Positions 1 through 64,000 of a DNA stretch of 64,000 bases are shown here, piece after piece (within the stretch, counting starts at the first letter, position 1; the number at the start of each line of letters is the position of its first letter). The notes under the pieces were generated by a model. That model was given only the letters and a program-made list of their open reading frames with translations, made no database searches and was not told the origin of the DNA. The stretch is from Trichomonas vaginalis G3 (taxonomy: Eukaryota > Parabasalia > Trichomonadida > Trichomonadidae). The stretch is from assembly GCF_026262505.1 (NCBI RefSeq), contig NC_067203.1, forward strand, positions 15,264,392 through 15,328,391, in the 5' to 3' direction. Position numbers and translations under genes: made by a program.

Positions 1-14
1 AAAGTCTTCCACGT

Positions 15-917
15 ATGAATGAACACGAAGGTCATCATTCGGCATTTGAATATACATCAAAAGTAGACAATATCAAACTTCAAATGAATCAAACTGAATT
101 AGAATGTGGTGTAGAATATCCATTTTCTATGAACGACGTCGGACACAAAAACATAGTATATATGTCTCTTGTTGATCCGGAAACAAACTATACACATACA
201 TTAGAATATACACCTAATAAACCAAATTACAATTTGCGAATTCCATGTTACTACGAAGGAACACGCGAATTCTATATATCAGCACGATCTTTTACACTTG
301 AACAAGTTTCTTCAGTTCGTGTTCGTATTACAAACAAAAATTCTGTTTCTGGTTTCACGATTCCTTCTGCATACGAGAATTTCAACAGCAATCCTGCAAC
401 ACCTACATTCAAAAGTGTAACTGTCGTTGACAACAGACGGAAGTTTGTTCAAGCAGGAATCTCAGACTATTATTTAATTTCATGGTACGACTTGGACACG
501 AACACCATTGAATATTCACGTGCTGTTTATTCAATAGATAAAACTACTATCCAGTTTGTTCCAGGAATCAAGAAAACTGTTCATGCTGTTCTTACTATGG
601 TTCCTAGCAACGCAGAAGATGACGACCCTTGTTCAACATATATAATTCCGATTTTGATATCGAATGACACTCCACAAGACTCTAAATTTGCAGTTCCTCT
701 GAATGATTTCTGTCCAATTCCAAACGGAGTCATAACAAAACTTCCTATTACGCCAACACCAAGCAGTAAGAACTTCTTCAAGACAGCAGGAGGAATTTCT
801 GTCATTATTGTTATTATTATCGTTCCTGTTTCTATCTCAATTGGAATCTTTTTCTTCTACAGATCTCGGAAAATGCCCAAAGTTAGATCTGCTTTATCCG
901 ATCAACTTCTTCTTTAA
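15..917 (+). CDS. Putative type I membrane protein (5' end cut by window)
   Basis: No family recognised. The frame is open back to the window edge, so the true start may lie upstream and 15 is only the first ATG seen. About 255 residues of beta-rich, N-glycosylation-site-containing extracellular-like sequence (NYT and similar sequons) precede a hydrophobic segment near residues 258-282 rich in I and V. A short basic tail then begins YRSRKMPK. The layout suggests a single-pass surface protein with a short cytosolic tail, as is common among trichomonad surface proteins. Function is not inferable. The next gene, BspA-like, lies about 250 bp downstream on the same strand. Confidence 0.6.
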   Translation: MNEHEGHHSAFEYTSKVDNIKLQMNQTELECGVEYPFSMNDVGHKNIVYMSLVDPETNYTHTLEYTPNKPNYNLRIPCYYEGTREFYISARSFTLEQVSSVRVRITNKNSVSGFTIPSAYENFNSNPATPTFKSVTVVDNRRKFVQAGISDYYLISWYDLDTNTIEYSRAVYSIDKTTIQFVPGIKKTVHAVLTMVPSNAEDDDPCSTYIIPILISNDTPQDSKFAVPLNDFCPIPNGVITKLPITPTPSSKNFFKTAGGISVIIVIIIVPVSISIGIFFFYRSRKMPKVRSALSDQLLL

Positions 918-1164
918 TAATTTTTTTATTGTATTTTATATATTTCGCGTTTTAACTTTATTTTTATTTTATTTCTATTTTATAAAGTATAACTATCATT
1001 TTACTATTTTTCTCTATTTGAAACTTTTTTTTACAATAAACTCTCAAATTTGGAACCGAAACATTCAAATTTTAATTGAATTGATTTTTATTTGTATATA
1101 GAATCATCGCATAATTTTGTAAAATTTCGGATTTTTAAAATATTTGTCAAATTTCTTTTTGATT

Positions 1165-2984
1165 ATGTATTTTTACTTTATTGTCTTTATCTCAAGTACT
1201 GTCACTCTCGAATATCGCGAGAATAGTAACAATCAAGTTGTTATTGGCTGTACAACAGATTCAAGTGGCGAAGTTTTTATTCCTAAAGATGTTACTGAAA
1301 TATATAGCAGTTATCCAAATTATGCATTTAAGAATTGTAAAGATTCAATTACATCACTTAAATTCGAAGATAATAGTAAAATTACCAGTATTAGCAGTAG
1401 TAGTTTTTCTTACACAAGTCTTGAATCAGCAAATCTCAGTGAATGCAAACAACTTACATTACTTAATTCAAATGTCTTTTCTAACTGTAAATACTTGAAA
1501 TTAGTTATACTTCCTCCAAATATTTCAGAAATTGGAGGTTATTGCTTTCAATACACTGAAAATCTAACATTAATAGATTTACCAGATTCTGTAGTTACTC
1601 TTGGTTCTAATGCATTTCAAAATAGTTGTTTAACAACCATTAATATTTCACCTGATTCTAAATTAAAAACAATATATTATGGTGGCTTTAGTTCAGCTAA
1701 ACTTTCTTCAATTTTTATTCCAAAATCCGTAACATCAATTTCTTCAGAAACTTTTGATCAATGTCCATTAGAAAATATAACAGTTGATCCAGAAAATACA
1801 ATTTGTAAATGTGATTCAAAATCATTTTATAAAGAAACAGATAATTCAACATTATTTAGAGTTTGTGTTTCATATTCAGGTGAATATATTGTTGCTAGTT
1901 ATGTTACAAAGATTAATAGTTATTGCTTTTATAAATGTGTAAATATTTCATCGATTGAACTTCATGAACATATAACATCTCTTGGATCTAAAACATTTTG
2001 GTATTGTACATCATTGACAAATATTACTTTTAATGGACATGTAGATTCAATATCAAGTGATTATTTCTCAAATTGCGAATCATTAACAAACATTTTATTT
2101 AATGGAAATGTATTGTATATTTATGGTAATGCATTTTACAACTTCAAATCATTAACAAATATAACTATCAAAGGAGATATTAACCAAATTGGAAATAATG
2201 CATTTCAAGGCTGTACTTCATTAACATGTGTTACAATTCTTGGAAAAGCTACAAAAATTGGTCAATATACATTTTCTGGGTGTTCAAAATTAACAAATTT
2301 AACAATCAGTGGAAATATTTTCCAAATCGGAGTCAATGCATTTCAAGATTGTGAATCATTGAAAAGCTTTATCATTAAAGGAAGCATAAAAGATATAAAA
2401 GATATTATTGCAGATTATTAACAAGTATTACACTTCCAGAATCAATAACATATATTGGCTATTCTGTATTTAATGATTGTCAATCATTAACATATATTTC
2501 AATTCCTCAGAAAGTAAATAATATTGGACAAGGTGCCTTTAAAAATTGTATATCATTTTCAAGAATTACAATTCCAGGAAGTGTTTCAAATATTGGACAA
2601 GAAGTATTTAAGGATTGTCTAAATCTAAAAAGTATTACATTTCTTAGCAACCCTAATTCCATCAAATTTGGAAGTAGTGTATTTTCTGGTATTTCAAATC
2701 CAATGGATATTCACATTCCAGGTAATTTTAATCTTGATAATTTTCATCCAACCAATGTATTTCCAGAAAAAAGTAAATTATATGTTACAAGTGAAACAAT
2801 TTTATCAGAAGAATGTAAAGAATTTTTTGGAGAAAAGAGAATGATAGTTTACTTTAGAAATACAACTAAAATCACAGATGAAACAACAAATGAAGTCATT
2901 AAATACATAGCTCACAAGACAATTCAAATTCTAACTGAAACATATAATGCTAAGTTCAATAAACGTAGAAAAATTAGAAGGTAA
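1165..2984 (+). pseudogene. BspA-like leucine-rich-repeat surface protein, frameshifted
   Basis: Tandem ~23-residue LRR_5 (BspA/TpLRR) repeats of the pattern F-x-x-C-x-x-L-x-x-I-x-I follow a hydrophobic N-terminal signal peptide (residues 1-18 from ATG 1165). Proteins of this family are abundant surface or secreted proteins in trichomonads and are thought to act in adhesion. The reading frame closes at 2421, but the repeats continue without a gap in another frame from 2421 (TSITLPES...) to 2984. One missing base near 2415 explains the break. Beyond 2984 another frame continues for about 30 residues, so a second indel near 2960 is possible. Either a recent pseudogene or base errors; the former is favoured by its place beside transposons. 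Confidence 0.8.
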
Positions 2985-3332
2985 AACTATTAATATCAAT
3001 CAGACTATTCCATTTTCAAGAACTGGAAAGATTGACATTCAATTTCAATATATCAGATCCAGAATGTATTGTTGAGAATGTTATTTTTAAGTTGTTATAG
3101 AATGTAAATAGTGTTTGATTTTTTTTTTTAGTGAGAATGTTGATGATATATCCCAATCTCGCGATTTTCTCTGGTTCTATTAAATTATATTGATACAATT
3201 CAGCATTAATTGTCATAATTAATTTAATAATGCATTGAGGTAAATAATTCATTATAATTAAGATTTACCATAATATTAATGGCAAGTGTTTTAAGTTATT
3301 CTATCATCTGTTAGTTTGCATCGACAACTTTT
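2985..3332. other. AT-rich spacer between BspA-like gene and Polinton A
   Basis: Short AT-rich region. The first ~75 bases may be the out-of-frame tail of the BspA-like gene. A 78-codon minus-strand frame here has low complexity and no recognisable features. I see no gene. Confidence 0.4.
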
Positions 3333-3338
3333 TAAAAA
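3333..3338. repeat. Target-site duplication TAAAAA (left copy, Polinton A)
   Basis: The six bases TAAAAA directly before the terminal repeat at 3339 are repeated directly after the other terminus at 23030-23035. Six-base duplications are the known hallmark of Maverick/Polinton integration. Confidence 0.9.
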
Positions 3339-3734
3339 AGTAGTATATATGACGGGTTTTGTGACTTTTTTTGTAAACGTAAGAATTCATACATTATTGA
3401 ACAATTTTGTATCATTTTTTTTAACATATGAAGTAAAAAATGTATGATTCTTACGGTTTTTATTCTTACGTTTTTGAATAAATCAAGATTTAAAAAATTT
3501 TCAAAATTGTAAGACATTTACACTCAACCCATACATAATGAAATAAAAAATAAAATTTTTTAAAAATAAACACATTAAAAAATTAACATTAATTTTAAAA
3601 TAATTTATTTTATCTTTTATAAAAGAAGCTATATATAGATGATGTCAGATATTCCGCGATTAATTAAACATCATTTAAATCCTGAATGGGTTAAACTTCA
3701 ATTTAAAAATAAACTTTAAAAATTCATGTCTTAC
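3339..3734. repeat. Polinton A left terminal inverted repeat (396 bp)
   Basis: Matches the reverse complement of 22636-23029 apart from two single-base homopolymer differences. It ends inward at AATTCATGTCTTAC. It carries repeated GTAAGA/TCTTAC hexamers (near 3379, 3449, 3466, 3509, 3729). The 61-codon frame inside it is a by-product and occurs at every terminus. Confidence 0.92.
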
Positions 3735-3787
3735 GAAAAATTAAAACTTAGTTATGTTTATTATTTTATTTTTTTATTTTGTATGAA

Positions 3788-4892
3788 ATGAGCGTCAAAA
3801 CTAACAACGTTAAAAAATTAGGATTCACAAACGAGGAAATAAAGGATATATTAGAGGAGGCGGGTTATGAAGTTAATAAATATTATTTAAGAAATTGTCA
3901 AAAATTTGCCGAGTTATTAAATGATTTAGATTATGATGGAAAAATGAATAAAGATGATGTTATAAATTTCTTATATCCTACATCTGAAGAAGAAAAACCT
4001 AAAGAACCTGATGTTTTCCCTGAATATTATGAAGAACGAATTAAAGATGATGAATATGATGAAATTGAAAGACTGGAAAAAATAAGAGATGAAATAGATG
4101 AAAAAATTAAGGAATTAAGAGAAGTTGAAAAATATAATGAAAATGAAGTAGAGGGTTTAATGAATATCCCAGCTTCAGAATCAGAAGTACAGAAATCTCA
4201 TGAAGAAAGATATAAAAATTATGTCTCAGAATCAACACAAAATTTATTAGATGGTGAAATAGACGAAACACTTTCAGAAGAAGGTACTAAATTTATTCGT
4301 AAACATAAGTTACAATTTATTGATAATGAAGAATACCCTGTATCCTACTTTCACCCCTCTCGATTCTGAGAAATTCAAAAAAGCTCTTAAAAACGTGACA
4401 TATGCAACAAATACGATTAAGAAAGAAGATCATGATATTTACACAAATTATTATTTAAATAAATGCACAGGTGTTGATAAAGTTTTTGATTTATTAGATA
4501 AAATATCAAAAGAAACCATTGGAACCTATAAAATTTTATGCGATTGTGGTTTCATTATTGAAGATACCAATAATGTTTCATATGAAAGAACAGCACCGAA
4601 GGAAGATGAAGTGGAAAGGTCTATACCATTTGTTATTAAGAACATAAAAGATATGAAAACTTATAAACATTATATTTATTCATTTATTTCAGAAAAAATG
4701 GAAGCAACCCATAAAACATCTTCTCATCATTTTATAGCTATTCATACATTCCTTTTCAAAGTTGTGAAATTAAATAAGACAGGAATTAGATTTAATGTAT
4801 CAGGGTACGCATTCTTGAGTAAATTAAAATGTATTCGTCACGTCGCAGATGATAAAAATTTATGTGTTCTTAATTCATTTTATGGACTTTAA
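3788..4892 (+). CDS. Unknown Polinton protein 1, two frames (+1 shift)
   Basis: Function unknown. The ATG at 3788 aligns with that of the copy in Polinton B. Frame one (3788-4369) is acidic and helical, rich in E, K and D with a coiled-coil-like stretch around residues 95-125. It stops at TTC TGA (4364-4369). The homologous reading continues in the +1 frame to 4892 for about 170 residues, with no further stop. The second part holds C-x-C and H/K-rich stretches (CDCGF, HHFIAIH). The same +1 relation is preserved in Polinton B despite local indels, which suggests programmed +1 frameshifting or two separate proteins rather than a chance mutation. As the first gene beside the polymerase it could serve in replication; a terminal-protein role is speculation. 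Confidence 0.6.
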
Positions 4893-4970
4893 CCCTGGAC
4901 TCTCTGAGTCTCGGACTTTAAAAAAATAAACTTTATTTTTATTTTTTTTTTAATTTTTATTCTTACATAA
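4893..4970 (+). promoter_or_regulatory. Conserved 3'-end hairpin plus T-rich leader
   Basis: GACTC-TCT-GAGTC forms a small hairpin just after the stop and is identical in Polinton B (43209-43221). A T-rich tract follows, then TTCTTACATAA immediately before the next ATG at 4971. This probably combines an mRNA 3' end with the next promoter or leader. Confidence 0.35.
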
Positions 4971-5250
4971 ATGAACAAAAATGGAACAGCAAAAATGAAT
5001 GATAATCAAATAAGAGCAGAAGGTAGAAGGTTATTTAAACGCTTCTATAACATTCCTGATGGTGTTAATCCTAAAACTCGTAGAAGTTATTTAAATGAAG
5101 CATAGATGCATATGAAGGATTTGACATTTCATCAGAAAGTGAGAGATTAGCGAGAATGTTAAATGTTAATATTGATTTTTATTATTGTGACCCTCAACCA
5201 GAAGACGTAGACATTAACAAGGTAGACTTTCCATTAGTGGAATCAATAAT
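4971..5250 (+). pseudogene. Short ORF upstream of DNA polymerase, broken copy
   Basis: Homologue of the intact 92-aa frame at 43280-43558. A missing C near 5101 (GAAGCATAG here, GAAGCCATAG in B) creates an early stop, and an extra base near 5242 follows. The encoded segment (RRLFKRFYNIPDG..., then a predicted helix) resembles the region that precedes the exonuclease domain in related protein-primed polymerases. It may therefore be the polymerase N-terminal or terminal-protein region; that is an inference. Confidence 0.55.
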
Positions 5251-8200
5251 GATAGATCCAGAATTTGAAACATAAATATTTTATTAACACAAAGTCCATG
5301 TGGAAAACTTCACGCTGACAGAATTACAGACGTTGAAGCACTCACAGGATATAAAGTTTGCCCCTTTTGCAAAGAAGAAGTATATTCTATCCGTGATGAT
5401 CCAGAAAGGAAAAACCAAAGAAGATTTTTAAAACATTGTGAGAAATGTAAAGAAAATAATGGAAGATTAATTCAAGACGTTCAATTGCAAAACACACAAC
5501 AACCATATACACCACATATTACGAAACAGAAGATATATCAGTGGTTATTAGCTCATAATTTGCAGGAATATTATCAACCGACAAGATATTATATTACTTT
5601 TGACTTTGAAACATTAGAGACTAAAGAAGAATTACAACTTTCTGGTGTGCAACTTTGAACGCTTACTTAAAACCATTCATGGTATCATCAACTGTCAAAA
5701 TAAAGCCGCAAAGCGGCGAGGTCGTAGACCGTGATAAAACATATACGAGGAATTTTTGCTTAACTTCAAGTGATTCTTTTATTTCTGATTGGATTGAGTT
5801 TTTATTTTCAACCTGTTCATTAGTTGCTAAATCAAATATTGAACAATATGATGAATTATTGAAGTCTCATACATTAAATGAAAAACAGAAGGAAGTATTT
5901 AAAGAACTTCTAGATGAGGAATTCAATAAAGTGAATATCATAGGTTTTAATTCGGGAAAGTTTGATTTAAATTTAATTCTTCGTGATTTAAACACTGCAA
6001 AATGGAAAATAAAATCAATGCTGGGTTCATCTTCACAATTTAAGCAAATCATTGTAAAGAAAACAAACGTTCCATATGAATTGAGATTTATTGACATCAG
6101 AAATTATATAGCGGGTGGGACATTAGACCAATTCACTCAAGATTTCGGAAACAATAAATCACGTGTTAAATCCTTTTTCCCTTATCAATTCATCACGTGG
6201 GAAAATTACGAAGAAGAATTATATAAAGAGGAACCATTCACTCAAGATTCATTTTATTCAGCATTAACTCAAGAAACTATATCAGATAGTGATTATCAAA
6301 TATATCTCAATGATGCTAAAAATTTTAAGAATAGATTAGAATATTTTATTCATTATTGCAATAAAGATGTTGAAATTATGATTGACCCAATTGATAAAAT
6401 TATCGAAGAAACATTTGTTTATAAAATTGACATGCTTCATAATCTTTCTTTATCATCGAATGCATCAATGATTCGTTACGCTTTAGCATATAAAGACTTT
6501 AATCCTAATGAAAAATATCCTGAGGAAGAGATAGAATCAAGTTTTGAATTAACGAAAAAGTATTGGAAATATAAAATTGAATCATATAAGAAACAAGATG
6601 AAAAAGCAGAAAGAGATACTAAAAATAATGTTTCAATGGATGATTTTCAATACTATCACGATTTAATCCTTTCATCTAAATGCAAAATGTGTGGTAAAGC
6701 GTTTACATATGCAAATAAACCAACATTAGATAGAATCGATAATGAAAAACCACATACCAAAGAAAATTGTCAGTTAATGTGTTGTTATTGCAATGTCGTA
6801 AAATCAAATAAAGATGAAGATGTTCAACGTTTAAGAATCAATTTAAGAAATTATGCATTAAAAAATAATTTACCAATGACTTTAGATTCAGTTGAAGCTT
6901 ATCACATTCTCCGTAATGGAATTACTGGTGGTCTATCAAATGTTCAACATCGTGTTAATCTTAAAGGAATCACGCACATTAATAAACTTTCATATAGTCC
7001 AGAAACTAAAACTGTATCAAATGAGGACACCACCAACATTATGACTCATTTCGTTGGAGTTGACTTTAATTCATTATATCCTTCATCATTTTCATCTAAT
7101 CCTCATGATTTCATTCAATATACTGACCATAAAATGTATATGCCGGGAAGATTGAATGGTGTTATCATTTGTGATACAGCAACAAAGAAAGCAAAAGCAC
7201 TGGGAATTATTAGAAAGAAAAATACTTTATTCGTGGCTGAAGTAAAGGGTCACATTGATGAAAAATACATTAATGATTACATAAACTTTTTACCGATAAT
7301 AAGAAACTTAGATATTATCACAGATGAAAAAACAATTGGTAGTTTTATGTATAATTACATGAAATCAAACAATCTACCAGTTGACCAGAAACAGAAAATT
7401 AACTCAGTTAGCATCAACACACAACCAATATCAACCATTTTCTTCTTATTATCTTTGGTATCTAATCGACAGATTTCATTTTATCATTGATGACATTCAA
7501 TCAATTTTAACATTTACTAAAAACACTTGTTTTAATGAATTTGCGAACGAATTTATGAACGAAAGACAAAAGGCTGAATTAGAAGGAAATAAAGGAAAAA
7601 GTTTATTTTGCAAGATTTCACTTAATGGATCATATGGTTACGATGCAATGAATACACAAAATTACGCAAAGACTAAAATAATGAATGCACAGAAGGCACG
7701 CGTTGCATGTATGTCAAATAAGTTTAAAAACATAAGAGAAATAGGTGAAGATACATATCAAGTGATGCTTAAAGATAGATTTTATAGATGTGATACATGT
7801 TTACAAGAGGCATTCTTCACTTTAGATAATGCTAAATACTGGTATTTGGTTTTCATTTATGATTTTATGTATAAATGCATGAATGTTAATCGTTTTCATT
7901 TCATTGAAGGTGATACTGATTCATCTTATTGGGCAATCGCTGGCGATCCAAATCTTCCTAACACTCAAGCATTTCAAGCAATTGTTACCGATAAACAATT
8001 TTATGATAAAAACATTTTCAAATTCGCACCTTTTGATTTCTTCTGTTTTGATGAGAAATTTAAACCTAAATTAAAGAATAAAGCTGAAGAAAAAGCACAT
8101 GAGAAGAAGTTATTGGGTTTAGCAATTGAGAAACAAGGTGATAACATGGTTGCTTTATGTCCTAAGTGTTATACATCATTCAACGGTTCAATTGATGGAA

Positions 8201-8439
8201 GTGATTTTAAAAAGATTGCACAAAAAATGAAAGGTGTTAGTTTACGACAAAATAAACAATTAACACCTAAAAATTATTTGGATATAATAAATGATAAAGT
8301 GATATTTGATGGTCAGAATATTAATTTACAACTTAAAAACGGGTCAATGACTCGCTTAACAATCGGTAAGACTGCATTAACAGGAGCACACACTAAGGCT
8401 GTATGTTGTGAAAATGGATGTTGTATGCCATTTATTTAA
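5249..8439 (+). pseudogene. Protein-primed family B DNA polymerase (pPolB), frameshifted
   Basis: Replicative polymerase of Polintons. Exo I (ITFDFETLE), Exo II (GFNSGKFDLN) and Exo III (HYCNKDVE) give a 3'-5' exonuclease. An HNH-type segment (6679-6850) is inserted before the palm. Motif A is GVDFNSLYPSS, motif B KISLNGSYGY and motif C EGDTDSSYW. Compared with copy B, single-base losses near 5271 and 5647 break the N-terminal part. A +1 frame change near 7395, between motifs A and B, is shared with copy B. The last 352 codons (to 8439) are open. It lies directly upstream of the integrase and in the same direction. Confidence 0.88.
6679..6850 (+). other. HNH-type zinc/nuclease segment inside pPolB
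   Basis: CKMCGKAF, then LDRIDN-x8-KENCQ, then CCYCNVVKSNK. This is the C-x2-C...DRID...N-x-Q-x3-C-x2-C layout of HNH endonucleases, lying in frame between Exo III and motif A. Present in both Polinton copies. It is not an intein, since no splice-junction motifs are seen. Confidence 0.75.
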
Positions 8440-8526
8440 TACAATTTATTTTTTATTTTTAATGAAATACCACAGAAGAGACAAAGAGGTGGGCACCCTT
8501 AAAACATTTATTTTATTTTTATATAA

Positions 8527-10031
8527 ATGGATAACACAGATTTAAAAAATTTAATTGATGATTTAGTATTTAATCAAAATTTTCTTGATTATTATGATTT
8601 AAAAGCATATCTCCAAAAACATAATAAAAATATAACGGGTGATGATATGGAATATTATTATCCATATTATAAAAATGAAATTTTGAAATATCATGATAAA
8701 ATAATTTCTAAAATTAAAGACAAAATTAAAAATAATGAATATACAAAGGGAAAAAGTAAATCACAACTTAAACAGTTGAAAGATTTCAAAAATAAAGTAT
8801 TAACAGAAGAAGATATTGATGATTATATAATTATATAATCCCGAGCCACAAAAACCAAAGCCAAAGGAACAAAACACCCAGGTCCTTCAGACCATAAATG
8901 ATGCACAAGCTTTAATTTATGATTCATTAGTTAAACCATATTCAGCCCGACTTTTAAATGAAGATCAACTTTTGGAATTCATCCTTCAACATAAACTCGA
9001 AGCGGGAAAGTATATCAAACCTTTATATACAGCATATTTAAAACAAATGAATAGAATACATCCAGAATTAATGAAAGGAGGAATGAATTCCAAAATCAAA
9101 GCAGATAAAATTAAACCACTTACAACACCAAAACCTCCAACAGTAGTACCTCCTCCTTCAGTTAATCCTTCATCATTCACTTTATTATATCCATTTCAAA
9201 CATTTAAGAAGCAAAAAGATTTTAAAAAGGATTTCAAATATTAAATAAACCAATTGACCCAAAAATTCAACCATTAAAGGAAAAATTTAGTCGACCTTCA
9301 TTTGCTCCATATCCATATTCATACGAAATGATCATCTGGAATATTCAAAAGGAAACGTTACTTATTTATTTGCCATTAACATTAACACTAGATATTTATA
9401 TTGCATTCCGGTGAAAGGGAAAACAGAACAGGAAACAAGAAGAGCTATACAATACTTACTAGATCATGAAAGAGTAGATAATATAAGGGGTGATGGTGAT
9501 AAAGGATTTCAGGCAGCTATGGCTCATTATTTCCCACAAATTAATTTTTACTTTTCATCCTCTCCATATACGTTTCATAATAAAATAGTTGATGCGGTAA
9601 TGAGAACTCTTAGAGATGCGTTAGGGGTTAACGGTCAGATATACTGGGATGGAAATCATGACTCCATCATACAACAGTTAGTATATTATTACAATAATAC
9701 ATGGCATAGAACTATAAACATGAAACCAGTGGAAATGAAAAATGATATTTCAAAAGAATGGGAATATATTAGAAAGCAAATGGAAAAGTTAAATGATGTT
9801 AAACGTGAACAAATTAATTCGGGGCTCATGAATTTTAAACAAGGAAATAAAGTTTTAATTCATCTCGATTATGGAAAAACTGATAAATCAATGACAAAAA
9901 GAAGACGAAGATTTGACACAATAGCTGAATTTGTTAGATATATTAACGGCAATGCATTAGTTGAAGTTGACAATAAATTAATAGAAATTCCGATTTATTT
10001 TATTACTCCATTATATTTAAATAATATTTAA
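8527..10031 (+). pseudogene. Polinton rve-family integrase, broken by indels
   Basis: Retroviral-type integrase (RNase H fold) that would insert the element and make the 6-bp duplication. In B the gene spans 46774-48257; here the frame is broken near 8825, 9238 and 9310-9332. The segment 9411-10031 holds the rear of the core: RGDGDKGF with the second catalytic Asp, and HNKIVDAVMRTLRD, where Asp stands at the usual Glu position. An SH3-like basic C-terminal part (KRRRRFDTI...) follows. The N-terminal ~200 residues are helical with a proline-rich linker. Start at ATG 8527, after a TATATAAATG leader. Confidence 0.85.
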
Positions 10032-10051
10032 TTTTTTTTATTTCGTAAGAA

Positions 10052-10315
10052 ATGAGTGACAACAAAGCAGTCAAGAGTCCAGACAATGAATATAAAAAGA
10101 AACTAAACAGAATTAAATCAAAAATATGCTATTACAAAAAGAAGTCGCAATGTGGTGGGGTTGAAAATGATAAAGAAATAATCGAAAAATTAGAAACTTA
10201 CCGTTCAATCCTTAAACTGAGTGAAGCAAAAATAAAAGAATTTAATAGAATAAATAAATTGATTGGAAGAGATGAATTTAATAAAGATGAATTTTTAAAC
10301 TCAATCCAAATTTAA
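10052..10315 (+). CDS. Small helical Polinton protein (87 aa)
   Basis: Unrecognised basic/acidic, probably coiled-coil protein (KKKLNRIKSKICYYKKK, then a long E/K helix). It is intact here; the copy in B has one extra A in a homopolymer. Preceded by the element's TTTCGTAAGAA-ATG leader, shared with other genes. It lies 20 bp after the integrase and overlaps by four bases, tail to tail, with the 54-codon minus-strand frame at 10312-10476. Confidence 0.6.
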   Translation: MSDNKAVKSPDNEYKKKLNRIKSKICYYKKKSQCGGVENDKEIIEKLETYRSILKLSEAKIKEFNRINKLIGRDEFNKDEFLNSIQI

Positions 10316-10476
10316 TTTTTATTCCTCTTCGACAACATCTCTCTTTCCATCATTACTGCATAACCACATTTTCTCAATTTTAGTGGTTTGTTATTTTTAA
10401 CATGTTCTTGCATCATTTTTATCATTTCCTCCCTTGTTATGATTCGTGGTAAATTTTGAGCTTGTGGGGTATTCAT
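10312..10476 (-). CDS. Very small basic ORF (54 aa)
   Basis: ATG at 10476, stop at 10312-10314. It begins MNTPQAQNLPRIITREEM and ends in a basic helix with KLRKCGYAVMMEREM. The start is preceded by an A/T-rich leader like those of the other genes. The copy in B (48540-48704) has the same start but small indels in mid-frame. Function unknown; it sits between the small helical gene and the repeat array. Confidence 0.45.
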   Translation of the reverse strand: MNTPQAQNLPRIITREEMIKMMQEHVKNNKPLKLRKCGYAVMMEREMLSKRNKN

Positions 10477-10519
10477 TTATGATAAAAATAAAAATTTAAA
10501 TTATGCCGTTCTAAAGTTT

Positions 10520-10872
10520 GTGACAACATGACATTTTGACAACAACACAGGAGGAAGGTAGTTATGACTTATTTTTGAAGAACTGAAGGTGTCACCAGGT
10601 CACCAGGTAATTTAACTCATGACATTTTGACAACACAGGAGGAAGGCAGTTATGAATTATTTTTGAAGAACTGAAGGTGTCACTATGTCACCATGTGTAC
10701 CAGGTATTTAACTTCTCTGAAAAAATGAGACAACATGACATTTTGACAAATCAAGGAGGAAGGTAGTTATGACTTATTTTTGAATAACTGAAGGTGTCAC
10801 ATGTCCCATGTCACAGTCATTAACTTCTCGACAAAATGAGACAACATGACATTTTGACAACACAGGAGGATT
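10520..10872 (+). repeat. Iteron-like array, left arm (Polinton A)
   Basis: Three to four units of ~110-120 bp in plus orientation. Each holds TGACAACATGACATTTTGAC, AGGAGGAAGG, TTTTTGAAGAACTGAAGGTG, then a cluster of GTCACC/GGTCACC motifs and a TTTAACTTCT tail. The same unit occurs in reverse orientation at 13280-13500. No genes are inside. The 3' end of the primase-helicase starts immediately after. Confidence 0.85.
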
Positions 10873-10901
10873 AATGCAAAAATAAATTCCAATCATACTT
10901 T

Positions 10902-13207
10902 ATAAGCTTCATTTACAGGTATTTCATCGTCAGTAAATGAATCTCATTATCGTTTGGTTCAACCTGTTTATATAATCCTTTCATTTCTTCTTTCAAAAAT
11001 AACACCATGTTTGTTTATCGTCTATTCTTCTCTGTTTCCTATCACATTTATCCTTAATGCTCATTTGGAAATTCTTGTCTTTCATGTCTGATGGTTTGCA
11101 GAATAGAGCATTTTTACATATCATACCTGCACATAATTCATCATAATGTGTATTTATCCATACATCTAAAGGATTTGTTGATAATTCTATTAAATCTTGT
11201 TTGGCTTCAGTCATCGGTATGATTCGTACATTAAATGATGAAAGGTCATATTGCATAAATATGTTAAAAGGTTATCATAAAATTCCTTTGTGCATGAATC
11301 CATTAAATTCTTGAAGTAATCAAATTGACCCTTGAATTTACCATTACTCTTAAAACTACGTATCTTCTGTCTCCAACTTCAATTTTGACAGGGTAAACGT
11401 TATTAGTTACGAAAATGAAGTTTGCAACGTTCTGAGCAGTTCTTCTGGTTGATTCTTTTCATTAATTCTAATCTCATTATCCGTTATAATTGATTTCAAA
11501 GCGTTGAAGTTTGCGAGTCTGTCTTCACCAACATTCTTGAGTTCATTAAGTACAAGAACATTTTATTTTCAACTACTGAGTTGAAATTACCCGTTAGCTC
11601 ACTTATTTCAGTAATGTTTTTACATGAATAACCTGCGAGAAGTTCAGAAATAATGTCTGTAAATCTGTTTTTACCTGTTCCCTGAAGTCCTTTCAAAATA
11701 ATTGCTGTTTCATTCTGATTCCAGGATGTTGAATCATTGATGCAATCCAGCCGAGAAGGTATTTATACACTTCATCGTTATTATCACAAATGGCTTCTTT
11801 AATGAAATTCATAAACATCTCAATTTTTGAGTAATCTACTTTTTCGAGAATGTTGTATTTATAACCCTGAAACGTTGAGAAAACATCGGGGGAATCAGAT
11901 TTAAAGCAAACACCCTTAACGGTTAATGAGGATAATTGATTTAATAGTACGTCCCATGCTGTTATGGTTTTACCTTCTTCTTTAAATAATTTAATCATTT
12001 TGAGTGACTCTTTCATGTTTGATTGAAGAACGAATGATATTTGATTCATTTTGTCGTGTATGTTGTAATCTTTCTGAATGAAATATTTATTTCCACAATC
12101 TACAAAACGGATTACACGTGATAAATCCTCAATTACTTCAGAACTGTTTTTATACTGATGATTTTCAGCTTTACGTCTAATATCTGTTATCAAAAACGAG
12201 TCATCAAGTTTGATATCAAATGTTATTTTTGGCTTACGTAATAAAGGCAAAACGTATTCATCATAATATTCCTTTTGATATAGTTTTAGAATCTTCACTA
12301 AAACAAATGGAGAAGTCATTAAATGTGCATATCTACTACGTGCTTTTTCAAAATTACTTTTTGCATTTTCTGTTAAACTGCAGAAGTTATAAACGTTATC
12401 ATATGCTTCATTAATTAAATGATTAGGTAACGAATTAATAGCTTGAAACAGTGTGAATAATGTAACTTCTTTTTCTAAATTCATGTTTCCACCGTCATTA
12501 TGTACTTCAAAATCACTGATGCCATCAACTATGCTTTGAGCTAGTTTATCGTCAATGTTTACATCTTTGTTTTCATTCATGATATTCTTTATTTCTTCGT
12601 TCTTCTGTTCAACTCTTACCTTAATATTCAAATCATTTAATATATCGTTTACTGTTCTGGTTAATGTTGAATCGTAACTTCCACGAATGAATGAGTATGT
12701 ATTGATTGGTTCTGTTGCATTCTTGCGAACTCTTGAATCAGCCATAACTACTAATGAACGCTTTGAATCATTCATAGAAGTCATTATGTCAATATCATAA
12801 TCATTGCAAGAATAACATTTAATCATTCTGTTCGAGGTTGAATAGAAGAAATTAGTGTTGCAATAAATGTGAAGACCTCCTGATGCGGTTTTAACGATAA
12901 CATCTTTATCCGAAAGTTTTGATAAAATGTCTTTTCTAACTGTTTCTTTAAGTTCATCATTGTATGATTTATTGATATCAACATCTATAATCGTTAAATT
13001 TGAAATTTTATTTACTAATAAAGCTGTACCAGTTTTCCTTCCTCTTCCTCCATCATGTTTGAGGTAGTTATGTAAATCAATCTTGTTTTCACCAATTCTT
13101 TCGTTGAGGGTTTTAGTTTCTGCCACAACTAATTCCTCAGCTAATGAATCAATAACTTGTTCATCAGAAACGATATAGTTGTTGCTGTTGTTGTTTGTTG
13201 CTGTCAT
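10902..13207 (-). pseudogene. Primase-SF3 helicase, inverted relative to Polinton B, broken
   Basis: N-terminal archaeo-eukaryotic-primase-like part with a D-x-D motif (TIIDVDINK) and an S-G-G-x-H motif (ASGGLHIYCN). A helical middle follows, then an SF3/D5-type helicase domain with Walker A GLQGTGKN. The first 504 codons (13207-11693) are open. The helicase part is broken by single-base losses near 11716, 11563, 11446 and 11356 compared with B. It would open and prime DNA for replication. Here it points left; in Polinton B the same gene points right, and in both cases it is flanked by inverted repeat arrays. The ATG at 13207 follows a TATTCCTATATAAATG leader identical in B. Confidence 0.87.
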
Positions 13208-13279
13208 TTATATAGGAATAAAAAAATAAAAATAATTTTAAAACTAACTTTATTTTTGGACTGCATCAAATTTTCGTAA

Positions 13280-13500
13280 ATGTTGTCTAAATGTCATGTT
13301 GTCTCATTTTTTCAGAGAAGTTAAATGACCTGGTGACACATGGTGACCTGGTGACACCTTCAGTTCTTCAAAAATAAGTCATAACTACCTTCCTCCTGTG
13401 TTGTTGTCAAAATGTCATGTTGTCTCATTTTTTCAGAGAAGTTAAATGACCTGGTGACACATGGTGACATAGTGACACCTTCAGTTCTTCAAAAATAATT
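13280..13500 (-). repeat. Iteron-like array, right arm (Polinton A)
   Basis: Two units of the 10520-10872 repeat in inverted orientation (read as GTCAAAATGTCATGTTGTC...GGTGACACC TTCAGTTCTTC). The GGTGACC/GTGACA core is the same as in the left arm and differs from that of Polinton B. The remaining sequence to the fibre gene (13501-13616) is AT-rich, with two copies of AACGTAAACATT. Confidence 0.85.
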
Positions 13501-13616
13501 AATTATTGAATGACCTGAAAACATTAACGTAAACATTAACGTAAACATTTATTTCTGTAGTTCATCCATTACTTCATTACCTAATTAATTACAGACATAA
13601 AATATATTTAGTTCAT

Positions 13617-15737
13617 TCAATGAACGCGGTACCATGCGAATACAGTCACAAATGGTGGCATGTAATCTTTACCCGAGCCTGTTGGATTTGTTGTGAAAGT
13701 GTGTGAATGATTTCCTGTGGTTCCACAGAAAATACCTGCGCTTGAATCTACTGGGTCGCTTGAAATATCATATCTATCCATTCCCTGTCTATCCGAACCT
13801 GCTGCAAGATTTCTATAACCTCTTTTTGTTATTGAATGTGAATGATTACCTGTTGTGTTTGTAGTTCCTGTATGAGTGTGCGGTGGAAGGTTTGCTTCAG
13901 TAATTTTCTTCGAACCTCCTGTTTGCTTTGAAGAGTTAGCACAGTATAAGAATTTATCTACAATCTGCTTCCACGTACCGAAACCCAGAACTGTTGCTGG
14001 ATTTGTTGAGTTCATTGACGTATAAATAGAACCAATGGGGTAAATCATCTCAAGAATTGTATTTAATCCATTATGAATATTGAATTTATTATATAATATT
14101 GAATTTGGGTGAGTATTTAAAACTGGTCTTGTTATCAATATTAACGTATTATTTTTGAAAATTGCTTTTCTAACATCTTGAAATTTTGTGATTTCAGACC
14201 AGTTTCTTCCATCACTACTGATATTTACTAAATCACCACATCCTAAAGCGATGAAATACCCATCAATATAAAATAAATTAGTAAATCTATAATTTCGAGT
14301 AAATTTTGGAGTGAATGAATAAACCAATTCCCAATTTGATAAATCCTGTGATAAATAAATATGTCTGTTATAACTTACAGGATATGAATAGACCATTTCA
14401 CCTGAAACGAGAACATAAACATTTGATCCATAACATAAAGCTTCAATGTCTCCATCAGCTTGAAAAATTTGTTCAAATTGACCTTGTGGTATTGAAGATG
14501 ATCTATAAATTTTATCATTCTGTAGGATAAAATACATGTTGTTAATGTAATACCACTTACTTGTATAATCAATTTCCAAATCTGATGACATCATACTAAA
14601 CATATAATAATTTATCCCATCCTCACTAATGAAAATTTGACTGACTTCATAAATTAGTACCCATTTATTATTAACGCATCTAATAGGATTATTTGAATAT
14701 TTAAATTTAGCATCTTGATTTAAATTACATTTGAACCATTGGATACAATCGAATGAATAACAAGGGTAAAAATCATCTCCAACCGTTATCATTCCCATAA
14801 ATTTACCGTTATTATATTCAACATATAAAATTATTGGATTAATGATTGGCTCTCGTGTATCAGGATTCAAAACAGATGGAGTAAATGATTCATAGTTTTT
14901 AAAATCATTTGTTTTAAAATAATAAAGCACTCCAGCTGTATAAAATAAATACATGGTCACTCCATCGAAACATATCCATTCAAAAGAATCTATATCAAAG
15001 GTTTTATCTGATGATTTCATAAAATTTAAAAATGGTGGAGTAAAATAGACCTCTGATTGTTTTATTTCTTCATTAACAAATGATATATCAGCTTTCTTTG
15101 CTAACTCACTATCCACATATTCCTTATCTGCCTTCTTCATTAACTCATTGTTAACATAAGTTTTATCCGCTTTAAGGTCTAAACATCCTGAAACCCATCC
15201 TGTATCAGCTTTAGTTTTTAAAATCTTTGATGTCCATTCATGATACCATTCAACCCTTTCTATAATTTCATTATCTTTTTCATTAACATATTCATTATCT
15301 GCCTTCTTCATTAATGCACTAGCCACAAGTCCCTTATCTGCTTTCTTCTCTAACTCACTATCCACGTATTCCTTATCTGCTTTCTTCATTATGTCATTTA
15401 GGAAACCTTTTATGAATTCCTCATTTAAATTAAATCTTCCAATCTTCAAAACTTTAGGAAATGCATTTAATGCGTAATATCTCTGTTCTTCTGGTGGAAT
15501 TGATGTTATATCATCCGTTATTCCTTTAATTTTTGAATTCATAAATAAAATTTCTTTTATATTTGATATCACTGCACCACCTTTGCAAACGAATTCGAAA
15601 TGGTCATTTTTCAATACTATCTCCAAATCTCCATATTTCAACCTTTGCGTTTGTTCTGCCGTCTTTGAATTATATGCATATATGGCGTATGTAATGGTCT
15701 GTGCCTTAAGTTGTTGTGGTTGCTGTTGTTTAATCAT
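13617..15737 (-). CDS. Tail-fibre-like attachment protein with beta-propeller (706 aa)
   Basis: A candidate host-attachment fibre. Residues 1-115 are a head also found in B. Residues 117-225 are stalk repeats of the form K-A-D-x3-V-x5-L, as in phage fibres. Residues ~230-555 are a beta-propeller-like part with Asp-box motifs (YSFDCIQW 327-334, ISEDGINY 370-377, LSQDLSNW 462-469, ISSDGRNW 506-513). Residues 560-706 are a phage tail-collar-like tip (YPIGSIYTS, FGTWKQI, YMPPFVTVFAWYR) with three H-x-H pairs (620, 632, 677) of the type that bind metal in phage fibre trimers. Intact. The copy in B lacks the propeller and has a different tip. It is the first gene of the minus-strand virion block. 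Confidence 0.8.
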   Translation of the reverse strand: MIKQQQPQQLKAQTITYAIYAYNSKTAEQTQRLKYGDLEIVLKNDHFEFVCKGGAVISNIKEILFMNSKIKGITDDITSIPPEEQRYYALNAFPKVLKIGRFNLNEEFIKGFLNDIMKKADKEYVDSELEKKADKGLVASALMKKADNEYVNEKDNEIIERVEWYHEWTSKILKTKADTGWVSGCLDLKADKTYVNNELMKKADKEYVDSELAKKADISFVNEEIKQSEVYFTPPFLNFMKSSDKTFDIDSFEWICFDGVTMYLFYTAGVLYYFKTNDFKNYESFTPSVLNPDTREPIINPIILYVEYNNGKFMGMITVGDDFYPCYSFDCIQWFKCNLNQDAKFKYSNNPIRCVNNKWVLIYEVSQIFISEDGINYYMFSMMSSDLEIDYTSKWYYINNMYFILQNDKIYRSSSIPQGQFEQIFQADGDIEALCYGSNVYVLVSGEMVYSYPVSYNRHIYLSQDLSNWELVYSFTPKFTRNYRFTNLFYIDGYFIALGCGDLVNISSDGRNWSEITKFQDVRKAIFKNNTLILITRPVLNTHPNSILYNKFNIHNGLNTILEMIYPIGSIYTSMNSTNPATVLGFGTWKQIVDKFLYCANSSKQTGGSKKITEANLPPHTHTGTTNTTGNHSHSITKRGYRNLAAGSDRQGMDRYDISSDPVDSSAGIFCGTTGNHSHTFTTNPTGSGKDYMPPFVTVFAWYRVH

Positions 15738-15761
15738 TTATTATGATTTAAAAATAAATAT

Positions 15762-16472
15762 TTAATCCGTTATCTCATCAGCTATTTTTTCTATTTGAAA
15801 TTGCCATAATATTTCATTCATGAATTCTAAATCACAATCAAATAGGTCGGTTATTCTAAATTTAATATTTGATAAATCTTTTGAATGAAGAATAAATGAA
15901 TTCCCAGATAATTGAAACGGATATGATAAAGAAAATATGTTTAAGTTGATGGATAAAATGTTTTGTATTGATGGGTAAGAGTTAGGGTCTAATGTTTGAT
16001 GTGAAAATCTCATTGGGGTATTAACTTTATCACATTTGATTAAAATGAAATTGGAACCAGTGTCAGAATACAAAACATCCCCAACATCTTTTTCAAAATT
16101 TAATATCCCCAACAATGAACGAAGATGAGGAGTACAAAATTTAATTTTCAGCGGAAATTTAATAAGGTTATTTATTTCATCAAGTTCAAAAAGTTTATCA
16201 GGTTTTGATTTAAAATTTTCTTCATACCATACGATAAATGATTCATTTAAATAACTTAAAATCGTGTTAATATCCCATTTCGTTATCACATTATTTATAT
16301 ACATATCATACGTTTTTTCAAGGTCATCTTTAATAAATGATATATAATCTGAAGGGTCTAAAAGAATGGGATTAAATTTACCACTCACAGAAACGAGAGT
16401 AACATTATAAATTCCGCTAACTGTTAAATTTAATTCACAGCTATTATTCGAAATAATATTGATAATTGACAT
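15762..16472 (-). CDS. Putative minor virion protein (236 aa)
   Basis: Intact and nearly identical in B. Beta-rich; the stretch IKFCTPHLRSLLGI, followed later by an F-I-L-I-K-C-D segment and P-M-R-F, recalls the 'LGF / vYCD' pattern of a widespread Polinton capsid-associated protein. That likeness is from memory and weak. It starts 21 bp from the divergent gene at 16494, so the two share a promoter region. A penton or other minor capsid role is possible but unproven. Confidence 0.5.
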   Translation of the reverse strand: MSIINIISNNSCELNLTVSGIYNVTLVSVSGKFNPILLDPSDYISFIKDDLEKTYDMYINNVITKWDINTILSYLNESFIVWYEENFKSKPDKLFELDEINNLIKFPLKIKFCTPHLRSLLGILNFEKDVGDVLYSDTGSNFILIKCDKVNTPMRFSHQTLDPNSYPSIQNILSINLNIFSLSYPFQLSGNSFILHSKDLSNIKFRITDLFDCDLEFMNEILWQFQIEKIADEITD

Positions 16473-16493
16473 TTTTTTATTACGATTAAAAAT
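16473..16493. promoter_or_regulatory. 21-bp divergent promoter/leader
   Basis: Only TTTTTTATTACGATTAAAAAT separates two divergent ATGs. In B (55619-55637) it is two bases shorter but otherwise the same. Transcription must start within the opposite gene or this spacer, so the leaders are extremely short, as is known for trichomonad mRNAs. Confidence 0.5.
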
Positions 16494-16973
16494 ATGGTAA
16501 AGCGTTATTTTCCAGTGATAAATAAAACTAGGATAAGATTACCTCAAGAATTCATAAATTCAACGAATAAGAAATTCATTCATGTTATAAATTTTAGTGT
16601 TTTCAGAAAATATGAGTCAATGTCATATTCATCATCGGGTTATATTTCACTTCATTCAAATTTAGTTCAATCAAACCCATATAATGACCATTTCATAAGA
16701 TTTTCAGATGGTATTAAAAATGTAATTGATAGATTAAAATATGAACAGATTGACAATATCGAATTTTTGGAATTTTGGTTTAAATATCCCGATGGAAAAA
16801 AGATTGAAGTTAAAGATAAAGCTGATACTATAACAAAAACAATTACAATGACCGATCCGGATAGTGGGGAACAAAAAGAAATAAAACAAACGATAGAAAC
16901 TGGTGAAAGGTCAATTATTATTGATTATGATTCAAAGGATTATTATTCAATAATGTTAATGCTTGAATATTAA
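16494..16973 (+). CDS. Unknown virion-block protein (159 aa)
   Basis: Unrecognised. Beta-rich (YISLHSNLVQSNPYNDHFIRF...) with a charged loop K-A-D-T-I-T-K-T-I-T-M-T-D-P and a YYSIMLMLEY end. It could be a single jelly roll (penton/minor capsid), from predicted strand content only. It is the only plus-strand gene inside this part of the block and overlaps the 3' end of the next gene by 4 bp. Only one or two residues differ in B, suggesting strong constraint. Confidence 0.5.
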   Translation: MVKRYFPVINKTRIRLPQEFINSTNKKFIHVINFSVFRKYESMSYSSSGYISLHSNLVQSNPYNDHFIRFSDGIKNVIDRLKYEQIDNIEFLEFWFKYPDGKKIEVKDKADTITKTITMTDPDSGEQKEIKQTIETGERSIIIDYDSKDYYSIMLMLEY

Positions 16974-17671
16974 ATGGCCTTAACAAAGAATTTTTCAAGT
17001 GATATTTTATATTCATCAACTATTTTATTATAAATATCATTATATGTTAAATGAAGTTCAGTTGTTGTTCCGTTCTTTGATATCTTAATTGTGCTAATAT
17101 CCTTTATAGGATTTATTTTTGCAACTGTTCCGCAGCATGAAACCTCATCATCTATGAAAAATTGAATCTTCACGTCTGAATCCTGAACATCACAAAGAAT
17201 GGCAATAATGTGAATTAATGATTCATAAGGTAAAATAATTAAACCGGATTGATCAATTAAATTTATTATTGAATCATAATTATCAGTTATTATATCACGG
17301 TAAATTTTCATTAATTCAGAATTAATGTCTATTTTATATGGTGCATTGCGACTGGAATCGTAGATTCCTGGGTTCTCGATGTTTGATGAAAGAGGTGGGG
17401 GGTATGTTGGATATGTGGGAATTTCAACGGGTTCTTTACCGGGTTCAGATAAAATGATTGGGTCTCCATTCTCATGGTTTTCTTCATTCTCCTCCTTTTT
17501 CGGTAAGTCACGAGTTAATAAATTTGGTTGAGTTGCTGACCTTGTTAATTCAGGGCTAACATTAACTTTAACATTTTGAATAATTCGTGATTTATCATCA
17601 TTTACGTTATAACCAACCGTAATCTCTGCTTTTGCGTTAGTGTTCTTTTGACTAGTGAAACGTCTTCTCAT
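16970..17671 (-). CDS. Unknown virion-block protein (233 aa)
   Basis: No family recognised. Basic N-terminus (MRRRFTSQKN), then a proline/glutamate-rich linker (residues ~60-105) that is shorter in B, then a folded C-terminal half with conserved ILPYESLIHIIAILCD and a Cys pair (SCCGT). Linker length variation with conserved ends is typical of structural or scaffold-like proteins. Intact in both copies. Confidence 0.5.
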   Translation of the reverse strand: MRRRFTSQKNTNAKAEITVGYNVNDDKSRIIQNVKVNVSPELTRSATQPNLLTRDLPKKEENEENHENGDPIILSEPGKEPVEIPTYPTYPPPLSSNIENPGIYDSSRNAPYKIDINSELMKIYRDIITDNYDSIINLIDQSGLIILPYESLIHIIAILCDVQDSDVKIQFFIDDEVSCCGTVAKINPIKDISTIKISKNGTTTELHLTYNDIYNKIVDEYKISLEKFFVKAI

Positions 17672-17703
17672 TTATAATCGAATAAAAAAATATATTTAAA
17701 CTT

Positions 17704-18603
17704 TTATTTTGCTGGAACTTTTGAATCTATTATTCCCTGTATTTGTTCATGAAGTTGATTTTTAGCATTTTCATCGAAATTAATAGACCTAATATATTCA
17801 TTAATTGCATTCTTATAATCATCTGATTTCTCAAATTTTCTTTTATCTGATTCCTTAACTAAATCATAAGTTAAACCTCGTTGCTGATATAATGGTTTCT
17901 TAATTAAATCTTTGAATGCTTGAGATAAAGCACCTGATGCAATTCTTGCTACTATAATTGGTTGGAATTGCTGTTTAAGTTCATCTTTAACATTTGCGAA
18001 AACTGGATCGAATAAAGCAACTTTAAAGAATTTCTTAGCTGGAATTTCAGGTCTCAAATTTGCATATTGACCATCAAACGGGTTAGAATATCGTGGTAAT
18101 CCATCCGGTCCCTCTTCAACAGCATTTAATTCTTCATTGAAATAAGAATATGGATTACGACGGTATGAATTAATTGGACCATTTTCACCTTCTCCAATGT
18201 ATTGTTTAACAGCTTTTCCATTTTCATCAAATTGCATAGGATAACATTCATTATATGCTTTACGTTTAGGATAATCAGATACAGTTAATTTATACCCATT
18301 TATGACTTTAATATTACCTTGACCATCAGTAACGAAAACTTCATTTATACCATCAGGTTTTCCATTTGGACCCGTAATGTCTGCTTCGTGTGCTTCCCAA
18401 TTTGGACCATGACGTTTGGCATATGCTTGAGCTTCTGGTAATGTTAAAACATTTCTCATTTGTTTAACATCTTTTTGAAGACCAGCAACAATATGAACTA
18501 ATTCTTTCATTCCATCAGGAACTTTCATAGTTCTATTATATACACCCCTTTTGTTTGTCCCTTGTTTTAATGGAACCTGTAGAAGATTTGCTATTTCTGT
18601 CAT
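17704..18603 (-). CDS. Unknown virion-block protein (299 aa)
   Basis: Unrecognised. The N-terminal 200 residues are nearly constant between copies ([21 protein letters not shown], a GPNGKPDG turn, [13 protein letters not shown]). The last ~80 residues diverge strongly in sequence and in the final helix. It lies between the 233-aa gene and the packaging ATPase, so a capsid or genome-packaging role fits. No protease signature (His-Asp-Cys triad) is visible. Confidence 0.5.
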
Positions 18604-18643
18604 GTTTAATTATAAATAAAAAATAAAAATTAATTATAAAAAG

Positions 18644-19468
18644 TTAATCAAATTTAACACCTCCTTTATTTAAATCAACTATTATTTTTCCATGTTCTCC
18701 TAATTGCTGATATTGTGTGTAAAGTTCATTAATGCTCATTGGTAAATTCACTTGATAAAGCATAACGTTCAACTGTTGACGACTAAACCCTGAAAATGAA
18801 AAGGGTTGATAGATTTGATTTAATGTTTGTGCTTAATGCTTTGAAATATTGAACAGCCATGAAGAATGAACACTGAATGTGTCGACATTGAGTTAATAAC
18901 TGATTAAAATATGATTTCTCATTAGTTATTAGTTTTGATTTCACGGCATCATCTAGAAAAATTAGTGAATGCAAAAATTCTCTATCAAAATTTGAAATAG
19001 AAAGTGTTTCAAATAATTCATCCCGTTGTTTATCAATAATTTTATCCTCTAATCCTTGCTTCTTGATTGTATTATATAATTCTTTATACATTAAAAAGTT
19101 TTTTAAATAATCTTCTGCTTCTTCTTGTGATAAATAAATAATTGGAATTTTGATTAAATGCTTTAAAGATTCAAATGTATCATCTGAAGGTGAACCTGAA
19201 CGGTTGATATAAATTAACACATGTGAATGGGGGAAGTGTTAGCAATAATGATAATTTGTTTTAATATCGTTAATGTTTTACCTTTATTCTGTTTACCAAT
19301 TGCTGCAGTGATTGAATTTAAGTAACATTCAGAATATGGAATTTTCATTAATTTTTCCTTAGATAGAGCATTTCTATTATCACTCAATGCTTCATTAATC
19401 ATATCATCTACGTATGTATTATATACTCCCGCTAATTCTTCATAAGGAGTGGATGAATTTAAATCCAT
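18644..19468 (-). pseudogene. A32/FtsK-HerA-type packaging ATPase, two frameshifts
   Basis: Genome-packaging ATPase of the A32 clade. Walker A GKQNKGKT and Walker B LIFLDD are both still encoded, but in different frames. Compared with copy B, one base is missing near 19232 (just after ANTSP) and two near 18790 (NLSTLFIF). This is the only virion-module gene broken in Polinton A. It starts at ATG 19468, 24 bp after the capsid gene, in the same direction. Confidence 0.88.
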
Positions 19469-19492
19469 TTAATCAAAAATAAATTTATAATT

Positions 19493-21130
19493 TTAAACAT
19501 TTCTATTCATCAATATTTCATCATATGAACTTCTATACTGCGGTGGTGTACCTGTTGGATGATATTTCAAACCTTCATCTGGTGTCCATGTCCAATATGT
19601 AGTCCTAGTAAACCAAACCTGAGGAGGATTTGTCACTTTTGAACAGTAAGTGTCATTTTCACCCTGAATGATTGGATAGGCTTTCACTTGTACTGTAACT
19701 TGTGAATTGAAAGTTTCTAATCCATCAAAGAATATACCCGCTCCATCACGTTGAACTGGAATAGTGCATAAGAATGAAGTTTGGTCTTTCCATGTTCTAG
19801 CTAATGGCGTGCCATCATCTGCATTTAGTGGTCTAGTTAATGAGTCCTCGTATTCTTCCGTGCATTCATTCACTCCATCTAAATCAGAAGCTTGAAGCAT
19901 ACGTGTAAAGAATATGTCACCCACTGTGGTCATCGCTTGATCGGGGAAGTTTCTGGAATCTATAGTGACCTGAAGACCTCGAAGCATTGGATTTTCTAAA
20001 ACTGTTCTTTGCATTGCATTCTTCGGAAATGCTAACACAACATCTGTAACATTATGAAGAGCGTATGAGAAATCTGAGCTGATACCTTCAGGAGTGATGC
20101 AACCTCCATTTAGTGAACGAACGTCAATATGTTGAGCTGGAATCATGAATGGATCTTCCTTACTGAATAAACGTGGTATTGCTTTAACTGATTCTTCAAT
20201 TAAATATCCTGGTGTAATGCATTTATCCTCTAAAACTTCCATCTTTGTGCATGAAATAATAACGTCATCAACTGTTGCGTCAGCAGATGTAGCGGCTAAG
20301 CTTGTAATTAATTTGGCAGGAAGTCCGATTTGTTGGAATTTGCGATCATATTTATAAACATGATTCATAATCTTTTCATAATTTTCATCAGTTATCTTTT
20401 CATAAACATAATTTTGTAAATCAGCAACTCTTAACGGGTCAACCTGACAAAATACTAAAGTATCCCTGAAAACATAATATTTAAGAATGATTTCACCAAA
20501 TGATTTAGGATAATCATCGAACGCCTGAAATGCTAACAAATCATTTACCGGAATAATCATATCAAAAGTGATATCAACTTCTTCATTTGCTTTCTTGAAA
20601 ACTTCTGAAGGGTCAATATATTTACCACATACTGAGTTATCATATTTTTGAACATTATTATATAACGAATGAACAAACTTTTTAACTTTCCTTTCTGATT
20701 TTGGTTTATATGTTGCAAATGCGAAAGATTCACGGGCGCAATCCATCTGAAGATAACCGGCATCACCTCTTTCGGTTTCTACTTCTAATTGTTTAAAGCT
20801 TTGATTTGATGATTTGTAACCAACGAATAAACGCATGCATTTAAAAGCGGCATCACATGTGAAAGCTTTATTTGAAACTAGAGTTGCTTTAACTTTGCGT
20901 TTAATATATGTGTCACCTAATTGGTTCACATCATGAGCCGGATTTGTAATTCTTAAATGAGTTTGTTTATCATCAAAATATGGAGCATCAGAGTCATAGC
21001 ATGAACTTTCAAGTTCTCTATAATATCTTCTACCATCATTCTTTGCGAATATTTCATTTATCTTTTCGAATGAATGAAACACATTTCCATTAATCGGTTT
21101 GGTGTTTGGTACTAAATAGTTTGTCGTCAT
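19493..21130 (-). CDS. Major capsid protein, double-jelly-roll type (545 aa)
   Basis: Length, position next to the packaging ATPase and sequence pattern fit the Polinton major capsid protein. The pattern includes VDITFDMIIPVNDLLAFQAF in the first half, and NVTDVVLAFPKN with LQVTIDSRNFPDQ in the second. Assignment is by pattern and context, not by search. Intact. By eye only about six substitutions and one residue deletion (GY-LIEE here, GYGLIEE in B) separate it from the B copy, the best conserved long gene of the element. Confidence 0.75.
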   Translation of the reverse strand: MTTNYLVPNTKPINGNVFHSFEKINEIFAKNDGRRYYRELESSCYDSDAPYFDDKQTHLRITNPAHDVNQLGDTYIKRKVKATLVSNKAFTCDAAFKCMRLFVGYKSSNQSFKQLEVETERGDAGYLQMDCARESFAFATYKPKSERKVKKFVHSLYNNVQKYDNSVCGKYIDPSEVFKKANEEVDITFDMIIPVNDLLAFQAFDDYPKSFGEIILKYYVFRDTLVFCQVDPLRVADLQNYVYEKITDENYEKIMNHVYKYDRKFQQIGLPAKLITSLAATSADATVDDVIISCTKMEVLEDKCITPGYLIEESVKAIPRLFSKEDPFMIPAQHIDVRSLNGGCITPEGISSDFSYALHNVTDVVLAFPKNAMQRTVLENPMLRGLQVTIDSRNFPDQAMTTVGDIFFTRMLQASDLDGVNECTEEYEDSLTRPLNADDGTPLARTWKDQTSFLCTIPVQRDGAGIFFDGLETFNSQVTVQVKAYPIIQGENDTYCSKVTNPPQVWFTRTTYWTWTPDEGLKYHPTGTPPQYRSSYDEILMNRNV

Positions 21131-21199
21131 TTATTAATAAATAAAAAATCAAAATTAAAAGATGAAAATGAATTTTTAATTTTAATGAAATAATCAACT

Positions 21200-21415
21200 A
21201 TGGCTGCAGGATTCTTTAAGAAACTGTGGGATAAAGTAAAAAGAGGAGCGCATAAAGTTTGGGAAACAATGAAGAAAGGAGCAAATTGGATATTTAAGAA
21301 TAAAGAAGCAATTAGTGACGTTGCTGAATCAATAACGCCAAAAGCTGCCCCAATAAGAGAAATTTTAAATAAAGGAGAAAAAGTTTATCAAAGACTACAA
21401 CCAATACTAAGATAA
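21200..21415 (+). CDS. Small amphipathic protein 1 (71 aa)
   Basis: Begins MAAGFFKKLWD, a strongly amphipathic, basic-aromatic helix, followed by more K/W-rich helix (KVWETMKKGANWIF). The same eleven residues open the neighbouring convergent gene at 21440-21676. Such helices resemble the membrane-active N-terminus of adenovirus protein VI, found as small virion proteins near the capsid gene. Membrane penetration or capsid lining is an inference. Intact in both Polintons. Confidence 0.6.
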   Translation: MAAGFFKKLWDKVKRGAHKVWETMKKGANWIFKNKEAISDVAESITPKAAPIREILNKGEKVYQRLQPILR

Positions 21416-21439
21416 AAATAATATTTATTTATTTTTCCA

Positions 21440-21676
21440 CTATTTACCTCCTATTTTATTAAGTATTCCTTCAGCTATTCCACCAATTGCGTTACCTGCT
21501 TGTGCTCCCATCGCCGGGTTACCTGCTTTAGTACCTAATACTCCACCTATGATAGTTCCTGCCGTTTTCGCTACTGGTGCCAAAAAGTTTGCAACAGGTT
21601 TAATAACCTTTTTATAAACCCAACCCGCAGCTTTCTTAATTCCATCCCATAATTTTTTAAAGAATCCTGCCGCCAT
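21440..21676 (-). CDS. Small amphipathic protein 2 (78 aa)
   Basis: Same MAAGFFKKLWD opening as the gene at 21200, then a different body: basic helix (IKKAAGWVYKKVIKPVANFL) and a glycine/alanine-rich tail (GTIIGGVLGTKAGNPAMGAQ) typical of membrane-inserting segments. It converges on the first copy with 24 bp between the stops. Probably an ancient duplication. Intact in both Polintons. Confidence 0.6.
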   Translation of the reverse strand: MAAGFFKKLWDGIKKAAGWVYKKVIKPVANFLAPVAKTAGTIIGGVLGTKAGNPAMGAQAGNAIGGIAEGILNKIGGK

Positions 21677-21742
21677 TTCTGATTTAATATTAATTAAAAA
21701 ATATATTTCATCACTTATATTCTAATTTTTATTTAATGATAA

Positions 21743-22123
21743 ATGAAACCGATTTTAAAAATAAATGAAACAAAGGAGGAAGAAATAAATGAAAGTGGAA
21801 ATGTTCAACAAAAAATAAACGTTGTTAAACCAATTACTGAAATAAAAATTTTTTCATCTGTTGAAGAATTTAATGACTATTATGCTAATAATAAAAAATT
21901 ATTTGAAGAATTGACAACGTGTAAATTGAATAAAATGTTTAAAGTTGATGGATTCAAAATTTCAAAAATAAAAGGAGTGGTTAGTTTGAAATCTATTCCT
22001 CAATCAAGAATCACCTCATTAATGAAAATAGATGATTTAACAAAAAGAATAGAAATTATTGAAGAGCGAATAAATCAAATTATTGATTTCATAAATCATG
22101 ACTCGTTGAGCCCGGGTCCTTAA
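21743..22123 (+). CDS. Unknown small protein, possibly DNA-binding (126 aa)
   Basis: Lysine/glutamate-rich. A central block (CKLNKMFKVDGFKISKIKGVVSL) looks like a compact alpha/beta or helix-turn-helix fold, and the C-terminal helix ends in E-R-I-N-Q-I-I-D-F-I. The C-terminus differs from B by a few residues. The last bases overlap the 3' end of the opposite gene at 22120. Confidence 0.5.
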   Translation: MKPILKINETKEEEINESGNVQQKINVVKPITEIKIFSSVEEFNDYYANNKKLFEELTTCKLNKMFKVDGFKISKIKGVVSLKSIPQSRITSLMKIDDLTKRIEIIEERINQIIDFINHDSLSPGP

Positions 22124-22599
22124 AGCCCATCACTGAGTTCAAGGTTATATTCATCAAATATTTCATTATTAAATGCAACTTCTGCTAGTTTATTTATTTT
22201 TTCAATATGATCATTTGAAAGTCTATCGTTTAATTTTTTCTGAAGTTTTTCATTTTCTAGTTCTGAAACTTTATTTGGATGATATTTAAACCCGTTAAAT
22301 TCTTTTTCCTCAGTTTTGATCATTAATTTACAAAGAACTTTTGTGGTTGGAATTCGTTTAAACCATTTATCATTAATATTTGTTATAAATTCAATATTCG
22401 GAATTAATTCCCAAATTTTTACATTTTCAATTAATTTATTATCAAATGCAAAAGCAATAGGTTTAATATTAAACTTACCTTTATAATATAAACTTTCTAC
22501 ATAATCATCGAAATAAACATCTACTTGTTTAACATTTTCAAGAATTGGTGAAAGAGCATCCATTAATTGATTGACGGTTACGAATCTTGATCCACTCAT
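22120..22599 (-). CDS. Unknown right-end protein (159 aa), lost in Polinton B
   Basis: Unrecognised. Starts MSGSRFVTVNQLMDAL after a TTTCGTAAGAAAATG leader and ends with ELSDGL. The helical C-terminus may be coiled. In Polinton B only the last ~10 codons remain (61283-61315), so the gene is dispensable for that lineage or its loss is part of decay. Confidence 0.5.
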   Translation of the reverse strand: MSGSRFVTVNQLMDALSPILENVKQVDVYFDDYVESLYYKGKFNIKPIAFAFDNKLIENVKIWELIPNIEFITNINDKWFKRIPTTKVLCKLMIKTEEKEFNGFKYHPNKVSELENEKLQKKLNDRLSNDHIEKINKLAEVAFNNEIFDEYNLELSDGL

Positions 22600-22635
22600 T
22601 TTCTTACGAAATAAAAAAATAAATTATTCAAAAAT

Positions 22636-23029
22636 GTAAGACATGAATTTTTAAAGTTTATTTTTAAATTGAAGTTTAACCCATTCAGGATTTAAATGAT
22701 GTTTAATTAATCGCGGAATATCTGACATCATCTATATATAGCTTCTTTTATAAAAGATAAATAAATTATTTTAAAATTAATGTTAATTTTTAATGTGTTT
22801 ATTTTTAAAAAATTTTATTTTTTATTTCATTATGTATGGGTTGAGTGTAAATGTCTTACAATTTTGAAAATTTTTTAAATCTTGATTTATTCAAAAACGT
22901 AAGAATAAAAACCGTAAGAATCATACATTTTTTACTTCATATGTTAAAAAAAATGATACAAAATTGTTCAATAATGTATGAATTCTTACGTTTACAAAAA
23001 AAGTCACAAAACCCGTCATATATACTACT
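22636..23029. repeat. Polinton A right terminal inverted repeat (394 bp)
   Basis: Reverse complement of 3339-3734 with two 1-bp length differences. Terminates CCCGTCATATATACTACT, followed by the TAAAAA duplication. Confidence 0.92.
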
Positions 23030-23035
23030 TAAAAA
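23030..23035. repeat. Target-site duplication TAAAAA (right copy, Polinton A)
   Basis: Identical to 3333-3338 and directly adjoining the terminus at 23029. Confidence 0.9.
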
Positions 23036-23143
23036 TTATTTGATCATTATCTTCAAATCAATCCTGTGTAACATAAATATCATGTTTAGTATATATGCGC
23101 AATAGAAAATTTTAATAAAACAATAAAAACTAATAAAAAAAAG

Positions 23144-24601
23144 TTATTCAGGAAGAATAATCTCTTCATGAACTACAGGTTTTGGCGGACAAAGTTCTGG
23201 CAACAGAGAGATCCTGTTGTTAAGCTGCTCCACGGCTGCCTCCAAGTAGGCGCAGCAAGCCATAAATCTGTGAGGAAATCCAGTCAATCTCGACCATTTC
23301 ATGATGTATTGGACAATTCCTGCTGGATCACATATAGTAGCAACTGACAAAAGACAAATCCAGATGTCAAAAATGTCATCAAATCCTGGCATTTGGGCAA
23401 AGAAGTCAGAAGTATCAGGATTTCCATGGGATGCTTCTAAAGTAACCATAATTGATAGGCTTTCGTGGACTTTGAAGATACAATATGCCATATCTAAAGG
23501 ACATACCTTAAATTGAACAAGATTTAGCCATTCTACAGGTGCAGATGCAATGGAATTGCTCTTAAACAAAACTTTAGTAGGTTCGTTTCGTAATTTTGCC
23601 GGAATATACTTCTCTGGAACATTATTTTCAATTGGAGTTCTATTTGCAACGAATTCCATGGTTCTTAAGAGGCTTGGACTATGGTAAAGCTCTGGTTTGA
23701 GCAATGGATATGTTCTTCTGAACAAATAACGTAATAATAATATAACAATAACTTCTTTTCGCTCTGTATTCTCAATTCCATCGTATTTCACCATTACATC
23801 AATAGCTCGTTCAAGCCATGAGTTAACTGAATCGAAATCTGATGCAATTTTTATTGGAACAAGATTTTCTTTCGAAAGTGGAGCAAATTGAGAATCGAAG
23901 AATTCAAATAAGTCATCTTCGACTGGTATTTCTTCAAAGTATGATGTAGCTGCTTTTCTTGCTGCCATTGCTTGATCAACTGCATTTTGGCAAAAAACTT
24001 TGTTTGCGTTAATAAATACGTAGTTTGGCGGGTAGCAGTTACAAATTGCAATTTGTTCGCGGTAAGCAAGATTTATTGCTCTTGATTCTCTGAAAACTTT
24101 TTGATCGGCGTGATAAGTTTTTGCAGCAACGCTTGGTAAGGCTCTTTTTAGGTTCACATAAATTAAATGTGGATGCTGAACTAGCCATTCTGTGAATTTA
24201 AGAAGTCTTTGTAAAAGATCGCCATATTCTCGACAAGAAGCGAGATGTGTATGCTCTAATTTATTGCTAAGATGTTGTTGAGCCTCGAATAAAGCATAAT
24301 ATTTAATTACATCATCTCTATTTGCATTTGTAATCTGTAAATTATTTGGAACTTTCTTTTGTATCTCTTTAACTCTTTCAATTTGCTTGGCTAACAATTC
24401 ATCGCTCTCTTTTATTGCGTTATTAAGAATATCAAGTGAATCTTGGAAATGTTGAATTAATTTCATTTGATAATCAACAGAAGTGTCCTTAAACTTTCCT
24501 GGCATGAAAAGGAGATACGGTTCTAGCTCATATACATCAATATCTGGTGGAATAGTCTTGTCAGATGCCAATAAAACTAAATTTTGATTTGTAGATTTCA
24601 T
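23144..24601 (-). CDS. Hypothetical host protein, possible VPS9-like C-terminus (485 aa)
   Basis: The ATG at 24601 is the first real one in frame. Residues ~60-110 form a coiled coil (LNNAIKESDELLAKQIERVKE). The C-terminal ~200 residues are helical with the pattern ...LLLRYLFRRTYPLL... and ...FDIWICLLSVATICDPAGIVQYIM..., which loosely recalls VPS9 Rab5-exchange-factor domains, a family expanded in trichomonads. That call is tentative. Divergent from the coiled-coil gene at 24854 with a 252-bp shared upstream region. Intact and GC-richer than the adjoining transposon. Confidence 0.6.
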   Translation of the reverse strand: MKSTNQNLVLLASDKTIPPDIDVYELEPYLLFMPGKFKDTSVDYQMKLIQHFQDSLDILNNAIKESDELLAKQIERVKEIQKKVPNNLQITNANRDDVIKYYALFEAQQHLSNKLEHTHLASCREYGDLLQRLLKFTEWLVQHPHLIYVNLKRALPSVAAKTYHADQKVFRESRAINLAYREQIAICNCYPPNYVFINANKVFCQNAVDQAMAARKAATSYFEEIPVEDDLFEFFDSQFAPLSKENLVPIKIASDFDSVNSWLERAIDVMVKYDGIENTERKEVIVILLLRYLFRRTYPLLKPELYHSPSLLRTMEFVANRTPIENNVPEKYIPAKLRNEPTKVLFKSNSIASAPVEWLNLVQFKVCPLDMAYCIFKVHESLSIMVTLEASHGNPDTSDFFAQMPGFDDIFDIWICLLSVATICDPAGIVQYIMKWSRLTGFPHRFMACCAYLEAAVEQLNNRISLLPELCPPKPVVHEEIILPE

Positions 24602-24853
24602 TTTGTCACTTTCTTGTATCCAAATTGAATACAAATCTCCAATCTCCCTTATTTACATCTTGATTATCATCCACCAGATGAAATCTAACCATACATTTCA
24701 TCATTTACAGGCGATTCTTTCTTATTTTCTCAGATGATGATTTTTTGCTTATTTTTTTCTAAATAATTCCGCGACTATTGAAAATATTGAGAAGAATTCA
24801 ATGTAAACACGGATAAAATATAAAATATTACGTTAAAATAAGAGCTAAAATCT

Positions 24854-27800
24854 ATGAAGCTTAATAGGACTGAACAGCTTCCTAGATCCAAAACTCCTGT
24901 AGCTTCTCCAAGACGAATATCATCTCCATCAATGACATTACCAACTGGTGTCAAAAATCTTTCCGAATTAACACCACTTCAAATTTTTCAGAAAGAATTT
25001 CATCAACTCGAAAGTATGATCACAAGACTTCGTCAGCTACATATTCCAAATGGAGTTGATCGGATTTTCACAAATTTTGCCTCTCTGAAATCTCGTTATT
25101 CAAAATTTTGCTCGAATTGTTCGGTTTTGGCAAAGAGAATTGCGTTAAGAAATACTCAAGTTGAAATTGGACCAGAAATAAAAGAAAATTGCAGACAATT
25201 TACACTTGATTTCGGTGAATTACTATTATCATTCGAAAATATCGATAATTCAATGGAAAGTTTATACACAGATCATTTGTTTATGCTAGTAAAATCCATG
25301 GCTACGAATATTAATAAATACGGAGCAATATGTTATTCTGATCATCGAACTCGGTCAATTTATCAGCAATACGAATCATTTTTAAAACAGAATCTAGATC
25401 AAGCGCAAATTGACTTACATGATTTTCTTCAAGATGCCAATTTTGATGAAATTACTCCTGATAAATCTTCGCATATTATCGAAAGATATAAACAAATTTC
25501 CAGAAAGATGGAAATCGAGATACCTCATGTTATGAACCTTCAAAGACTAGTGGTTCCTAATGGTGATTCTTTAATTAAATTATTCCATGCTGATTTTGTA
25601 GAATTTATTCCTTTATTAAACGGAATTCATAATTTTGTCCATGAAATTACAGAAATATTCGAGAAAATTCCATCTTTTTCAACTGCTTTACATAATCTTA
25701 TTGAAAGTGTTGGATTGCCTACATCTCAACAGCAAACAACACCACTACCATCTCCTCGTGCAACTAGTCGAAGTATTTCGTCAATGCAAGAGTTTCCTCC
25801 TCATCCACAAGATCCTTATGATATTTTCATCCCGCAAATCTGTTTTCATCTTGGATTAGAGGAGCCAAGTGAATCTACTAATCATGAAGATACACTCCAA
25901 GATATTCTTAATACTGTTAAACAACTTCAAGATAATCATAATCTTGAAGTTCATAAACTCAACACAAGAATTGAAGCATTACAAGATATCAATCCAACAT
26001 CTTCTCTTAGTGAACGTAATAAAGAAAACAGGGAGTTCAAAGAAGAATTACAAAAGAAATTTAATTTAGAAACAGAAAGAATATATAGAGACACATTGAA
26101 TCAGATACAAAGTCTCAGTCCTGTAAATATTTCATCTAAATCCGATTCAACAAAAACAAAAATTGATTGTATAATTACTAGTGTCCAAGAGACGCTTGAC
26201 AATCAAAAGAAAACCATATCTAAGCTTAACAATGAGATTTCCGAAAGTAAAGATATTCTTAGCTCATACAGAGAAAAACTTATTGGAAAAGATACAAATT
26301 CTAATGAACATTTACCAAATATAATAGAAAATACTATTCAAGCAATGGAAAATACAAGAAGGGCACTTGATCAGGAGCTTAAAAACATAAATCCGACTAA
26401 TAATACTTTAGATGAATTTCTTCACTTGACATTAACTGAATATTGCAACTACAAACCACAAGAACTCAAGAACTTGACTAATGATAGAATGAGAGATATG
26501 GTTGGCCGTTTCATTTTAGATCAAAAAGAAGAAATTAAAAGATTAAAACAATCTCTCGAAGAATCAAATGAATTAAATAAGAACACTAACAAAGAAACCA
26601 TAAATGCATTAAATCAGTTCAAGACTAAGCTTGAAGAACAACTTTCAAACACATCTAAAACTCAAAATACTTTTACTGATCTCAAAAAACGTATTTCTGA
26701 GTTATTGGAGTTACATGATACAAAAGAAAATGAAAGATTTGCTTTCAGACAATTCCTTTGTAGTTTCTTATCACAGATGCTTCATTCTCTGAAAATTCCT
26801 CAAATCAGATTCAGAGATGCATCTGAACAACAGCTTAAAGCTGTCATGTCTTCAATTCTTGAAGCTCCTGAGATACAACAGAACTTAGTTGTGTCTTCTC
26901 CTCAATCCTCTGCTCAAGGATCGAGATCTCCTTCAAGAAGAAATTCAATAATTGTTTCTCAAAAATCAAGAGCAAAAAGAGAAGAATTAACATTAACTCC
27001 TCAAGCTCCTAACTTCGCACAGACTATGACTCCAAGAAGATTAAGTAATGCAAGTGGCATTTCCGCTGCTCCATCCAATCTCAGTGCTCGTAGTTCAATA
27101 AGGAGAAGAATGTCAAATGATGAAGAACAAAAATCAGAAATTAAACAAAAAATTGCTGATATTTGTTCAATTGTTGAAGGTTCTCCTGCTGCAAGTTATT
27201 CGTATGTTCCTATGGATATGCTGATGAAGCAACTCAAACATAGTATTACTAACAAAATGGAATCGCTCAAGTCTTTGAGAAACTTTGCTGCAGATACTTG
27301 TGTTTTGATTAATTCTCCAGAAAAAGTTTCTAAAGAAGAAATCCTCAAGAAGAGCAATGATGAAATCTTTGAATTCATCTTCAAAGGCATTGAATTAATA
27401 AAGGCTACAAAGACTGATTTGCAGAAGGAAACTATCAAAGAAATCTGCAGAAATGTTGGTCCAGATGATGTCGATTTCATGTCTATTCCTGACATGGTTA
27501 ATTTGACAAAAACTCAGATGAATTTGATCAAAACTACATCAAATTGTACTCAGAACATCACTAAGATACTTAAAGAAATTGATACTGAGATCACATCCAA
27601 TAAATCATTCTCTCCTTCCAATGAATTATACTCGAGGTACATCAAGAAAATCGAGTTGATGATGAAAGAATTTTCTCAAATTCCTGCAGATTCAATTTTG
27701 CCCTGTGTTTTGCCTTATTTAACTGAGTCGATGTCATTGATTAATAATATAACTAAATCATTGACAGCAGCTTCTTTCGCGCCAACTTATCAACCAAATC

Positions 27801-28045
27801 ATGAAATAATTAGAAAGATGGTTGATGATCAGCAAGAATTAAGTTTGAAATGCGAAAAATTAGAGAAGGAATTGGAAGAAATGAAGAATGAAGCGAATGT
27901 TGCAAAGAACAAGCTCACAGATGTTATGAATGCGGCAAATCTTGCGGCCAATCATAAAATTGAGATGATAAAGAAAGCAAATGCTAATGAAATTGCTCAA
28001 GCATTATCAGACTATAGAGAAGTTGAGTCATTAAGTGATGAATAA
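24854..28045 (+). CDS. Large coiled-coil host protein (1063 aa)
   Basis: Unrecognised. Ser/Pro-rich basic N-terminus (SKTPVASPRRISSPS), long heptad-like segments (about residues 345-420, 440-480, 555-620 and 980-1040), and a second Ser/Pro/Arg-rich, likely phosphorylated linker around 690-755 (SRSPSRRNS). The profile suggests a cytoskeletal, centrosomal or trafficking scaffold, without further resolution. Intact over 3.2 kb, which argues against a generally error-prone assembly. Confidence 0.7.
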   Translation: MKLNRTEQLPRSKTPVASPRRISSPSMTLPTGVKNLSELTPLQIFQKEFHQLESMITRLRQLHIPNGVDRIFTNFASLKSRYSKFCSNCSVLAKRIALRNTQVEIGPEIKENCRQFTLDFGELLLSFENIDNSMESLYTDHLFMLVKSMATNINKYGAICYSDHRTRSIYQQYESFLKQNLDQAQIDLHDFLQDANFDEITPDKSSHIIERYKQISRKMEIEIPHVMNLQRLVVPNGDSLIKLFHADFVEFIPLLNGIHNFVHEITEIFEKIPSFSTALHNLIESVGLPTSQQQTTPLPSPRATSRSISSMQEFPPHPQDPYDIFIPQICFHLGLEEPSESTNHEDTLQDILNTVKQLQDNHNLEVHKLNTRIEALQDINPTSSLSERNKENREFKEELQKKFNLETERIYRDTLNQIQSLSPVNISSKSDSTKTKIDCIITSVQETLDNQKKTISKLNNEISESKDILSSYREKLIGKDTNSNEHLPNIIENTIQAMENTRRALDQELKNINPTNNTLDEFLHLTLTEYCNYKPQELKNLTNDRMRDMVGRFILDQKEEIKRLKQSLEESNELNKNTNKETINALNQFKTKLEEQLSNTSKTQNTFTDLKKRISELLELHDTKENERFAFRQFLCSFLSQMLHSLKIPQIRFRDASEQQLKAVMSSILEAPEIQQNLVVSSPQSSAQGSRSPSRRNSIIVSQKSRAKREELTLTPQAPNFAQTMTPRRLSNASGISAAPSNLSARSSIRRRMSNDEEQKSEIKQKIADICSIVEGSPAASYSYVPMDMLMKQLKHSITNKMESLKSLRNFAADTCVLINSPEKVSKEEILKKSNDEIFEFIFKGIELIKATKTDLQKETIKEICRNVGPDDVDFMSIPDMVNLTKTQMNLIKTTSNCTQNITKILKEIDTEITSNKSFSPSNELYSRYIKKIELMMKEFSQIPADSILPCVLPYLTESMSLINNITKSLTAASFAPTYQPNHEIIRKMVDDQQELSLKCEKLEKELEEMKNEANVAKNKLTDVMNAANLAANHKIEMIKKANANEIAQALSDYREVESLSDE

Positions 28046-28509
28046 TGTTTTTATAATAAAATTGTTTGTTTGATATTATTTTTATGATAGGTTTTTCAAT
28101 TTAGTGATTTTGGATATGAAGAATATAGGAATGCACCTCGAATTTATGATGGAAGCTATGACCACGACTCATATTTACTGAGAACAAAATTAATTTATTC
28201 TGAAAACTTTTAATACACTTTCAGGAGTAATCAAAATCGAATAGCTTTTGATGTCTGATATCAAATACCAAATGCGAATATGCAATTTCATATGTCTCAT
28301 TAATTGTTTCCAGAAATAAACGTCTTTCGAGTGACTTTAAGGATATTTCGGTAACTGCAATCTCATAAAAAATGGAAATATCTCATAACCAAATTGATGC
28401 GCTAAAGAAGTACCAAAATCTCCATCAAAATCATAAAAGTGACAAAATTTTAGAATGATTGAAAATTTTTGAGGCTAATTTTCGGTTAAATCAAGTGTCC
28501 TTTATTCGA
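28046..28509. other. Intergenic region without recognisable gene
   Basis: AT-rich, contains the 3' end of the coiled-coil gene and the promoter of the PA200 gene. No repeat or RNA gene seen. Confidence 0.4.
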
Positions 28510-31500
28510 ATGAGTTTAACGAATGTAAAACTAGCCGAACACAAGCGGCATCTTCTTCCTCCATACATCCGAACTCATTTACTTGAAGAAGAGCAAAATT
28601 GGAAAGAGGCCATCTTTGCAAATTTAGAGAAATACATTCAAGAAGGTAAGCCTGATCAAATTGATTATTGGTTTAATGCTCTTGATGTATACACTTCATT
28701 TGAGACATTTACATTGACGGCAGCCGAGCTTGAAAAGATTGGATATATTTTATACAACTTTATCATTACATCTAAGCACTTAACACTCGTATCTACTGCT
28801 GCCCAACTCTTTGTTTCTATTATAGAGCCAAAACACATTAAGTTAAATCTCAAATTTGATTGGAAACCAATTTACAAAATTCTCTACGATTCTATGCTCT
28901 CGCACTCTAAGACACGATACACAAAATACCCTTCTAAATTCATTGAAACGCTTATTATCTTCATCAGATACGCCAGAAACTATTGGGAAGAATCGGCCAC
29001 AGAAAAAATGCTGAATGAGTGGAAAATGATTCTCGATCCACACTACCAGACGTTTACTCTTGGAATTTCCCAGCTTACTCTTTTCTTACCTGTTAATCAT
29101 AACAAACATAACATTTGGTTAACGATGTTTAGAAATCTTTGGACACTTTACAGATCAATCTCCTACGACTTTCAATTCTTCGAGCTTTTCGCCAGATTAT
29201 CGCGTCAAGGCTACGAAGATGTTCCTTGGTCGGATATGTTACCATTCATTTTCAATGTTGCGGCCACGCATATGGGTATTCCAACAGCGTTACTCGAAAC
29301 ACCTCTTCCTCAAGCTGTTGGCATCAATCCAGAATTATATTCTCAATTTTACAAAGATTGTGCGACATTGGACGAAATATTAGCACTTTTCGCACAAATC
29401 GTTGCTCATCTACTTACAGGATCTACCAGGATGCAAACCAGATCACTTCTTTCCAGAATGTTATATATCATAGCTCCATTATGCACAGTAAACACAGATA
29501 GTGATGATAGCGATGGCGAGTTTGATGCACCAATCCTGTTCATCGATGAATTGATCAATGAATATTCAAAGAGAGTTAAATACGACCGAGATTTTCCAGA
29601 AATGGCAAAATTAGAGCCATTTAATTCGGAAGATCATGCATGGTTTGCTGAACAACTTATAAGACTTATTGTTATGAACCAATTCCACGAAAACCCTCCT
29701 TTGAATAATATTATTAAATTTGCGCAAATCTGTCCAAGCATTGTTATACCACCTGTCATACAGTCCATCCAGTATTCATTCAATTACGAGCATCTCAAGA
29801 CAACAGCGATCCAGAGTTTGCTTGCAATTGCACCAGCAGTTATTTATTCAGGCGAATGTTTCCAAGATTTCATGCCATTGGTTGTCAGATCTGCAGAAGA
29901 AATTTCATTCATGGATACAACTAAATCATCTGTTGTTTTCTCATTGATTTCGTTCATTGCGACAACAGTTCCTTTAACAAAAGAACATGAACAATTTATA
30001 TTTACTATTACACAACGTTGTATAGAGTTCTGTGAACACGCAATTGGAGAAGATTTCATTCCTTCGTTAGGAGAGATTTTGACAACAATGTCACGTTTGA
30101 TTTCAACAATTCCACCTCACATGGCCACTAAAATTGCTCAAATGGTCAAAAACAAAGTGGAAGACATAAATGGACAAGCGCTCAGTTCCATTGTCGAAGC
30201 GTTAGATAACTACGCACCACCGATATTCGCTGAAGAAGCTCTCAAAGCAACAACACTTAAACAGTACACAATTTTGAAGGCATTGGCCAGACAAACTGAC
30301 CAATTTTACTTAGAAAAAATGGAACAGTTAACCGTCACAATTCTTGGCGGTTTTATCAATACGAACAAAAAGATCAGAGATGAATCATGTGCAGTAATGA
30401 AATGGATATTAAAGAATATGTTGAATACTTATCCGATGCTTCCTAAGAAGACAGGATACGTCAATTCCAAACAGATTGATTTGAAATGGCATGTTCCGAA
30501 AGAGGAATCAATTGAAAAAGCTGACAATTTGATAAAGAGCTGTTTGTCAGCGGCCAAAGAATTGATTGAAAGCAAAAACAGAGATGAACAACTCCAAGGA
30601 ATAACTATCTGCAGATCAATCATCAAAGGAACACTCGCTGCTGTCTCTTCCGATGACATTCCTCACTACAATGATAAAGAAGGAATGACAACACCCCCTC
30701 TTGAAAGATTCCATGATCAAAGAATTGCACAAAGATTCTTAGAAACCGTTGATTTGTTAGTAACCGTTATTTCCTCAGAAAAATTCAATAGAAGAGCCAT
30801 TTCGCAAGCATTAAAGATTTTAGAGTATGCAAATGCACCAAGAGATCACATTGCCAGCGAAATAGAAGGCTTGACAACAGAGCATAATTACAATGCTGAT
30901 ACAGGACATGTTGTTTTATTGGCTCCTCAATTAGAAGCAATGACATATAATGTTGCTTATTGGAAAGGTCTTCAATTGTATTCTTTGAGACATTCTTTGA
31001 TGCATGTAAGATTCCCTAAATGCACGAGAACTGTTTTAGAACACGCATTTAAATTGGCAACACATTCTTATGAGAAAATAAGAAATGCCGCAACAAGTTA
31101 TATTTCTGTAACAACTGCATCGTTCCATGACAATTTCTTCGACTTGTTTGATAAGGCTATTGACTTATTAGAGAAAGTTGGAAAGTCAGAGTCCCAAGAA
31201 ATCGAAGGAATCGGAAAGAAAGATGATATAATCGCTGGAATAAGTGATATAATCACTGCTTTGCCAAATTGTTACATGAACAGAAAAACATTTTACATGA
31301 TAATGAGAGCAGCATTGGCTATCTGCATACAATTATCTCCTGATGAACATTTGGACTCGGCAAGATCATTAAGACAAGTAATCGTTATCTTATTGGATCA
31401 AACTGATTCTGGTGATTATTTGTTTAGTCCGAAATATTTGTCAAAAAGTGACAATATTCAAGACGATGAAATCAGTGACAAACCGTTCAGTGAGTTGAGG

Positions 31501-33426
31501 AAATGGTTTGCAAAAGAAGCTATCAAGAAGAACTCTTTGTATCCAAGTAGTCGCGAAACATGGAATTACGCAGCAGCTTTAGTTTGCGCAATAATTTTCG
31601 GTCAACCATTAGTTTTTGATGCAGAAATTTTGACTTTCGTTTTATCATTGATCAAAACGGATGACAGGGCTGTAAGAGAATGTGTCATTGGTATAATGCC
31701 AACACTCATTGAATCATTCATCCCAAGAATTCCTCGTCCTCAAGGTGTCAAAATTTCCGAGATAAACGAAGAAAACTATGATGATGCAGCATTTGAAGAC
31801 AGAAGAATGCCAACACAAGCCAGTAAAATGCCAAAATTCCTTACAAAAGAAGAATACTTGGATATCGAAACAATCAAGAAATACTTCCCTAACGAAGATG
31901 CAGAAGAACGTGTAAAGATGCACAAAGTTCTTTTCGACACTTTGGAAGAACTCGGAGATCCATTGGAACAAATGATTACATATTTAGTTGACGCACAAAT
32001 CCACAAAGATGACAATTTCTCGAAGACAAGAGTTGCATTTTGGTGTGCATTATGTAGATTCCTTGGCATCAATTTCACTCATAAACTCTTCGACAGAGCT
32101 TCTGTGATGATTAACTCACAATCTTTAGTTCCTCAACATGTTGTTGCTGCAGAAATATTTGCAGGAGTTTTGCATTCTGTTAAATCTCGTCCTTATTCAT
32201 ATGTAAAACAAGTTTCTGAGTTTGTTTTACCTTTCGTCACGAGATTATTAAGTACATGCGATCCTGTATATCATTCTCTTTGGTATCTTTCATTTTTCAT
32301 GTGTTTCAATGAGATGGATCCAAGAAGATTGTTTTGGTTGTACGAACACATTTTGACATGTGTTCCAACAGATGACAATTTAAGGGCTGCAAGAGCTGTT
32401 TCTTTGATAACTGATATACTTCTGGATGTTGCCTTTAAGATCAAGGGATTGACAGAAAAGATATGCGCAATTGCAACTGTTCCTTTGTTCTCAAACCAGG
32501 CACTTTCTTTCGAACAAATAAGAGAAAGTTCTGTCAGAGCATTAATTCAAATGGTTTCTCTGACATTTGACGTTGATTTACGTGGCAGAAATCAGGCATC
32601 ATTGGATTTACTGTCAAAATTTGTTGATACCACTGACAACGAAGATTTCATCAACAGATTTGTTGTCTCTTCCTTTGGTGTACAGAGTTTGGCAACACTT
32701 TCAATGGGAGAATTTGTTTTGTCACATTTCCAAAAATGGGCAACATATATCACAGGAAAAGATGAAGACAAAGAACAATTGGCAAGAGCAGGTTTATGTG
32801 CTGTTGCTTCTTCCAATTGGCTTGGCTCTATTTCCAAGTATCCTGTTGGTCCAAATGAAGGAAAAGAAGTTGTCAAACGAATATTGGCAGAATTTTTAAA
32901 AATTTCTCAACATCCATGGCAAATACAATGCGTTTTAATCTTGATCATTGAGTCGTTCCTAGCATCATCATACTTCCTATTTGATGATGACGAAGTCATG
33001 CCTCAAATTGTTGAAGATGTTGTCATTGTTGGATTGGGAACAAACCACACAGATGTTCAAGATGCAGCAGCACAATTGTTGACTTTCATTTGCCATCATT
33101 CGATGTCTTTTTCAGTGAGAATTTGTGACTTGATTCCAAGATTCTCAGCCATGTTACATGACCAACAGATACAAACAAGACTCGCAGGAGCTAAAGCTTT
33201 GTACGCTTTGATCAATGGAACAACAATGTTTGATGATGTCCCTCAATACGTAATTGATTGCTTCCAGATTCTTTCCGACGCAATGGAAACTGATAAAGCT
33301 GTGGAACCAACTATTTCTCAATCTTTCTCTGATTTCTGGTCAACAAATGAATCAAATCTAATGAAATCAGCTGCAGAAACACTGGCGCCATTCAGAGCTT
33401 CATTAAGGCCAAGTTATTTCTGCTAA
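28510..33426 (+). CDS. PSME4: Proteasome activator PA200/Blm10 (1638 aa)
   Basis: HEAT-repeat activator that caps the 20S proteasome and opens its gate. The N-terminus (LPPYIRTHLLEEEQNWKEAI...) and segments such as HNIWLTMFRNLW...FFELFARLSRQGYEDVPW match the known PA200 order (W-x-L-W, then LFARLA...I-D-W). The whole protein is helical repeat. The C-terminus has FSDFWSTNES followed by the last residues SYFC. The family ends in an HbYX-type YYA; here the penultimate Tyr is Phe. Length is slightly below the ~1840 of animals. ATG 28510 is the first in-frame ATG; there are no introns. Confidence 0.88.
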   Translation: MSLTNVKLAEHKRHLLPPYIRTHLLEEEQNWKEAIFANLEKYIQEGKPDQIDYWFNALDVYTSFETFTLTAAELEKIGYILYNFIITSKHLTLVSTAAQLFVSIIEPKHIKLNLKFDWKPIYKILYDSMLSHSKTRYTKYPSKFIETLIIFIRYARNYWEESATEKMLNEWKMILDPHYQTFTLGISQLTLFLPVNHNKHNIWLTMFRNLWTLYRSISYDFQFFELFARLSRQGYEDVPWSDMLPFIFNVAATHMGIPTALLETPLPQAVGINPELYSQFYKDCATLDEILALFAQIVAHLLTGSTRMQTRSLLSRMLYIIAPLCTVNTDSDDSDGEFDAPILFIDELINEYSKRVKYDRDFPEMAKLEPFNSEDHAWFAEQLIRLIVMNQFHENPPLNNIIKFAQICPSIVIPPVIQSIQYSFNYEHLKTTAIQSLLAIAPAVIYSGECFQDFMPLVVRSAEEISFMDTTKSSVVFSLISFIATTVPLTKEHEQFIFTITQRCIEFCEHAIGEDFIPSLGEILTTMSRLISTIPPHMATKIAQMVKNKVEDINGQALSSIVEALDNYAPPIFAEEALKATTLKQYTILKALARQTDQFYLEKMEQLTVTILGGFINTNKKIRDESCAVMKWILKNMLNTYPMLPKKTGYVNSKQIDLKWHVPKEESIEKADNLIKSCLSAAKELIESKNRDEQLQGITICRSIIKGTLAAVSSDDIPHYNDKEGMTTPPLERFHDQRIAQRFLETVDLLVTVISSEKFNRRAISQALKILEYANAPRDHIASEIEGLTTEHNYNADTGHVVLLAPQLEAMTYNVAYWKGLQLYSLRHSLMHVRFPKCTRTVLEHAFKLATHSYEKIRNAATSYISVTTASFHDNFFDLFDKAIDLLEKVGKSESQEIEGIGKKDDIIAGISDIITALPNCYMNRKTFYMIMRAALAICIQLSPDEHLDSARSLRQVIVILLDQTDSGDYLFSPKYLSKSDNIQDDEISDKPFSELRKWFAKEAIKKNSLYPSSRETWNYAAALVCAIIFGQPLVFDAEILTFVLSLIKTDDRAVRECVIGIMPTLIESFIPRIPRPQGVKISEINEENYDDAAFEDRRMPTQASKMPKFLTKEEYLDIETIKKYFPNEDAEERVKMHKVLFDTLEELGDPLEQMITYLVDAQIHKDDNFSKTRVAFWCALCRFLGINFTHKLFDRASVMINSQSLVPQHVVAAEIFAGVLHSVKSRPYSYVKQVSEFVLPFVTRLLSTCDPVYHSLWYLSFFMCFNEMDPRRLFWLYEHILTCVPTDDNLRAARAVSLITDILLDVAFKIKGLTEKICAIATVPLFSNQALSFEQIRESSVRALIQMVSLTFDVDLRGRNQASLDLLSKFVDTTDNEDFINRFVVSSFGVQSLATLSMGEFVLSHFQKWATYITGKDEDKEQLARAGLCAVASSNWLGSISKYPVGPNEGKEVVKRILAEFLKISQHPWQIQCVLILIIESFLASSYFLFDDDEVMPQIVEDVVIVGLGTNHTDVQDAAAQLLTFICHHSMSFSVRICDLIPRFSAMLHDQQIQTRLAGAKALYALINGTTMFDDVPQYVIDCFQILSDAMETDKAVEPTISQSFSDFWSTNESNLMKSAAETLAPFRASLRPSYFC

Positions 33427-34650
33427 AAAAAATATTTTTTTTAAGTAGAATATATAGAATAAAACTTGTATTGTTTTAAAAAATCAATCTATTTTTCTCA
33501 TAAATATACTAATACATGTCTTCTCATTTATAGAAAAAAAATATTCAAAATAATTTTTTGTTACAGTTTGAGTAAATGGTTAAAAAATATGACATTTTAA
33601 TTATAATAGATGTAACTATTATATTGTCAACACCATTACAATAAAAAAGGAAATTTATCGTGTCATTTCGGTTTTTAAGCTGGTTTTATTAAGCATTATT
33701 GATAATCAGCTGATATATATTAAATATTCTTGCTGATATTCCGAAATTTAATCGGACCAATATATGACACTTTTGTTTTGGCCTTCCAAGCTCTGAAATG
33801 AGAAATATACGCATAGGATAATTGTCAAATATTGTTAATGATGCTCTAGAGAGACAGAGTTAGAAGAATATTTCGATAGTTAATTCTTATGAGTTATTGT
33901 TCAGAAATCAGAGAAATTTCCAAAGCCCACTCAAAAATCAAGCTTAGCGTATATGAAAATATGTAGTTAATGACCATGATAGTCGTGTATATCCAATAAA
34001 CAAGTTAATTCTGACTTTTGAAATAATATTTAAACCGACGAAATCGGATTTGTCTGACGAGTGAAAATTATTTTGAAATAATAATGTATGTCAATTATAC
34101 ATGGCACGGCGGGCGCAAAAAGTGACAAAATAGAATACCTATGGTGGCAAGACAAAGGAAACATTTTTGTAAGGCAAACATTATATCAAATACCTTTACT
34201 TTGTAATAAGAAATATAATTATCACGAAATTACAAATAAATATTGTTTAATATAATTATGATTCTTAAAATTAAGTTTCGACCAAACGTCACTTTTATAT
34301 AAAAACAATCAAAAATATTTTTAATAGAAATTTTAATTGTATATATTTAATATTTACATAAATGAAGAGATATTTTTTTGTGAGGAAATCATGTCTCCTT
34401 TCAATTTTTTTATTGAGTTTTAAAAATGATAAATTTGGATTAGTTTAGTGTTTCATGAAATGATCATTTTAATTTCACTGAGATCCGTTAAAACTAATTT
34501 TTGAAATAACTCTCTCAAAATTATAAAATCAGGCCATGAAGACATTTTCATTGTACAAATAGTCTATATTAAAATTACCAATTTTTATATTTTATGAGAT
34601 GTCTTGGCCGTCAAATATTTTCTATTGAAAAATTTTCTTAGTTTTTCTAA
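33427..34650. other. 1.2-kb intergenic region, no gene seen
   Basis: AT-rich with long A/T runs. Holds the 3' end of the PA200 gene and the upstream region of the gene at 34651 (leader TTAGTTTTTCTAA-ATG). One GC-richer patch lies near 34100-34150 (GGCACGGCGGGCGC). No convincing ORF, terminal repeat or RNA gene found. Confidence 0.4.
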
Positions 34651-35223
34651 ATGTTTCCAAGATCAACATGCTTAAACTGCAAGTGCAACAACGTCGTCAT
34701 CGAAGGTGCCCAGCCCAGTAAGGCCTACCATACTGGCTTATCACTTGCAGAACAGCATGGTATCTTGAAAAGAGAAACTCCGATCTTCCATGTCCCAATG
34801 TACGCTGTTACTGTTTTCGATTTTGGAAGTGTTCGTTTCTCTCAAGTAAATGATCATCACATTGTGATGTCTTGCTCTTCTTGCAAGAAAACTTACCACC
34901 TTTATCAATCGAATGGCAACTTATTCATACAGAACTCAAAATACGTTGACATCAAAATTGATGAGATGAACGAAACAGCACAACAAATCGAAAACACAAT
35001 ACCAGCTACATTTATTCCTTTCTTTAAGCGTTTGTCATCCGATGACGAATGCGACTTCGTTGAAAATGATGACGAAAACGTCTACGACCAACCATCATCA
35101 TACCATACGATCCGTGGAACAGAAGACGATGACTACGATTACATGTTTTCAGGCACAATTGTTCCGATTGTTGGCTCCTACGTTGAAAGCATGGTCCAAA
35201 TCGTTCCAGAGATATACGCATAG
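34651..35223 (+). CDS. Zinc-ribbon-like acidic host protein (190 aa)
   Basis: C-x2-C at residues 7-10 (with a further Cys at 12) and C-x2-C at 75-78 (CSSCKKTYHLY), spaced like a split zinc ribbon. The C-terminal third is very acidic (SSDDECDFVENDDENVYD). Family not recognised; a nucleic-acid or protein-binding role is only a guess. Codon use is GC-richer than in the Polintons, as in the other host genes. Confidence 0.6.
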   Translation: MFPRSTCLNCKCNNVVIEGAQPSKAYHTGLSLAEQHGILKRETPIFHVPMYAVTVFDFGSVRFSQVNDHHIVMSCSSCKKTYHLYQSNGNLFIQNSKYVDIKIDEMNETAQQIENTIPATFIPFFKRLSSDDECDFVENDDENVYDQPSSYHTIRGTEDDDYDYMFSGTIVPIVGSYVESMVQIVPEIYA

Positions 35224-35578
35224 AATTATACAATATTTAAATGAATGAATATTTGTATACATATATATATTATAGAGTAGTAAATAGAGTTTTTTGTTGT
35301 TTTTTATCACAAAATCTATTTTTTCCCTTCTTCCTTTCTGGCGGATAGATTGTAAGGGATTGATATGATGACATAGCATCATAAGTTAATTCTATCATAA
35401 TATTATCTTCATTTTAAGGTAAATAACGCAATATTGCATAATCTTTTAATTTAAATTTGAGAATAAGGCACTAGATTGTGATGTACCTAAGAGATAATAA
35501 CATTTTATACTGCAGAAAGCTTTTTATTGCTTAATTTTTTTATGAGATTTTTATATTATTATTTAAATGTGTTTACAT

Positions 35579-36524
35579 AAGGATCTCGTATGGAGAAAAA
35601 TCTTCTCCAACTCTAAACTTCAGTTTGGAGACACTTTACAAATTGTAAACTTCAAATTGGCAAAATATATATCTCAATATCAGTCATATTCCTAAATTTA
35701 ACTCGGTTTGTGCTCAAACTTGATATATAGAAAGTACTTAACATTTAATTAAGAATTGGCAAATTATATCAAGGAATATTTTTGTAAATTCATGAATAAT
35801 ATAAATGAAAGTAATCAACATTGAAATGCGAAAGCAAACTCCCTTAGGCTAAACTGATTTTATTGGGAATCAATGGAAAATATTTTAGATTTAATTTTAT
35901 CGATGATCTAAGAGAGATCATTAATAGACTAGATGAAAACTATTGTAGTTTTATTCGTATTATCAAATAAAGATTGTTTTAAATTGAAAATGCATAAAAA
36001 TTCTGTGATATGATATTTTGTGGTAGTGACTAATATCTATAGGTGAAATATAATATAAACTCGCCATAAATGCGGAGTAAATATCCAAGAAATAAAAATT
36101 CAAATAATATATCTAAACAAACATTGGAACTATCTCTTGGGATCAGTAGAACATTGAAATCCCAAAAATATTGCCCATAGGAAGTTTCCATGAAAACGAA
36201 GGCAATGCCCGTCTCCAAAGCTTCTCCATTTCTCCATCTCCATGGAGAAATTGAAATAGTCTGTCTTCTCCACCAATTCAAAATTGAATACTTTCTCCAC
36301 GTCTCCATGGAGAAAATGTGAGGTGAACTCATTGGGATAATTGACATTTCAAACTTTACAAATCTAATGGTTTGTAAAGTTAAAATCTGACATTTTGATA
36401 AGAAACTAGGGGGTGATATTTGTAAAAAATAGGGTATAATTTACATTAAAATTTACAAAATTGGAGAAGCTTATATTTTGGAATTTGGAGATCCCAGCCG
36501 TTATTTCTCAAAACGAGATCCTTA
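35579..36524. mobile_element. MITE-like element with 8-bp target duplication
   Basis: Inverted termini AAGGATCTCGT...ACGAGATCCTT are flanked by the direct repeat GTTTACAT at 35571-35578 and 36525-36532. Near the ends the inverted match continues imperfectly (GGAGAAA/TGAGAAA). The interior holds several copies of the palindrome-like CTCCATGGAGAA (e.g. 36237-36248, 36302-36313) and no convincing transposase; the 105-codon frame within is unlikely to be real. An 8-bp duplication fits hAT-type or related transposases. Confidence 0.65.
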
Positions 36525-36853
36525 GTTTACATTATTTATTTATAAATGTATACATTTCATTATATAAATTAACTTTTAAGAGAGATTGACATAATATTAA
36601 TAATAATTTATGCATTTCTCTCAATCTGGAGAAGTTTCTTATTGCACTAATTGCACACATATACTAAGATATTTAATAATCAAAACTACAGTTCTTAAGA
36701 CATCAGGGTACACTTACACCCCTATGACATGGCCTTCAATTCAGATGGCGCTTCACGCCAGTTGTCAAAAATTTGAATTATACCCAGATGGGCGTAAGTG
36801 CAGCCTTAATAAAATCTCTGATCCACAAAATATATGTATGTTAGATGATATAT

Positions 36854-37399
36854 TTATTGGAAAACCTTATCAAGGTGAGAATGCAATTTGCTAACTGCCT
36901 CATCAAAATTGAAGTTTGGGTTGGATGCATCATTAAATGCGACAATCGGCAACTTTCCGATTCCACTGTAGAAGAAACTCTGATAAACAGTCCAATATAC
37001 TTGATCAGGTCCCAAACCTTGATAGGCAGAATTTGGATCATATAATGCTTCTTCATTGCAAGCAAATGTACAGGAAACCATGAACTTCTTTCCTTCTTTC
37101 TTATTAGGAATTCGAAAATATTCAGAGAGGACCAAGTCAATATATGTTTTTGCTTGACCTGGAAGACCAAGCCACCAAGTTGGTGTTTGAAGGATGATTA
37201 CATCTGCCCAGTCAAGTTTTGAAACCTCATCTTTAACATCATACCCTTGATCCATATGAGTGATTTTAGTTTCATGGCCCTTTTGTTTTAAATATTTCTC
37301 AATTTCAATAGAAAGGGAGTGATTAAGGCTACCCTTCGACTGAGGTGGCTGACCATATCCAGCATTAAGGATGAGGACCTTAGTGTTTTTTAGACTCAT
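36854..37399 (-). CDS. MdaB-like NAD(P)H:quinone reductase / flavodoxin fold (181 aa)
   Basis: Flavodoxin_2 family, FMN/FAD-dependent two-electron reductase acting on quinones or other oxidants. Evidence: an N-terminal beta strand and phosphate-binding loop region (KVLILNAGYGQPPQSKGSLN), the WADVIILQTPTWWLGLPGQ segment typical of MdaB-type proteins, and full length for the family. Anaerobic protists often acquired such genes from bacteria; transfer here is inferred from family distribution only. Intact; promoter side toward 37400-37460. Confidence 0.8.
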   Translation of the reverse strand: MSLKNTKVLILNAGYGQPPQSKGSLNHSLSIEIEKYLKQKGHETKITHMDQGYDVKDEVSKLDWADVIILQTPTWWLGLPGQAKTYIDLVLSEYFRIPNKKEGKKFMVSCTFACNEEALYDPNSAYQGLGPDQVYWTVYQSFFYSGIGKLPIVAFNDASNPNFNFDEAVSKLHSHLDKVFQ

Positions 37400-37462
37400 T
37401 TTAGAAAGTGAGTTCAGAAATTGAATGAGAAATTTTCTTTGTAATTGGATTAGAAAAATTTA

Positions 37463-37605
37463 AGGGTGCCCTATAGACGATAGACCACCCTCAGAAAAGC
37501 ACTTTTAAGGCTATTATATTGAGAACTAGAATCTGGATAATCCATTCATTCGAGTTCTAATAAGGTTAATTTTGTGATGTTTACATTATCGTTATAGGGC
37601 ACCCT
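37463..37605. mobile_element. Short MITE (143 bp) with TA duplication
   Basis: Inverted termini AGGGTGCCCTATAGACGATA / TTATCGTTATAGGGCACCCT, 17-18 of 20 matched, flanked by TA on both sides. Non-coding. It lies about 65 bp upstream of the MdaB-like start codon and might affect its promoter. TA duplication fits a mariner-type origin. Confidence 0.65.
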
Positions 37606-38185
37606 TAATGCTTGTGAAAAAAAATAAGAAAAAAAATTATCCAAACGATTCAATATGCATCCGATAATCATATTCTCATACCGAAACAATTTTTTTTATA
37701 CATTCAATTTTGAATGAAAAAATTGGATTCCAATTCTGAAAAAAACAATCAAAACATTCAAAATTCTCATTCTGACTTTAAAAAAAAACAAACAGTCCAG
37801 CATTTCGAAGCTATTTAACTTATGGAAAAGGAATCGATACCAGGAAAATTTCCCGGTAGAAAAAAAAATTTTTGAAAGGAAAAAATTGAGAGGGAGGCCA
37901 AAATTGGAGTTATTAAAAACAAAATTTTATAGCAATTATATCTGCAATTTCTTTATATGACTGATGGAGATAGTGTCAAATGCAGCTAAATCTGGCTGAA
38001 ATCATATAATTGTGAACTTTTTTCGTAATCATTGGATATTTTTTCATATTTATATATATTAGGCTGGTCTAAGAGTCAATTAGTTCCGTATTTAACAGGT
38101 ATATTATAATAAGTGAAAAACTTATAGCATTTTTTGAGATATATTAATTAAACGAATAATTAAACAAAACATATACAAACAATAT
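37606..38185. other. AT-rich intergenic region
   Basis: Long A and T runs between the short MITE and the end of the RTEL1-like gene. Nothing further recognised. Confidence 0.35.
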
Positions 38186-40429
38186 TTAGTTATTACAAAC
38201 AAGTTTTCGGAGTTTTTCATTCATCATCAAAAGAATAATATCTCTGGCATTTTCATCATCAATAGCTTGTATTCCTTCTCTAAGTTTATCAATATTATTA
38301 GTTTTCTTAAAATGAAGAAGAACTTGAGAAATTTGAGCTTGAATTTCAACAGGTAATTGCTTGATTGAATGAGCAGAAACTGATGCTCGAGTTACAACAT
38401 TTGGATTGATAATTTCGCGTTGAGTACGCGTAAATTGCGACAAATACGGATCATTTATTGGTTTGTTTTCAATTATTTCTTTTTGTAATTTTCTTTTTTC
38501 TTCGTAAAATAATTTCAATTTCTTTTCAAGAACATTCCAATTATTCAGAGTAATTACACTTGGTTTTACCCATTTCGGAAGCAATTCTATCATTCCATCA
38601 TATCTATTATCAATAAGAACAACAACTGACCAATCATCTTTATGCCTAATTGCTCTGCCAATTGATTGATTAACAACTCTCATTGCACTATCAATATACC
38701 ATTTCATTCCCGATCCTTTCTTTTTAGATTCATAGAATTGTTTTCTCAAAATAACTTTAGGATCTTTAGTATTAGGAAAAGGAATTCCTACAACAAAAAC
38801 AGATCTAGCATAATCATCAGAAAAATCAATTCCTTCACTCATTTTTCCTCTACAAACAGCGAAAAGAGCTGCACCTTCTTCTTTAACAGCATTTTCTTTA
38901 AATTGAGAAACAATTGATGAAAAATCTCCAAATGTCCTTGGCTCAATAAATATCTTCTTTTTCGTATCAATACTATGAACATCGAACTCCGACAAACTCG
39001 AGAAACTCGGGAAGAAAACTAAAGATCCATTCGGAGACAAAGAAAATAATTTTGAAAGTGCAGATTTCAACTCAACTTTTTGTTGATTATCATTACGATT
39101 CGCGTAAGTAAAAGAAAGTCTATTTCCAAATGGTCCTTCACCACAACAAATGACAAGTAATTGCTCAGGTTTAGCAATATGTGGGTTCTCAAGAATAATT
39201 GGAAATTTGTATCCGAAATAAGAAGCGAAAGTTTCCAAAGGAGCCAAAGTTCCACTTGTCAAAATTATTGTCCTTGGTTGTAAATTAACAATTTCACTAA
39301 ATGCCTTTTCTGGTGTGAAGCAGTATATATTAAAACAATGATCAGTACTCAAAGAAATAGTATAAAAATTATCAATAAGACTTTCATTTCTTTTGTTTTC
39401 GTGATACAAAAAATCAAAAAATTGCAAAATCAAATCTAAACTTTCTTGTTCATTCTGCGATAAGCAGTAAAGAACTGGGTTATCAAGGAATGCTTTCAAC
39501 AATCGTTTGAAGGGTCTGATTGTTCTATAATCAATCTTGCATTTAGAAAAGAAATCAAATAAAAATTTTGCATTTTTCAAAACAAAATTTTGGTGAATTT
39601 CTTTTCGAAGTAATTCTAATTTGTCACAAACTAAATTAGAAAACTCTTTAGCAAGTTCTACAGATGTAATACCGAACGTAACAACTTCTCCAATTACATT
39701 AGACTGCTGGCGACTCAAGAAACTTCTTAAAACACAAAATTTGTTGAAAGGAACGGACATTGAAAAATATTCACAACATTGTTCTGGAAAATTATGTGCT
39801 TCATCAAATATGACAACAGACTTGTTGAAAACAACTGAGGGAAGGGAACTGCGTGAAATAGGATCTGCGATGTACGTGTAAGGAGATAAAATAAAATCTG
39901 CGGTTTTGACGTTAAATTGGGAAACAAAAAAAGGACAAACGGCTTCGTTTCTGCATATATCAACAAAACTATCGATGTCTAATAGTGAATTTATTACTTT
40001 TTTTGATACTTGTTCGATTTTGGATTCGTTATCATAAATGCACTGATTTTTCTGTCGTAATTCACGACAGAATCTGGATTGTAAGGATGATTCCATCTTC
40101 TGGATATTGTCGTGAAGACATAAATATGTTCTTGATGCAATAATTGAAGTGGTCGGTTGAAATTTGGTTCGTTTTAGTTCTTTAATAACATTTGATAGCT
40201 GTGAATGCGTTCGTGATGAATATATAATGCGACTGGATGTGTTACGTTGTTGGCGCCATGATAAAACTGAACATAATAATGACAAAGTTTTACCTGTTCC
40301 TGTTGGTGATTCTAAGATAGCATAATTTCCGGTGTCACATGATTCAATTACTTTTGACATATATGTTTCTTGAAGCGGATATGGCTTGTATGGAAAATGG
40401 ATCGAAACTTCATTTATGTTTACATCCAT
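38186..40429 (-). CDS. RTEL1: RTEL1/FANCJ-type Fe-S DNA helicase (747 aa)
   Basis: Superfamily 2 XPD-like 5'-3' helicase acting in recombination control and genome stability. Walker A SPTGTGKT at 41-48, motif Ia region RTHSQLSNVIKELKRT, four cysteines (104, 121, 130, 165) placed as in the 4Fe-4S domain, DEAH box 209-212 (VIFDEAHNF), and motif VI QSIGRAIRHKDDW near the C-terminus. The N-terminal FPYKPYPLQETYM is closest in memory to RTEL1 rather than to FANCJ or DDX11. It lacks the C-terminal harmonin-like and RING parts of the animal protein. Intact. Confidence 0.85.
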   Translation of the reverse strand: MDVNINEVSIHFPYKPYPLQETYMSKVIESCDTGNYAILESPTGTGKTLSLLCSVLSWRQQRNTSSRIIYSSRTHSQLSNVIKELKRTKFQPTTSIIASRTYLCLHDNIQKMESSLQSRFCRELRQKNQCIYDNESKIEQVSKKVINSLLDIDSFVDICRNEAVCPFFVSQFNVKTADFILSPYTYIADPISRSSLPSVVFNKSVVIFDEAHNFPEQCCEYFSMSVPFNKFCVLRSFLSRQQSNVIGEVVTFGITSVELAKEFSNLVCDKLELLRKEIHQNFVLKNAKFLFDFFSKCKIDYRTIRPFKRLLKAFLDNPVLYCLSQNEQESLDLILQFFDFLYHENKRNESLIDNFYTISLSTDHCFNIYCFTPEKAFSEIVNLQPRTIILTSGTLAPLETFASYFGYKFPIILENPHIAKPEQLLVICCGEGPFGNRLSFTYANRNDNQQKVELKSALSKLFSLSPNGSLVFFPSFSSLSEFDVHSIDTKKKIFIEPRTFGDFSSIVSQFKENAVKEEGAALFAVCRGKMSEGIDFSDDYARSVFVVGIPFPNTKDPKVILRKQFYESKKKGSGMKWYIDSAMRVVNQSIGRAIRHKDDWSVVVLIDNRYDGMIELLPKWVKPSVITLNNWNVLEKKLKLFYEEKRKLQKEIIENKPINDPYLSQFTRTQREIINPNVVTRASVSAHSIKQLPVEIQAQISQVLLHFKKTNNIDKLREGIQAIDDENARDIILLMMNEKLRKLVCNN

Positions 40430-40889
40430 TATGAAATTTCAATTAAAAATAATCGTCAATTTTTGTCACTTTTGATATTTCTCATAATAATAGAATACAA
40501 AATCAAATATATAAGTAAAATTTGTTCACAAACTTTTCAAAAAAAATTGCCAATTCAAGCAGAAAACCAAAAGTTAGTGAGTTACAAATCTTCTGTCATG
40601 ATGAGTCATGAACTACTTCAAAAGTACCGTTGATTATTCATGGATCAACTTCCTTGTGTTTTATTTTACTAATTTACAAATAAAAATTATTTTATTTTCC
40701 AAAATTTCAAACGTACGCCTTAAGAAATTTAATCCTAAAACAACAATAAATTCTTCCTTCGTAATACAAGATCATATTTTCGATAGGCATTTTCTAAAGC
40801 TTTGGGGATTCAATATCATCTCGGAACTTTTAATTTAAACAAGCACTCACTCGTAACTTACTTTTAAAAAATATTGTATTCATTTAAAT
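40430..40889. other. Intergenic region upstream of RTEL1-like gene
   Basis: AT-rich; frames of up to 87 codons here have no recognisable content. Includes the promoter of the minus-strand helicase gene (TTTCATA directly before its ATG). Confidence 0.35.
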
Positions 40890-41085
40890 TTGAAATTTCT
40901 AATTTTTTTACCTTATCATGGTTTTAGTAATGTTATTCTTGGATACCGTGACGTTAATAATCATGTTGTTATTAGTTGTTCTGCATCCTCACAAGGGGAA
41001 GTTTTCATTCCACGAACCGTCAGGGAAATATACAGCAATGATTGGTATAAGCCTGCATTTTATAATTGTAAAAAATCAATTACTA
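40890..41085 (+). pseudogene. BspA-like gene fragment (N-terminal part)
   Basis: The translation YRDVNNHVVISCS...GEVFIPRTVREIYS matches the start of the BspA-like gene at 1165 (YRENSNNQVVIGC...GEVFIPKDVTEIYS). There is no ATG in front, and after about 60 codons the homology stops abruptly at AGGGATGCGACGG, where unrelated sequence begins. A truncated relic. Confidence 0.75.
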
Positions 41086-41570
41086 GGGATGCGACGGTTT
41101 TACGCCATGACCGTTTAAAAATAGAATAATACGCCATTTTTGGGGCCGAATTGTTGCATGCTAAGTTCGGTCAACGATAGAAATTGAGTGGAAATTAATC
41201 GTCGAGGAAGTACGATTATGTAAAGTAAAAAAATGTTGTGGGATTTTTAATATTATATATTATTTTATAATAAAAATTTTTTGAGTCATTTTAAGAAGCA
41301 CATATAATTTTTTGAATTTAAAAATTAAAGTAGTGTCAAACGAATTTATCACTTAATTTAATACTCAGATTTCTTAAAATTAAAGAAAAAAAGGTTTTCT
41401 GAGAACTTTTGAGAATGGTTTTCAAATTCCATTATTGAAAATATATAGGTATTGTATGAAATTCAAACTCTATATTTATTAAAATTCTAAATTTTTAATA
41501 AAATAACTTTTCAGAGGAATATGATTTTGAATGGTTGATTAATAAGTATAAAAATGTCTACGATTTTAAG

Positions 41571-41633
41571 GAGGGAATTGTTCCTTATGAGGTATACATC
41601 ATAACTATATACCTCATAAGGAACAATTCCCTC
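41571..41633. repeat. Perfect 26-bp inverted repeat with 11-bp loop
   Basis: Arms 41571-41596 and 41608-41633 (GAGGGAATTGTTCCTTATGA... and its complement). Located 47 bp left of Polinton B. No coding context; it could be a tiny foldback element or a 3'-end hairpin. Confidence 0.8.
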
Positions 41634-41679
41634 TTGATAGCTGGGAAACTTTCTCTGAATAACTTATCATTTGGAGAAA

Positions 41680-41923
41680 AGTAGTATATATGACGGGTTG
41701 TGTGACTTTTTTTGTAAACGTAAGAATTCATACAATATTGAACGATTTTGTATCATTTTTTTTAACATATGAAGTAAAAAATGTATGATTCTTACGGTTT
41801 TTATTCTCACGTTTTTGAATAAATTAAGATTTAAAAAATTTTCAAAATTGTAAGACATTTACACTCAGCCCATACATAACGAAATAAAAAATAAAATTTT
41901 TTTAAAAAAATAAACTTTAAAAA
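41680..41923. repeat. Polinton B left terminal inverted repeat (244 bp)
   Basis: Matches the reverse complement of 61314-61492 inward of the break. It lacks the ~150-bp inner part found in Polinton A (3573-3705), joining directly to the shared AAACTTTAAAAA end. Confidence 0.88.
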
Positions 41924-41947
41924 TTCATGTCTTACATTTTTGAATAA

Positions 41948-42052
41948 ATGAGGGGGTAACCGGGTAACCGGGTAACCAGGTTAATTAACTTCTTTTTGAA
42001 AATGGTGACAACATGACATTTCGACAACAGGGGCGAAAATTCATGTCTTACA
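41948..42052 (+). repeat. Single iteron-like unit next to left terminus
   Basis: One unit of the array family, with the tail TTAATTAACTTCTTTTTGAAAATGGTGACAAC but a different core: three GGTAACC copies at 8-bp spacing. Polinton A has no counterpart here. Confidence 0.75.
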
Positions 42053-42086
42053 TTTATGAATAATTTATTTTTTAATTCGTAAGAAA

Positions 42087-43203
42087 ATGAGTGTCAAAAC
42101 TAACGATGTTAGATATTCAGGATTCACAAATGAGGAAATAAAGGATATATTAGAGGAGGCAGGTTATGAAGTTAATAAATATTATTTAAGAAATTGTCAA
42201 AAATTCGCGGAGTTTTTAAATGAATTTGATTATGATGGAAAAATGAATAAAGATGATGTTATAAATTTCTTATATCCCACATCTAAAGAAAAAGAAAAAC
42301 CTAAAGAACCTGATGTTTTCCCTGAATATTATGAAGAACGAATTAAAGATGATGAATATGATGAAATTGAAATTGAAAGACTGAAAAAAATAAGAGATGA
42401 AATAAATGAAAAAATTAAGGAATTAAGAGAAGTTGAAAAATATAATGAGAATGAAGTAGAGGGTTTAATGAATATCCCAGCTTCAGAATCAGAAGTTCAA
42501 AAATCACATGAGGAAAGATATAAAAATTACTTTTTGGAATCAACTAAAAATTTATTAGATGGTGATATTGACGAAACACTTTCAGAAGAAGGCACAAAAT
42601 TTATTCATAAACATAAGCTTCAGTTTATTGACGATGGAGATTATCCATGTATATTACTTTCACCTCCCTCTTGATTCTGAAAAATTCAAAAAAGCACTGA
42701 AAAATGTAACATATGCAACAAATACGATTAAGAAAGAAGACCATGATATTTACACAAATTATTATTTAAATAAATGTACAGGTGTTGATAAAGTTTTTGA
42801 TTTGTTAGATAAAATATCAAAAGAAACAATTGGTACATATAAAATTTTATGTGATTGTGGTTTCATTGTTGAAGATACCGTTGATGTTTCATATGAAAGA
42901 ACAGCTCCGAAGGAGGACGAAGTGGAAAGATCTATTCCATTCGTTATTAAGAACATAAAAGATATGAAAACCTATAAACATTATATTTATTCATTCATTT
43001 CAGAAAAAATGGAAGCAACACATAAATCATCTCGTCATCATTTCATAGCTATTCACACATTCCTTTTCAAAGTTGTGAAATTAAATAAGACAGGAATTAG
43101 ATTTAATGTATCAGGTTACGCATTCTTGAGTAAATTAAAATGTATTCGTCACGTTGCAGATGATAAAAATTTGTGTGTTCTTAATTCATTTTATGGACTT
43201 TAG
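42087..43203 (+). CDS. Unknown Polinton protein 1, two frames (+1 shift)
   Basis: Copy of 3788-4892. Frame one stops at TCT TGA (42669-42674), and the homologous reading goes on in the +1 frame to 43203. Leader TTCGTAAGAAA-ATG. Skipping one base at the stop restores the continuous alignment with A, although the two copies differ by compensating indels just upstream. TCT TGA T closely resembles the antizyme site TCC TGA T. Function unknown. Confidence 0.62.
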
Positions 43204-43279
43204 CCCTGGACTCTCTGAGTCTCGGACTTTAAAAAAAATAAACTTTATTTTTATATTCTAATTTTTTATTCTTACATAA

Positions 43280-43558
43280 ATGAACAAAAATGGAACAGCT
43301 AAAATGAATGATAATCAAATAAGAGCCGAAGGTAGAAGGTTATTTAAACGCTTCTATAACATTCCTGATGGTGTTAATCCTAAAACTCGTAGAAGTTATT
43401 TAAATGAAGCCATAGATGCATATGAAGGATTTGACATTTCATCAGAAAGTGAGAGGTTAGCAAGAATGTTAAACGTTAATATTGATTTCTATTATTGTGA
43501 CCCTCAACCAGAAGACGTAGACATTAACAAGGTAGACTTTCCATTAGTGGAACAATAA
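43280..43558 (+). CDS. Short ORF overlapping the polymerase start (92 aa)
   Basis: Intact copy of 4971-5250. Its stop overlaps the polymerase start as TAATG (43556-43560). It contains RRLFKRFYNIPDG and a C-terminal N-I-D-F-Y-Y-C segment. Likely part of the polymerase gene: the N-terminal or terminal-protein region, made by reinitiation or frameshifting. Leader TTCTTACATAA-ATG. Confidence 0.6.
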   Translation: MNKNGTAKMNDNQIRAEGRRLFKRFYNIPDGVNPKTRRSYLNEAIDAYEGFDISSESERLARMLNVNIDFYYCDPQPEDVDINKVDFPLVEQ

Positions 43559-46500
43559 TGATAGATCCAGAATTTGAAACAGTAAATATTTTATTAACAC
43601 AGAGTCCATGTGGAAAACTTCACGCTGACAGAATAACAGACGTTGAAGCACTCACAGGATATAAAGTTTGCCCCTTTTGCAAAGAAGAAGTATATTCTAT
43701 CCGTGATGATCCAGAAAGGAAAAACCAAAGAAGATTTTTAAAACATTGTGAGAAATGTAAAGAAAATAATGGAAGATTAATTCAAGACGTACAATTGCAA
43801 AACACACAACAACCATATGCACCACATATCACGAAACAGAAGATATATCAATGGCTATTAGCACATAATTTGCAGGAATATTATAAACCAACAAGATATT
43901 ATATTACTTTTGACTTCGAAACATTAGAGACTAAAGAAGAACTTCAACTTTCTGAATGTGCAACTTTGAACGCTTACTTAAAACCATTTATGGTATCATC
44001 AACGGTTAAATTAAACGATAAAACATTTACGAGGAATTTTTGCTTAACATCAAGTGATTCGTTCATCTCTGATTGGATTGAATTTTTATTTTCAACCTGT
44101 TCATTAGTTGCTAAATCAAATATTGAACAATATGAAGAATTATTGAAGTCCCATACATTAAATGAGAAACAGAAGGAAGCAATGAAAGAGCTTTTAGATG
44201 AAGAATTTAATAAAGTGAATATCATTGGTTTTAATTCGGGAAAGTTTGATTTAAATTTAATTCTTCGTGATTTAAATACTGCAAAATGGAAGATAAAATC
44301 AATGCTGGGTTCTTCTTCTCAATTTAAGCAAGTCATAGTAAAGAAAACAAACTGTCCATATGAATTGAGATTTATTGACATCAGAAATTATATAGCGGGT
44401 GGAACATTAGACCAATTCACTCAAGATTTCGGAAACAATAAAACACGTGTTAAATCATTCTTCCCATATCAATTCATCACATGGGAGAATTACGAAGAAG
44501 AATTATATAAAAAGGAACCATTCACTCAAGATTCATTTTATTCAGCATTAACACAAGAAACAATATCCGATTCAGATTATCAAATATATCTCAATGATGC
44601 TAAAAATTTTGAGAATAGATTAGAATATTTTATTCATTATTGTAATAAAGACGTTGAAATTATGATTGACCCAATTGATAAAATTATTGAAGAAACATTT
44701 GTTTATAAAATTGACATGCTCCATAATCTTTCATTATCATCTAATGCATCAATGATTCGTTACGCTTTAGCATATAAGAACTTCAATCCTAACGAAACAT
44801 ATCCAGAAGAAGAAAATGTGGAATCAAGTTTTGAATTAACGAAAAAGTATTGGAAATATAAAATTGAATCATATAAGAAACAAGATGAAAAGGCGAAAAG
44901 AGATACCAAAAACAATGTTTCAATGGATGACTATCAATATTTTCACGATTTAATCCTTTCATCTAAATGCAAAATGTGTGGTAAAGCGTTTACATATGCA
45001 AATAAACCAACATTGGATAGAATCGATAATGAGAAACCACATACTAAAGAAAATTGTCAGTTAATGTGTTGTTATTGTAATGTCGTGAAATCAAATAAAG
45101 ATGAAGACATTCAACGTTTAAGAATCAATTTAAGAAATTATACATTAAAAAATAATTTATCAATGACTTTAGATTCAGTGGAAGCGTATCACATCCTCCG
45201 TAATGGAATTACTGGTGGTTTATCAAATGTTCAACATCGTGTTAATCTTAAAGGAATCACACACATTAATAAACTTTCATATAATCCAGAAACTAAAACA
45301 GTATCAAATGAGGACACTTCCAACATCATGACTCATTTCGTTGGTGTTGATTTCAATTCATTATACCCTTCATCATTTTCATCTAATCCCCATGATTTCA
45401 TTCAATATACTGACCATAAAATGTATATGCCGGGGAGATTAAATGGAGTTATCATTTGTGATACAGCAACAAAGAAAGCAAAAGCACTGGGAATAATTAA
45501 GAAGAAATCTACTTTATTCGTTGCTGAAGTAAAGGGTCACATTGATGAAAAATACATTAATGATTACATTAACTTTTTACCGATAATAAGAAACTTAGAT
45601 ATTATCACAGATGAAAAAACAATTGGCGGTTTTATGTATAATTACATGAAATCAAACAATCTACCAGTTGACCAGAAACAGAGAAATTAACTCATTAGCA
45701 TCAACACACAACCAATATCAACCATTTTCTTCTTATTATCTTTGGTATCTAATAGACAGATTTCATTTTATCATCGATGATATTCAATCAATTTTAACAT
45801 TTACGAAAAATACTTGTTTTAATGAATTTGCGAACAAATTTATGAACGAAAGACAAAAGGCTGAATTAGAAGGAAATAAAGGAAAAAGTTTATTTTGCAA
45901 AATTTCACTTAATGGATCATATGGTTACGATGCAATGAATACACAAAATTACGCAAAGACTAAAATAATGAATGCACAGATGGCACACGTTGCATGTATG
46001 TCAAATAAGTTTAAAAACATAAGAGAAATAGGTGAAGATACATATCAAGTGATGCTCAAAGATAGATTTTATAGATGTGAACATGTTTACAAGAGGCATT
46101 TTTACTTTAGATAATGCAAAATACTGGTATTTAGTTTTCATTTATGATTTTATGTATAAATGCATGGATGTTAATCGTTTTCATTTCATTGAAGGTGATA
46201 CTGATTCATCATATTGGGCAATCGCTGGCGACCCAAATCTTCCTAACACTCAAGCATTTCAAGCAATTGTAACCGATAAACAATTTTATGATAAAAACAT
46301 TTTCAAATTCGCACCTTTTGATTTCTTCTGTTTTGATGAGAAATTTAAACCTAAATTAAAGAATAAAGCTGAAGAAAAAGCACATGAGAAAAAATTATTG
46401 GGTTTAGCAATTGAGAAACAAGGTGAATGGTGCTTTATGCCCTAAGGTATACATCATTCAACGAATGATTGGTGAAGACTCCTTAAAAAGATAGCACAAA

Positions 46501-46710
46501 AAATGAAAGTGTAAGTTTACGACAAAAAAACAATTAACACCTAAAAATTATTTGGATATAATAAATGATAAAGTCATTTTCGATGGTCAAATATTAATTT
46601 AACTTAAAAATGGGTCAATGACTCGCTTAACAATCGGTAAGACTGCATTAACAGGGGCACACACTAAAGCTGTATGTTGTGAAAATGGATGTTGTATGCC
46701 ATTTATTTAA
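43558..46710 (+). pseudogene. Protein-primed family B DNA polymerase (pPolB), frameshifted
   Basis: Frame one (43558-45690, 710 codons) holds a Cys-rich N-terminal ribbon (CPFCKEE...HCEKCKE), Exo I-III (ITFDFETLE ~118, GFNSGKFD ~223, HYCNKDVE), the HNH insert (~470-525) and motif A (~596, GVDFNSLYPSS). Motif B (KISLNGSYGY) follows in the +1 frame (45668-46114), the same shift as in Polinton A. A further 1-bp loss near 46080 moves motif C (EGDTDSSYW) to a third frame, and 46430-46620 has several small deletions. The 5' half is therefore better kept than in A and the 3' end worse. Confidence 0.88.
44965..45130 (+). other. HNH-type zinc/nuclease segment inside pPolB
   Basis: Same C-x2-C / LDRIDN / KENCQ / C-x2-C-N layout as in Polinton A (6679-6850), in frame and fully conserved, between exonuclease and palm. 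Confidence 0.75.
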
Positions 46711-46773
46711 TGAAATGCCACAGAAGAGACAAAGAGGTGGGCACCATAAAACATTGATTTTATTTTTATATAA

Positions 46774-48257
46774 ATGAATAGCGCAGATTTAAAAAATTTA
46801 ATTGATGATTTAGTATTTAATCAAAATTTTCTTAGTTATTATGATTTAAAAGCATATCTCCAAAAACATGATGAAAATATAACGGGTGATGATATGGATG
46901 AATACTATCGGTATTATAAAAACGAAATTTTGAAATATCATGATAAAATAATTAAACGTTTAAGAGAGAACATTAAAGAAGGAAAATATTCAAAGGGAAA
47001 AGTAAATCACAACTTAAACAGTTGAAAGATTTCAAAAATAAAGTATTAACTGAAAAAGATATTGATGAATTATATAAATTATATAATCCTGAGCCGCAAA
47101 AGCCAAAAGAGAAAAGTTTGGACGTTCAGCAGCTCATAAATGAAGCACAAGCTTTAATTTATGATTCATTAGTTAAAACATATTCAACCCGACTTTTAAA
47201 TGAAGATCAACTTTTGGAATTCATCCTTCAACATAAACTCGAAGCGGGAAAGTATATCAAACCTTTATATACAGCATATTTAAAACAAATGAATAGAATA
47301 CATCCAGAATTAATGAGGGGAGGAATGAAATCCAAAATCAAAGCAGATAAAATTAAACCACTTGCAACACCAAAACCTCCTTCAGTTAATCCTTCATCAT
47401 TCACTTTATTATATCCATTTCAAACATTAAAGAAGCAAAAAGATTTTAAAAAGGATTTCAAGATATTAAATAAACCAATTGACCCAAAAATTCAACCATT
47501 AAAAGAAAAATTTAGTCGTCCATCATTTGCACCTTCACCTTATTCATACGAAATCGATCATCTGGAATATTCAAAAGGAAACGTTACTTATTTATTCGCC
47601 ATTAACATTAACACTAGATATTTATATTGCATTCCGGTGAAAGGGAAAACAGAACAGGAAACAAGAAGAGCTATACAATACTTACTAGATCATGAAAGAG
47701 TAGATAATATCAGGGGTGATGGTGATAAAGGATTTCAGGCAACTATGATTCATTATTTCCCACAAATTAATTTTTACTTTTCATCCTCTCCATATACGTT
47801 TCATAATAAAATAGTTGATGCGGTAATGAGAACTCTTAGAGATGCGTTAGGGGTTAACGGTCAGATATACTGGGATGGAAATCATGACTCCATCATACAA
47901 CAGTTAGTATATTATTACAATAATACATGGCATAGAACTATTAACATGAAACCGATGGAAATGAAAAATGATATTTCAAAAGAATGGGAATATATTAGAA
48001 AGCAAATGGAAAGGTTAAATGATGTTAAACGTGAACAAATTAATTCGGGGCTCATGAATTTTAAACAAGGGGATAAAGTTTTGATTCATCTCGATTATGG
48101 AAAAACTGATAAATCAATGACAAAAAGAAGACGAAGATTTGACACAATAGCTGAATTTGTTAGATATATTAACGGCAATGCATTAGTTGAGGTTAACAAT
48201 AAATTAATAGAAATTCCGATTTATTTTATTACTCCATTATATTTAAATAATATTTAA
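46774..48257 (+). pseudogene. Polinton rve-family integrase, single frameshift
   Basis: Nearly intact. One A is missing from a run near 47000 (GGGAAAAGTAAATC here, GGGAAAAAGTAAATC in A), which splits 46774-47025 from 47022-48257. The core motifs are YEIDHLEY (first Asp), RGDGDKGF (second Asp) and HNKIVDAVMRTLRD, with Asp at the third position and 32 residues between the last two acids. A basic SH3-like tail follows. The homopolymer site makes a base-calling error possible. Confidence 0.87.
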
Positions 48258-48277
48258 ATTTTTTTATTTCGTAAGAA

Positions 48278-48540
48278 ATGAGTGACAACAAAGCAGTCAA
48301 GAGTCCAGACAATGAATATAAAAAGAAACTAAACAGAATTAAATCAAAAATATGCTATTACAAAAAGATGCCGCAATGTGATGGGATTGAAAATGATAAA
48401 GAAATAATCGAAAAATTAGAAACTTATCGTTCAATCCTTAAACTGAGTGAAGCAAAAAATAAAAGAATTTAATAGAATAAATAAATTGATTGGAAGAGAT
48501 GAATTTAATAAAGATGAATTTTTTAAACTCTATCCAAATT
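48278..48540 (+). pseudogene. Small helical Polinton protein, one-base insertion
   Basis: Copy of 10052-10315. One extra A (GCAAAAAATAAAAG) near 48460 shifts the frame before the C-terminal helix. A homopolymer event, so it may be an artefact. Confidence 0.55.
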
Positions 48541-48704
48541 TAATTTTTATTCCTCTTTTGACAACATCTCTCTTTCCATCATTACTGCATAACCACATTT
48601 TCTCAGTTTTAGTGGTTTGTTATTTTTAACATGTTTCTCGCATCATTTATCATTTCCTCCCTTGTTATGATTCGTGGTAAATTTTGAGCTTGTGGGGTAT
48701 TCAT
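48540..48704 (-). pseudogene. Very small basic ORF, broken copy
   Basis: Same start and first ~18 codons as 10312-10476 (ATG at 48704). Small deletions and an insertion around 48635-48650 then disrupt the frame. Confidence 0.4.
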
Positions 48705-48746
48705 TTATGATAAAAATAAAAATTTAAATTATGCCGTTCTAAAGTT

Positions 48747-49246
48747 TTTGAAGAACTGAAGTGTGCCCTATGTGTGCCCATGTGTGCCTAGGTCAATTAA
48801 CTTCTTTTAAAAATAGTGACAACATGACATTTTGACAACAGGGGTGAAAGGAGGAAGGCAATAATGAATTATTTTTGAAGAACTGAAGTGTGCCTATGTG
48901 CCCATGTGTGCCTAGGTCAATTAACTTCTTTTAAAAATAGTGACAACATGACATTTTGACAACAGGGGTGAAAGGAGGAAGGCAATAATGAATTATTTTG
49001 AAGAACTGAAGTGTGCCTATGTGCCCATGTGTGCCTAGGTCAATTAACTTCTTTTAAAAATAGTGACAAACATGACATTTTGACAACAGGGGTGAAAGGA
49101 GGAAGGCAATAATGAATTATTTTTGAAGAACTGAAGTGTGCCTATGTGCCCATGTGTGCCTAGGTCAATTAACTTCTTTTAAAAATAGTGACAACATGAC
49201 ATTTTGACAACAGGGGTGAAAGGAGGAAGGCAATAATGAATTATTT
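48747..49246 (+). repeat. Iteron-like array, left arm part 1 (Polinton B)
   Basis: Four units with starts at 48751, 48878, 49001 and 49126 (periods 127, 123 and 125 bp). Core reads GTGTGCCTATGTGCCCATGTG..., then CCTAGGTCAATTAACTTC, TGACAACATGACATTTTGAC, and AGGAGGAAGGCAATAATG. The core differs from the GTCACC core of Polinton A. Confidence 0.88.
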
Positions 49247-49286
49247 TTATTTTTTCTAACTTTTTATTTTGTATGTAAGAACAGTA

Positions 49287-49952
49287 ATGTCAGTCGAAGC
49301 AAAAACATTCACGAACAAATCTAATGGTGAAACATTCACAAAAGGCACTTATAACGGTATTGAAGTCTTACGTAGAGACAAGGATGGTTACATTAATGCA
49401 ACAAAGATGGCAAGAGAAGCAGGAAAGTTAAACCATTTAAACAGATTTCTCAATAGTGCTAAAATACAGGAAATTCTTGAGTTTTGGTTGAAAGAATACG
49501 GTGGAGCCAAAAGTGGCTCGACCTCAAAACAAGCATTTTATGAGCTTACAAAGGGTGTCATGAATGAATTCAAAGGTATTTACATACATCCTGACCTCGT
49601 TCATTTTGTTGCTGAATGGTGCTCTGTAAAGTATGCATTTTATGTCAAAGATATTATGGATTCCATAGACAAGAAAGTTCATGAGAAATTAGATGAAGAA
49701 GAACTTGAAGATACAGTAGAGAATGCTAAACCTTTGTTTGAAGAAGAAGTTGGAAAAAATGTGCGAAAAACAATTAGAACATGAACGTGAGTTATGTTAT
49801 GGTTATAGAGATTCTCCATACGAACTAGACCAATGGGAACAAGAAAATTTAAAGAGAGAATTAGAGAATATGAACTCGCTAAGATAGCATTAGAAGCTGC
49901 AGAAAAGAAGTTAAAAGCTTGGGGTTGTTTTGTACAAAAATATTGTGAGTAA
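49287..49952 (+). pseudogene. KilA-N domain protein with coiled-coil tail, only in Polinton B
   Basis: The KilA-N DNA-binding domain occupies residues ~10-120 (RDKDGYINATKMAREAG, then FKGIYIHPDLVHFVAEWCS). Such proteins are typical of large DNA viruses and phages and act in gene control. The frame closes at 49784, but a helical E/K-rich tail continues in two other frames to a stop at 49952. Small indels near 49755 and 49870 explain this; alternatively the protein ends at 49784 (165 aa). First true ATG is 49287. The gene sits between two blocks of array repeats, so it entered or was kept there after A and B separated, or A lost it by recombination between repeats. Confidence 0.75.
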
Positions 49953-50027
49953 ATGAACCATTTATTTTTATTGAATTCACCAAAAATAATTTTTAGGGTA
50001 GATGGTTAGATCTAACCTCATTTCTAA

Positions 50028-50304
50028 CCTCATGATATTTTGACAACAACACAGGAGGAAGGCACTTATGAATTATTTTTGAAGAACTGAAGTGTGCCTA
50101 TGTGCCCATGTGTGCCTAGGTCAATTAACTTCTTTTAAAAATAGTGACAACATGACATTTTGACAACAGGGGTGAAAATTCATGTCTTACGTTTTTGAAG
50201 AACTGAAGTGTGCCTATGTGCCCATGTGTGCCTAGGTCAATTAACTTCTTTTAAAAATGGTGACAACATGACATTTTGACAACAGGGGTGAAAATTCATG
50301 TCTT
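50028..50304 (+). repeat. Iteron-like array, left arm part 2 (Polinton B)
   Basis: Two more units in the same orientation (starts 50082 and 50198, period 116), directly upstream of the primase-helicase leader. Here AATTCATGTCTTAC replaces the AGGAGGAAGG part. Confidence 0.85.
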
Positions 50305-50356
50305 ACAAAAATAAAGTTAGTTTTAAAATTATTTTTATTTTTTTATTCCTATATAA

Positions 50357-52670
50357 ATGACAGCAACAAACAACAACATCGACTTTCTCGTTTCTGATGA
50401 AAAAGTTATTGATTCATTAGTTGAAGAATTAGTTGTGGCAGAAACTAAAACCCTCAACGAAAGAATTGGTGAAAACATGATTGATTTACATAATTACCTC
50501 AAATATGATGGAGGAAGAGGAAGGAAAACTGGTACAGCTTTATTAGCAAATAAAATTTCAAATTTAACGATTATAGATGTTGATATCAATAAATCGTACA
50601 ATGATGAACTTAAAGAAACAGTTAGAAAAGACATTTTATCAAAACTTTCAGATAAAGATGTTATCGTTAAAACCGCTTCAGGAGGTCTTCACATTTATTG
50701 CAACACTAATTTCTTCTATTCAACCTCGAACAGAATGATTAAATGTTATTCCTGCAATGATTATAATATTGATATCATGACTTCAATGGATGATTCAAAG
50801 CGTTCATTAGTGGTTATGGCTGATTCAAGAGTTCGCAAGAATGCAACAGAACCAATCAATACATACTCATTCATTCGTGGAAGTTATGATTCAACATTAA
50901 CTAGAACAGTGAATGATATATTTAAATGATTTGAATATTAAGGTAAGAGTTGAACAAAAGAATGAAGAAATAAAGAGTATAATGAATGAAAACAAAGATG
51001 TAAACATTGACGATAAACTTGCCCAGAGCATAGTTGATGGTATTTGTGATTTTGAAGTACATAATGACGGTGGAAACATGAATTTAGAAAAAGAAGTTAC
51101 ATTATTCACACTGTTTCAAGCTATTAATTCGTTACCGGATCATTTAATTAATGAAGCATACGACAACGTTTATAACTTCTGCAATTTAACTGAAAATGCA
51201 AAAAGTAATTTTGAAAAAGCACGTGATAGATATGCACATTTAATGACTTCTCCATTTGTTTTGGTGAAGATTCTTAAACTTTATCAAAAAGAATATTATG
51301 ATGAATACGTTTTACCTTTATTACGTAAGCCAAAAATAACATTTGATATAAAACTTGATGACTCGTTTTTGATAACAGATATTAGACGTAAAGCTGAAAA
51401 TCATCAGTATAAAAACAGTTCTGAAGTAATTGAGGATTTATCACGTGTCATTCGTTTTGTAGATTGTGGAAACAAATATTTCATTCAAAAGGATTACAAC
51501 ATACATGATAAAATGAATCAAATATCATTCGTTCTTCAATCAAACATGAAAGAGTCACTCAAAATGATTAAATTATTTAAAGAAGAAGGTAAAACCATAA
51601 CAGCATGGGACGTACTACTAAATCAATTATCCTCATTAACCGTTAAGGGTGTATGCTTCAAATCTGATTCCACAGATGTTTTCTCAACGTTTCAAGGTTA
51701 TAAATACAACATTCTTGAAAAAGTAGATTACACAAAAATTGAGATGTTTATGAATTTCATTAAAGAAGCCATTTGTGATAATAACGATGAAGTATATAAA
51801 TACCTTCTCGGCTGGATTGCATCAATGATTCAACATCCTGGAATCAAGAATGAAACAGCAATTATTTTGAAAGGACTTCAGGGAACAGGTAAAAACAGAT
51901 TTACAGACATTATTTCTGAACTTCTCGCTGGTTATTCATGTAAAAACATTACCGAAATAAGTGAGCTAACGGGTAATTTCAATTCAGTTGTTGAGAATAA
52001 AATGTTTCTTGTACTTAATGAACTCAAGAATGTTGGTGAAGACAGACTCGCAAACTTCAACGCTTTGAAATCAATTATAACGGATAATGAGATAAGAATT
52101 AATGAAAAGAATCAACCCAGAAGAACTGCTCAAAATGTTGCCAATTTCATTTTCGTAACTAATAACGTCTACCCTGTCAAAATTGAAGTTGGAGACAGAA
52201 GATACGTAGTTTTAAGAGTTAATGGTAAATTTAAGGGTCAATTTGATTACTTCAAGAATTTAATGGATTCATGCACAAAGGAATTTTATGATAATTTACT
52301 AACATATTTTATCAATTACGACCTTTCATCATTTAATGTACGAATTATACCGATGACTGAAGCCAAACAAGATTTAATGGAATTATCAACAAATCCTTTA
52401 GATGAATGGATAAATACACATTATGATGAATTGTGTGCAGGTATGACGTGTAAAAATGCTCTATTCTGCAAACCATCAGACATGAAAGACAAGAATTTTC
52501 AAATGAGCATTAAGGATAAATGTGATAAGAAACGAAGAAGAATAGACGGTAAACAGACGTGGTGTTATGTTTTGAAAGAAGAAATGAAAGGATTATATAA
52601 ACAGGTTGAACTAAACGATAATGAGGATTCATTTACTGACGACGAAATACCTGTAAATGAAGCTTTATAA
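50357..52670 (+). pseudogene. Primase-SF3 helicase, single one-base insertion
   Basis: Nearly intact copy. One inserted T (GATATATTTAAATG, against GATATATTAAATG in A) near 50921 splits it into 50357-50929 and 50913-52670. Primase part: D-x-D (IIDVDINK) and ASGGLHIYC. Helicase part: Walker A GLQGTGKNRF near 51872, a Walker-B-like MFLVLNELK, sensor-1 FIFVTNN and a DRRYVVLR arginine region, as in D5/SF3 helicases. It points right, opposite to Polinton A. The gene and its leader are bracketed by arrays in inverted orientation (48747-50304 and 52692-53507). Confidence 0.88.
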
Positions 52671-52691
52671 AGTATGATTTGAATTTATTTT

Positions 52692-53507
52692 TGCCTTCCT
52701 CCTTTCACCCCTGTTGTCAAAATGTCATGTTGTCACCATTTTTAAAAGAAGTTAATTGACCTAGGCACACATGGGCACATAGGCACACTTCAGTTCTTCA
52801 AAAACGTAAGACATGAATTTTCACCCCTGTTGTCAAAATGTCATGTTGTCACCATTTTTAAAAGAAGTTAATTGACCTAGGCACACATGGGCACATAGGC
52901 ACACTTCAGTTCTTCAAAAACGTAAGACATGAATTTTCACCCCTGTTGTCAAAATGTCATGTTGTCACCATTTTTAAAAGAAGTTAATTGACCTAGGCAC
53001 ACATGGGCACATAGGCACACTTCAGTTCTTCAAAAACGTAAGACATGAATTTTCACCCCTGTTGTCAAAATGTCATGTTGTCACCATTTTTAAAAGAAGT
53101 TAATTGACCTAGGCACACATGGGCACATAGGCACACTTCAGTTCTTCAAAAATAATTCATAAGTGCCTTCCTCATTAATCCTGCTATGTTGTCAAAATGT
53201 CATGTTGTCACTATTTTTAAAAGAAGTTAATTGACCTAGGCACACATGGGCACATAGGCACACTTCAGTTCTTCAAAAATAATTCATAAGTGCCTTCCTC
53301 ATTAATCCTGCTATGTTGTCAAAATGTCATGTTGTCACCATTTTTAAAAGAAGTTAATTGACCTAGGCACACATGGGCACATAGGCACACTTCAGTTCTT
53401 CAAAAACGTAAGACATGAATTTTCACCCCTGTTGTCAAAATGTCATGTTGTCACCATTTTTAAAAGAAGTTAATTGACCTAGGCACACATGGGCACATAG
53501 GCACACT
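52692..53507 (-). repeat. Iteron-like array, right arm (Polinton B)
   Basis: Seven units of ~117-126 bp in inverted orientation to 48747-50304, with the same element-specific core (GGCACACATGGGCACATAGGCACAC). Between units, two kinds of linker alternate: AAACGTAAGACATGAATTTTCACCCC and AATAATTCATAAGTGCCTTCCTC. Ends 90 bp before the fibre stop codon. Confidence 0.9.
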
Positions 53508-53599
53508 GAAAAAAATTAATGAAAACATTAATATTATGGTTATGGTCTTCAGTCGTATAATTTCATTACTGAGGTATGCTGAATTGGAGCTCAGGACTT

Positions 53600-54883
53600 T
53601 CAGTCCGTGCGAAACCATGCATAAACTGTCATATAGGGCGGCATGTATTCTTTACTTTGTCCCGTCGTTTGTGTATATCCTGAAACATTATGTGTATGAT
53701 TACCTGAACCCTGTGTATCGTTCCAGTAACAATTAATAGCAAATTTAACGTCATCTTTAACATCATATCCTTTACCTTTTGTCATTCCGGACCAATCCCA
53801 ATATCTATGCTTATGCCAACCTGCTTCGGTTGTGTTTAAATTAACGTAATGACTGTGAGCAGGTAAATTTTCGCCCGTAATTGTTTTACTTCCACCAGTT
53901 TGTTTTGATGAGTTAGCACAATATAAGAAACGATCGGTTATTTGTTGCCATGTACCAAAACCTAAAACACTTGCCGGATTTGTTGAATTCATTGATGTAT
54001 ATATTGAACCAATGGGGTAAATCATCTCAAGAATTGTATTTAATTTAGTATTAACCCATTCCTTATCAGCTTTATTGTCTAAACATGCTAAAACCCATTT
54101 TGTATCAGCTTTAACGTTAAAAGTCGCCGATGTCCAATCCATATCTGCTTTCTTATTTAACTCACTATCCACGTATTCCTTATCAGCTTTATTGTCTAAA
54201 CATGCTAAAACCCATTTTGTATCAGCTTTAACGTTAAAAGTCGCCGATGTCCAATCCATATCAGCTTTCTTTGCTAACTCAGTATTAATGAATGAAATAA
54301 CTTTTTCCTTATCTGCTTTCTTCATTAACTCATCGTTAACATAAGTTTTATCTGCTTTAAGGTCTAAACATCCTGAAACCCACCCTGTATCAGCTTTAGA
54401 TTTTAAAATTTTTGATGTCCATTCATGATACCATTCAACCCTTTCTTTCATTTCGTTATCTTTTTCATCCACATATTCCTTATCCGCCTTCTTCACTAAC
54501 ACACTATCCACATATTCCATATCCGCCTTCTTCATTATGTCATTTAGGAAACCTTTTATGAATTCCTCATTTAAATTAAATCTTCCAATCTTCAAAACTT
54601 TAGGAAATGCATTTAATGCGTAATATCTTTGTTCTTCTGGTGGAATTGATGTTATATCATCCGTTATTCCTTTAATTTTTGAATTCATAAATAAAATTTC
54701 TTTTATATTTGATATCACCGCTCCACCTTTGCAAACGAATTCGAAATGGTCATTTTTCAATACTATCTCCAAATCTCCATATTTCAACCTTTGTGTTTGT
54801 TCTGCCGTCTTTGAATTATATGCATATGTGGCGTATGTAATGGTTTGTGCCTTAAGTTGTTGTGGTTGCTGTTGTTTAATCAT
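53600..54883 (-). CDS. Tail-fibre-like attachment protein, short form (427 aa)
   Basis: Shares the N-terminal ~230 residues with the 706-aa protein of Polinton A, but has no propeller. Instead extra stalk repeats follow, including a direct duplication (ADMDWTSATFNVKADTKWVL... occurs twice). The tail-collar-like tip (YPIGSIYTS, FGTWQQI, YMPPYMTVYAWFR) has three H-x-H pairs (HSH, HKH, HTH), but the sequence between them is unlike that in A. Intact. Probably the adhesion tip of the particle. Confidence 0.8.
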   Translation of the reverse strand: MIKQQQPQQLKAQTITYATYAYNSKTAEQTQRLKYGDLEIVLKNDHFEFVCKGGAVISNIKEILFMNSKIKGITDDITSIPPEEQRYYALNAFPKVLKIGRFNLNEEFIKGFLNDIMKKADMEYVDSVLVKKADKEYVDEKDNEMKERVEWYHEWTSKILKSKADTGWVSGCLDLKADKTYVNDELMKKADKEKVISFINTELAKKADMDWTSATFNVKADTKWVLACLDNKADKEYVDSELNKKADMDWTSATFNVKADTKWVLACLDNKADKEWVNTKLNTILEMIYPIGSIYTSMNSTNPASVLGFGTWQQITDRFLYCANSSKQTGGSKTITGENLPAHSHYVNLNTTEAGWHKHRYWDWSGMTKGKGYDVKDDVKFAINCYWNDTQGSGNHTHNVSGYTQTTGQSKEYMPPYMTVYAWFRTD

Positions 54884-54907
54884 TTATTACGATTTAAAAA
54901 TAAATAT

Positions 54908-55618
54908 TTAATCCGTTATCTCATCAGCTATTTTCTCTATTTGAAAAGTCCATAATATTTCATTCATAAATTCTAAATCACAATCAAATAGGTCAGTTAT
55001 TCTAAATTTAATATTTGATAAATCTTTTGAATGAAGAATAAATGAATTCCCGGATAATTGAAACGGATATGATAAAGAAAATGTGTTTAAGTTGATGGAT
55101 AAAATGTTTTGTATTGATGGGTAAGAGTTAGGGTCTAATGTTTGATGTGAAAATCTCATTGGGGTATTAACTTTATCACATTTGATTAAAATGAAATTGG
55201 AACCAGTGTCAGAATACAAAACATCCCCAACATCTTTTTCAAAATTTAATATCCCCAACAATGAACGAAGACGAGGAGTACAAAATTTAATTTTCAGCGG
55301 AAATTTAATAAGATTATTTATTTCATCAAGTTCAAAAAGTTTATCAGGTTTTGATTTAAAATTTTCTTCATACCATACGATAAATGATTCATTTAAATAA
55401 CTTAAAATCATGTTAATATCCCATTTCACTATCACATTATTTATATACATATCATATGTTTTTTCATGGTCATCTTTAATAAATGATATATAATCCGAAG
55501 GGTCTAAAAGAATGGGATTAAATTTACCACTCACAGAAACGAGAGAAACATTATAAATTCCACTAACTGTTAAATTTAATTCACAGTTATTATTCGAAAT
55601 AATATTGATAATTGACAT
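54908..55618 (-). CDS. Putative minor virion protein (236 aa)
   Basis: Copy of 15762-16472, intact, same length, only a handful of residue changes (for example LRSLLGI and YPFQLSGNSF are kept). Divergent from 55638 across a 19-bp spacer. Confidence 0.5.
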   Translation of the reverse strand: MSIINIISNNNCELNLTVSGIYNVSLVSVSGKFNPILLDPSDYISFIKDDHEKTYDMYINNVIVKWDINMILSYLNESFIVWYEENFKSKPDKLFELDEINNLIKFPLKIKFCTPRLRSLLGILNFEKDVGDVLYSDTGSNFILIKCDKVNTPMRFSHQTLDPNSYPSIQNILSINLNTFSLSYPFQLSGNSFILHSKDLSNIKFRITDLFDCDLEFMNEILWTFQIEKIADEITD

Positions 55619-55637
55619 TTTTATTACGATTAAAAAT

Positions 55638-56117
55638 ATGGTAAAGCGTTATTTTCCAGTGATAAATAAAACTAGAATAAGATTACCTCAAGAATTCATA
55701 AATTCAACGAATAAGAAATTCATTCATGTTATAAATTTTAGTGTTTTCAGAAAATATGAGTCGATGTCATATTCATCAACAGGTTATATTTCACTTCATT
55801 CAAATTTGGTTCAATCAAACCCATATAATGACCATTTCATAAGATTTTCAGATGGTATTAAAAATGTAATTGATAGATTAAAATATGAACAGATTGACAA
55901 TATCGAATTTTTGGAATTTTGGTTTAAATATCCCGATGGAAAAAAGATTGAAGTTAAAGATAAAGCTGATACTATAACAAAAACAATTACAATGACCGAT
56001 CCAGATAGTGGGGAACAAAAAGAAATAAAACAAACGATAGAAACTGGTGAAAGGTCAATTATTATTGATTATGATTCAAAGGATTATTATTCGATAATGT
56101 TAATGCTTGAATATTAA
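55638..56117 (+). CDS. Unknown virion-block protein (159 aa)
   Basis: Copy of 16494-16973, intact and almost identical. The frame is open upstream to 55605, but ATG 55638 aligns with the start in A. The 3' end overlaps the opposite gene by 4 bp as in A. Confidence 0.5.
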   Translation: MVKRYFPVINKTRIRLPQEFINSTNKKFIHVINFSVFRKYESMSYSSTGYISLHSNLVQSNPYNDHFIRFSDGIKNVIDRLKYEQIDNIEFLEFWFKYPDGKKIEVKDKADTITKTITMTDPDSGEQKEIKQTIETGERSIIIDYDSKDYYSIMLMLEY

Positions 56118-56800
56118 ATAGCCTTAACAAAGAATTTTTCAAGTGATATTTTATATTCATCAACTATTTTATTATAAATATCATTATATGTTAAATGAAG
56201 TTCAGTTGTTGTTCCGTTCTTTGATATCTTAATTGTGCTAATATCCTTTATAGGATTTATTTTTGCAACTGTTCCGCAGCATGAAACCTCATCATCTATG
56301 AAATATTGAATCTTCACGTCTGAATCTTGAACATCACAAAGAATGGCAATAATGTGAATTAATGATTCATAAGGTAAAATAATTAAACCGGATTGGTCAA
56401 TTAAATTTATTATTGAATCATAATTATCAGTTATGATATCACGATATATTTTCATTAATTCTGAATTAATGTCTATTTTATATGGCGCATTGCGACTGGA
56501 ATCGTAGATTCCTGGATTATCAAGTGGTGGGGGGTATGTTGGATAAGTGGGAATTTCAACAGGTTCTTTACCGGGTTCGGATAAAATGATTGGGTCTCCA
56601 TCTTCTTTATTTTGCTCCTCTTCTTTCTTTGGTAAGTCACGAGTTAATAAATTTGGTTGAGTTGCTGACCTTGTTAATTCAGGACTAACATTAACTTTAA
56701 CATTTTGAATAATTCGTGATTTATCATCATTTACATTATAACCAACCGTAATCTCTGCTTTTGCGTTTGTGTTCTTTTGACTTGTGAAACGTCTTCTCAT
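56114..56800 (-). CDS. Unknown virion-block protein (228 aa)
   Basis: Copy of 16970-17671, intact. The proline/glutamate linker is five residues shorter in total; both ends are nearly identical, including the Cys pair SCCGT. Confidence 0.5.
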   Translation of the reverse strand: MRRRFTSQKNTNAKAEITVGYNVNDDKSRIIQNVKVNVSPELTRSATQPNLLTRDLPKKEEEQNKEDGDPIILSEPGKEPVEIPTYPTYPPPLDNPGIYDSSRNAPYKIDINSELMKIYRDIITDNYDSIINLIDQSGLIILPYESLIHIIAILCDVQDSDVKIQYFIDDEVSCCGTVAKINPIKDISTIKISKNGTTTELHLTYNDIYNKIVDEYKISLEKFFVKAI

Positions 56801-56883
56801 TTATAATTGAATAAAAAAAGAAAAATATATTTAAAGTTTTATTTAGTTGTTACGGTAATATCCCAAGGTTCATCCTTGATTGC

Positions 56884-57783
56884 TTATACTTTCTTTGTAA
56901 CTGCACCAATTATGTTATTGATATTGATTTGAGTTTCTTCCAGTCTTATTTTATCATTTACAATATCTTTAATCATTTCATTACATGCATTCTTAAAATC
57001 ATCCGATTTTTCTAATTTTCGTCTATCACTTTCTTTAATTAAATCAAAGTTATATCCTTGTTGAGAATAAAGTGGTTTCTTTATCAATTCCTTGAACGCT
57101 TCTGAAAGTGAAGATGAAGAAATTCTTGCCACTTGAATTGGTTTAAATTTTGCTTTCATTGCTTCTTTCTGTTCATTGAACACTGGATCGAATAAAGCAA
57201 CTTTAAAGAATTTCTTAGCTGGAATTTCAGGTCTCAAATTTGCATATTGACCATCAAACTGATTAACATATTGAGGTAATCCGTTTGGTCCTTCTTCAAT
57301 AGCATTTAATTCTTCATTGAAATAAGAATATGGATTATGACGGAATGAATTAATTGGACCATGTTCACCTTCTCCAATGTATTGTTTAACAGCTTTTCCA
57401 TTTTCATCAAATTGCATAGGATAACGTTCATTATATGCTTTACGTTTAGGATAATCCGTCATTGTTAATTTATACCCATTTATGACTTTAATATTTCCTT
57501 GACCATCAGTAACAAAGACTTCATTTATACCATCAGGCTTTCCATTTGGACCTGTAATGTCTGCTTCGTGTGCTTCCCAATTTGGTCCATGACGTTTGGC
57601 ATATGCTTGAGCTTCTGGTAATGTTAAAACGTTTCTCATTTGTTTAACATCTTTTTGAAGACCAGCAACAATATGGACTAATTCTTTCATTCCGTCTGGA
57701 ACTTTCATAGTTCTATTATATGCACCCTTTTTGTTTGTTCCTTGTTTTAATGGAACCTGTAGAAGATTTGCAATTTCTGTCAT
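56884..57783 (-). CDS. Unknown virion-block protein (299 aa), divergent C-terminus
   Basis: Copy of 17704-18603, intact. The first ~200 residues are almost unchanged; the last ~80 differ markedly (e.g. VTKKV end against SKVPAK), with the length conserved. The divergence is local, which suggests exchange with another lineage or fast evolution of that part. Confidence 0.5.
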
Positions 57784-57824
57784 GTTTAATTATAAATAAA
57801 AAATAAAAATTAATTATAAAAAAG

Positions 57825-58640
57825 TTATTCGAATTTAATGGAACCTTTATTTAAATCAACTATTATTTTCCCATGTTCTCCTAATTGTTGATATTGTGTG
57901 TAAAGTTCATTAATGCTCATTGGTAAATTCACTTGATAAAGCATAACGTTCAACTGTTGACGACTAAACCCACTGAAAATGAAAAGGGTGGACAGGTTTG
58001 ATTTAATGTTTGTGCTTAATGCTTTAAAGTATTGAACAGCCATAAAGAATGAACACTGAATATGTCGACATTGAGTTAATAATTGATTAAAATATGATTT
58101 CTCATTAGTTATTAGTTTTGATTTCACGGCATCATCTAGAAAAATTAGTGAATGCAAAAATTCTTTATCAAAATTTGAAATAGAAAGTGTTTCAAATAAT
58201 TCATCCCTTTGTTTATCAATAATTTTATCATCTAATCCTTGCTTCTTGATTGTATTATATAATTCTTTATACATTAAAAAGTTTTTCAAATAATCTTCCG
58301 CTTCTTCTTGTGATAAATAAATAATTGGAATTTTGATTAAATGCTTTAAAGATTCAAATGTATCATCTGAAGGTGAACCTGAACGGTTGATATAAATTAA
58401 CACATGTGAATAGGGTGAAGTGTTAGCAATAATGATAATTTGTTTTAATATCGTTAATGTTTTACCTTTATTTTGTTTACCAATTGCTGCAGTGATTGAA
58501 TTTAAATAACATTCAGAATATGGAATTTTCATTAATTTTTCCTTAGATAGAGCATTTCTATTATCACTCAATGCTTCATTAATCATATCATCTATGTATG
58601 TATTATATACTCCTGTTAATTCTTCAGAATTGAAATCCAT
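57825..58640 (-). CDS. A32/FtsK-HerA-type genome-packaging ATPase (271 aa)
   Basis: Intact. Walker A GKQNKGKT (54-61), Walker B LIFLDD (165-170), and a polar Gln at 203 in FFMAVQ as in the FtsK-HerA clade. Length fits Polinton and virophage packaging ATPases, which pump DNA into preformed capsids. Located next to the capsid gene with 24 bp between, same strand. Confidence 0.88.
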   Translation of the reverse strand: MDFNSEELTGVYNTYIDDMINEALSDNRNALSKEKLMKIPYSECYLNSITAAIGKQNKGKTLTILKQIIIIANTSPYSHVLIYINRSGSPSDDTFESLKHLIKIPIIYLSQEEAEDYLKNFLMYKELYNTIKKQGLDDKIIDKQRDELFETLSISNFDKEFLHSLIFLDDAVKSKLITNEKSYFNQLLTQCRHIQCSFFMAVQYFKALSTNIKSNLSTLFIFSGFSRQQLNVMLYQVNLPMSINELYTQYQQLGEHGKIIVDLNKGSIKFE

Positions 58641-58664
58641 TTAATCAAAAATAAATTTATAATT

Positions 58665-60305
58665 TTAAACATTTCTATTCATCAATATTTCATCATATGA
58701 ACTTCTATACTGTGGTGGTGTACCTGTTGGATGATATTTCAAACCTTCATCCGGTGTCCATGTCCAATATGTAGTCCTAGTAAACCAAACCTGAGGAGGA
58801 TTTGTCACCTTTGAACAGTAAGTGTCATTTTCACCCTGAATGATTGGATAAGCTTTCACTTGTACTGTAACTTGTGAGTTGAAAGTTTCTAATCCATCAA
58901 AGAATATACCCGCTCCATCACGTTGAACTGGAATAGTACATAAGAATGAAGTTTGGTCTTTCCATGTTCTAGCTAATGGCGTGCCATTATCATCATTCAG
59001 TGGTCTAGTTAATGAGTCCTCGTATTCTTCCGTGCATTCATTCACTCCATCTAAATCAGAAGCTTGAAGCATACGTGTAAAGAATATGTCGCCCACTGTG
59101 GTCATCGCTTGATCGGGGAAGTTTCTGGAATCTATAGTGACCTGAAGACCTCGAAGCATTGGATTTTCTAAAACTGTTCTTTGCATTGCATTCTTCGGAA
59201 ATGCTAACACAATATCTGTAACATTATGAAGAGCATATGAGAAATCAGAGCTGATACCTTCAGGAGTGATGCAACCTCCATTTAGTGAGCGAACGTCAAT
59301 ATGTTGAGCTGGAATCATGAATGGATCTTCCTTACTGAATAAACGTGGTATTGCTTTAACTGATTCTTCAATTAAACCATATCCTGGTGTAATACATTTA
59401 TCCTCTAAAACTTCCATCTTTGTGCATGAAATAATAACGTCATCAACTGTTGCGTCAGCAGATGTAGCGGCTAAGCTTGTAATTAATTTGGCAGGAAGTC
59501 CGATTTGTTGGAATTTGCGATCGTATTTATAAACATGATTCATAATCTTTTCATAATTTTCATCAGTTATCTTTTCATAAACGTAATTTTGTAAATCAGC
59601 AACTCTTAACGGGTCAACCTGGCAAAATACCAAAGTATCCCTGAAAACATAATATTTAAGAATGATATCACCAAATGATTTAGGATAATCATCGAACGCC
59701 TGAAATGCTAACAAATCGTTTACTGGAATAATCATATCAAAAGTGATATCAACTTCTTCATTTGCTCTCTTGAAAACTTCTGAAGGGTCAATATATTTAC
59801 CACATACTGAGTTATCATATTTTTGGACATTGTTATATAATGAATGAACAAACTTTTTAACTTTCCTTTCCGATTTTGGTTTATATGTTGCAAATGCGAA
59901 AGATTCACGGGCACAATCCATCTGAAGATAGCCGGCATCACCTCTTTCGGTTTCTACTTCTAATTGCTTAAAGTTTTGATTTGATGATTTATAACCAACG
60001 AATAAACGCATGCATTTAAAAGCGGCATCACATGTGAAAGCTTTATTTGAAACTAAAGTTGCTTTAACTTTGCGTTTAATATATGTGTCACCTAATTGGT
60101 TCACATCATGAGCCGGATTTGTAATTCTTAAATGAGTTTGTTTATCATCAAAATATGGAGCATCAGAGTCATAGCATGAACTTTCAAGTTCTCTATAATA
60201 TCTTCTACCGTCATTCTTTGCGAATATTTCATTTATCTTTTCGAATGAATGAAATACATTTCCATTAATTGGTTTAGTGTTTGGCACCAAATAGTTAGTT
60301 GTCAT
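58665..60305 (-). CDS. Major capsid protein, double-jelly-roll type (546 aa)
   Basis: Copy of 19493-21130, intact, about 99 % identical at protein level by eye while many third codon positions differ, so under purifying selection. Same reasoning for the capsid call: length, place beside the ATPase and jelly-roll-like strand pattern. Confidence 0.75.
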   Translation of the reverse strand: MTTNYLVPNTKPINGNVFHSFEKINEIFAKNDGRRYYRELESSCYDSDAPYFDDKQTHLRITNPAHDVNQLGDTYIKRKVKATLVSNKAFTCDAAFKCMRLFVGYKSSNQNFKQLEVETERGDAGYLQMDCARESFAFATYKPKSERKVKKFVHSLYNNVQKYDNSVCGKYIDPSEVFKRANEEVDITFDMIIPVNDLLAFQAFDDYPKSFGDIILKYYVFRDTLVFCQVDPLRVADLQNYVYEKITDENYEKIMNHVYKYDRKFQQIGLPAKLITSLAATSADATVDDVIISCTKMEVLEDKCITPGYGLIEESVKAIPRLFSKEDPFMIPAQHIDVRSLNGGCITPEGISSDFSYALHNVTDIVLAFPKNAMQRTVLENPMLRGLQVTIDSRNFPDQAMTTVGDIFFTRMLQASDLDGVNECTEEYEDSLTRPLNDDNGTPLARTWKDQTSFLCTIPVQRDGAGIFFDGLETFNSQVTVQVKAYPIIQGENDTYCSKVTNPPQVWFTRTTYWTWTPDEGLKYHPTGTPPQYRSSYDEILMNRNV

Positions 60306-60374
60306 TTATGATGAAATAAAAAAATCAAAATTAAAAGATGAAAATGAATTTTTAATTTTAATGAAAAATCAACT

Positions 60375-60587
60375 ATGGCGGCAGGATTCTTTAAAAAGTT
60401 ATGGGATAAAGTAAAAAGAGGAGCGCATAAAGTTTGGGAAACAATGAAGAAGGGAGCAAATTGGATATTTAAGAATAAAGAAGCAATTAGTGACGTTGCA
60501 GAACAAATAGCACCTAATGTTCCGGTAAGAGAAGTTTTAAATAAGGGAGCAAAAGTTTATCAAAGACTACAACCGATATTGAGATAA
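60375..60587 (+). CDS. Small amphipathic protein 1 (70 aa)
   Basis: Copy of 21200-21415. Begins MAAGFFKKLWD; the N-terminal 45 residues are unchanged and the rest slightly diverged (EQIAPNVPVREVL). Confidence 0.6.
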   Translation: MAAGFFKKLWDKVKRGAHKVWETMKKGANWIFKNKEAISDVAEQIAPNVPVREVLNKGAKVYQRLQPILR

Positions 60588-60607
60588 AAATAATATTTAT
60601 TTTTCCA

Positions 60608-60844
60608 CTACTTTCCTCCTATTTTATTAAGTATTCCTTCAGCTATTCCACCAATTGCGTTACCTGCTTGTGCTCCCATCGCCGGATTACCTGCTTTAGT
60701 ACCTAATACTCCACCAATTATAGTTCCTGCCGTTTTCGCTACTGGTGCCAAAAAGTTTGCAATGGGTTTTATTATTTTCTGATGAACCCAACTTGCTGCT
60801 TTCTTAATTCCTTCCCATAACTTTTTAAAGAATCCCGCAGCCAT
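60608..60844 (-). CDS. Small amphipathic protein 2 (78 aa)
   Basis: Copy of 21440-21676. Begins MAAGFFKKLWE; the Gly/Ala-rich tail is identical, with the basic middle helix changed in a few places (SWVHQKIIKPIANFL). Confidence 0.6.
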   Translation of the reverse strand: MAAGFFKKLWEGIKKAASWVHQKIIKPIANFLAPVAKTAGTIIGGVLGTKAGNPAMGAQAGNAIGGIAEGILNKIGGK

Positions 60845-60910
60845 TTCTGATTTAATATTAATTAAAAAATATATTTCATCACTTATATTCTAATTTTTAT
60901 TTAATGATAA

Positions 60911-61279
60911 ATGAAGCCTATTTTAAAAATAAATAAAACAGAGGAGGAAGAAATTAATGAAAGTGAAGATGTTCAAAATAAAATAAACATTGTTAAACCC
61001 ATTACTGAAACAAAAATTTTTTCATCTGTTGAAGAATTTAATGACTATTACGCGAAGAATAAAAAATTATTTGAAGAATTGACAACATGTAAATTGAATA
61101 AAATGTTTAAAGTTGATGGATTCAAAATTTCAAAAATAAAAGGTGTTGTTAGTTTAAAATCTATTCCTCAATCAAGAATCACCTCATTAATGAAAATTGA
61201 TGATTTAACAAAAAGAATAGAAATTATTGAAGAAAGAATGAATCAAATAATTGATTTCATAAATTCAAATAATCATTAA
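60911..61279 (+). CDS. Unknown small protein, possibly DNA-binding (122 aa)
   Basis: Copy of 21743-22123 with the central CKLNKMFKVDGFKISKIKGVVSL block unchanged and a shorter C-terminus (FINSNNH). Confidence 0.5.
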   Translation: MKPILKINKTEEEEINESEDVQNKINIVKPITETKIFSSVEEFNDYYAKNKKLFEELTTCKLNKMFKVDGFKISKIKGVVSLKSIPQSRITSLMKIDDLTKRIEIIEERMNQIIDFINSNNH

Positions 61280-61282
61280 TTT

Positions 61283-61315
61283 CTTAAAGTTCAATGTTGA
61301 ACTCATCAAATTCTT
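61283..61315 (-). pseudogene. Remnant of right-end 159-aa gene
   Basis: The reverse strand reads EFDEFNIEL-stop, matching the end (IFDEYNLEL) of the 22120-22599 protein. The rest of the gene and its leader are deleted up to the terminal repeat. Confidence 0.6.
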
Positions 61316-61492
61316 TTTAAAGTTTATTTTTTTAAAAAAATTTTATTTTTTATTTCGTTATGTATGGGCTGAGTGTAAATGTCTTACAATTTTGAAAATT
61401 TTTTAAATCTTAATTTATTCAAAAACGTGAGAATAAAAACCGTAAGAATCATACATTTTTTACTTCATATGTTAAAAAAAATGATACAAAAT
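61314..61492. repeat. Polinton B right terminal inverted repeat, truncated by insertion
   Basis: 179 bp match the reverse complement of the inner part of 41680-41923. Homology stops after ATGATACAAAAT, where the next element starts with AGTACAGT. Confidence 0.88.
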
Positions 61493-61636
61493 AGTACAGT
61501 ATACATTGTGCGTCGCCTGTAGCCTACAGCTACAGTCACCGACACAATGAAAAAAGTGACAGAAAACTGACACCATACGGGCGCGCATATGTACGCATAT
61601 ATGTGTAAAAATAAACGTTCGTATGTAAACTAACCT
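61493..61636. repeat. Terminal region of Polinton C with nested palindromes
   Basis: CTGTAG-C-CTACAG (61517-61529) lies inside the outer arms CATTGTG..TCG (61504-61515) and CGACACAATG (61540-61549), able to form a cruciform. Presumably part of its terminal inverted repeat; the partner end is outside the window. Confidence 0.5.
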
Positions 61637-63325
61637 TTATTCACTAGCAGGGGCTGATAAATCATAATCGTCGAGAAGTACGATAGGTGGTCCCACCTGT
61701 TTAATCTGTATGGAGAGGCAAACGTGACGTAAGAAGCATAACACTGGTTTCTCAGTATATTTATTAGACTCTGCTGTTGGCTTAACTGTAAGCTTATATG
61801 TAATAGGTGAATTAGATAACTGACCCTGTTGGAATGTATAATCAGTTTCGCAAGGGAATCCACATAGGTAATGACCTAAGTCATTTGACTCGATTCCAAA
61901 TTGAGGGACTGATGTGGTTGTGATAGACCTCATGACATCATAGTTGAAGCCAACAGTATCGTTATTATTGTTAGTGGCATTTGCCTGCATCTCATAGAAG
62001 ATTGGATCATTAGATGCTTGAGCCTCAGCGGGTATGTTACCATATGCTCCACAGTTCAATTGAATTTGTTCAAACAATGGATTTTCATAGGTAGTGTTAT
62101 AATTAGGTGTTTTCTTAAATAGTGTATAAATGGTGTTCACATATAATGGAGTAAATGCTGCCGTGAATGTACAAGGAGTTCCTTCACCTTTAGCCATTGA
62201 ACCATCCATAGTAATGCAGTCAATTCTTTTGATTGGGAAGTTTAGAGTCTTTGCCGAATATCTTGTCACCAAATCACTATAGATGTTAGGGTCCAAAGAG
62301 AATGAGTTACAGTATGTAATCATTTCAAAGAAGTTTGCATTCTTCTTAGTGAACTTAATAAACTTGGTACCAAATGATATCGTACTCTTATCGGCATTCC
62401 AAGTTACAGTATCAATAACTTTGATACCTTCATAGATAGGAGTGAAGTGATTAGTGATTGGAATATAGCTTGTAACATTGGCTTGCATGTTCGGTAATGG
62501 TAGAATATCCTGATAACTTAATGGTGTCCAAACCATACCAGCAATACTGAACTTAACCTTAAGTTGTAAGTTACCAGCAAACGCTGGAAGGAATCTAATG
62601 TTATTAAGTATTAGGAATCTTCTTAGGTCAATCTTGATTGGTATGTGGAACTTTAATGTAGTTGCACCACTAATTGGTTTATTGAACTCAATAATCTGTC
62701 CAGAACGAACTGTATCACATCTATTGAAAACATCTTTATGTCTAGCCTTACTAAATACATCAACTTTCTTAATAGCTTCTGTTGTAGATGCAGTAGAAGT
62801 AATGTAACCTTCTTCTCTAGCATTATCTTGTGTATAAACACTTTTACCATTAGCGATTAATTGATATGATTCAACAGCATAGAATGAATCAATGTATCCC
62901 AACCAAATTGCTGGAAGATGTGCACATGATTTGCCACCAGCATATTTAGTATCAATTGCTTTAATTGCTGTAACATTTGATCCTGTAGGAGCTGTCTCAA
63001 CAGCTCTTTCTTTATATACTTCACCATCATATTTAGGAACTTTTTCATCAGCTGGTTCAGTTTCTGTTGTAATTATGCACTCACCATCGACATAACCACT
63101 AATGAACGTATTATATAAGTCAATCATGTTCTCACCAGGTGGTGATATGTTAAATGTAATATAACCGTTATCAATAGTATTTGTCGGCATAGCTGGCACT
63201 TTTGTTGGGACATATCTATGGTTAGTATCTCCAATAGGAACTGCCCCATCAACTTGATCGAAATAATATCTTACTTGTCTGATGGAATCAGCAATACTGT
63301 ATGTATTGAGGTTATCGTTCAACAT
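61637..63325 (-). CDS. Major capsid protein of Polinton C (562 aa)
   Basis: Beta-rich, with IEFNKPISGATTLKFHIPIKI and later KRIDCITMDGSMAKGEGTPC. Length, strand pattern and place next to the end of a Polinton fit a double-jelly-roll capsid protein. No clear sequence likeness to the capsid gene of A/B, so a separate lineage. Assigned by pattern, without search. Intact. Confidence 0.6.
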   Translation of the reverse strand: MLNDNLNTYSIADSIRQVRYYFDQVDGAVPIGDTNHRYVPTKVPAMPTNTIDNGYITFNISPPGENMIDLYNTFISGYVDGECIITTETEPADEKVPKYDGEVYKERAVETAPTGSNVTAIKAIDTKYAGGKSCAHLPAIWLGYIDSFYAVESYQLIANGKSVYTQDNAREEGYITSTASTTEAIKKVDVFSKARHKDVFNRCDTVRSGQIIEFNKPISGATTLKFHIPIKIDLRRFLILNNIRFLPAFAGNLQLKVKFSIAGMVWTPLSYQDILPLPNMQANVTSYIPITNHFTPIYEGIKVIDTVTWNADKSTISFGTKFIKFTKKNANFFEMITYCNSFSLDPNIYSDLVTRYSAKTLNFPIKRIDCITMDGSMAKGEGTPCTFTAAFTPLYVNTIYTLFKKTPNYNTTYENPLFEQIQLNCGAYGNIPAEAQASNDPIFYEMQANATNNNNDTVGFNYDVMRSITTTSVPQFGIESNDLGHYLCGFPCETDYTFQQGQLSNSPITYKLTVKPTAESNKYTEKPVLCFLRHVCLSIQIKQVGPPIVLLDDYDLSAPASE

Positions 63326-63345
63326 CTTTCTCAGCTATAAAAAAT

Positions 63346-63795
63346 TTACAATCTTCTTATTCTTGGGATTATTCGTCTTATTTGTGGCTGAGGTTTAGGA
63401 GGTTCTGGTTCAGGCTCTGGTTCATCATCGAAGTGTATTCTTTTCTCTTCCATTGATTGAACATATTCTTGATTCTCTTTAGTTTCCTTCTCACGTTCAA
63501 TTGGGTCCATGTTTGGTTCATTAACTACACTGTTACGTTCTAATATCTTTGTCATCATCTCTAACAACATTTTATTAGTATATGCTTGTTCTTCTTCTTT
63601 CTTCTCATCAACTTTAGGAGCTTCTTGAACAACAGGAGCTGGGGCAGGAGCTGGTGAATTCAATGGTGCCTTTCTCTTTCTAACTTGAACTGAACCATTC
63701 TTCATATGACAAACATAATATAATGGATGTTGTATTCCTTTAGCTTCATTCAATATGATTGATTGCTTTTCACTTGGTGAAAGTTTTGACGTCAT
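63346..63795 (-). CDS. Unknown Pro/Glu-rich protein of Polinton C (149 aa)
   Basis: The frame is open to 63954, but ATG 63795 follows a short AT-rich leader and gives MTSKLSPSEKQ. Contents: an APAPAP linker, a K/E helix, a PEPEPEPPKPQP run and a basic end (IRRIIPRIRRL). Disordered and charged, possibly a capsid-associated or DNA-binding protein. It lies 20 bp upstream of the capsid gene in the same direction and is divergent from 63830. Confidence 0.5.
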   Translation of the reverse strand: MTSKLSPSEKQSIILNEAKGIQHPLYYVCHMKNGSVQVRKRKAPLNSPAPAPAPVVQEAPKVDEKKEEEQAYTNKMLLEMMTKILERNSVVNEPNMDPIEREKETKENQEYVQSMEEKRIHFDDEPEPEPEPPKPQPQIRRIIPRIRRL

Positions 63796-63829
63796 TTCTA
63801 TCCTAATAAAATTTTTTACTCCTAACAAA

Positions 63830-64000
63830 ATGACTGAGAATACTTTCGACAGAGAAGCACTCAAGAATGAACTTCGTGAAGAAATACTTAATGAACTCAA
63901 ACCAAAAGAACAAACACAAGAAGAGAAACCAGCTAAACCAAAGCGTAAACTCACAGAGAAACAATTAGCTGCATTAGCAGCTGGACGCGCAAAGAATCCA
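63830..64000 (+). CDS. Unknown protein of Polinton C, 5' part only
   Basis: ATG 63830 opens a frame that runs off the window (57 codons). Acidic-helical start, then a basic PAKPKRKLTEKQLAALAAG segment resembling nucleic-acid-binding tails. The 34-bp spacer to the divergent gene at 63795 must hold both promoters. Confidence 0.45.
   Translation, partial: MTENTFDREALKNELREEILNELKPKEQTQEEKPAKPKRKLTEKQLAALAAGRAKNP

What the first reader, a model, noticed from the sequence alone, without database searches (positions are those of the whole stretch)
10520..13500. Invertible primase-helicase cassette
The primase-SF3 helicase is on the minus strand in Polinton A (10902-13207) but on the plus strand in Polinton B (50357-52670), while all flanking genes keep their order and strand. 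In both copies the gene is bracketed by arrays of the same repeat in inverted orientation, and the array orientation stays fixed relative to the gene ends. Recombination between the inverted arms would flip the segment. This could be a simple by-product or a switch that places the replication gene under different transcription.
Basis: seen in the sequence. Interest (0 to 1): 0.85.

Follow-up and report, generated by a model that had tools for sequence, protein, structure and literature searches.

The report
Flippable helicase with matching DNA tags
In a virus-like giant transposon of the parasite Trichomonas vaginalis, the replication-helicase gene sits between facing arrays of short repeats, occurs in both orientations in different copies, and carries one amino acid that matches the repeat sequence around it, which suggests that a copy's helicase reads its own DNA tags.

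Summary
The helicase segment is inverted between elements A and B while the flanks are collinear. Elsewhere in this genome (Trichomonas vaginalis G3 by protein match) both orientations are common: of 93 exact-marker copies on chromosome C1, 30 are B-type, 24 A-type, 39 unassigned. In 51 copies read, all 214 parsed repeat units point inward at both gene ends, in either orientation. The gene's 47-nt leader and its arrays move with it, so a transcriptional switch is not supported; recombination between facing arrays is the likely cause.

The larger finding is what the arrays are. Each unit holds two to three short iterons in a constant frame. Iteron type differs between elements but is mostly shared by the two arms of one element, and it matches helicase residue 726, in a predicted C-terminal beta hairpin that I read as the wing of a winged helix: Q with GTCACC, H with GCTACC/GTTACC, R with GTGCC. 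That is 45 of 45 Q/H copies in the two main classes and 11 of 11 readable held-out copies. Linkage does not explain it. I read this as an initiator-plus-iterons replication module, like SaPI and P4. Binding and origin activity are not shown.

The parts
3338..23030 (.). Maverick/Polinton element A with terminal inverted repeats 3338-3734 and 22636-23030
   Evidence: TIRs 99.5% identical, inverted
41679..61502 (.). Maverick/Polinton element B; inverted terminal match 41735-41923 / 61314-61502, left end near 41679 by homology with A
10509..10876 (+). A: array on the 3' side of the helicase gene, units pointing towards the gene, GTCACC-type iterons
10880..13254 (-). A: primase-helicase cassette (gene on minus strand, broken; ORF fragment 11693-13207)
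11032..11034 (-). A: codon 726 (CAG, Gln), the residue that goes with GTCACC iterons
13269..13508 (-). A: array on the 5' side of the helicase gene, units pointing towards the gene
48745..49248 (+). B: array between the left backbone and the KilA-N gene, about 4 units, GTGCC-type iterons
49269..49784 (+). B: KilA-N domain gene, a second rearranging segment
   Evidence: PF04383, 2.2e-23
50031..50306 (+). B: array upstream of the helicase start, 2 full units
50310..52690 (+). B: primase-helicase cassette including 47 nt of leader; ORFs 50357-50929 and 50913-52670 (broken frame)
52533..52535 (+). B: codon 726 (CGA, Arg), the residue that goes with GTGCC iterons
52703..53507 (-). B: array downstream of the helicase, 6 units parsed, pointing back towards the gene
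41920..42063 (+). B: single unit beside the left TIR with a GGTAACC-type core

Best explanation
The segment is a self-contained replication module: a D5-like primase-SF3 helicase gene enclosed by inward-facing arrays of its own recognition sites. The helicase C-terminus (predicted winged helix) binds the iterons in each unit, and residue 726 in its wing sets which iteron is read. The arrays probably act as the loading site or origin for the helicase. Because the arms are inverted and often nearly identical within an element, homologous recombination between them (probably during replication) flips the segment; recombination between copies can swap or lose it. Since leader and facing units are the same at the gene start in either orientation, flipping is expected to be neutral, a by-product and not a switch. 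Shown: anatomy, both orientations, sharing of iteron type by the arms, one-residue covariation. Inferred: binding, origin function, recombination route, neutrality.
Against: No binding or origin assay exists. The code is not perfect at unit level: of 214 units, 15 fall outside the three pairs: 5 in L062 with the codon unreadable, 4 Q with GTCCC (L055), 2 degenerate units in L030, 1 R with GTCACC (L011), 1 H with GTAACC and 1 H with GTCACC (both L031), 1 Q with a mixed unit (L053). Independent pairs on well-supported branches number only 3 (3 of 3 agree, sign test p 0.25). A third-position change at codon 730 also associates (1.3e-7), so some hitchhiking occurs. The C-terminal domain folded alone without an alignment gave no usable model (pLDDT 40), so the winged helix rests on one full-length model. 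H is not among the residues at 726 in the 54 aligned sequences. Orientation is not random with respect to residue (C1: H 14 same, 3 flipped; Q 7 same, 17 flipped; p=0.0013), which simple neutral flipping does not predict unless shared ancestry causes it. The single unit near the B left TIR has GGTAACC while B has R726. Mavericks also carry a family B polymerase, so an extra origin is not obviously needed.
Confidence: 0.7

Rival explanations
1. The segment is an invertible switch: flipping changes how the helicase is transcribed and so turns replication on or off.
For: Inverted flanking repeats and both orientations; orientation is associated with residue/iteron class.
Against: The 47-nt leader (30 of 30 copies) and units of the same facing stay with the gene start in both orientations; orientation is clustered on the gene tree (10 changes against 15 for shuffled labels), so it is inherited for some time and not toggled fast; Maverick ORFs are almost silent in published RNA-seq. 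A dedicated recombinase was not looked for.
Confidence: 0.07
2. The helicase gene with its inverted arrays is a nested mobile element that inserted into Mavericks in either orientation.
For: Inverted arrays at both ends (48 of 51 copies have parsed units in both arms); junctions without it exist, e.g. L067 with left and right backbone markers 269 bp apart (positions; sequence); A and L032 have nearly identical left flanks (0.17% different) but helicase genes 3.4% different in opposite orientation, as if the cassette were replaced.
Against: In the 47 of 51 copies with a readable backbone it lies at the same backbone position (the other 4 have unknown flanks); no transposase of its own was seen; array length varies from 1 parsed unit to 33; no target-site duplication was seen by eye, and none was tested for.
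Confidence: 0.15
3. The arrays are only a satellite repeat or promoter/enhancer; the residue-726 match is hitchhiking of the 3' end of the gene with the 3' array.
For: Codon 726 lies within about 250 bp of the first 3' unit and codon 730 also associates.
Against: Columns nearer the 3' array show no association and the 5' arm, 2.3 kb away, shows the same peak; held-out copies agree 11 of 11 readable; position 726 is limited to R, Q, K, D in 54 aligned sequences; it lies in a predicted C-terminal beta hairpin.
Confidence: 0.1
4. The two orientations are an assembly artefact of inverted repeats.
For: Inverted arrays are a classic cause of mis-joins; no reads were available to check.
Against: Most arms read here are a few hundred bases, the assembly has 86 contigs for 181 Mb, and orientation follows the gene and flank trees better than shuffled labels, which random mis-joins would not.
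Confidence: 0.05

Closest known systems
SaPI / PICI Rep-iteron replication modules (SaPI5 Rep, PriRep1) and SCCmec Cch2
   Same: D5-like helicase fold; C-terminal domain that recognises short iterons next to its own gene (PMC7581432 passages); E. [quoted passage not shown]
   Different: Those are bacterial islands with a small origin (downstream of the gene in SaPI and SCCmec). Here arrays of up to 33 units of about 120 bp face inward from both ends of the gene in a eukaryotic Maverick that also carries a family B polymerase, and the gene lies in either orientation.
Satellite phage P4 alpha protein and archaeal plasmid pRN1 ORF904
   Same: Primase plus SF3 helicase plus C-terminal winged helix; P4 alpha binds origin repeats through it (PMC4234260 section 18 part 1).
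   Different: P4 primase is of the Toprim type; pRN1 has a stem-loop origin without iterons. No covariation of residue and iteron across many copies was seen in the passages I read.
Geminivirus Rep-iteron specificity
   Same: Closely related replicons differ in iteron sequence and in cognate Rep (search listing and abstract starts only: PMC12548392, PMC2974675).
   Different: Rep of these viruses is an unrelated rolling-circle initiator (recalled); circular ssDNA plant viruses; not many copies in one host genome.
Inversion between inverted repeats during replication (2-micron plasmid, HSV-1, chloroplast DNA)
   Same: DNA flanked by inverted repeats flips by recombination; double rolling circle replication stimulates it (PMC3147054, outline and abstract).
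   Different: Here the flipping unit is one replication gene with its own recognition arrays inside a transposon; rate and replication link unknown.

Membership tests
Maverick/Polinton | Terminal inverted repeats about 15-25 kb apart | tested here: met
   A 19.7 kb and B 19.8 kb
Maverick/Polinton | Family B DNA polymerase | tested here: met
   PF03175 2.2e-6, 27.3 bits over a cut-off of 25.8, in A 7381-8439 (fragment)
Maverick/Polinton | A32-like packaging ATPase | tested here: inconclusive
   PF04665 22.1 bits, cut-off 22.8, fragment 18783-19220
Maverick/Polinton | Retroviral-type integrase and capsid proteins | not tested
   no Pfam hit in the 20 ORFs scanned; no dedicated search made
SaPI/P4-type initiator helicase with iterons | D5-like SF3 helicase fold | tested here: met
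SaPI/P4-type initiator helicase with iterons | Primase domain in the same protein | tested here: inconclusive
   no Pfam primase hit in the 770-aa ORF; the literature has a Mav1.6 'DNA primase domain protein', not matched here to this ORF
SaPI/P4-type initiator helicase with iterons | C-terminal winged helix | tested here: inconclusive
   secondary structure 668-739 of one full-length model reads as helices plus a beta hairpin; aligned ranges to SaPI5 and PriRep1 end at residues 735 and 745, first and last residue only; the domain folded alone gave pLDDT 40
SaPI/P4-type initiator helicase with iterons | Iteron arrays adjacent to the gene | tested here: met
   214 units beside 51 genes
SaPI/P4-type initiator helicase with iterons | Iteron type matched to the cognate initiator | tested here: met
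   (covariation, not binding)
SaPI/P4-type initiator helicase with iterons | Arrays act as replication origin; domain binds them | not testable with these tools
   needs binding and replication assays
Invertible DNA switch (site-specific) | Inverted repeats with both orientations present | tested here: met
Invertible DNA switch (site-specific) | Upstream sequence of the gene changes with orientation | tested here: not met
   47-nt leader aligned in 30 of 30 copies and inward units in both orientations (129 units beside plus genes, 72 beside minus genes, 13 unassigned)
Invertible DNA switch (site-specific) | Dedicated recombinase | not tested
   no targeted search made

The most novel reading that the evidence does not exclude
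Hundreds of Maverick copies in one eukaryotic genome are split into private replication groups by a one-residue code: the helicase wing residue 726 (Q, H, R) reads only iterons of its own type (GTCACC, GYTACC, GTGCC), and the facing arrays keep pace with it by recombination within the element. The module is built so that it works in either orientation, and its flips are a visible record of recombination through the origin.
Probability: 0.5. Interest if true: 0.87.

Novelty: new variant of a known kind. Interest (0 to 1): 0.8.

Why it matters
How Maverick/Polinton transposons start replication is poorly known; the usual picture is protein-primed copying from the ends (recalled). This locus suggests an internal, helicase-read origin in one large family, and gives a directly testable protein-DNA recognition code with three natural versions and hundreds of natural copies in one genome. 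It would explain how many near-identical replicons can coexist without sharing initiators, and why the gene is found in both orientations.

Tried and rejected
Transcriptional switch: rejected as main reading, see rivals.

Cassette exchange by distance matrices: left-flank and helicase distances are uncorrelated (r 0.04, n 32; r 0.00, n 33), but the two halves of the left flank are uncorrelated too (r -0.12), so the test has no power and I draw nothing from it. Right flank against helicase r 0.59 (n 16) may be driven by the B-like copies; not tested without them.

Orientation against iteron class on the gene tree by independent pairs: too few pairs. Folding the C-terminal domain alone without an alignment: no usable model, so it was not searched against known folds.

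Viral contigs: no relative of the helicase found. ARAGORN called no tRNA in L063-L065. Paper searches for this arrangement showed nothing that describes it in the titles and abstract starts listed; most subscription papers are not held, and I read only the parts named.

Sampling: L009-L038 are the 30 best protein matches to the B ORF (75 scored of 4503 candidates); L043-L062 were chosen by orientation (10 flipped, 10 same), so 28 to 19 is not a frequency. The C1 count is; it rests on exact 24- and 43-base markers, the right marker list ends at 8.94 Mb, and 39 of 93 stay unassigned. L039-L042 are longer versions of L018, L036, L013, L017 and were left out of counts. Four copies without a readable backbone (L024, L029, L034, L038) were left out of orientation counts. 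The 45 of 45 leaves out 6 of 51 copies: the three R copies (L009-L011), L030, L055 and L062. The held-out cores were read by eye from the printed letters.

Full report
What is in the window. Two related Maverick/Polinton elements lie at 3338-23030 (A) and about 41679-61502 (B). They align collinearly except for one inverted block, the primase-helicase gene, and the zone around it, where B has an extra KilA-N gene. In both, arrays of a 115-125 bp unit flank the gene in opposite orientation. The host is Trichomonas vaginalis G3: the closest database protein is TVAGG3_0043110, 96% identical, on a contig whose length, 40211917, equals that of C4 here. The genome has 180.9 Mb in 86 contigs. Published counts give 4,808 Maverick copies and 2,716 'Mav1.6 DNA primase domain protein' ORFs (PMC7845603, passages and section 8).

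Both orientations are common. A 24-base marker in the helicase 3' part occurs 663 times genome-wide with up to 2 mismatches; the exact matches listed on C1 number 93. Joined with a left-backbone marker and a right-backbone marker, 30 copies have the gene in B-type orientation, 24 in A-type, and 39 have no exact marker nearby; in the 9 with both markers, these agree. As a control, nearest left-right marker pairs keep strand and order in 17 of 19; the other two are 9.0 and 11.9 kb apart and may belong to different elements. Thus the backbone is fixed and the helicase flips. KilA-N genes vary too, but are mostly on the minus strand of the backbone (29 minus, 5 plus, 66 unassigned of 100 listed). 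Orders seen (backbone frame) include helicase plus or minus with no KilA-N in the stretch read, helicase plus (4 copies) or minus (5) followed by KilA-N minus, KilA-N plus followed by helicase plus (3, B among them), and KilA-N minus followed by helicase plus (1, L018). Some elements have no helicase between the markers; L067 has left and right backbone joined with no array.

History of flips. On a tree of 47 helicase genes with known orientation (28 plus, 19 minus) orientation needs at least 10 changes; shuffled labels need 15 on average; well-supported branches alone force 3. On 35 left flanks at least 6 changes are needed (shuffled mean 12). Orientation is therefore inherited for a while and changed repeatedly. 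A and L032 differ by 0.17% in the left flank but by 3.4% in the helicase, with opposite orientation and different iteron type, which fits replacement of the segment better than a flip in place. The distance-matrix test for general exchange was without power.

Anatomy of the arrays. Each unit has a constant head (GAAGAACTGAAG or close), two to three iterons, a constant AACTTCT, an A/T-rich stretch, and a constant triplet of TGACA repeats. In 51 copies 214 units were parsed and all 214 point towards the gene. The iterons come in types: GTCACC, GCTACC/GTTACC, GTGCC, rarely GGTAACC or GTCCC. The type is the same in both arms in 45 of 48 copies (20 expected), and an identical whole unit occurs in both arms in 21 of 48 copies but in only 24 of 2256 between-copy comparisons. 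The arms are thus often homogenised within an element. Arrays can be very long: 33 exact matches to the constant part, mostly 120 bp apart, at C1:3349237-3353174. That 23-base part occurs 8,323 times genome-wide with up to 2 mismatches.

The one-residue code. I scanned 164 informative helicase columns for association with iteron type in 47 copies (21 GYTACC, 26 GTCACC by the 5' arm, or the 3' arm where the 5' was unread). One stands apart: position 2225, third base of codon 726, p = 9.5e-13, against a best of 9e-5 in 60 label shuffles. The codon reads H in 21 of 21 GYTACC copies and Q in 24 of 26 GTCACC copies; of the other two, L062 has a gap and L011 has R, with GTGCC in its 3' arm. B and L010 have R with GTGCC in both arms. 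Of the Q/H copies in the two main classes, 45 of 45 agree. At unit level, 199 of 214 units fit the three pairs; the 15 others are 5 in L062 (codon unreadable), 4 GTCCC units in L055, 2 degenerate units in L030, 2 in L031, 1 each in L011 and L053. I then fetched 12 further C1 copies, taken in chromosome order among those not fetched before; 11 had a readable unit and all 11 agreed.

Why not linkage. The association is as strong with the 5' arm (3.7e-12), which lies 2.3 kb away beside codon 1; the best column in the 600 bp next to that arm has p = 0.02. From codon 731 to the 3' array no column reaches 0.05. A silent neighbour at codon 730 does associate (1.3e-7), a trace of hitchhiking. On a tree built without the last part of the gene both traits need 9 changes; the strict test finds only 3 independent pairs, all in agreement, so the number of independent changes that is certain remains small.

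Reading. The simplest account is an initiator gene enclosed by its own iteron arrays. The arrays explain the flips: facing, similar arms recombine, and inversion between inverted repeats is known to be stimulated by replication (PMC3147054, abstract). Because leader and facing units travel with the gene start, neither orientation changes its upstream surroundings. A loose end is that orientation is associated with residue: on C1, H 14 same and 3 flipped, Q 7 same and 17 flipped, R 2 same, p = 0.0013 for H against Q; shared ancestry may cause it. Another is the GGTAACC unit at 41920-42063 in an R-type element.

What is not shown. No binding, no replication start, no transcript, no reads. Organism and gene names rest on database matches. 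The base-contact idea for residue 726 is inference.

Noticed in passing
window 41920-42063: Single array unit beside the left TIR of B, with a GGTAACC core that does not match B's own GTGCC type; not parsed at the corresponding place in A.
   Followed up: partly
L068 (G000:C1:6079200-6083000): Three KilA-N genes in tandem, 843-845 bp apart, each about 95% identical to the B gene; no array units parsed between them.
   Followed up: partly
G000:C1:3349237-3353174: A run of 33 array units, mostly at 120-bp spacing, all in one orientation, next to a helicase copy.
   Followed up: no
L063, L064 (within the first 1500 bases): Junctions without the helicase carry an insert; in L063 it has a tRNA-like stretch (GGTTCGAACC box) that ARAGORN does not call. 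Possibly a tRNA-derived repeat.
   Followed up: partly
L067: Left and right backbone joined without array or helicase, 269 bp between markers: either the original or a cleanly emptied junction.
   Followed up: partly
G000:C1, 43 copies: Orientation of the helicase is associated with its residue 726 (H mostly same strand as backbone, Q mostly flipped; p=0.0013). Unexplained.
   Followed up: partly
L055: Q726 copy with GTCCC iterons in both arms, an exception or a further type of the code.
   Followed up: no
window 13617-15737 and 53600-54883: The gene with a Gp10_C (phage baseplate) domain right of the arrays is 706 aa in A and 427 aa in B, with internal 39-bp tandem repeats; most of A 14077-15050 has no match in B.
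   Followed up: no
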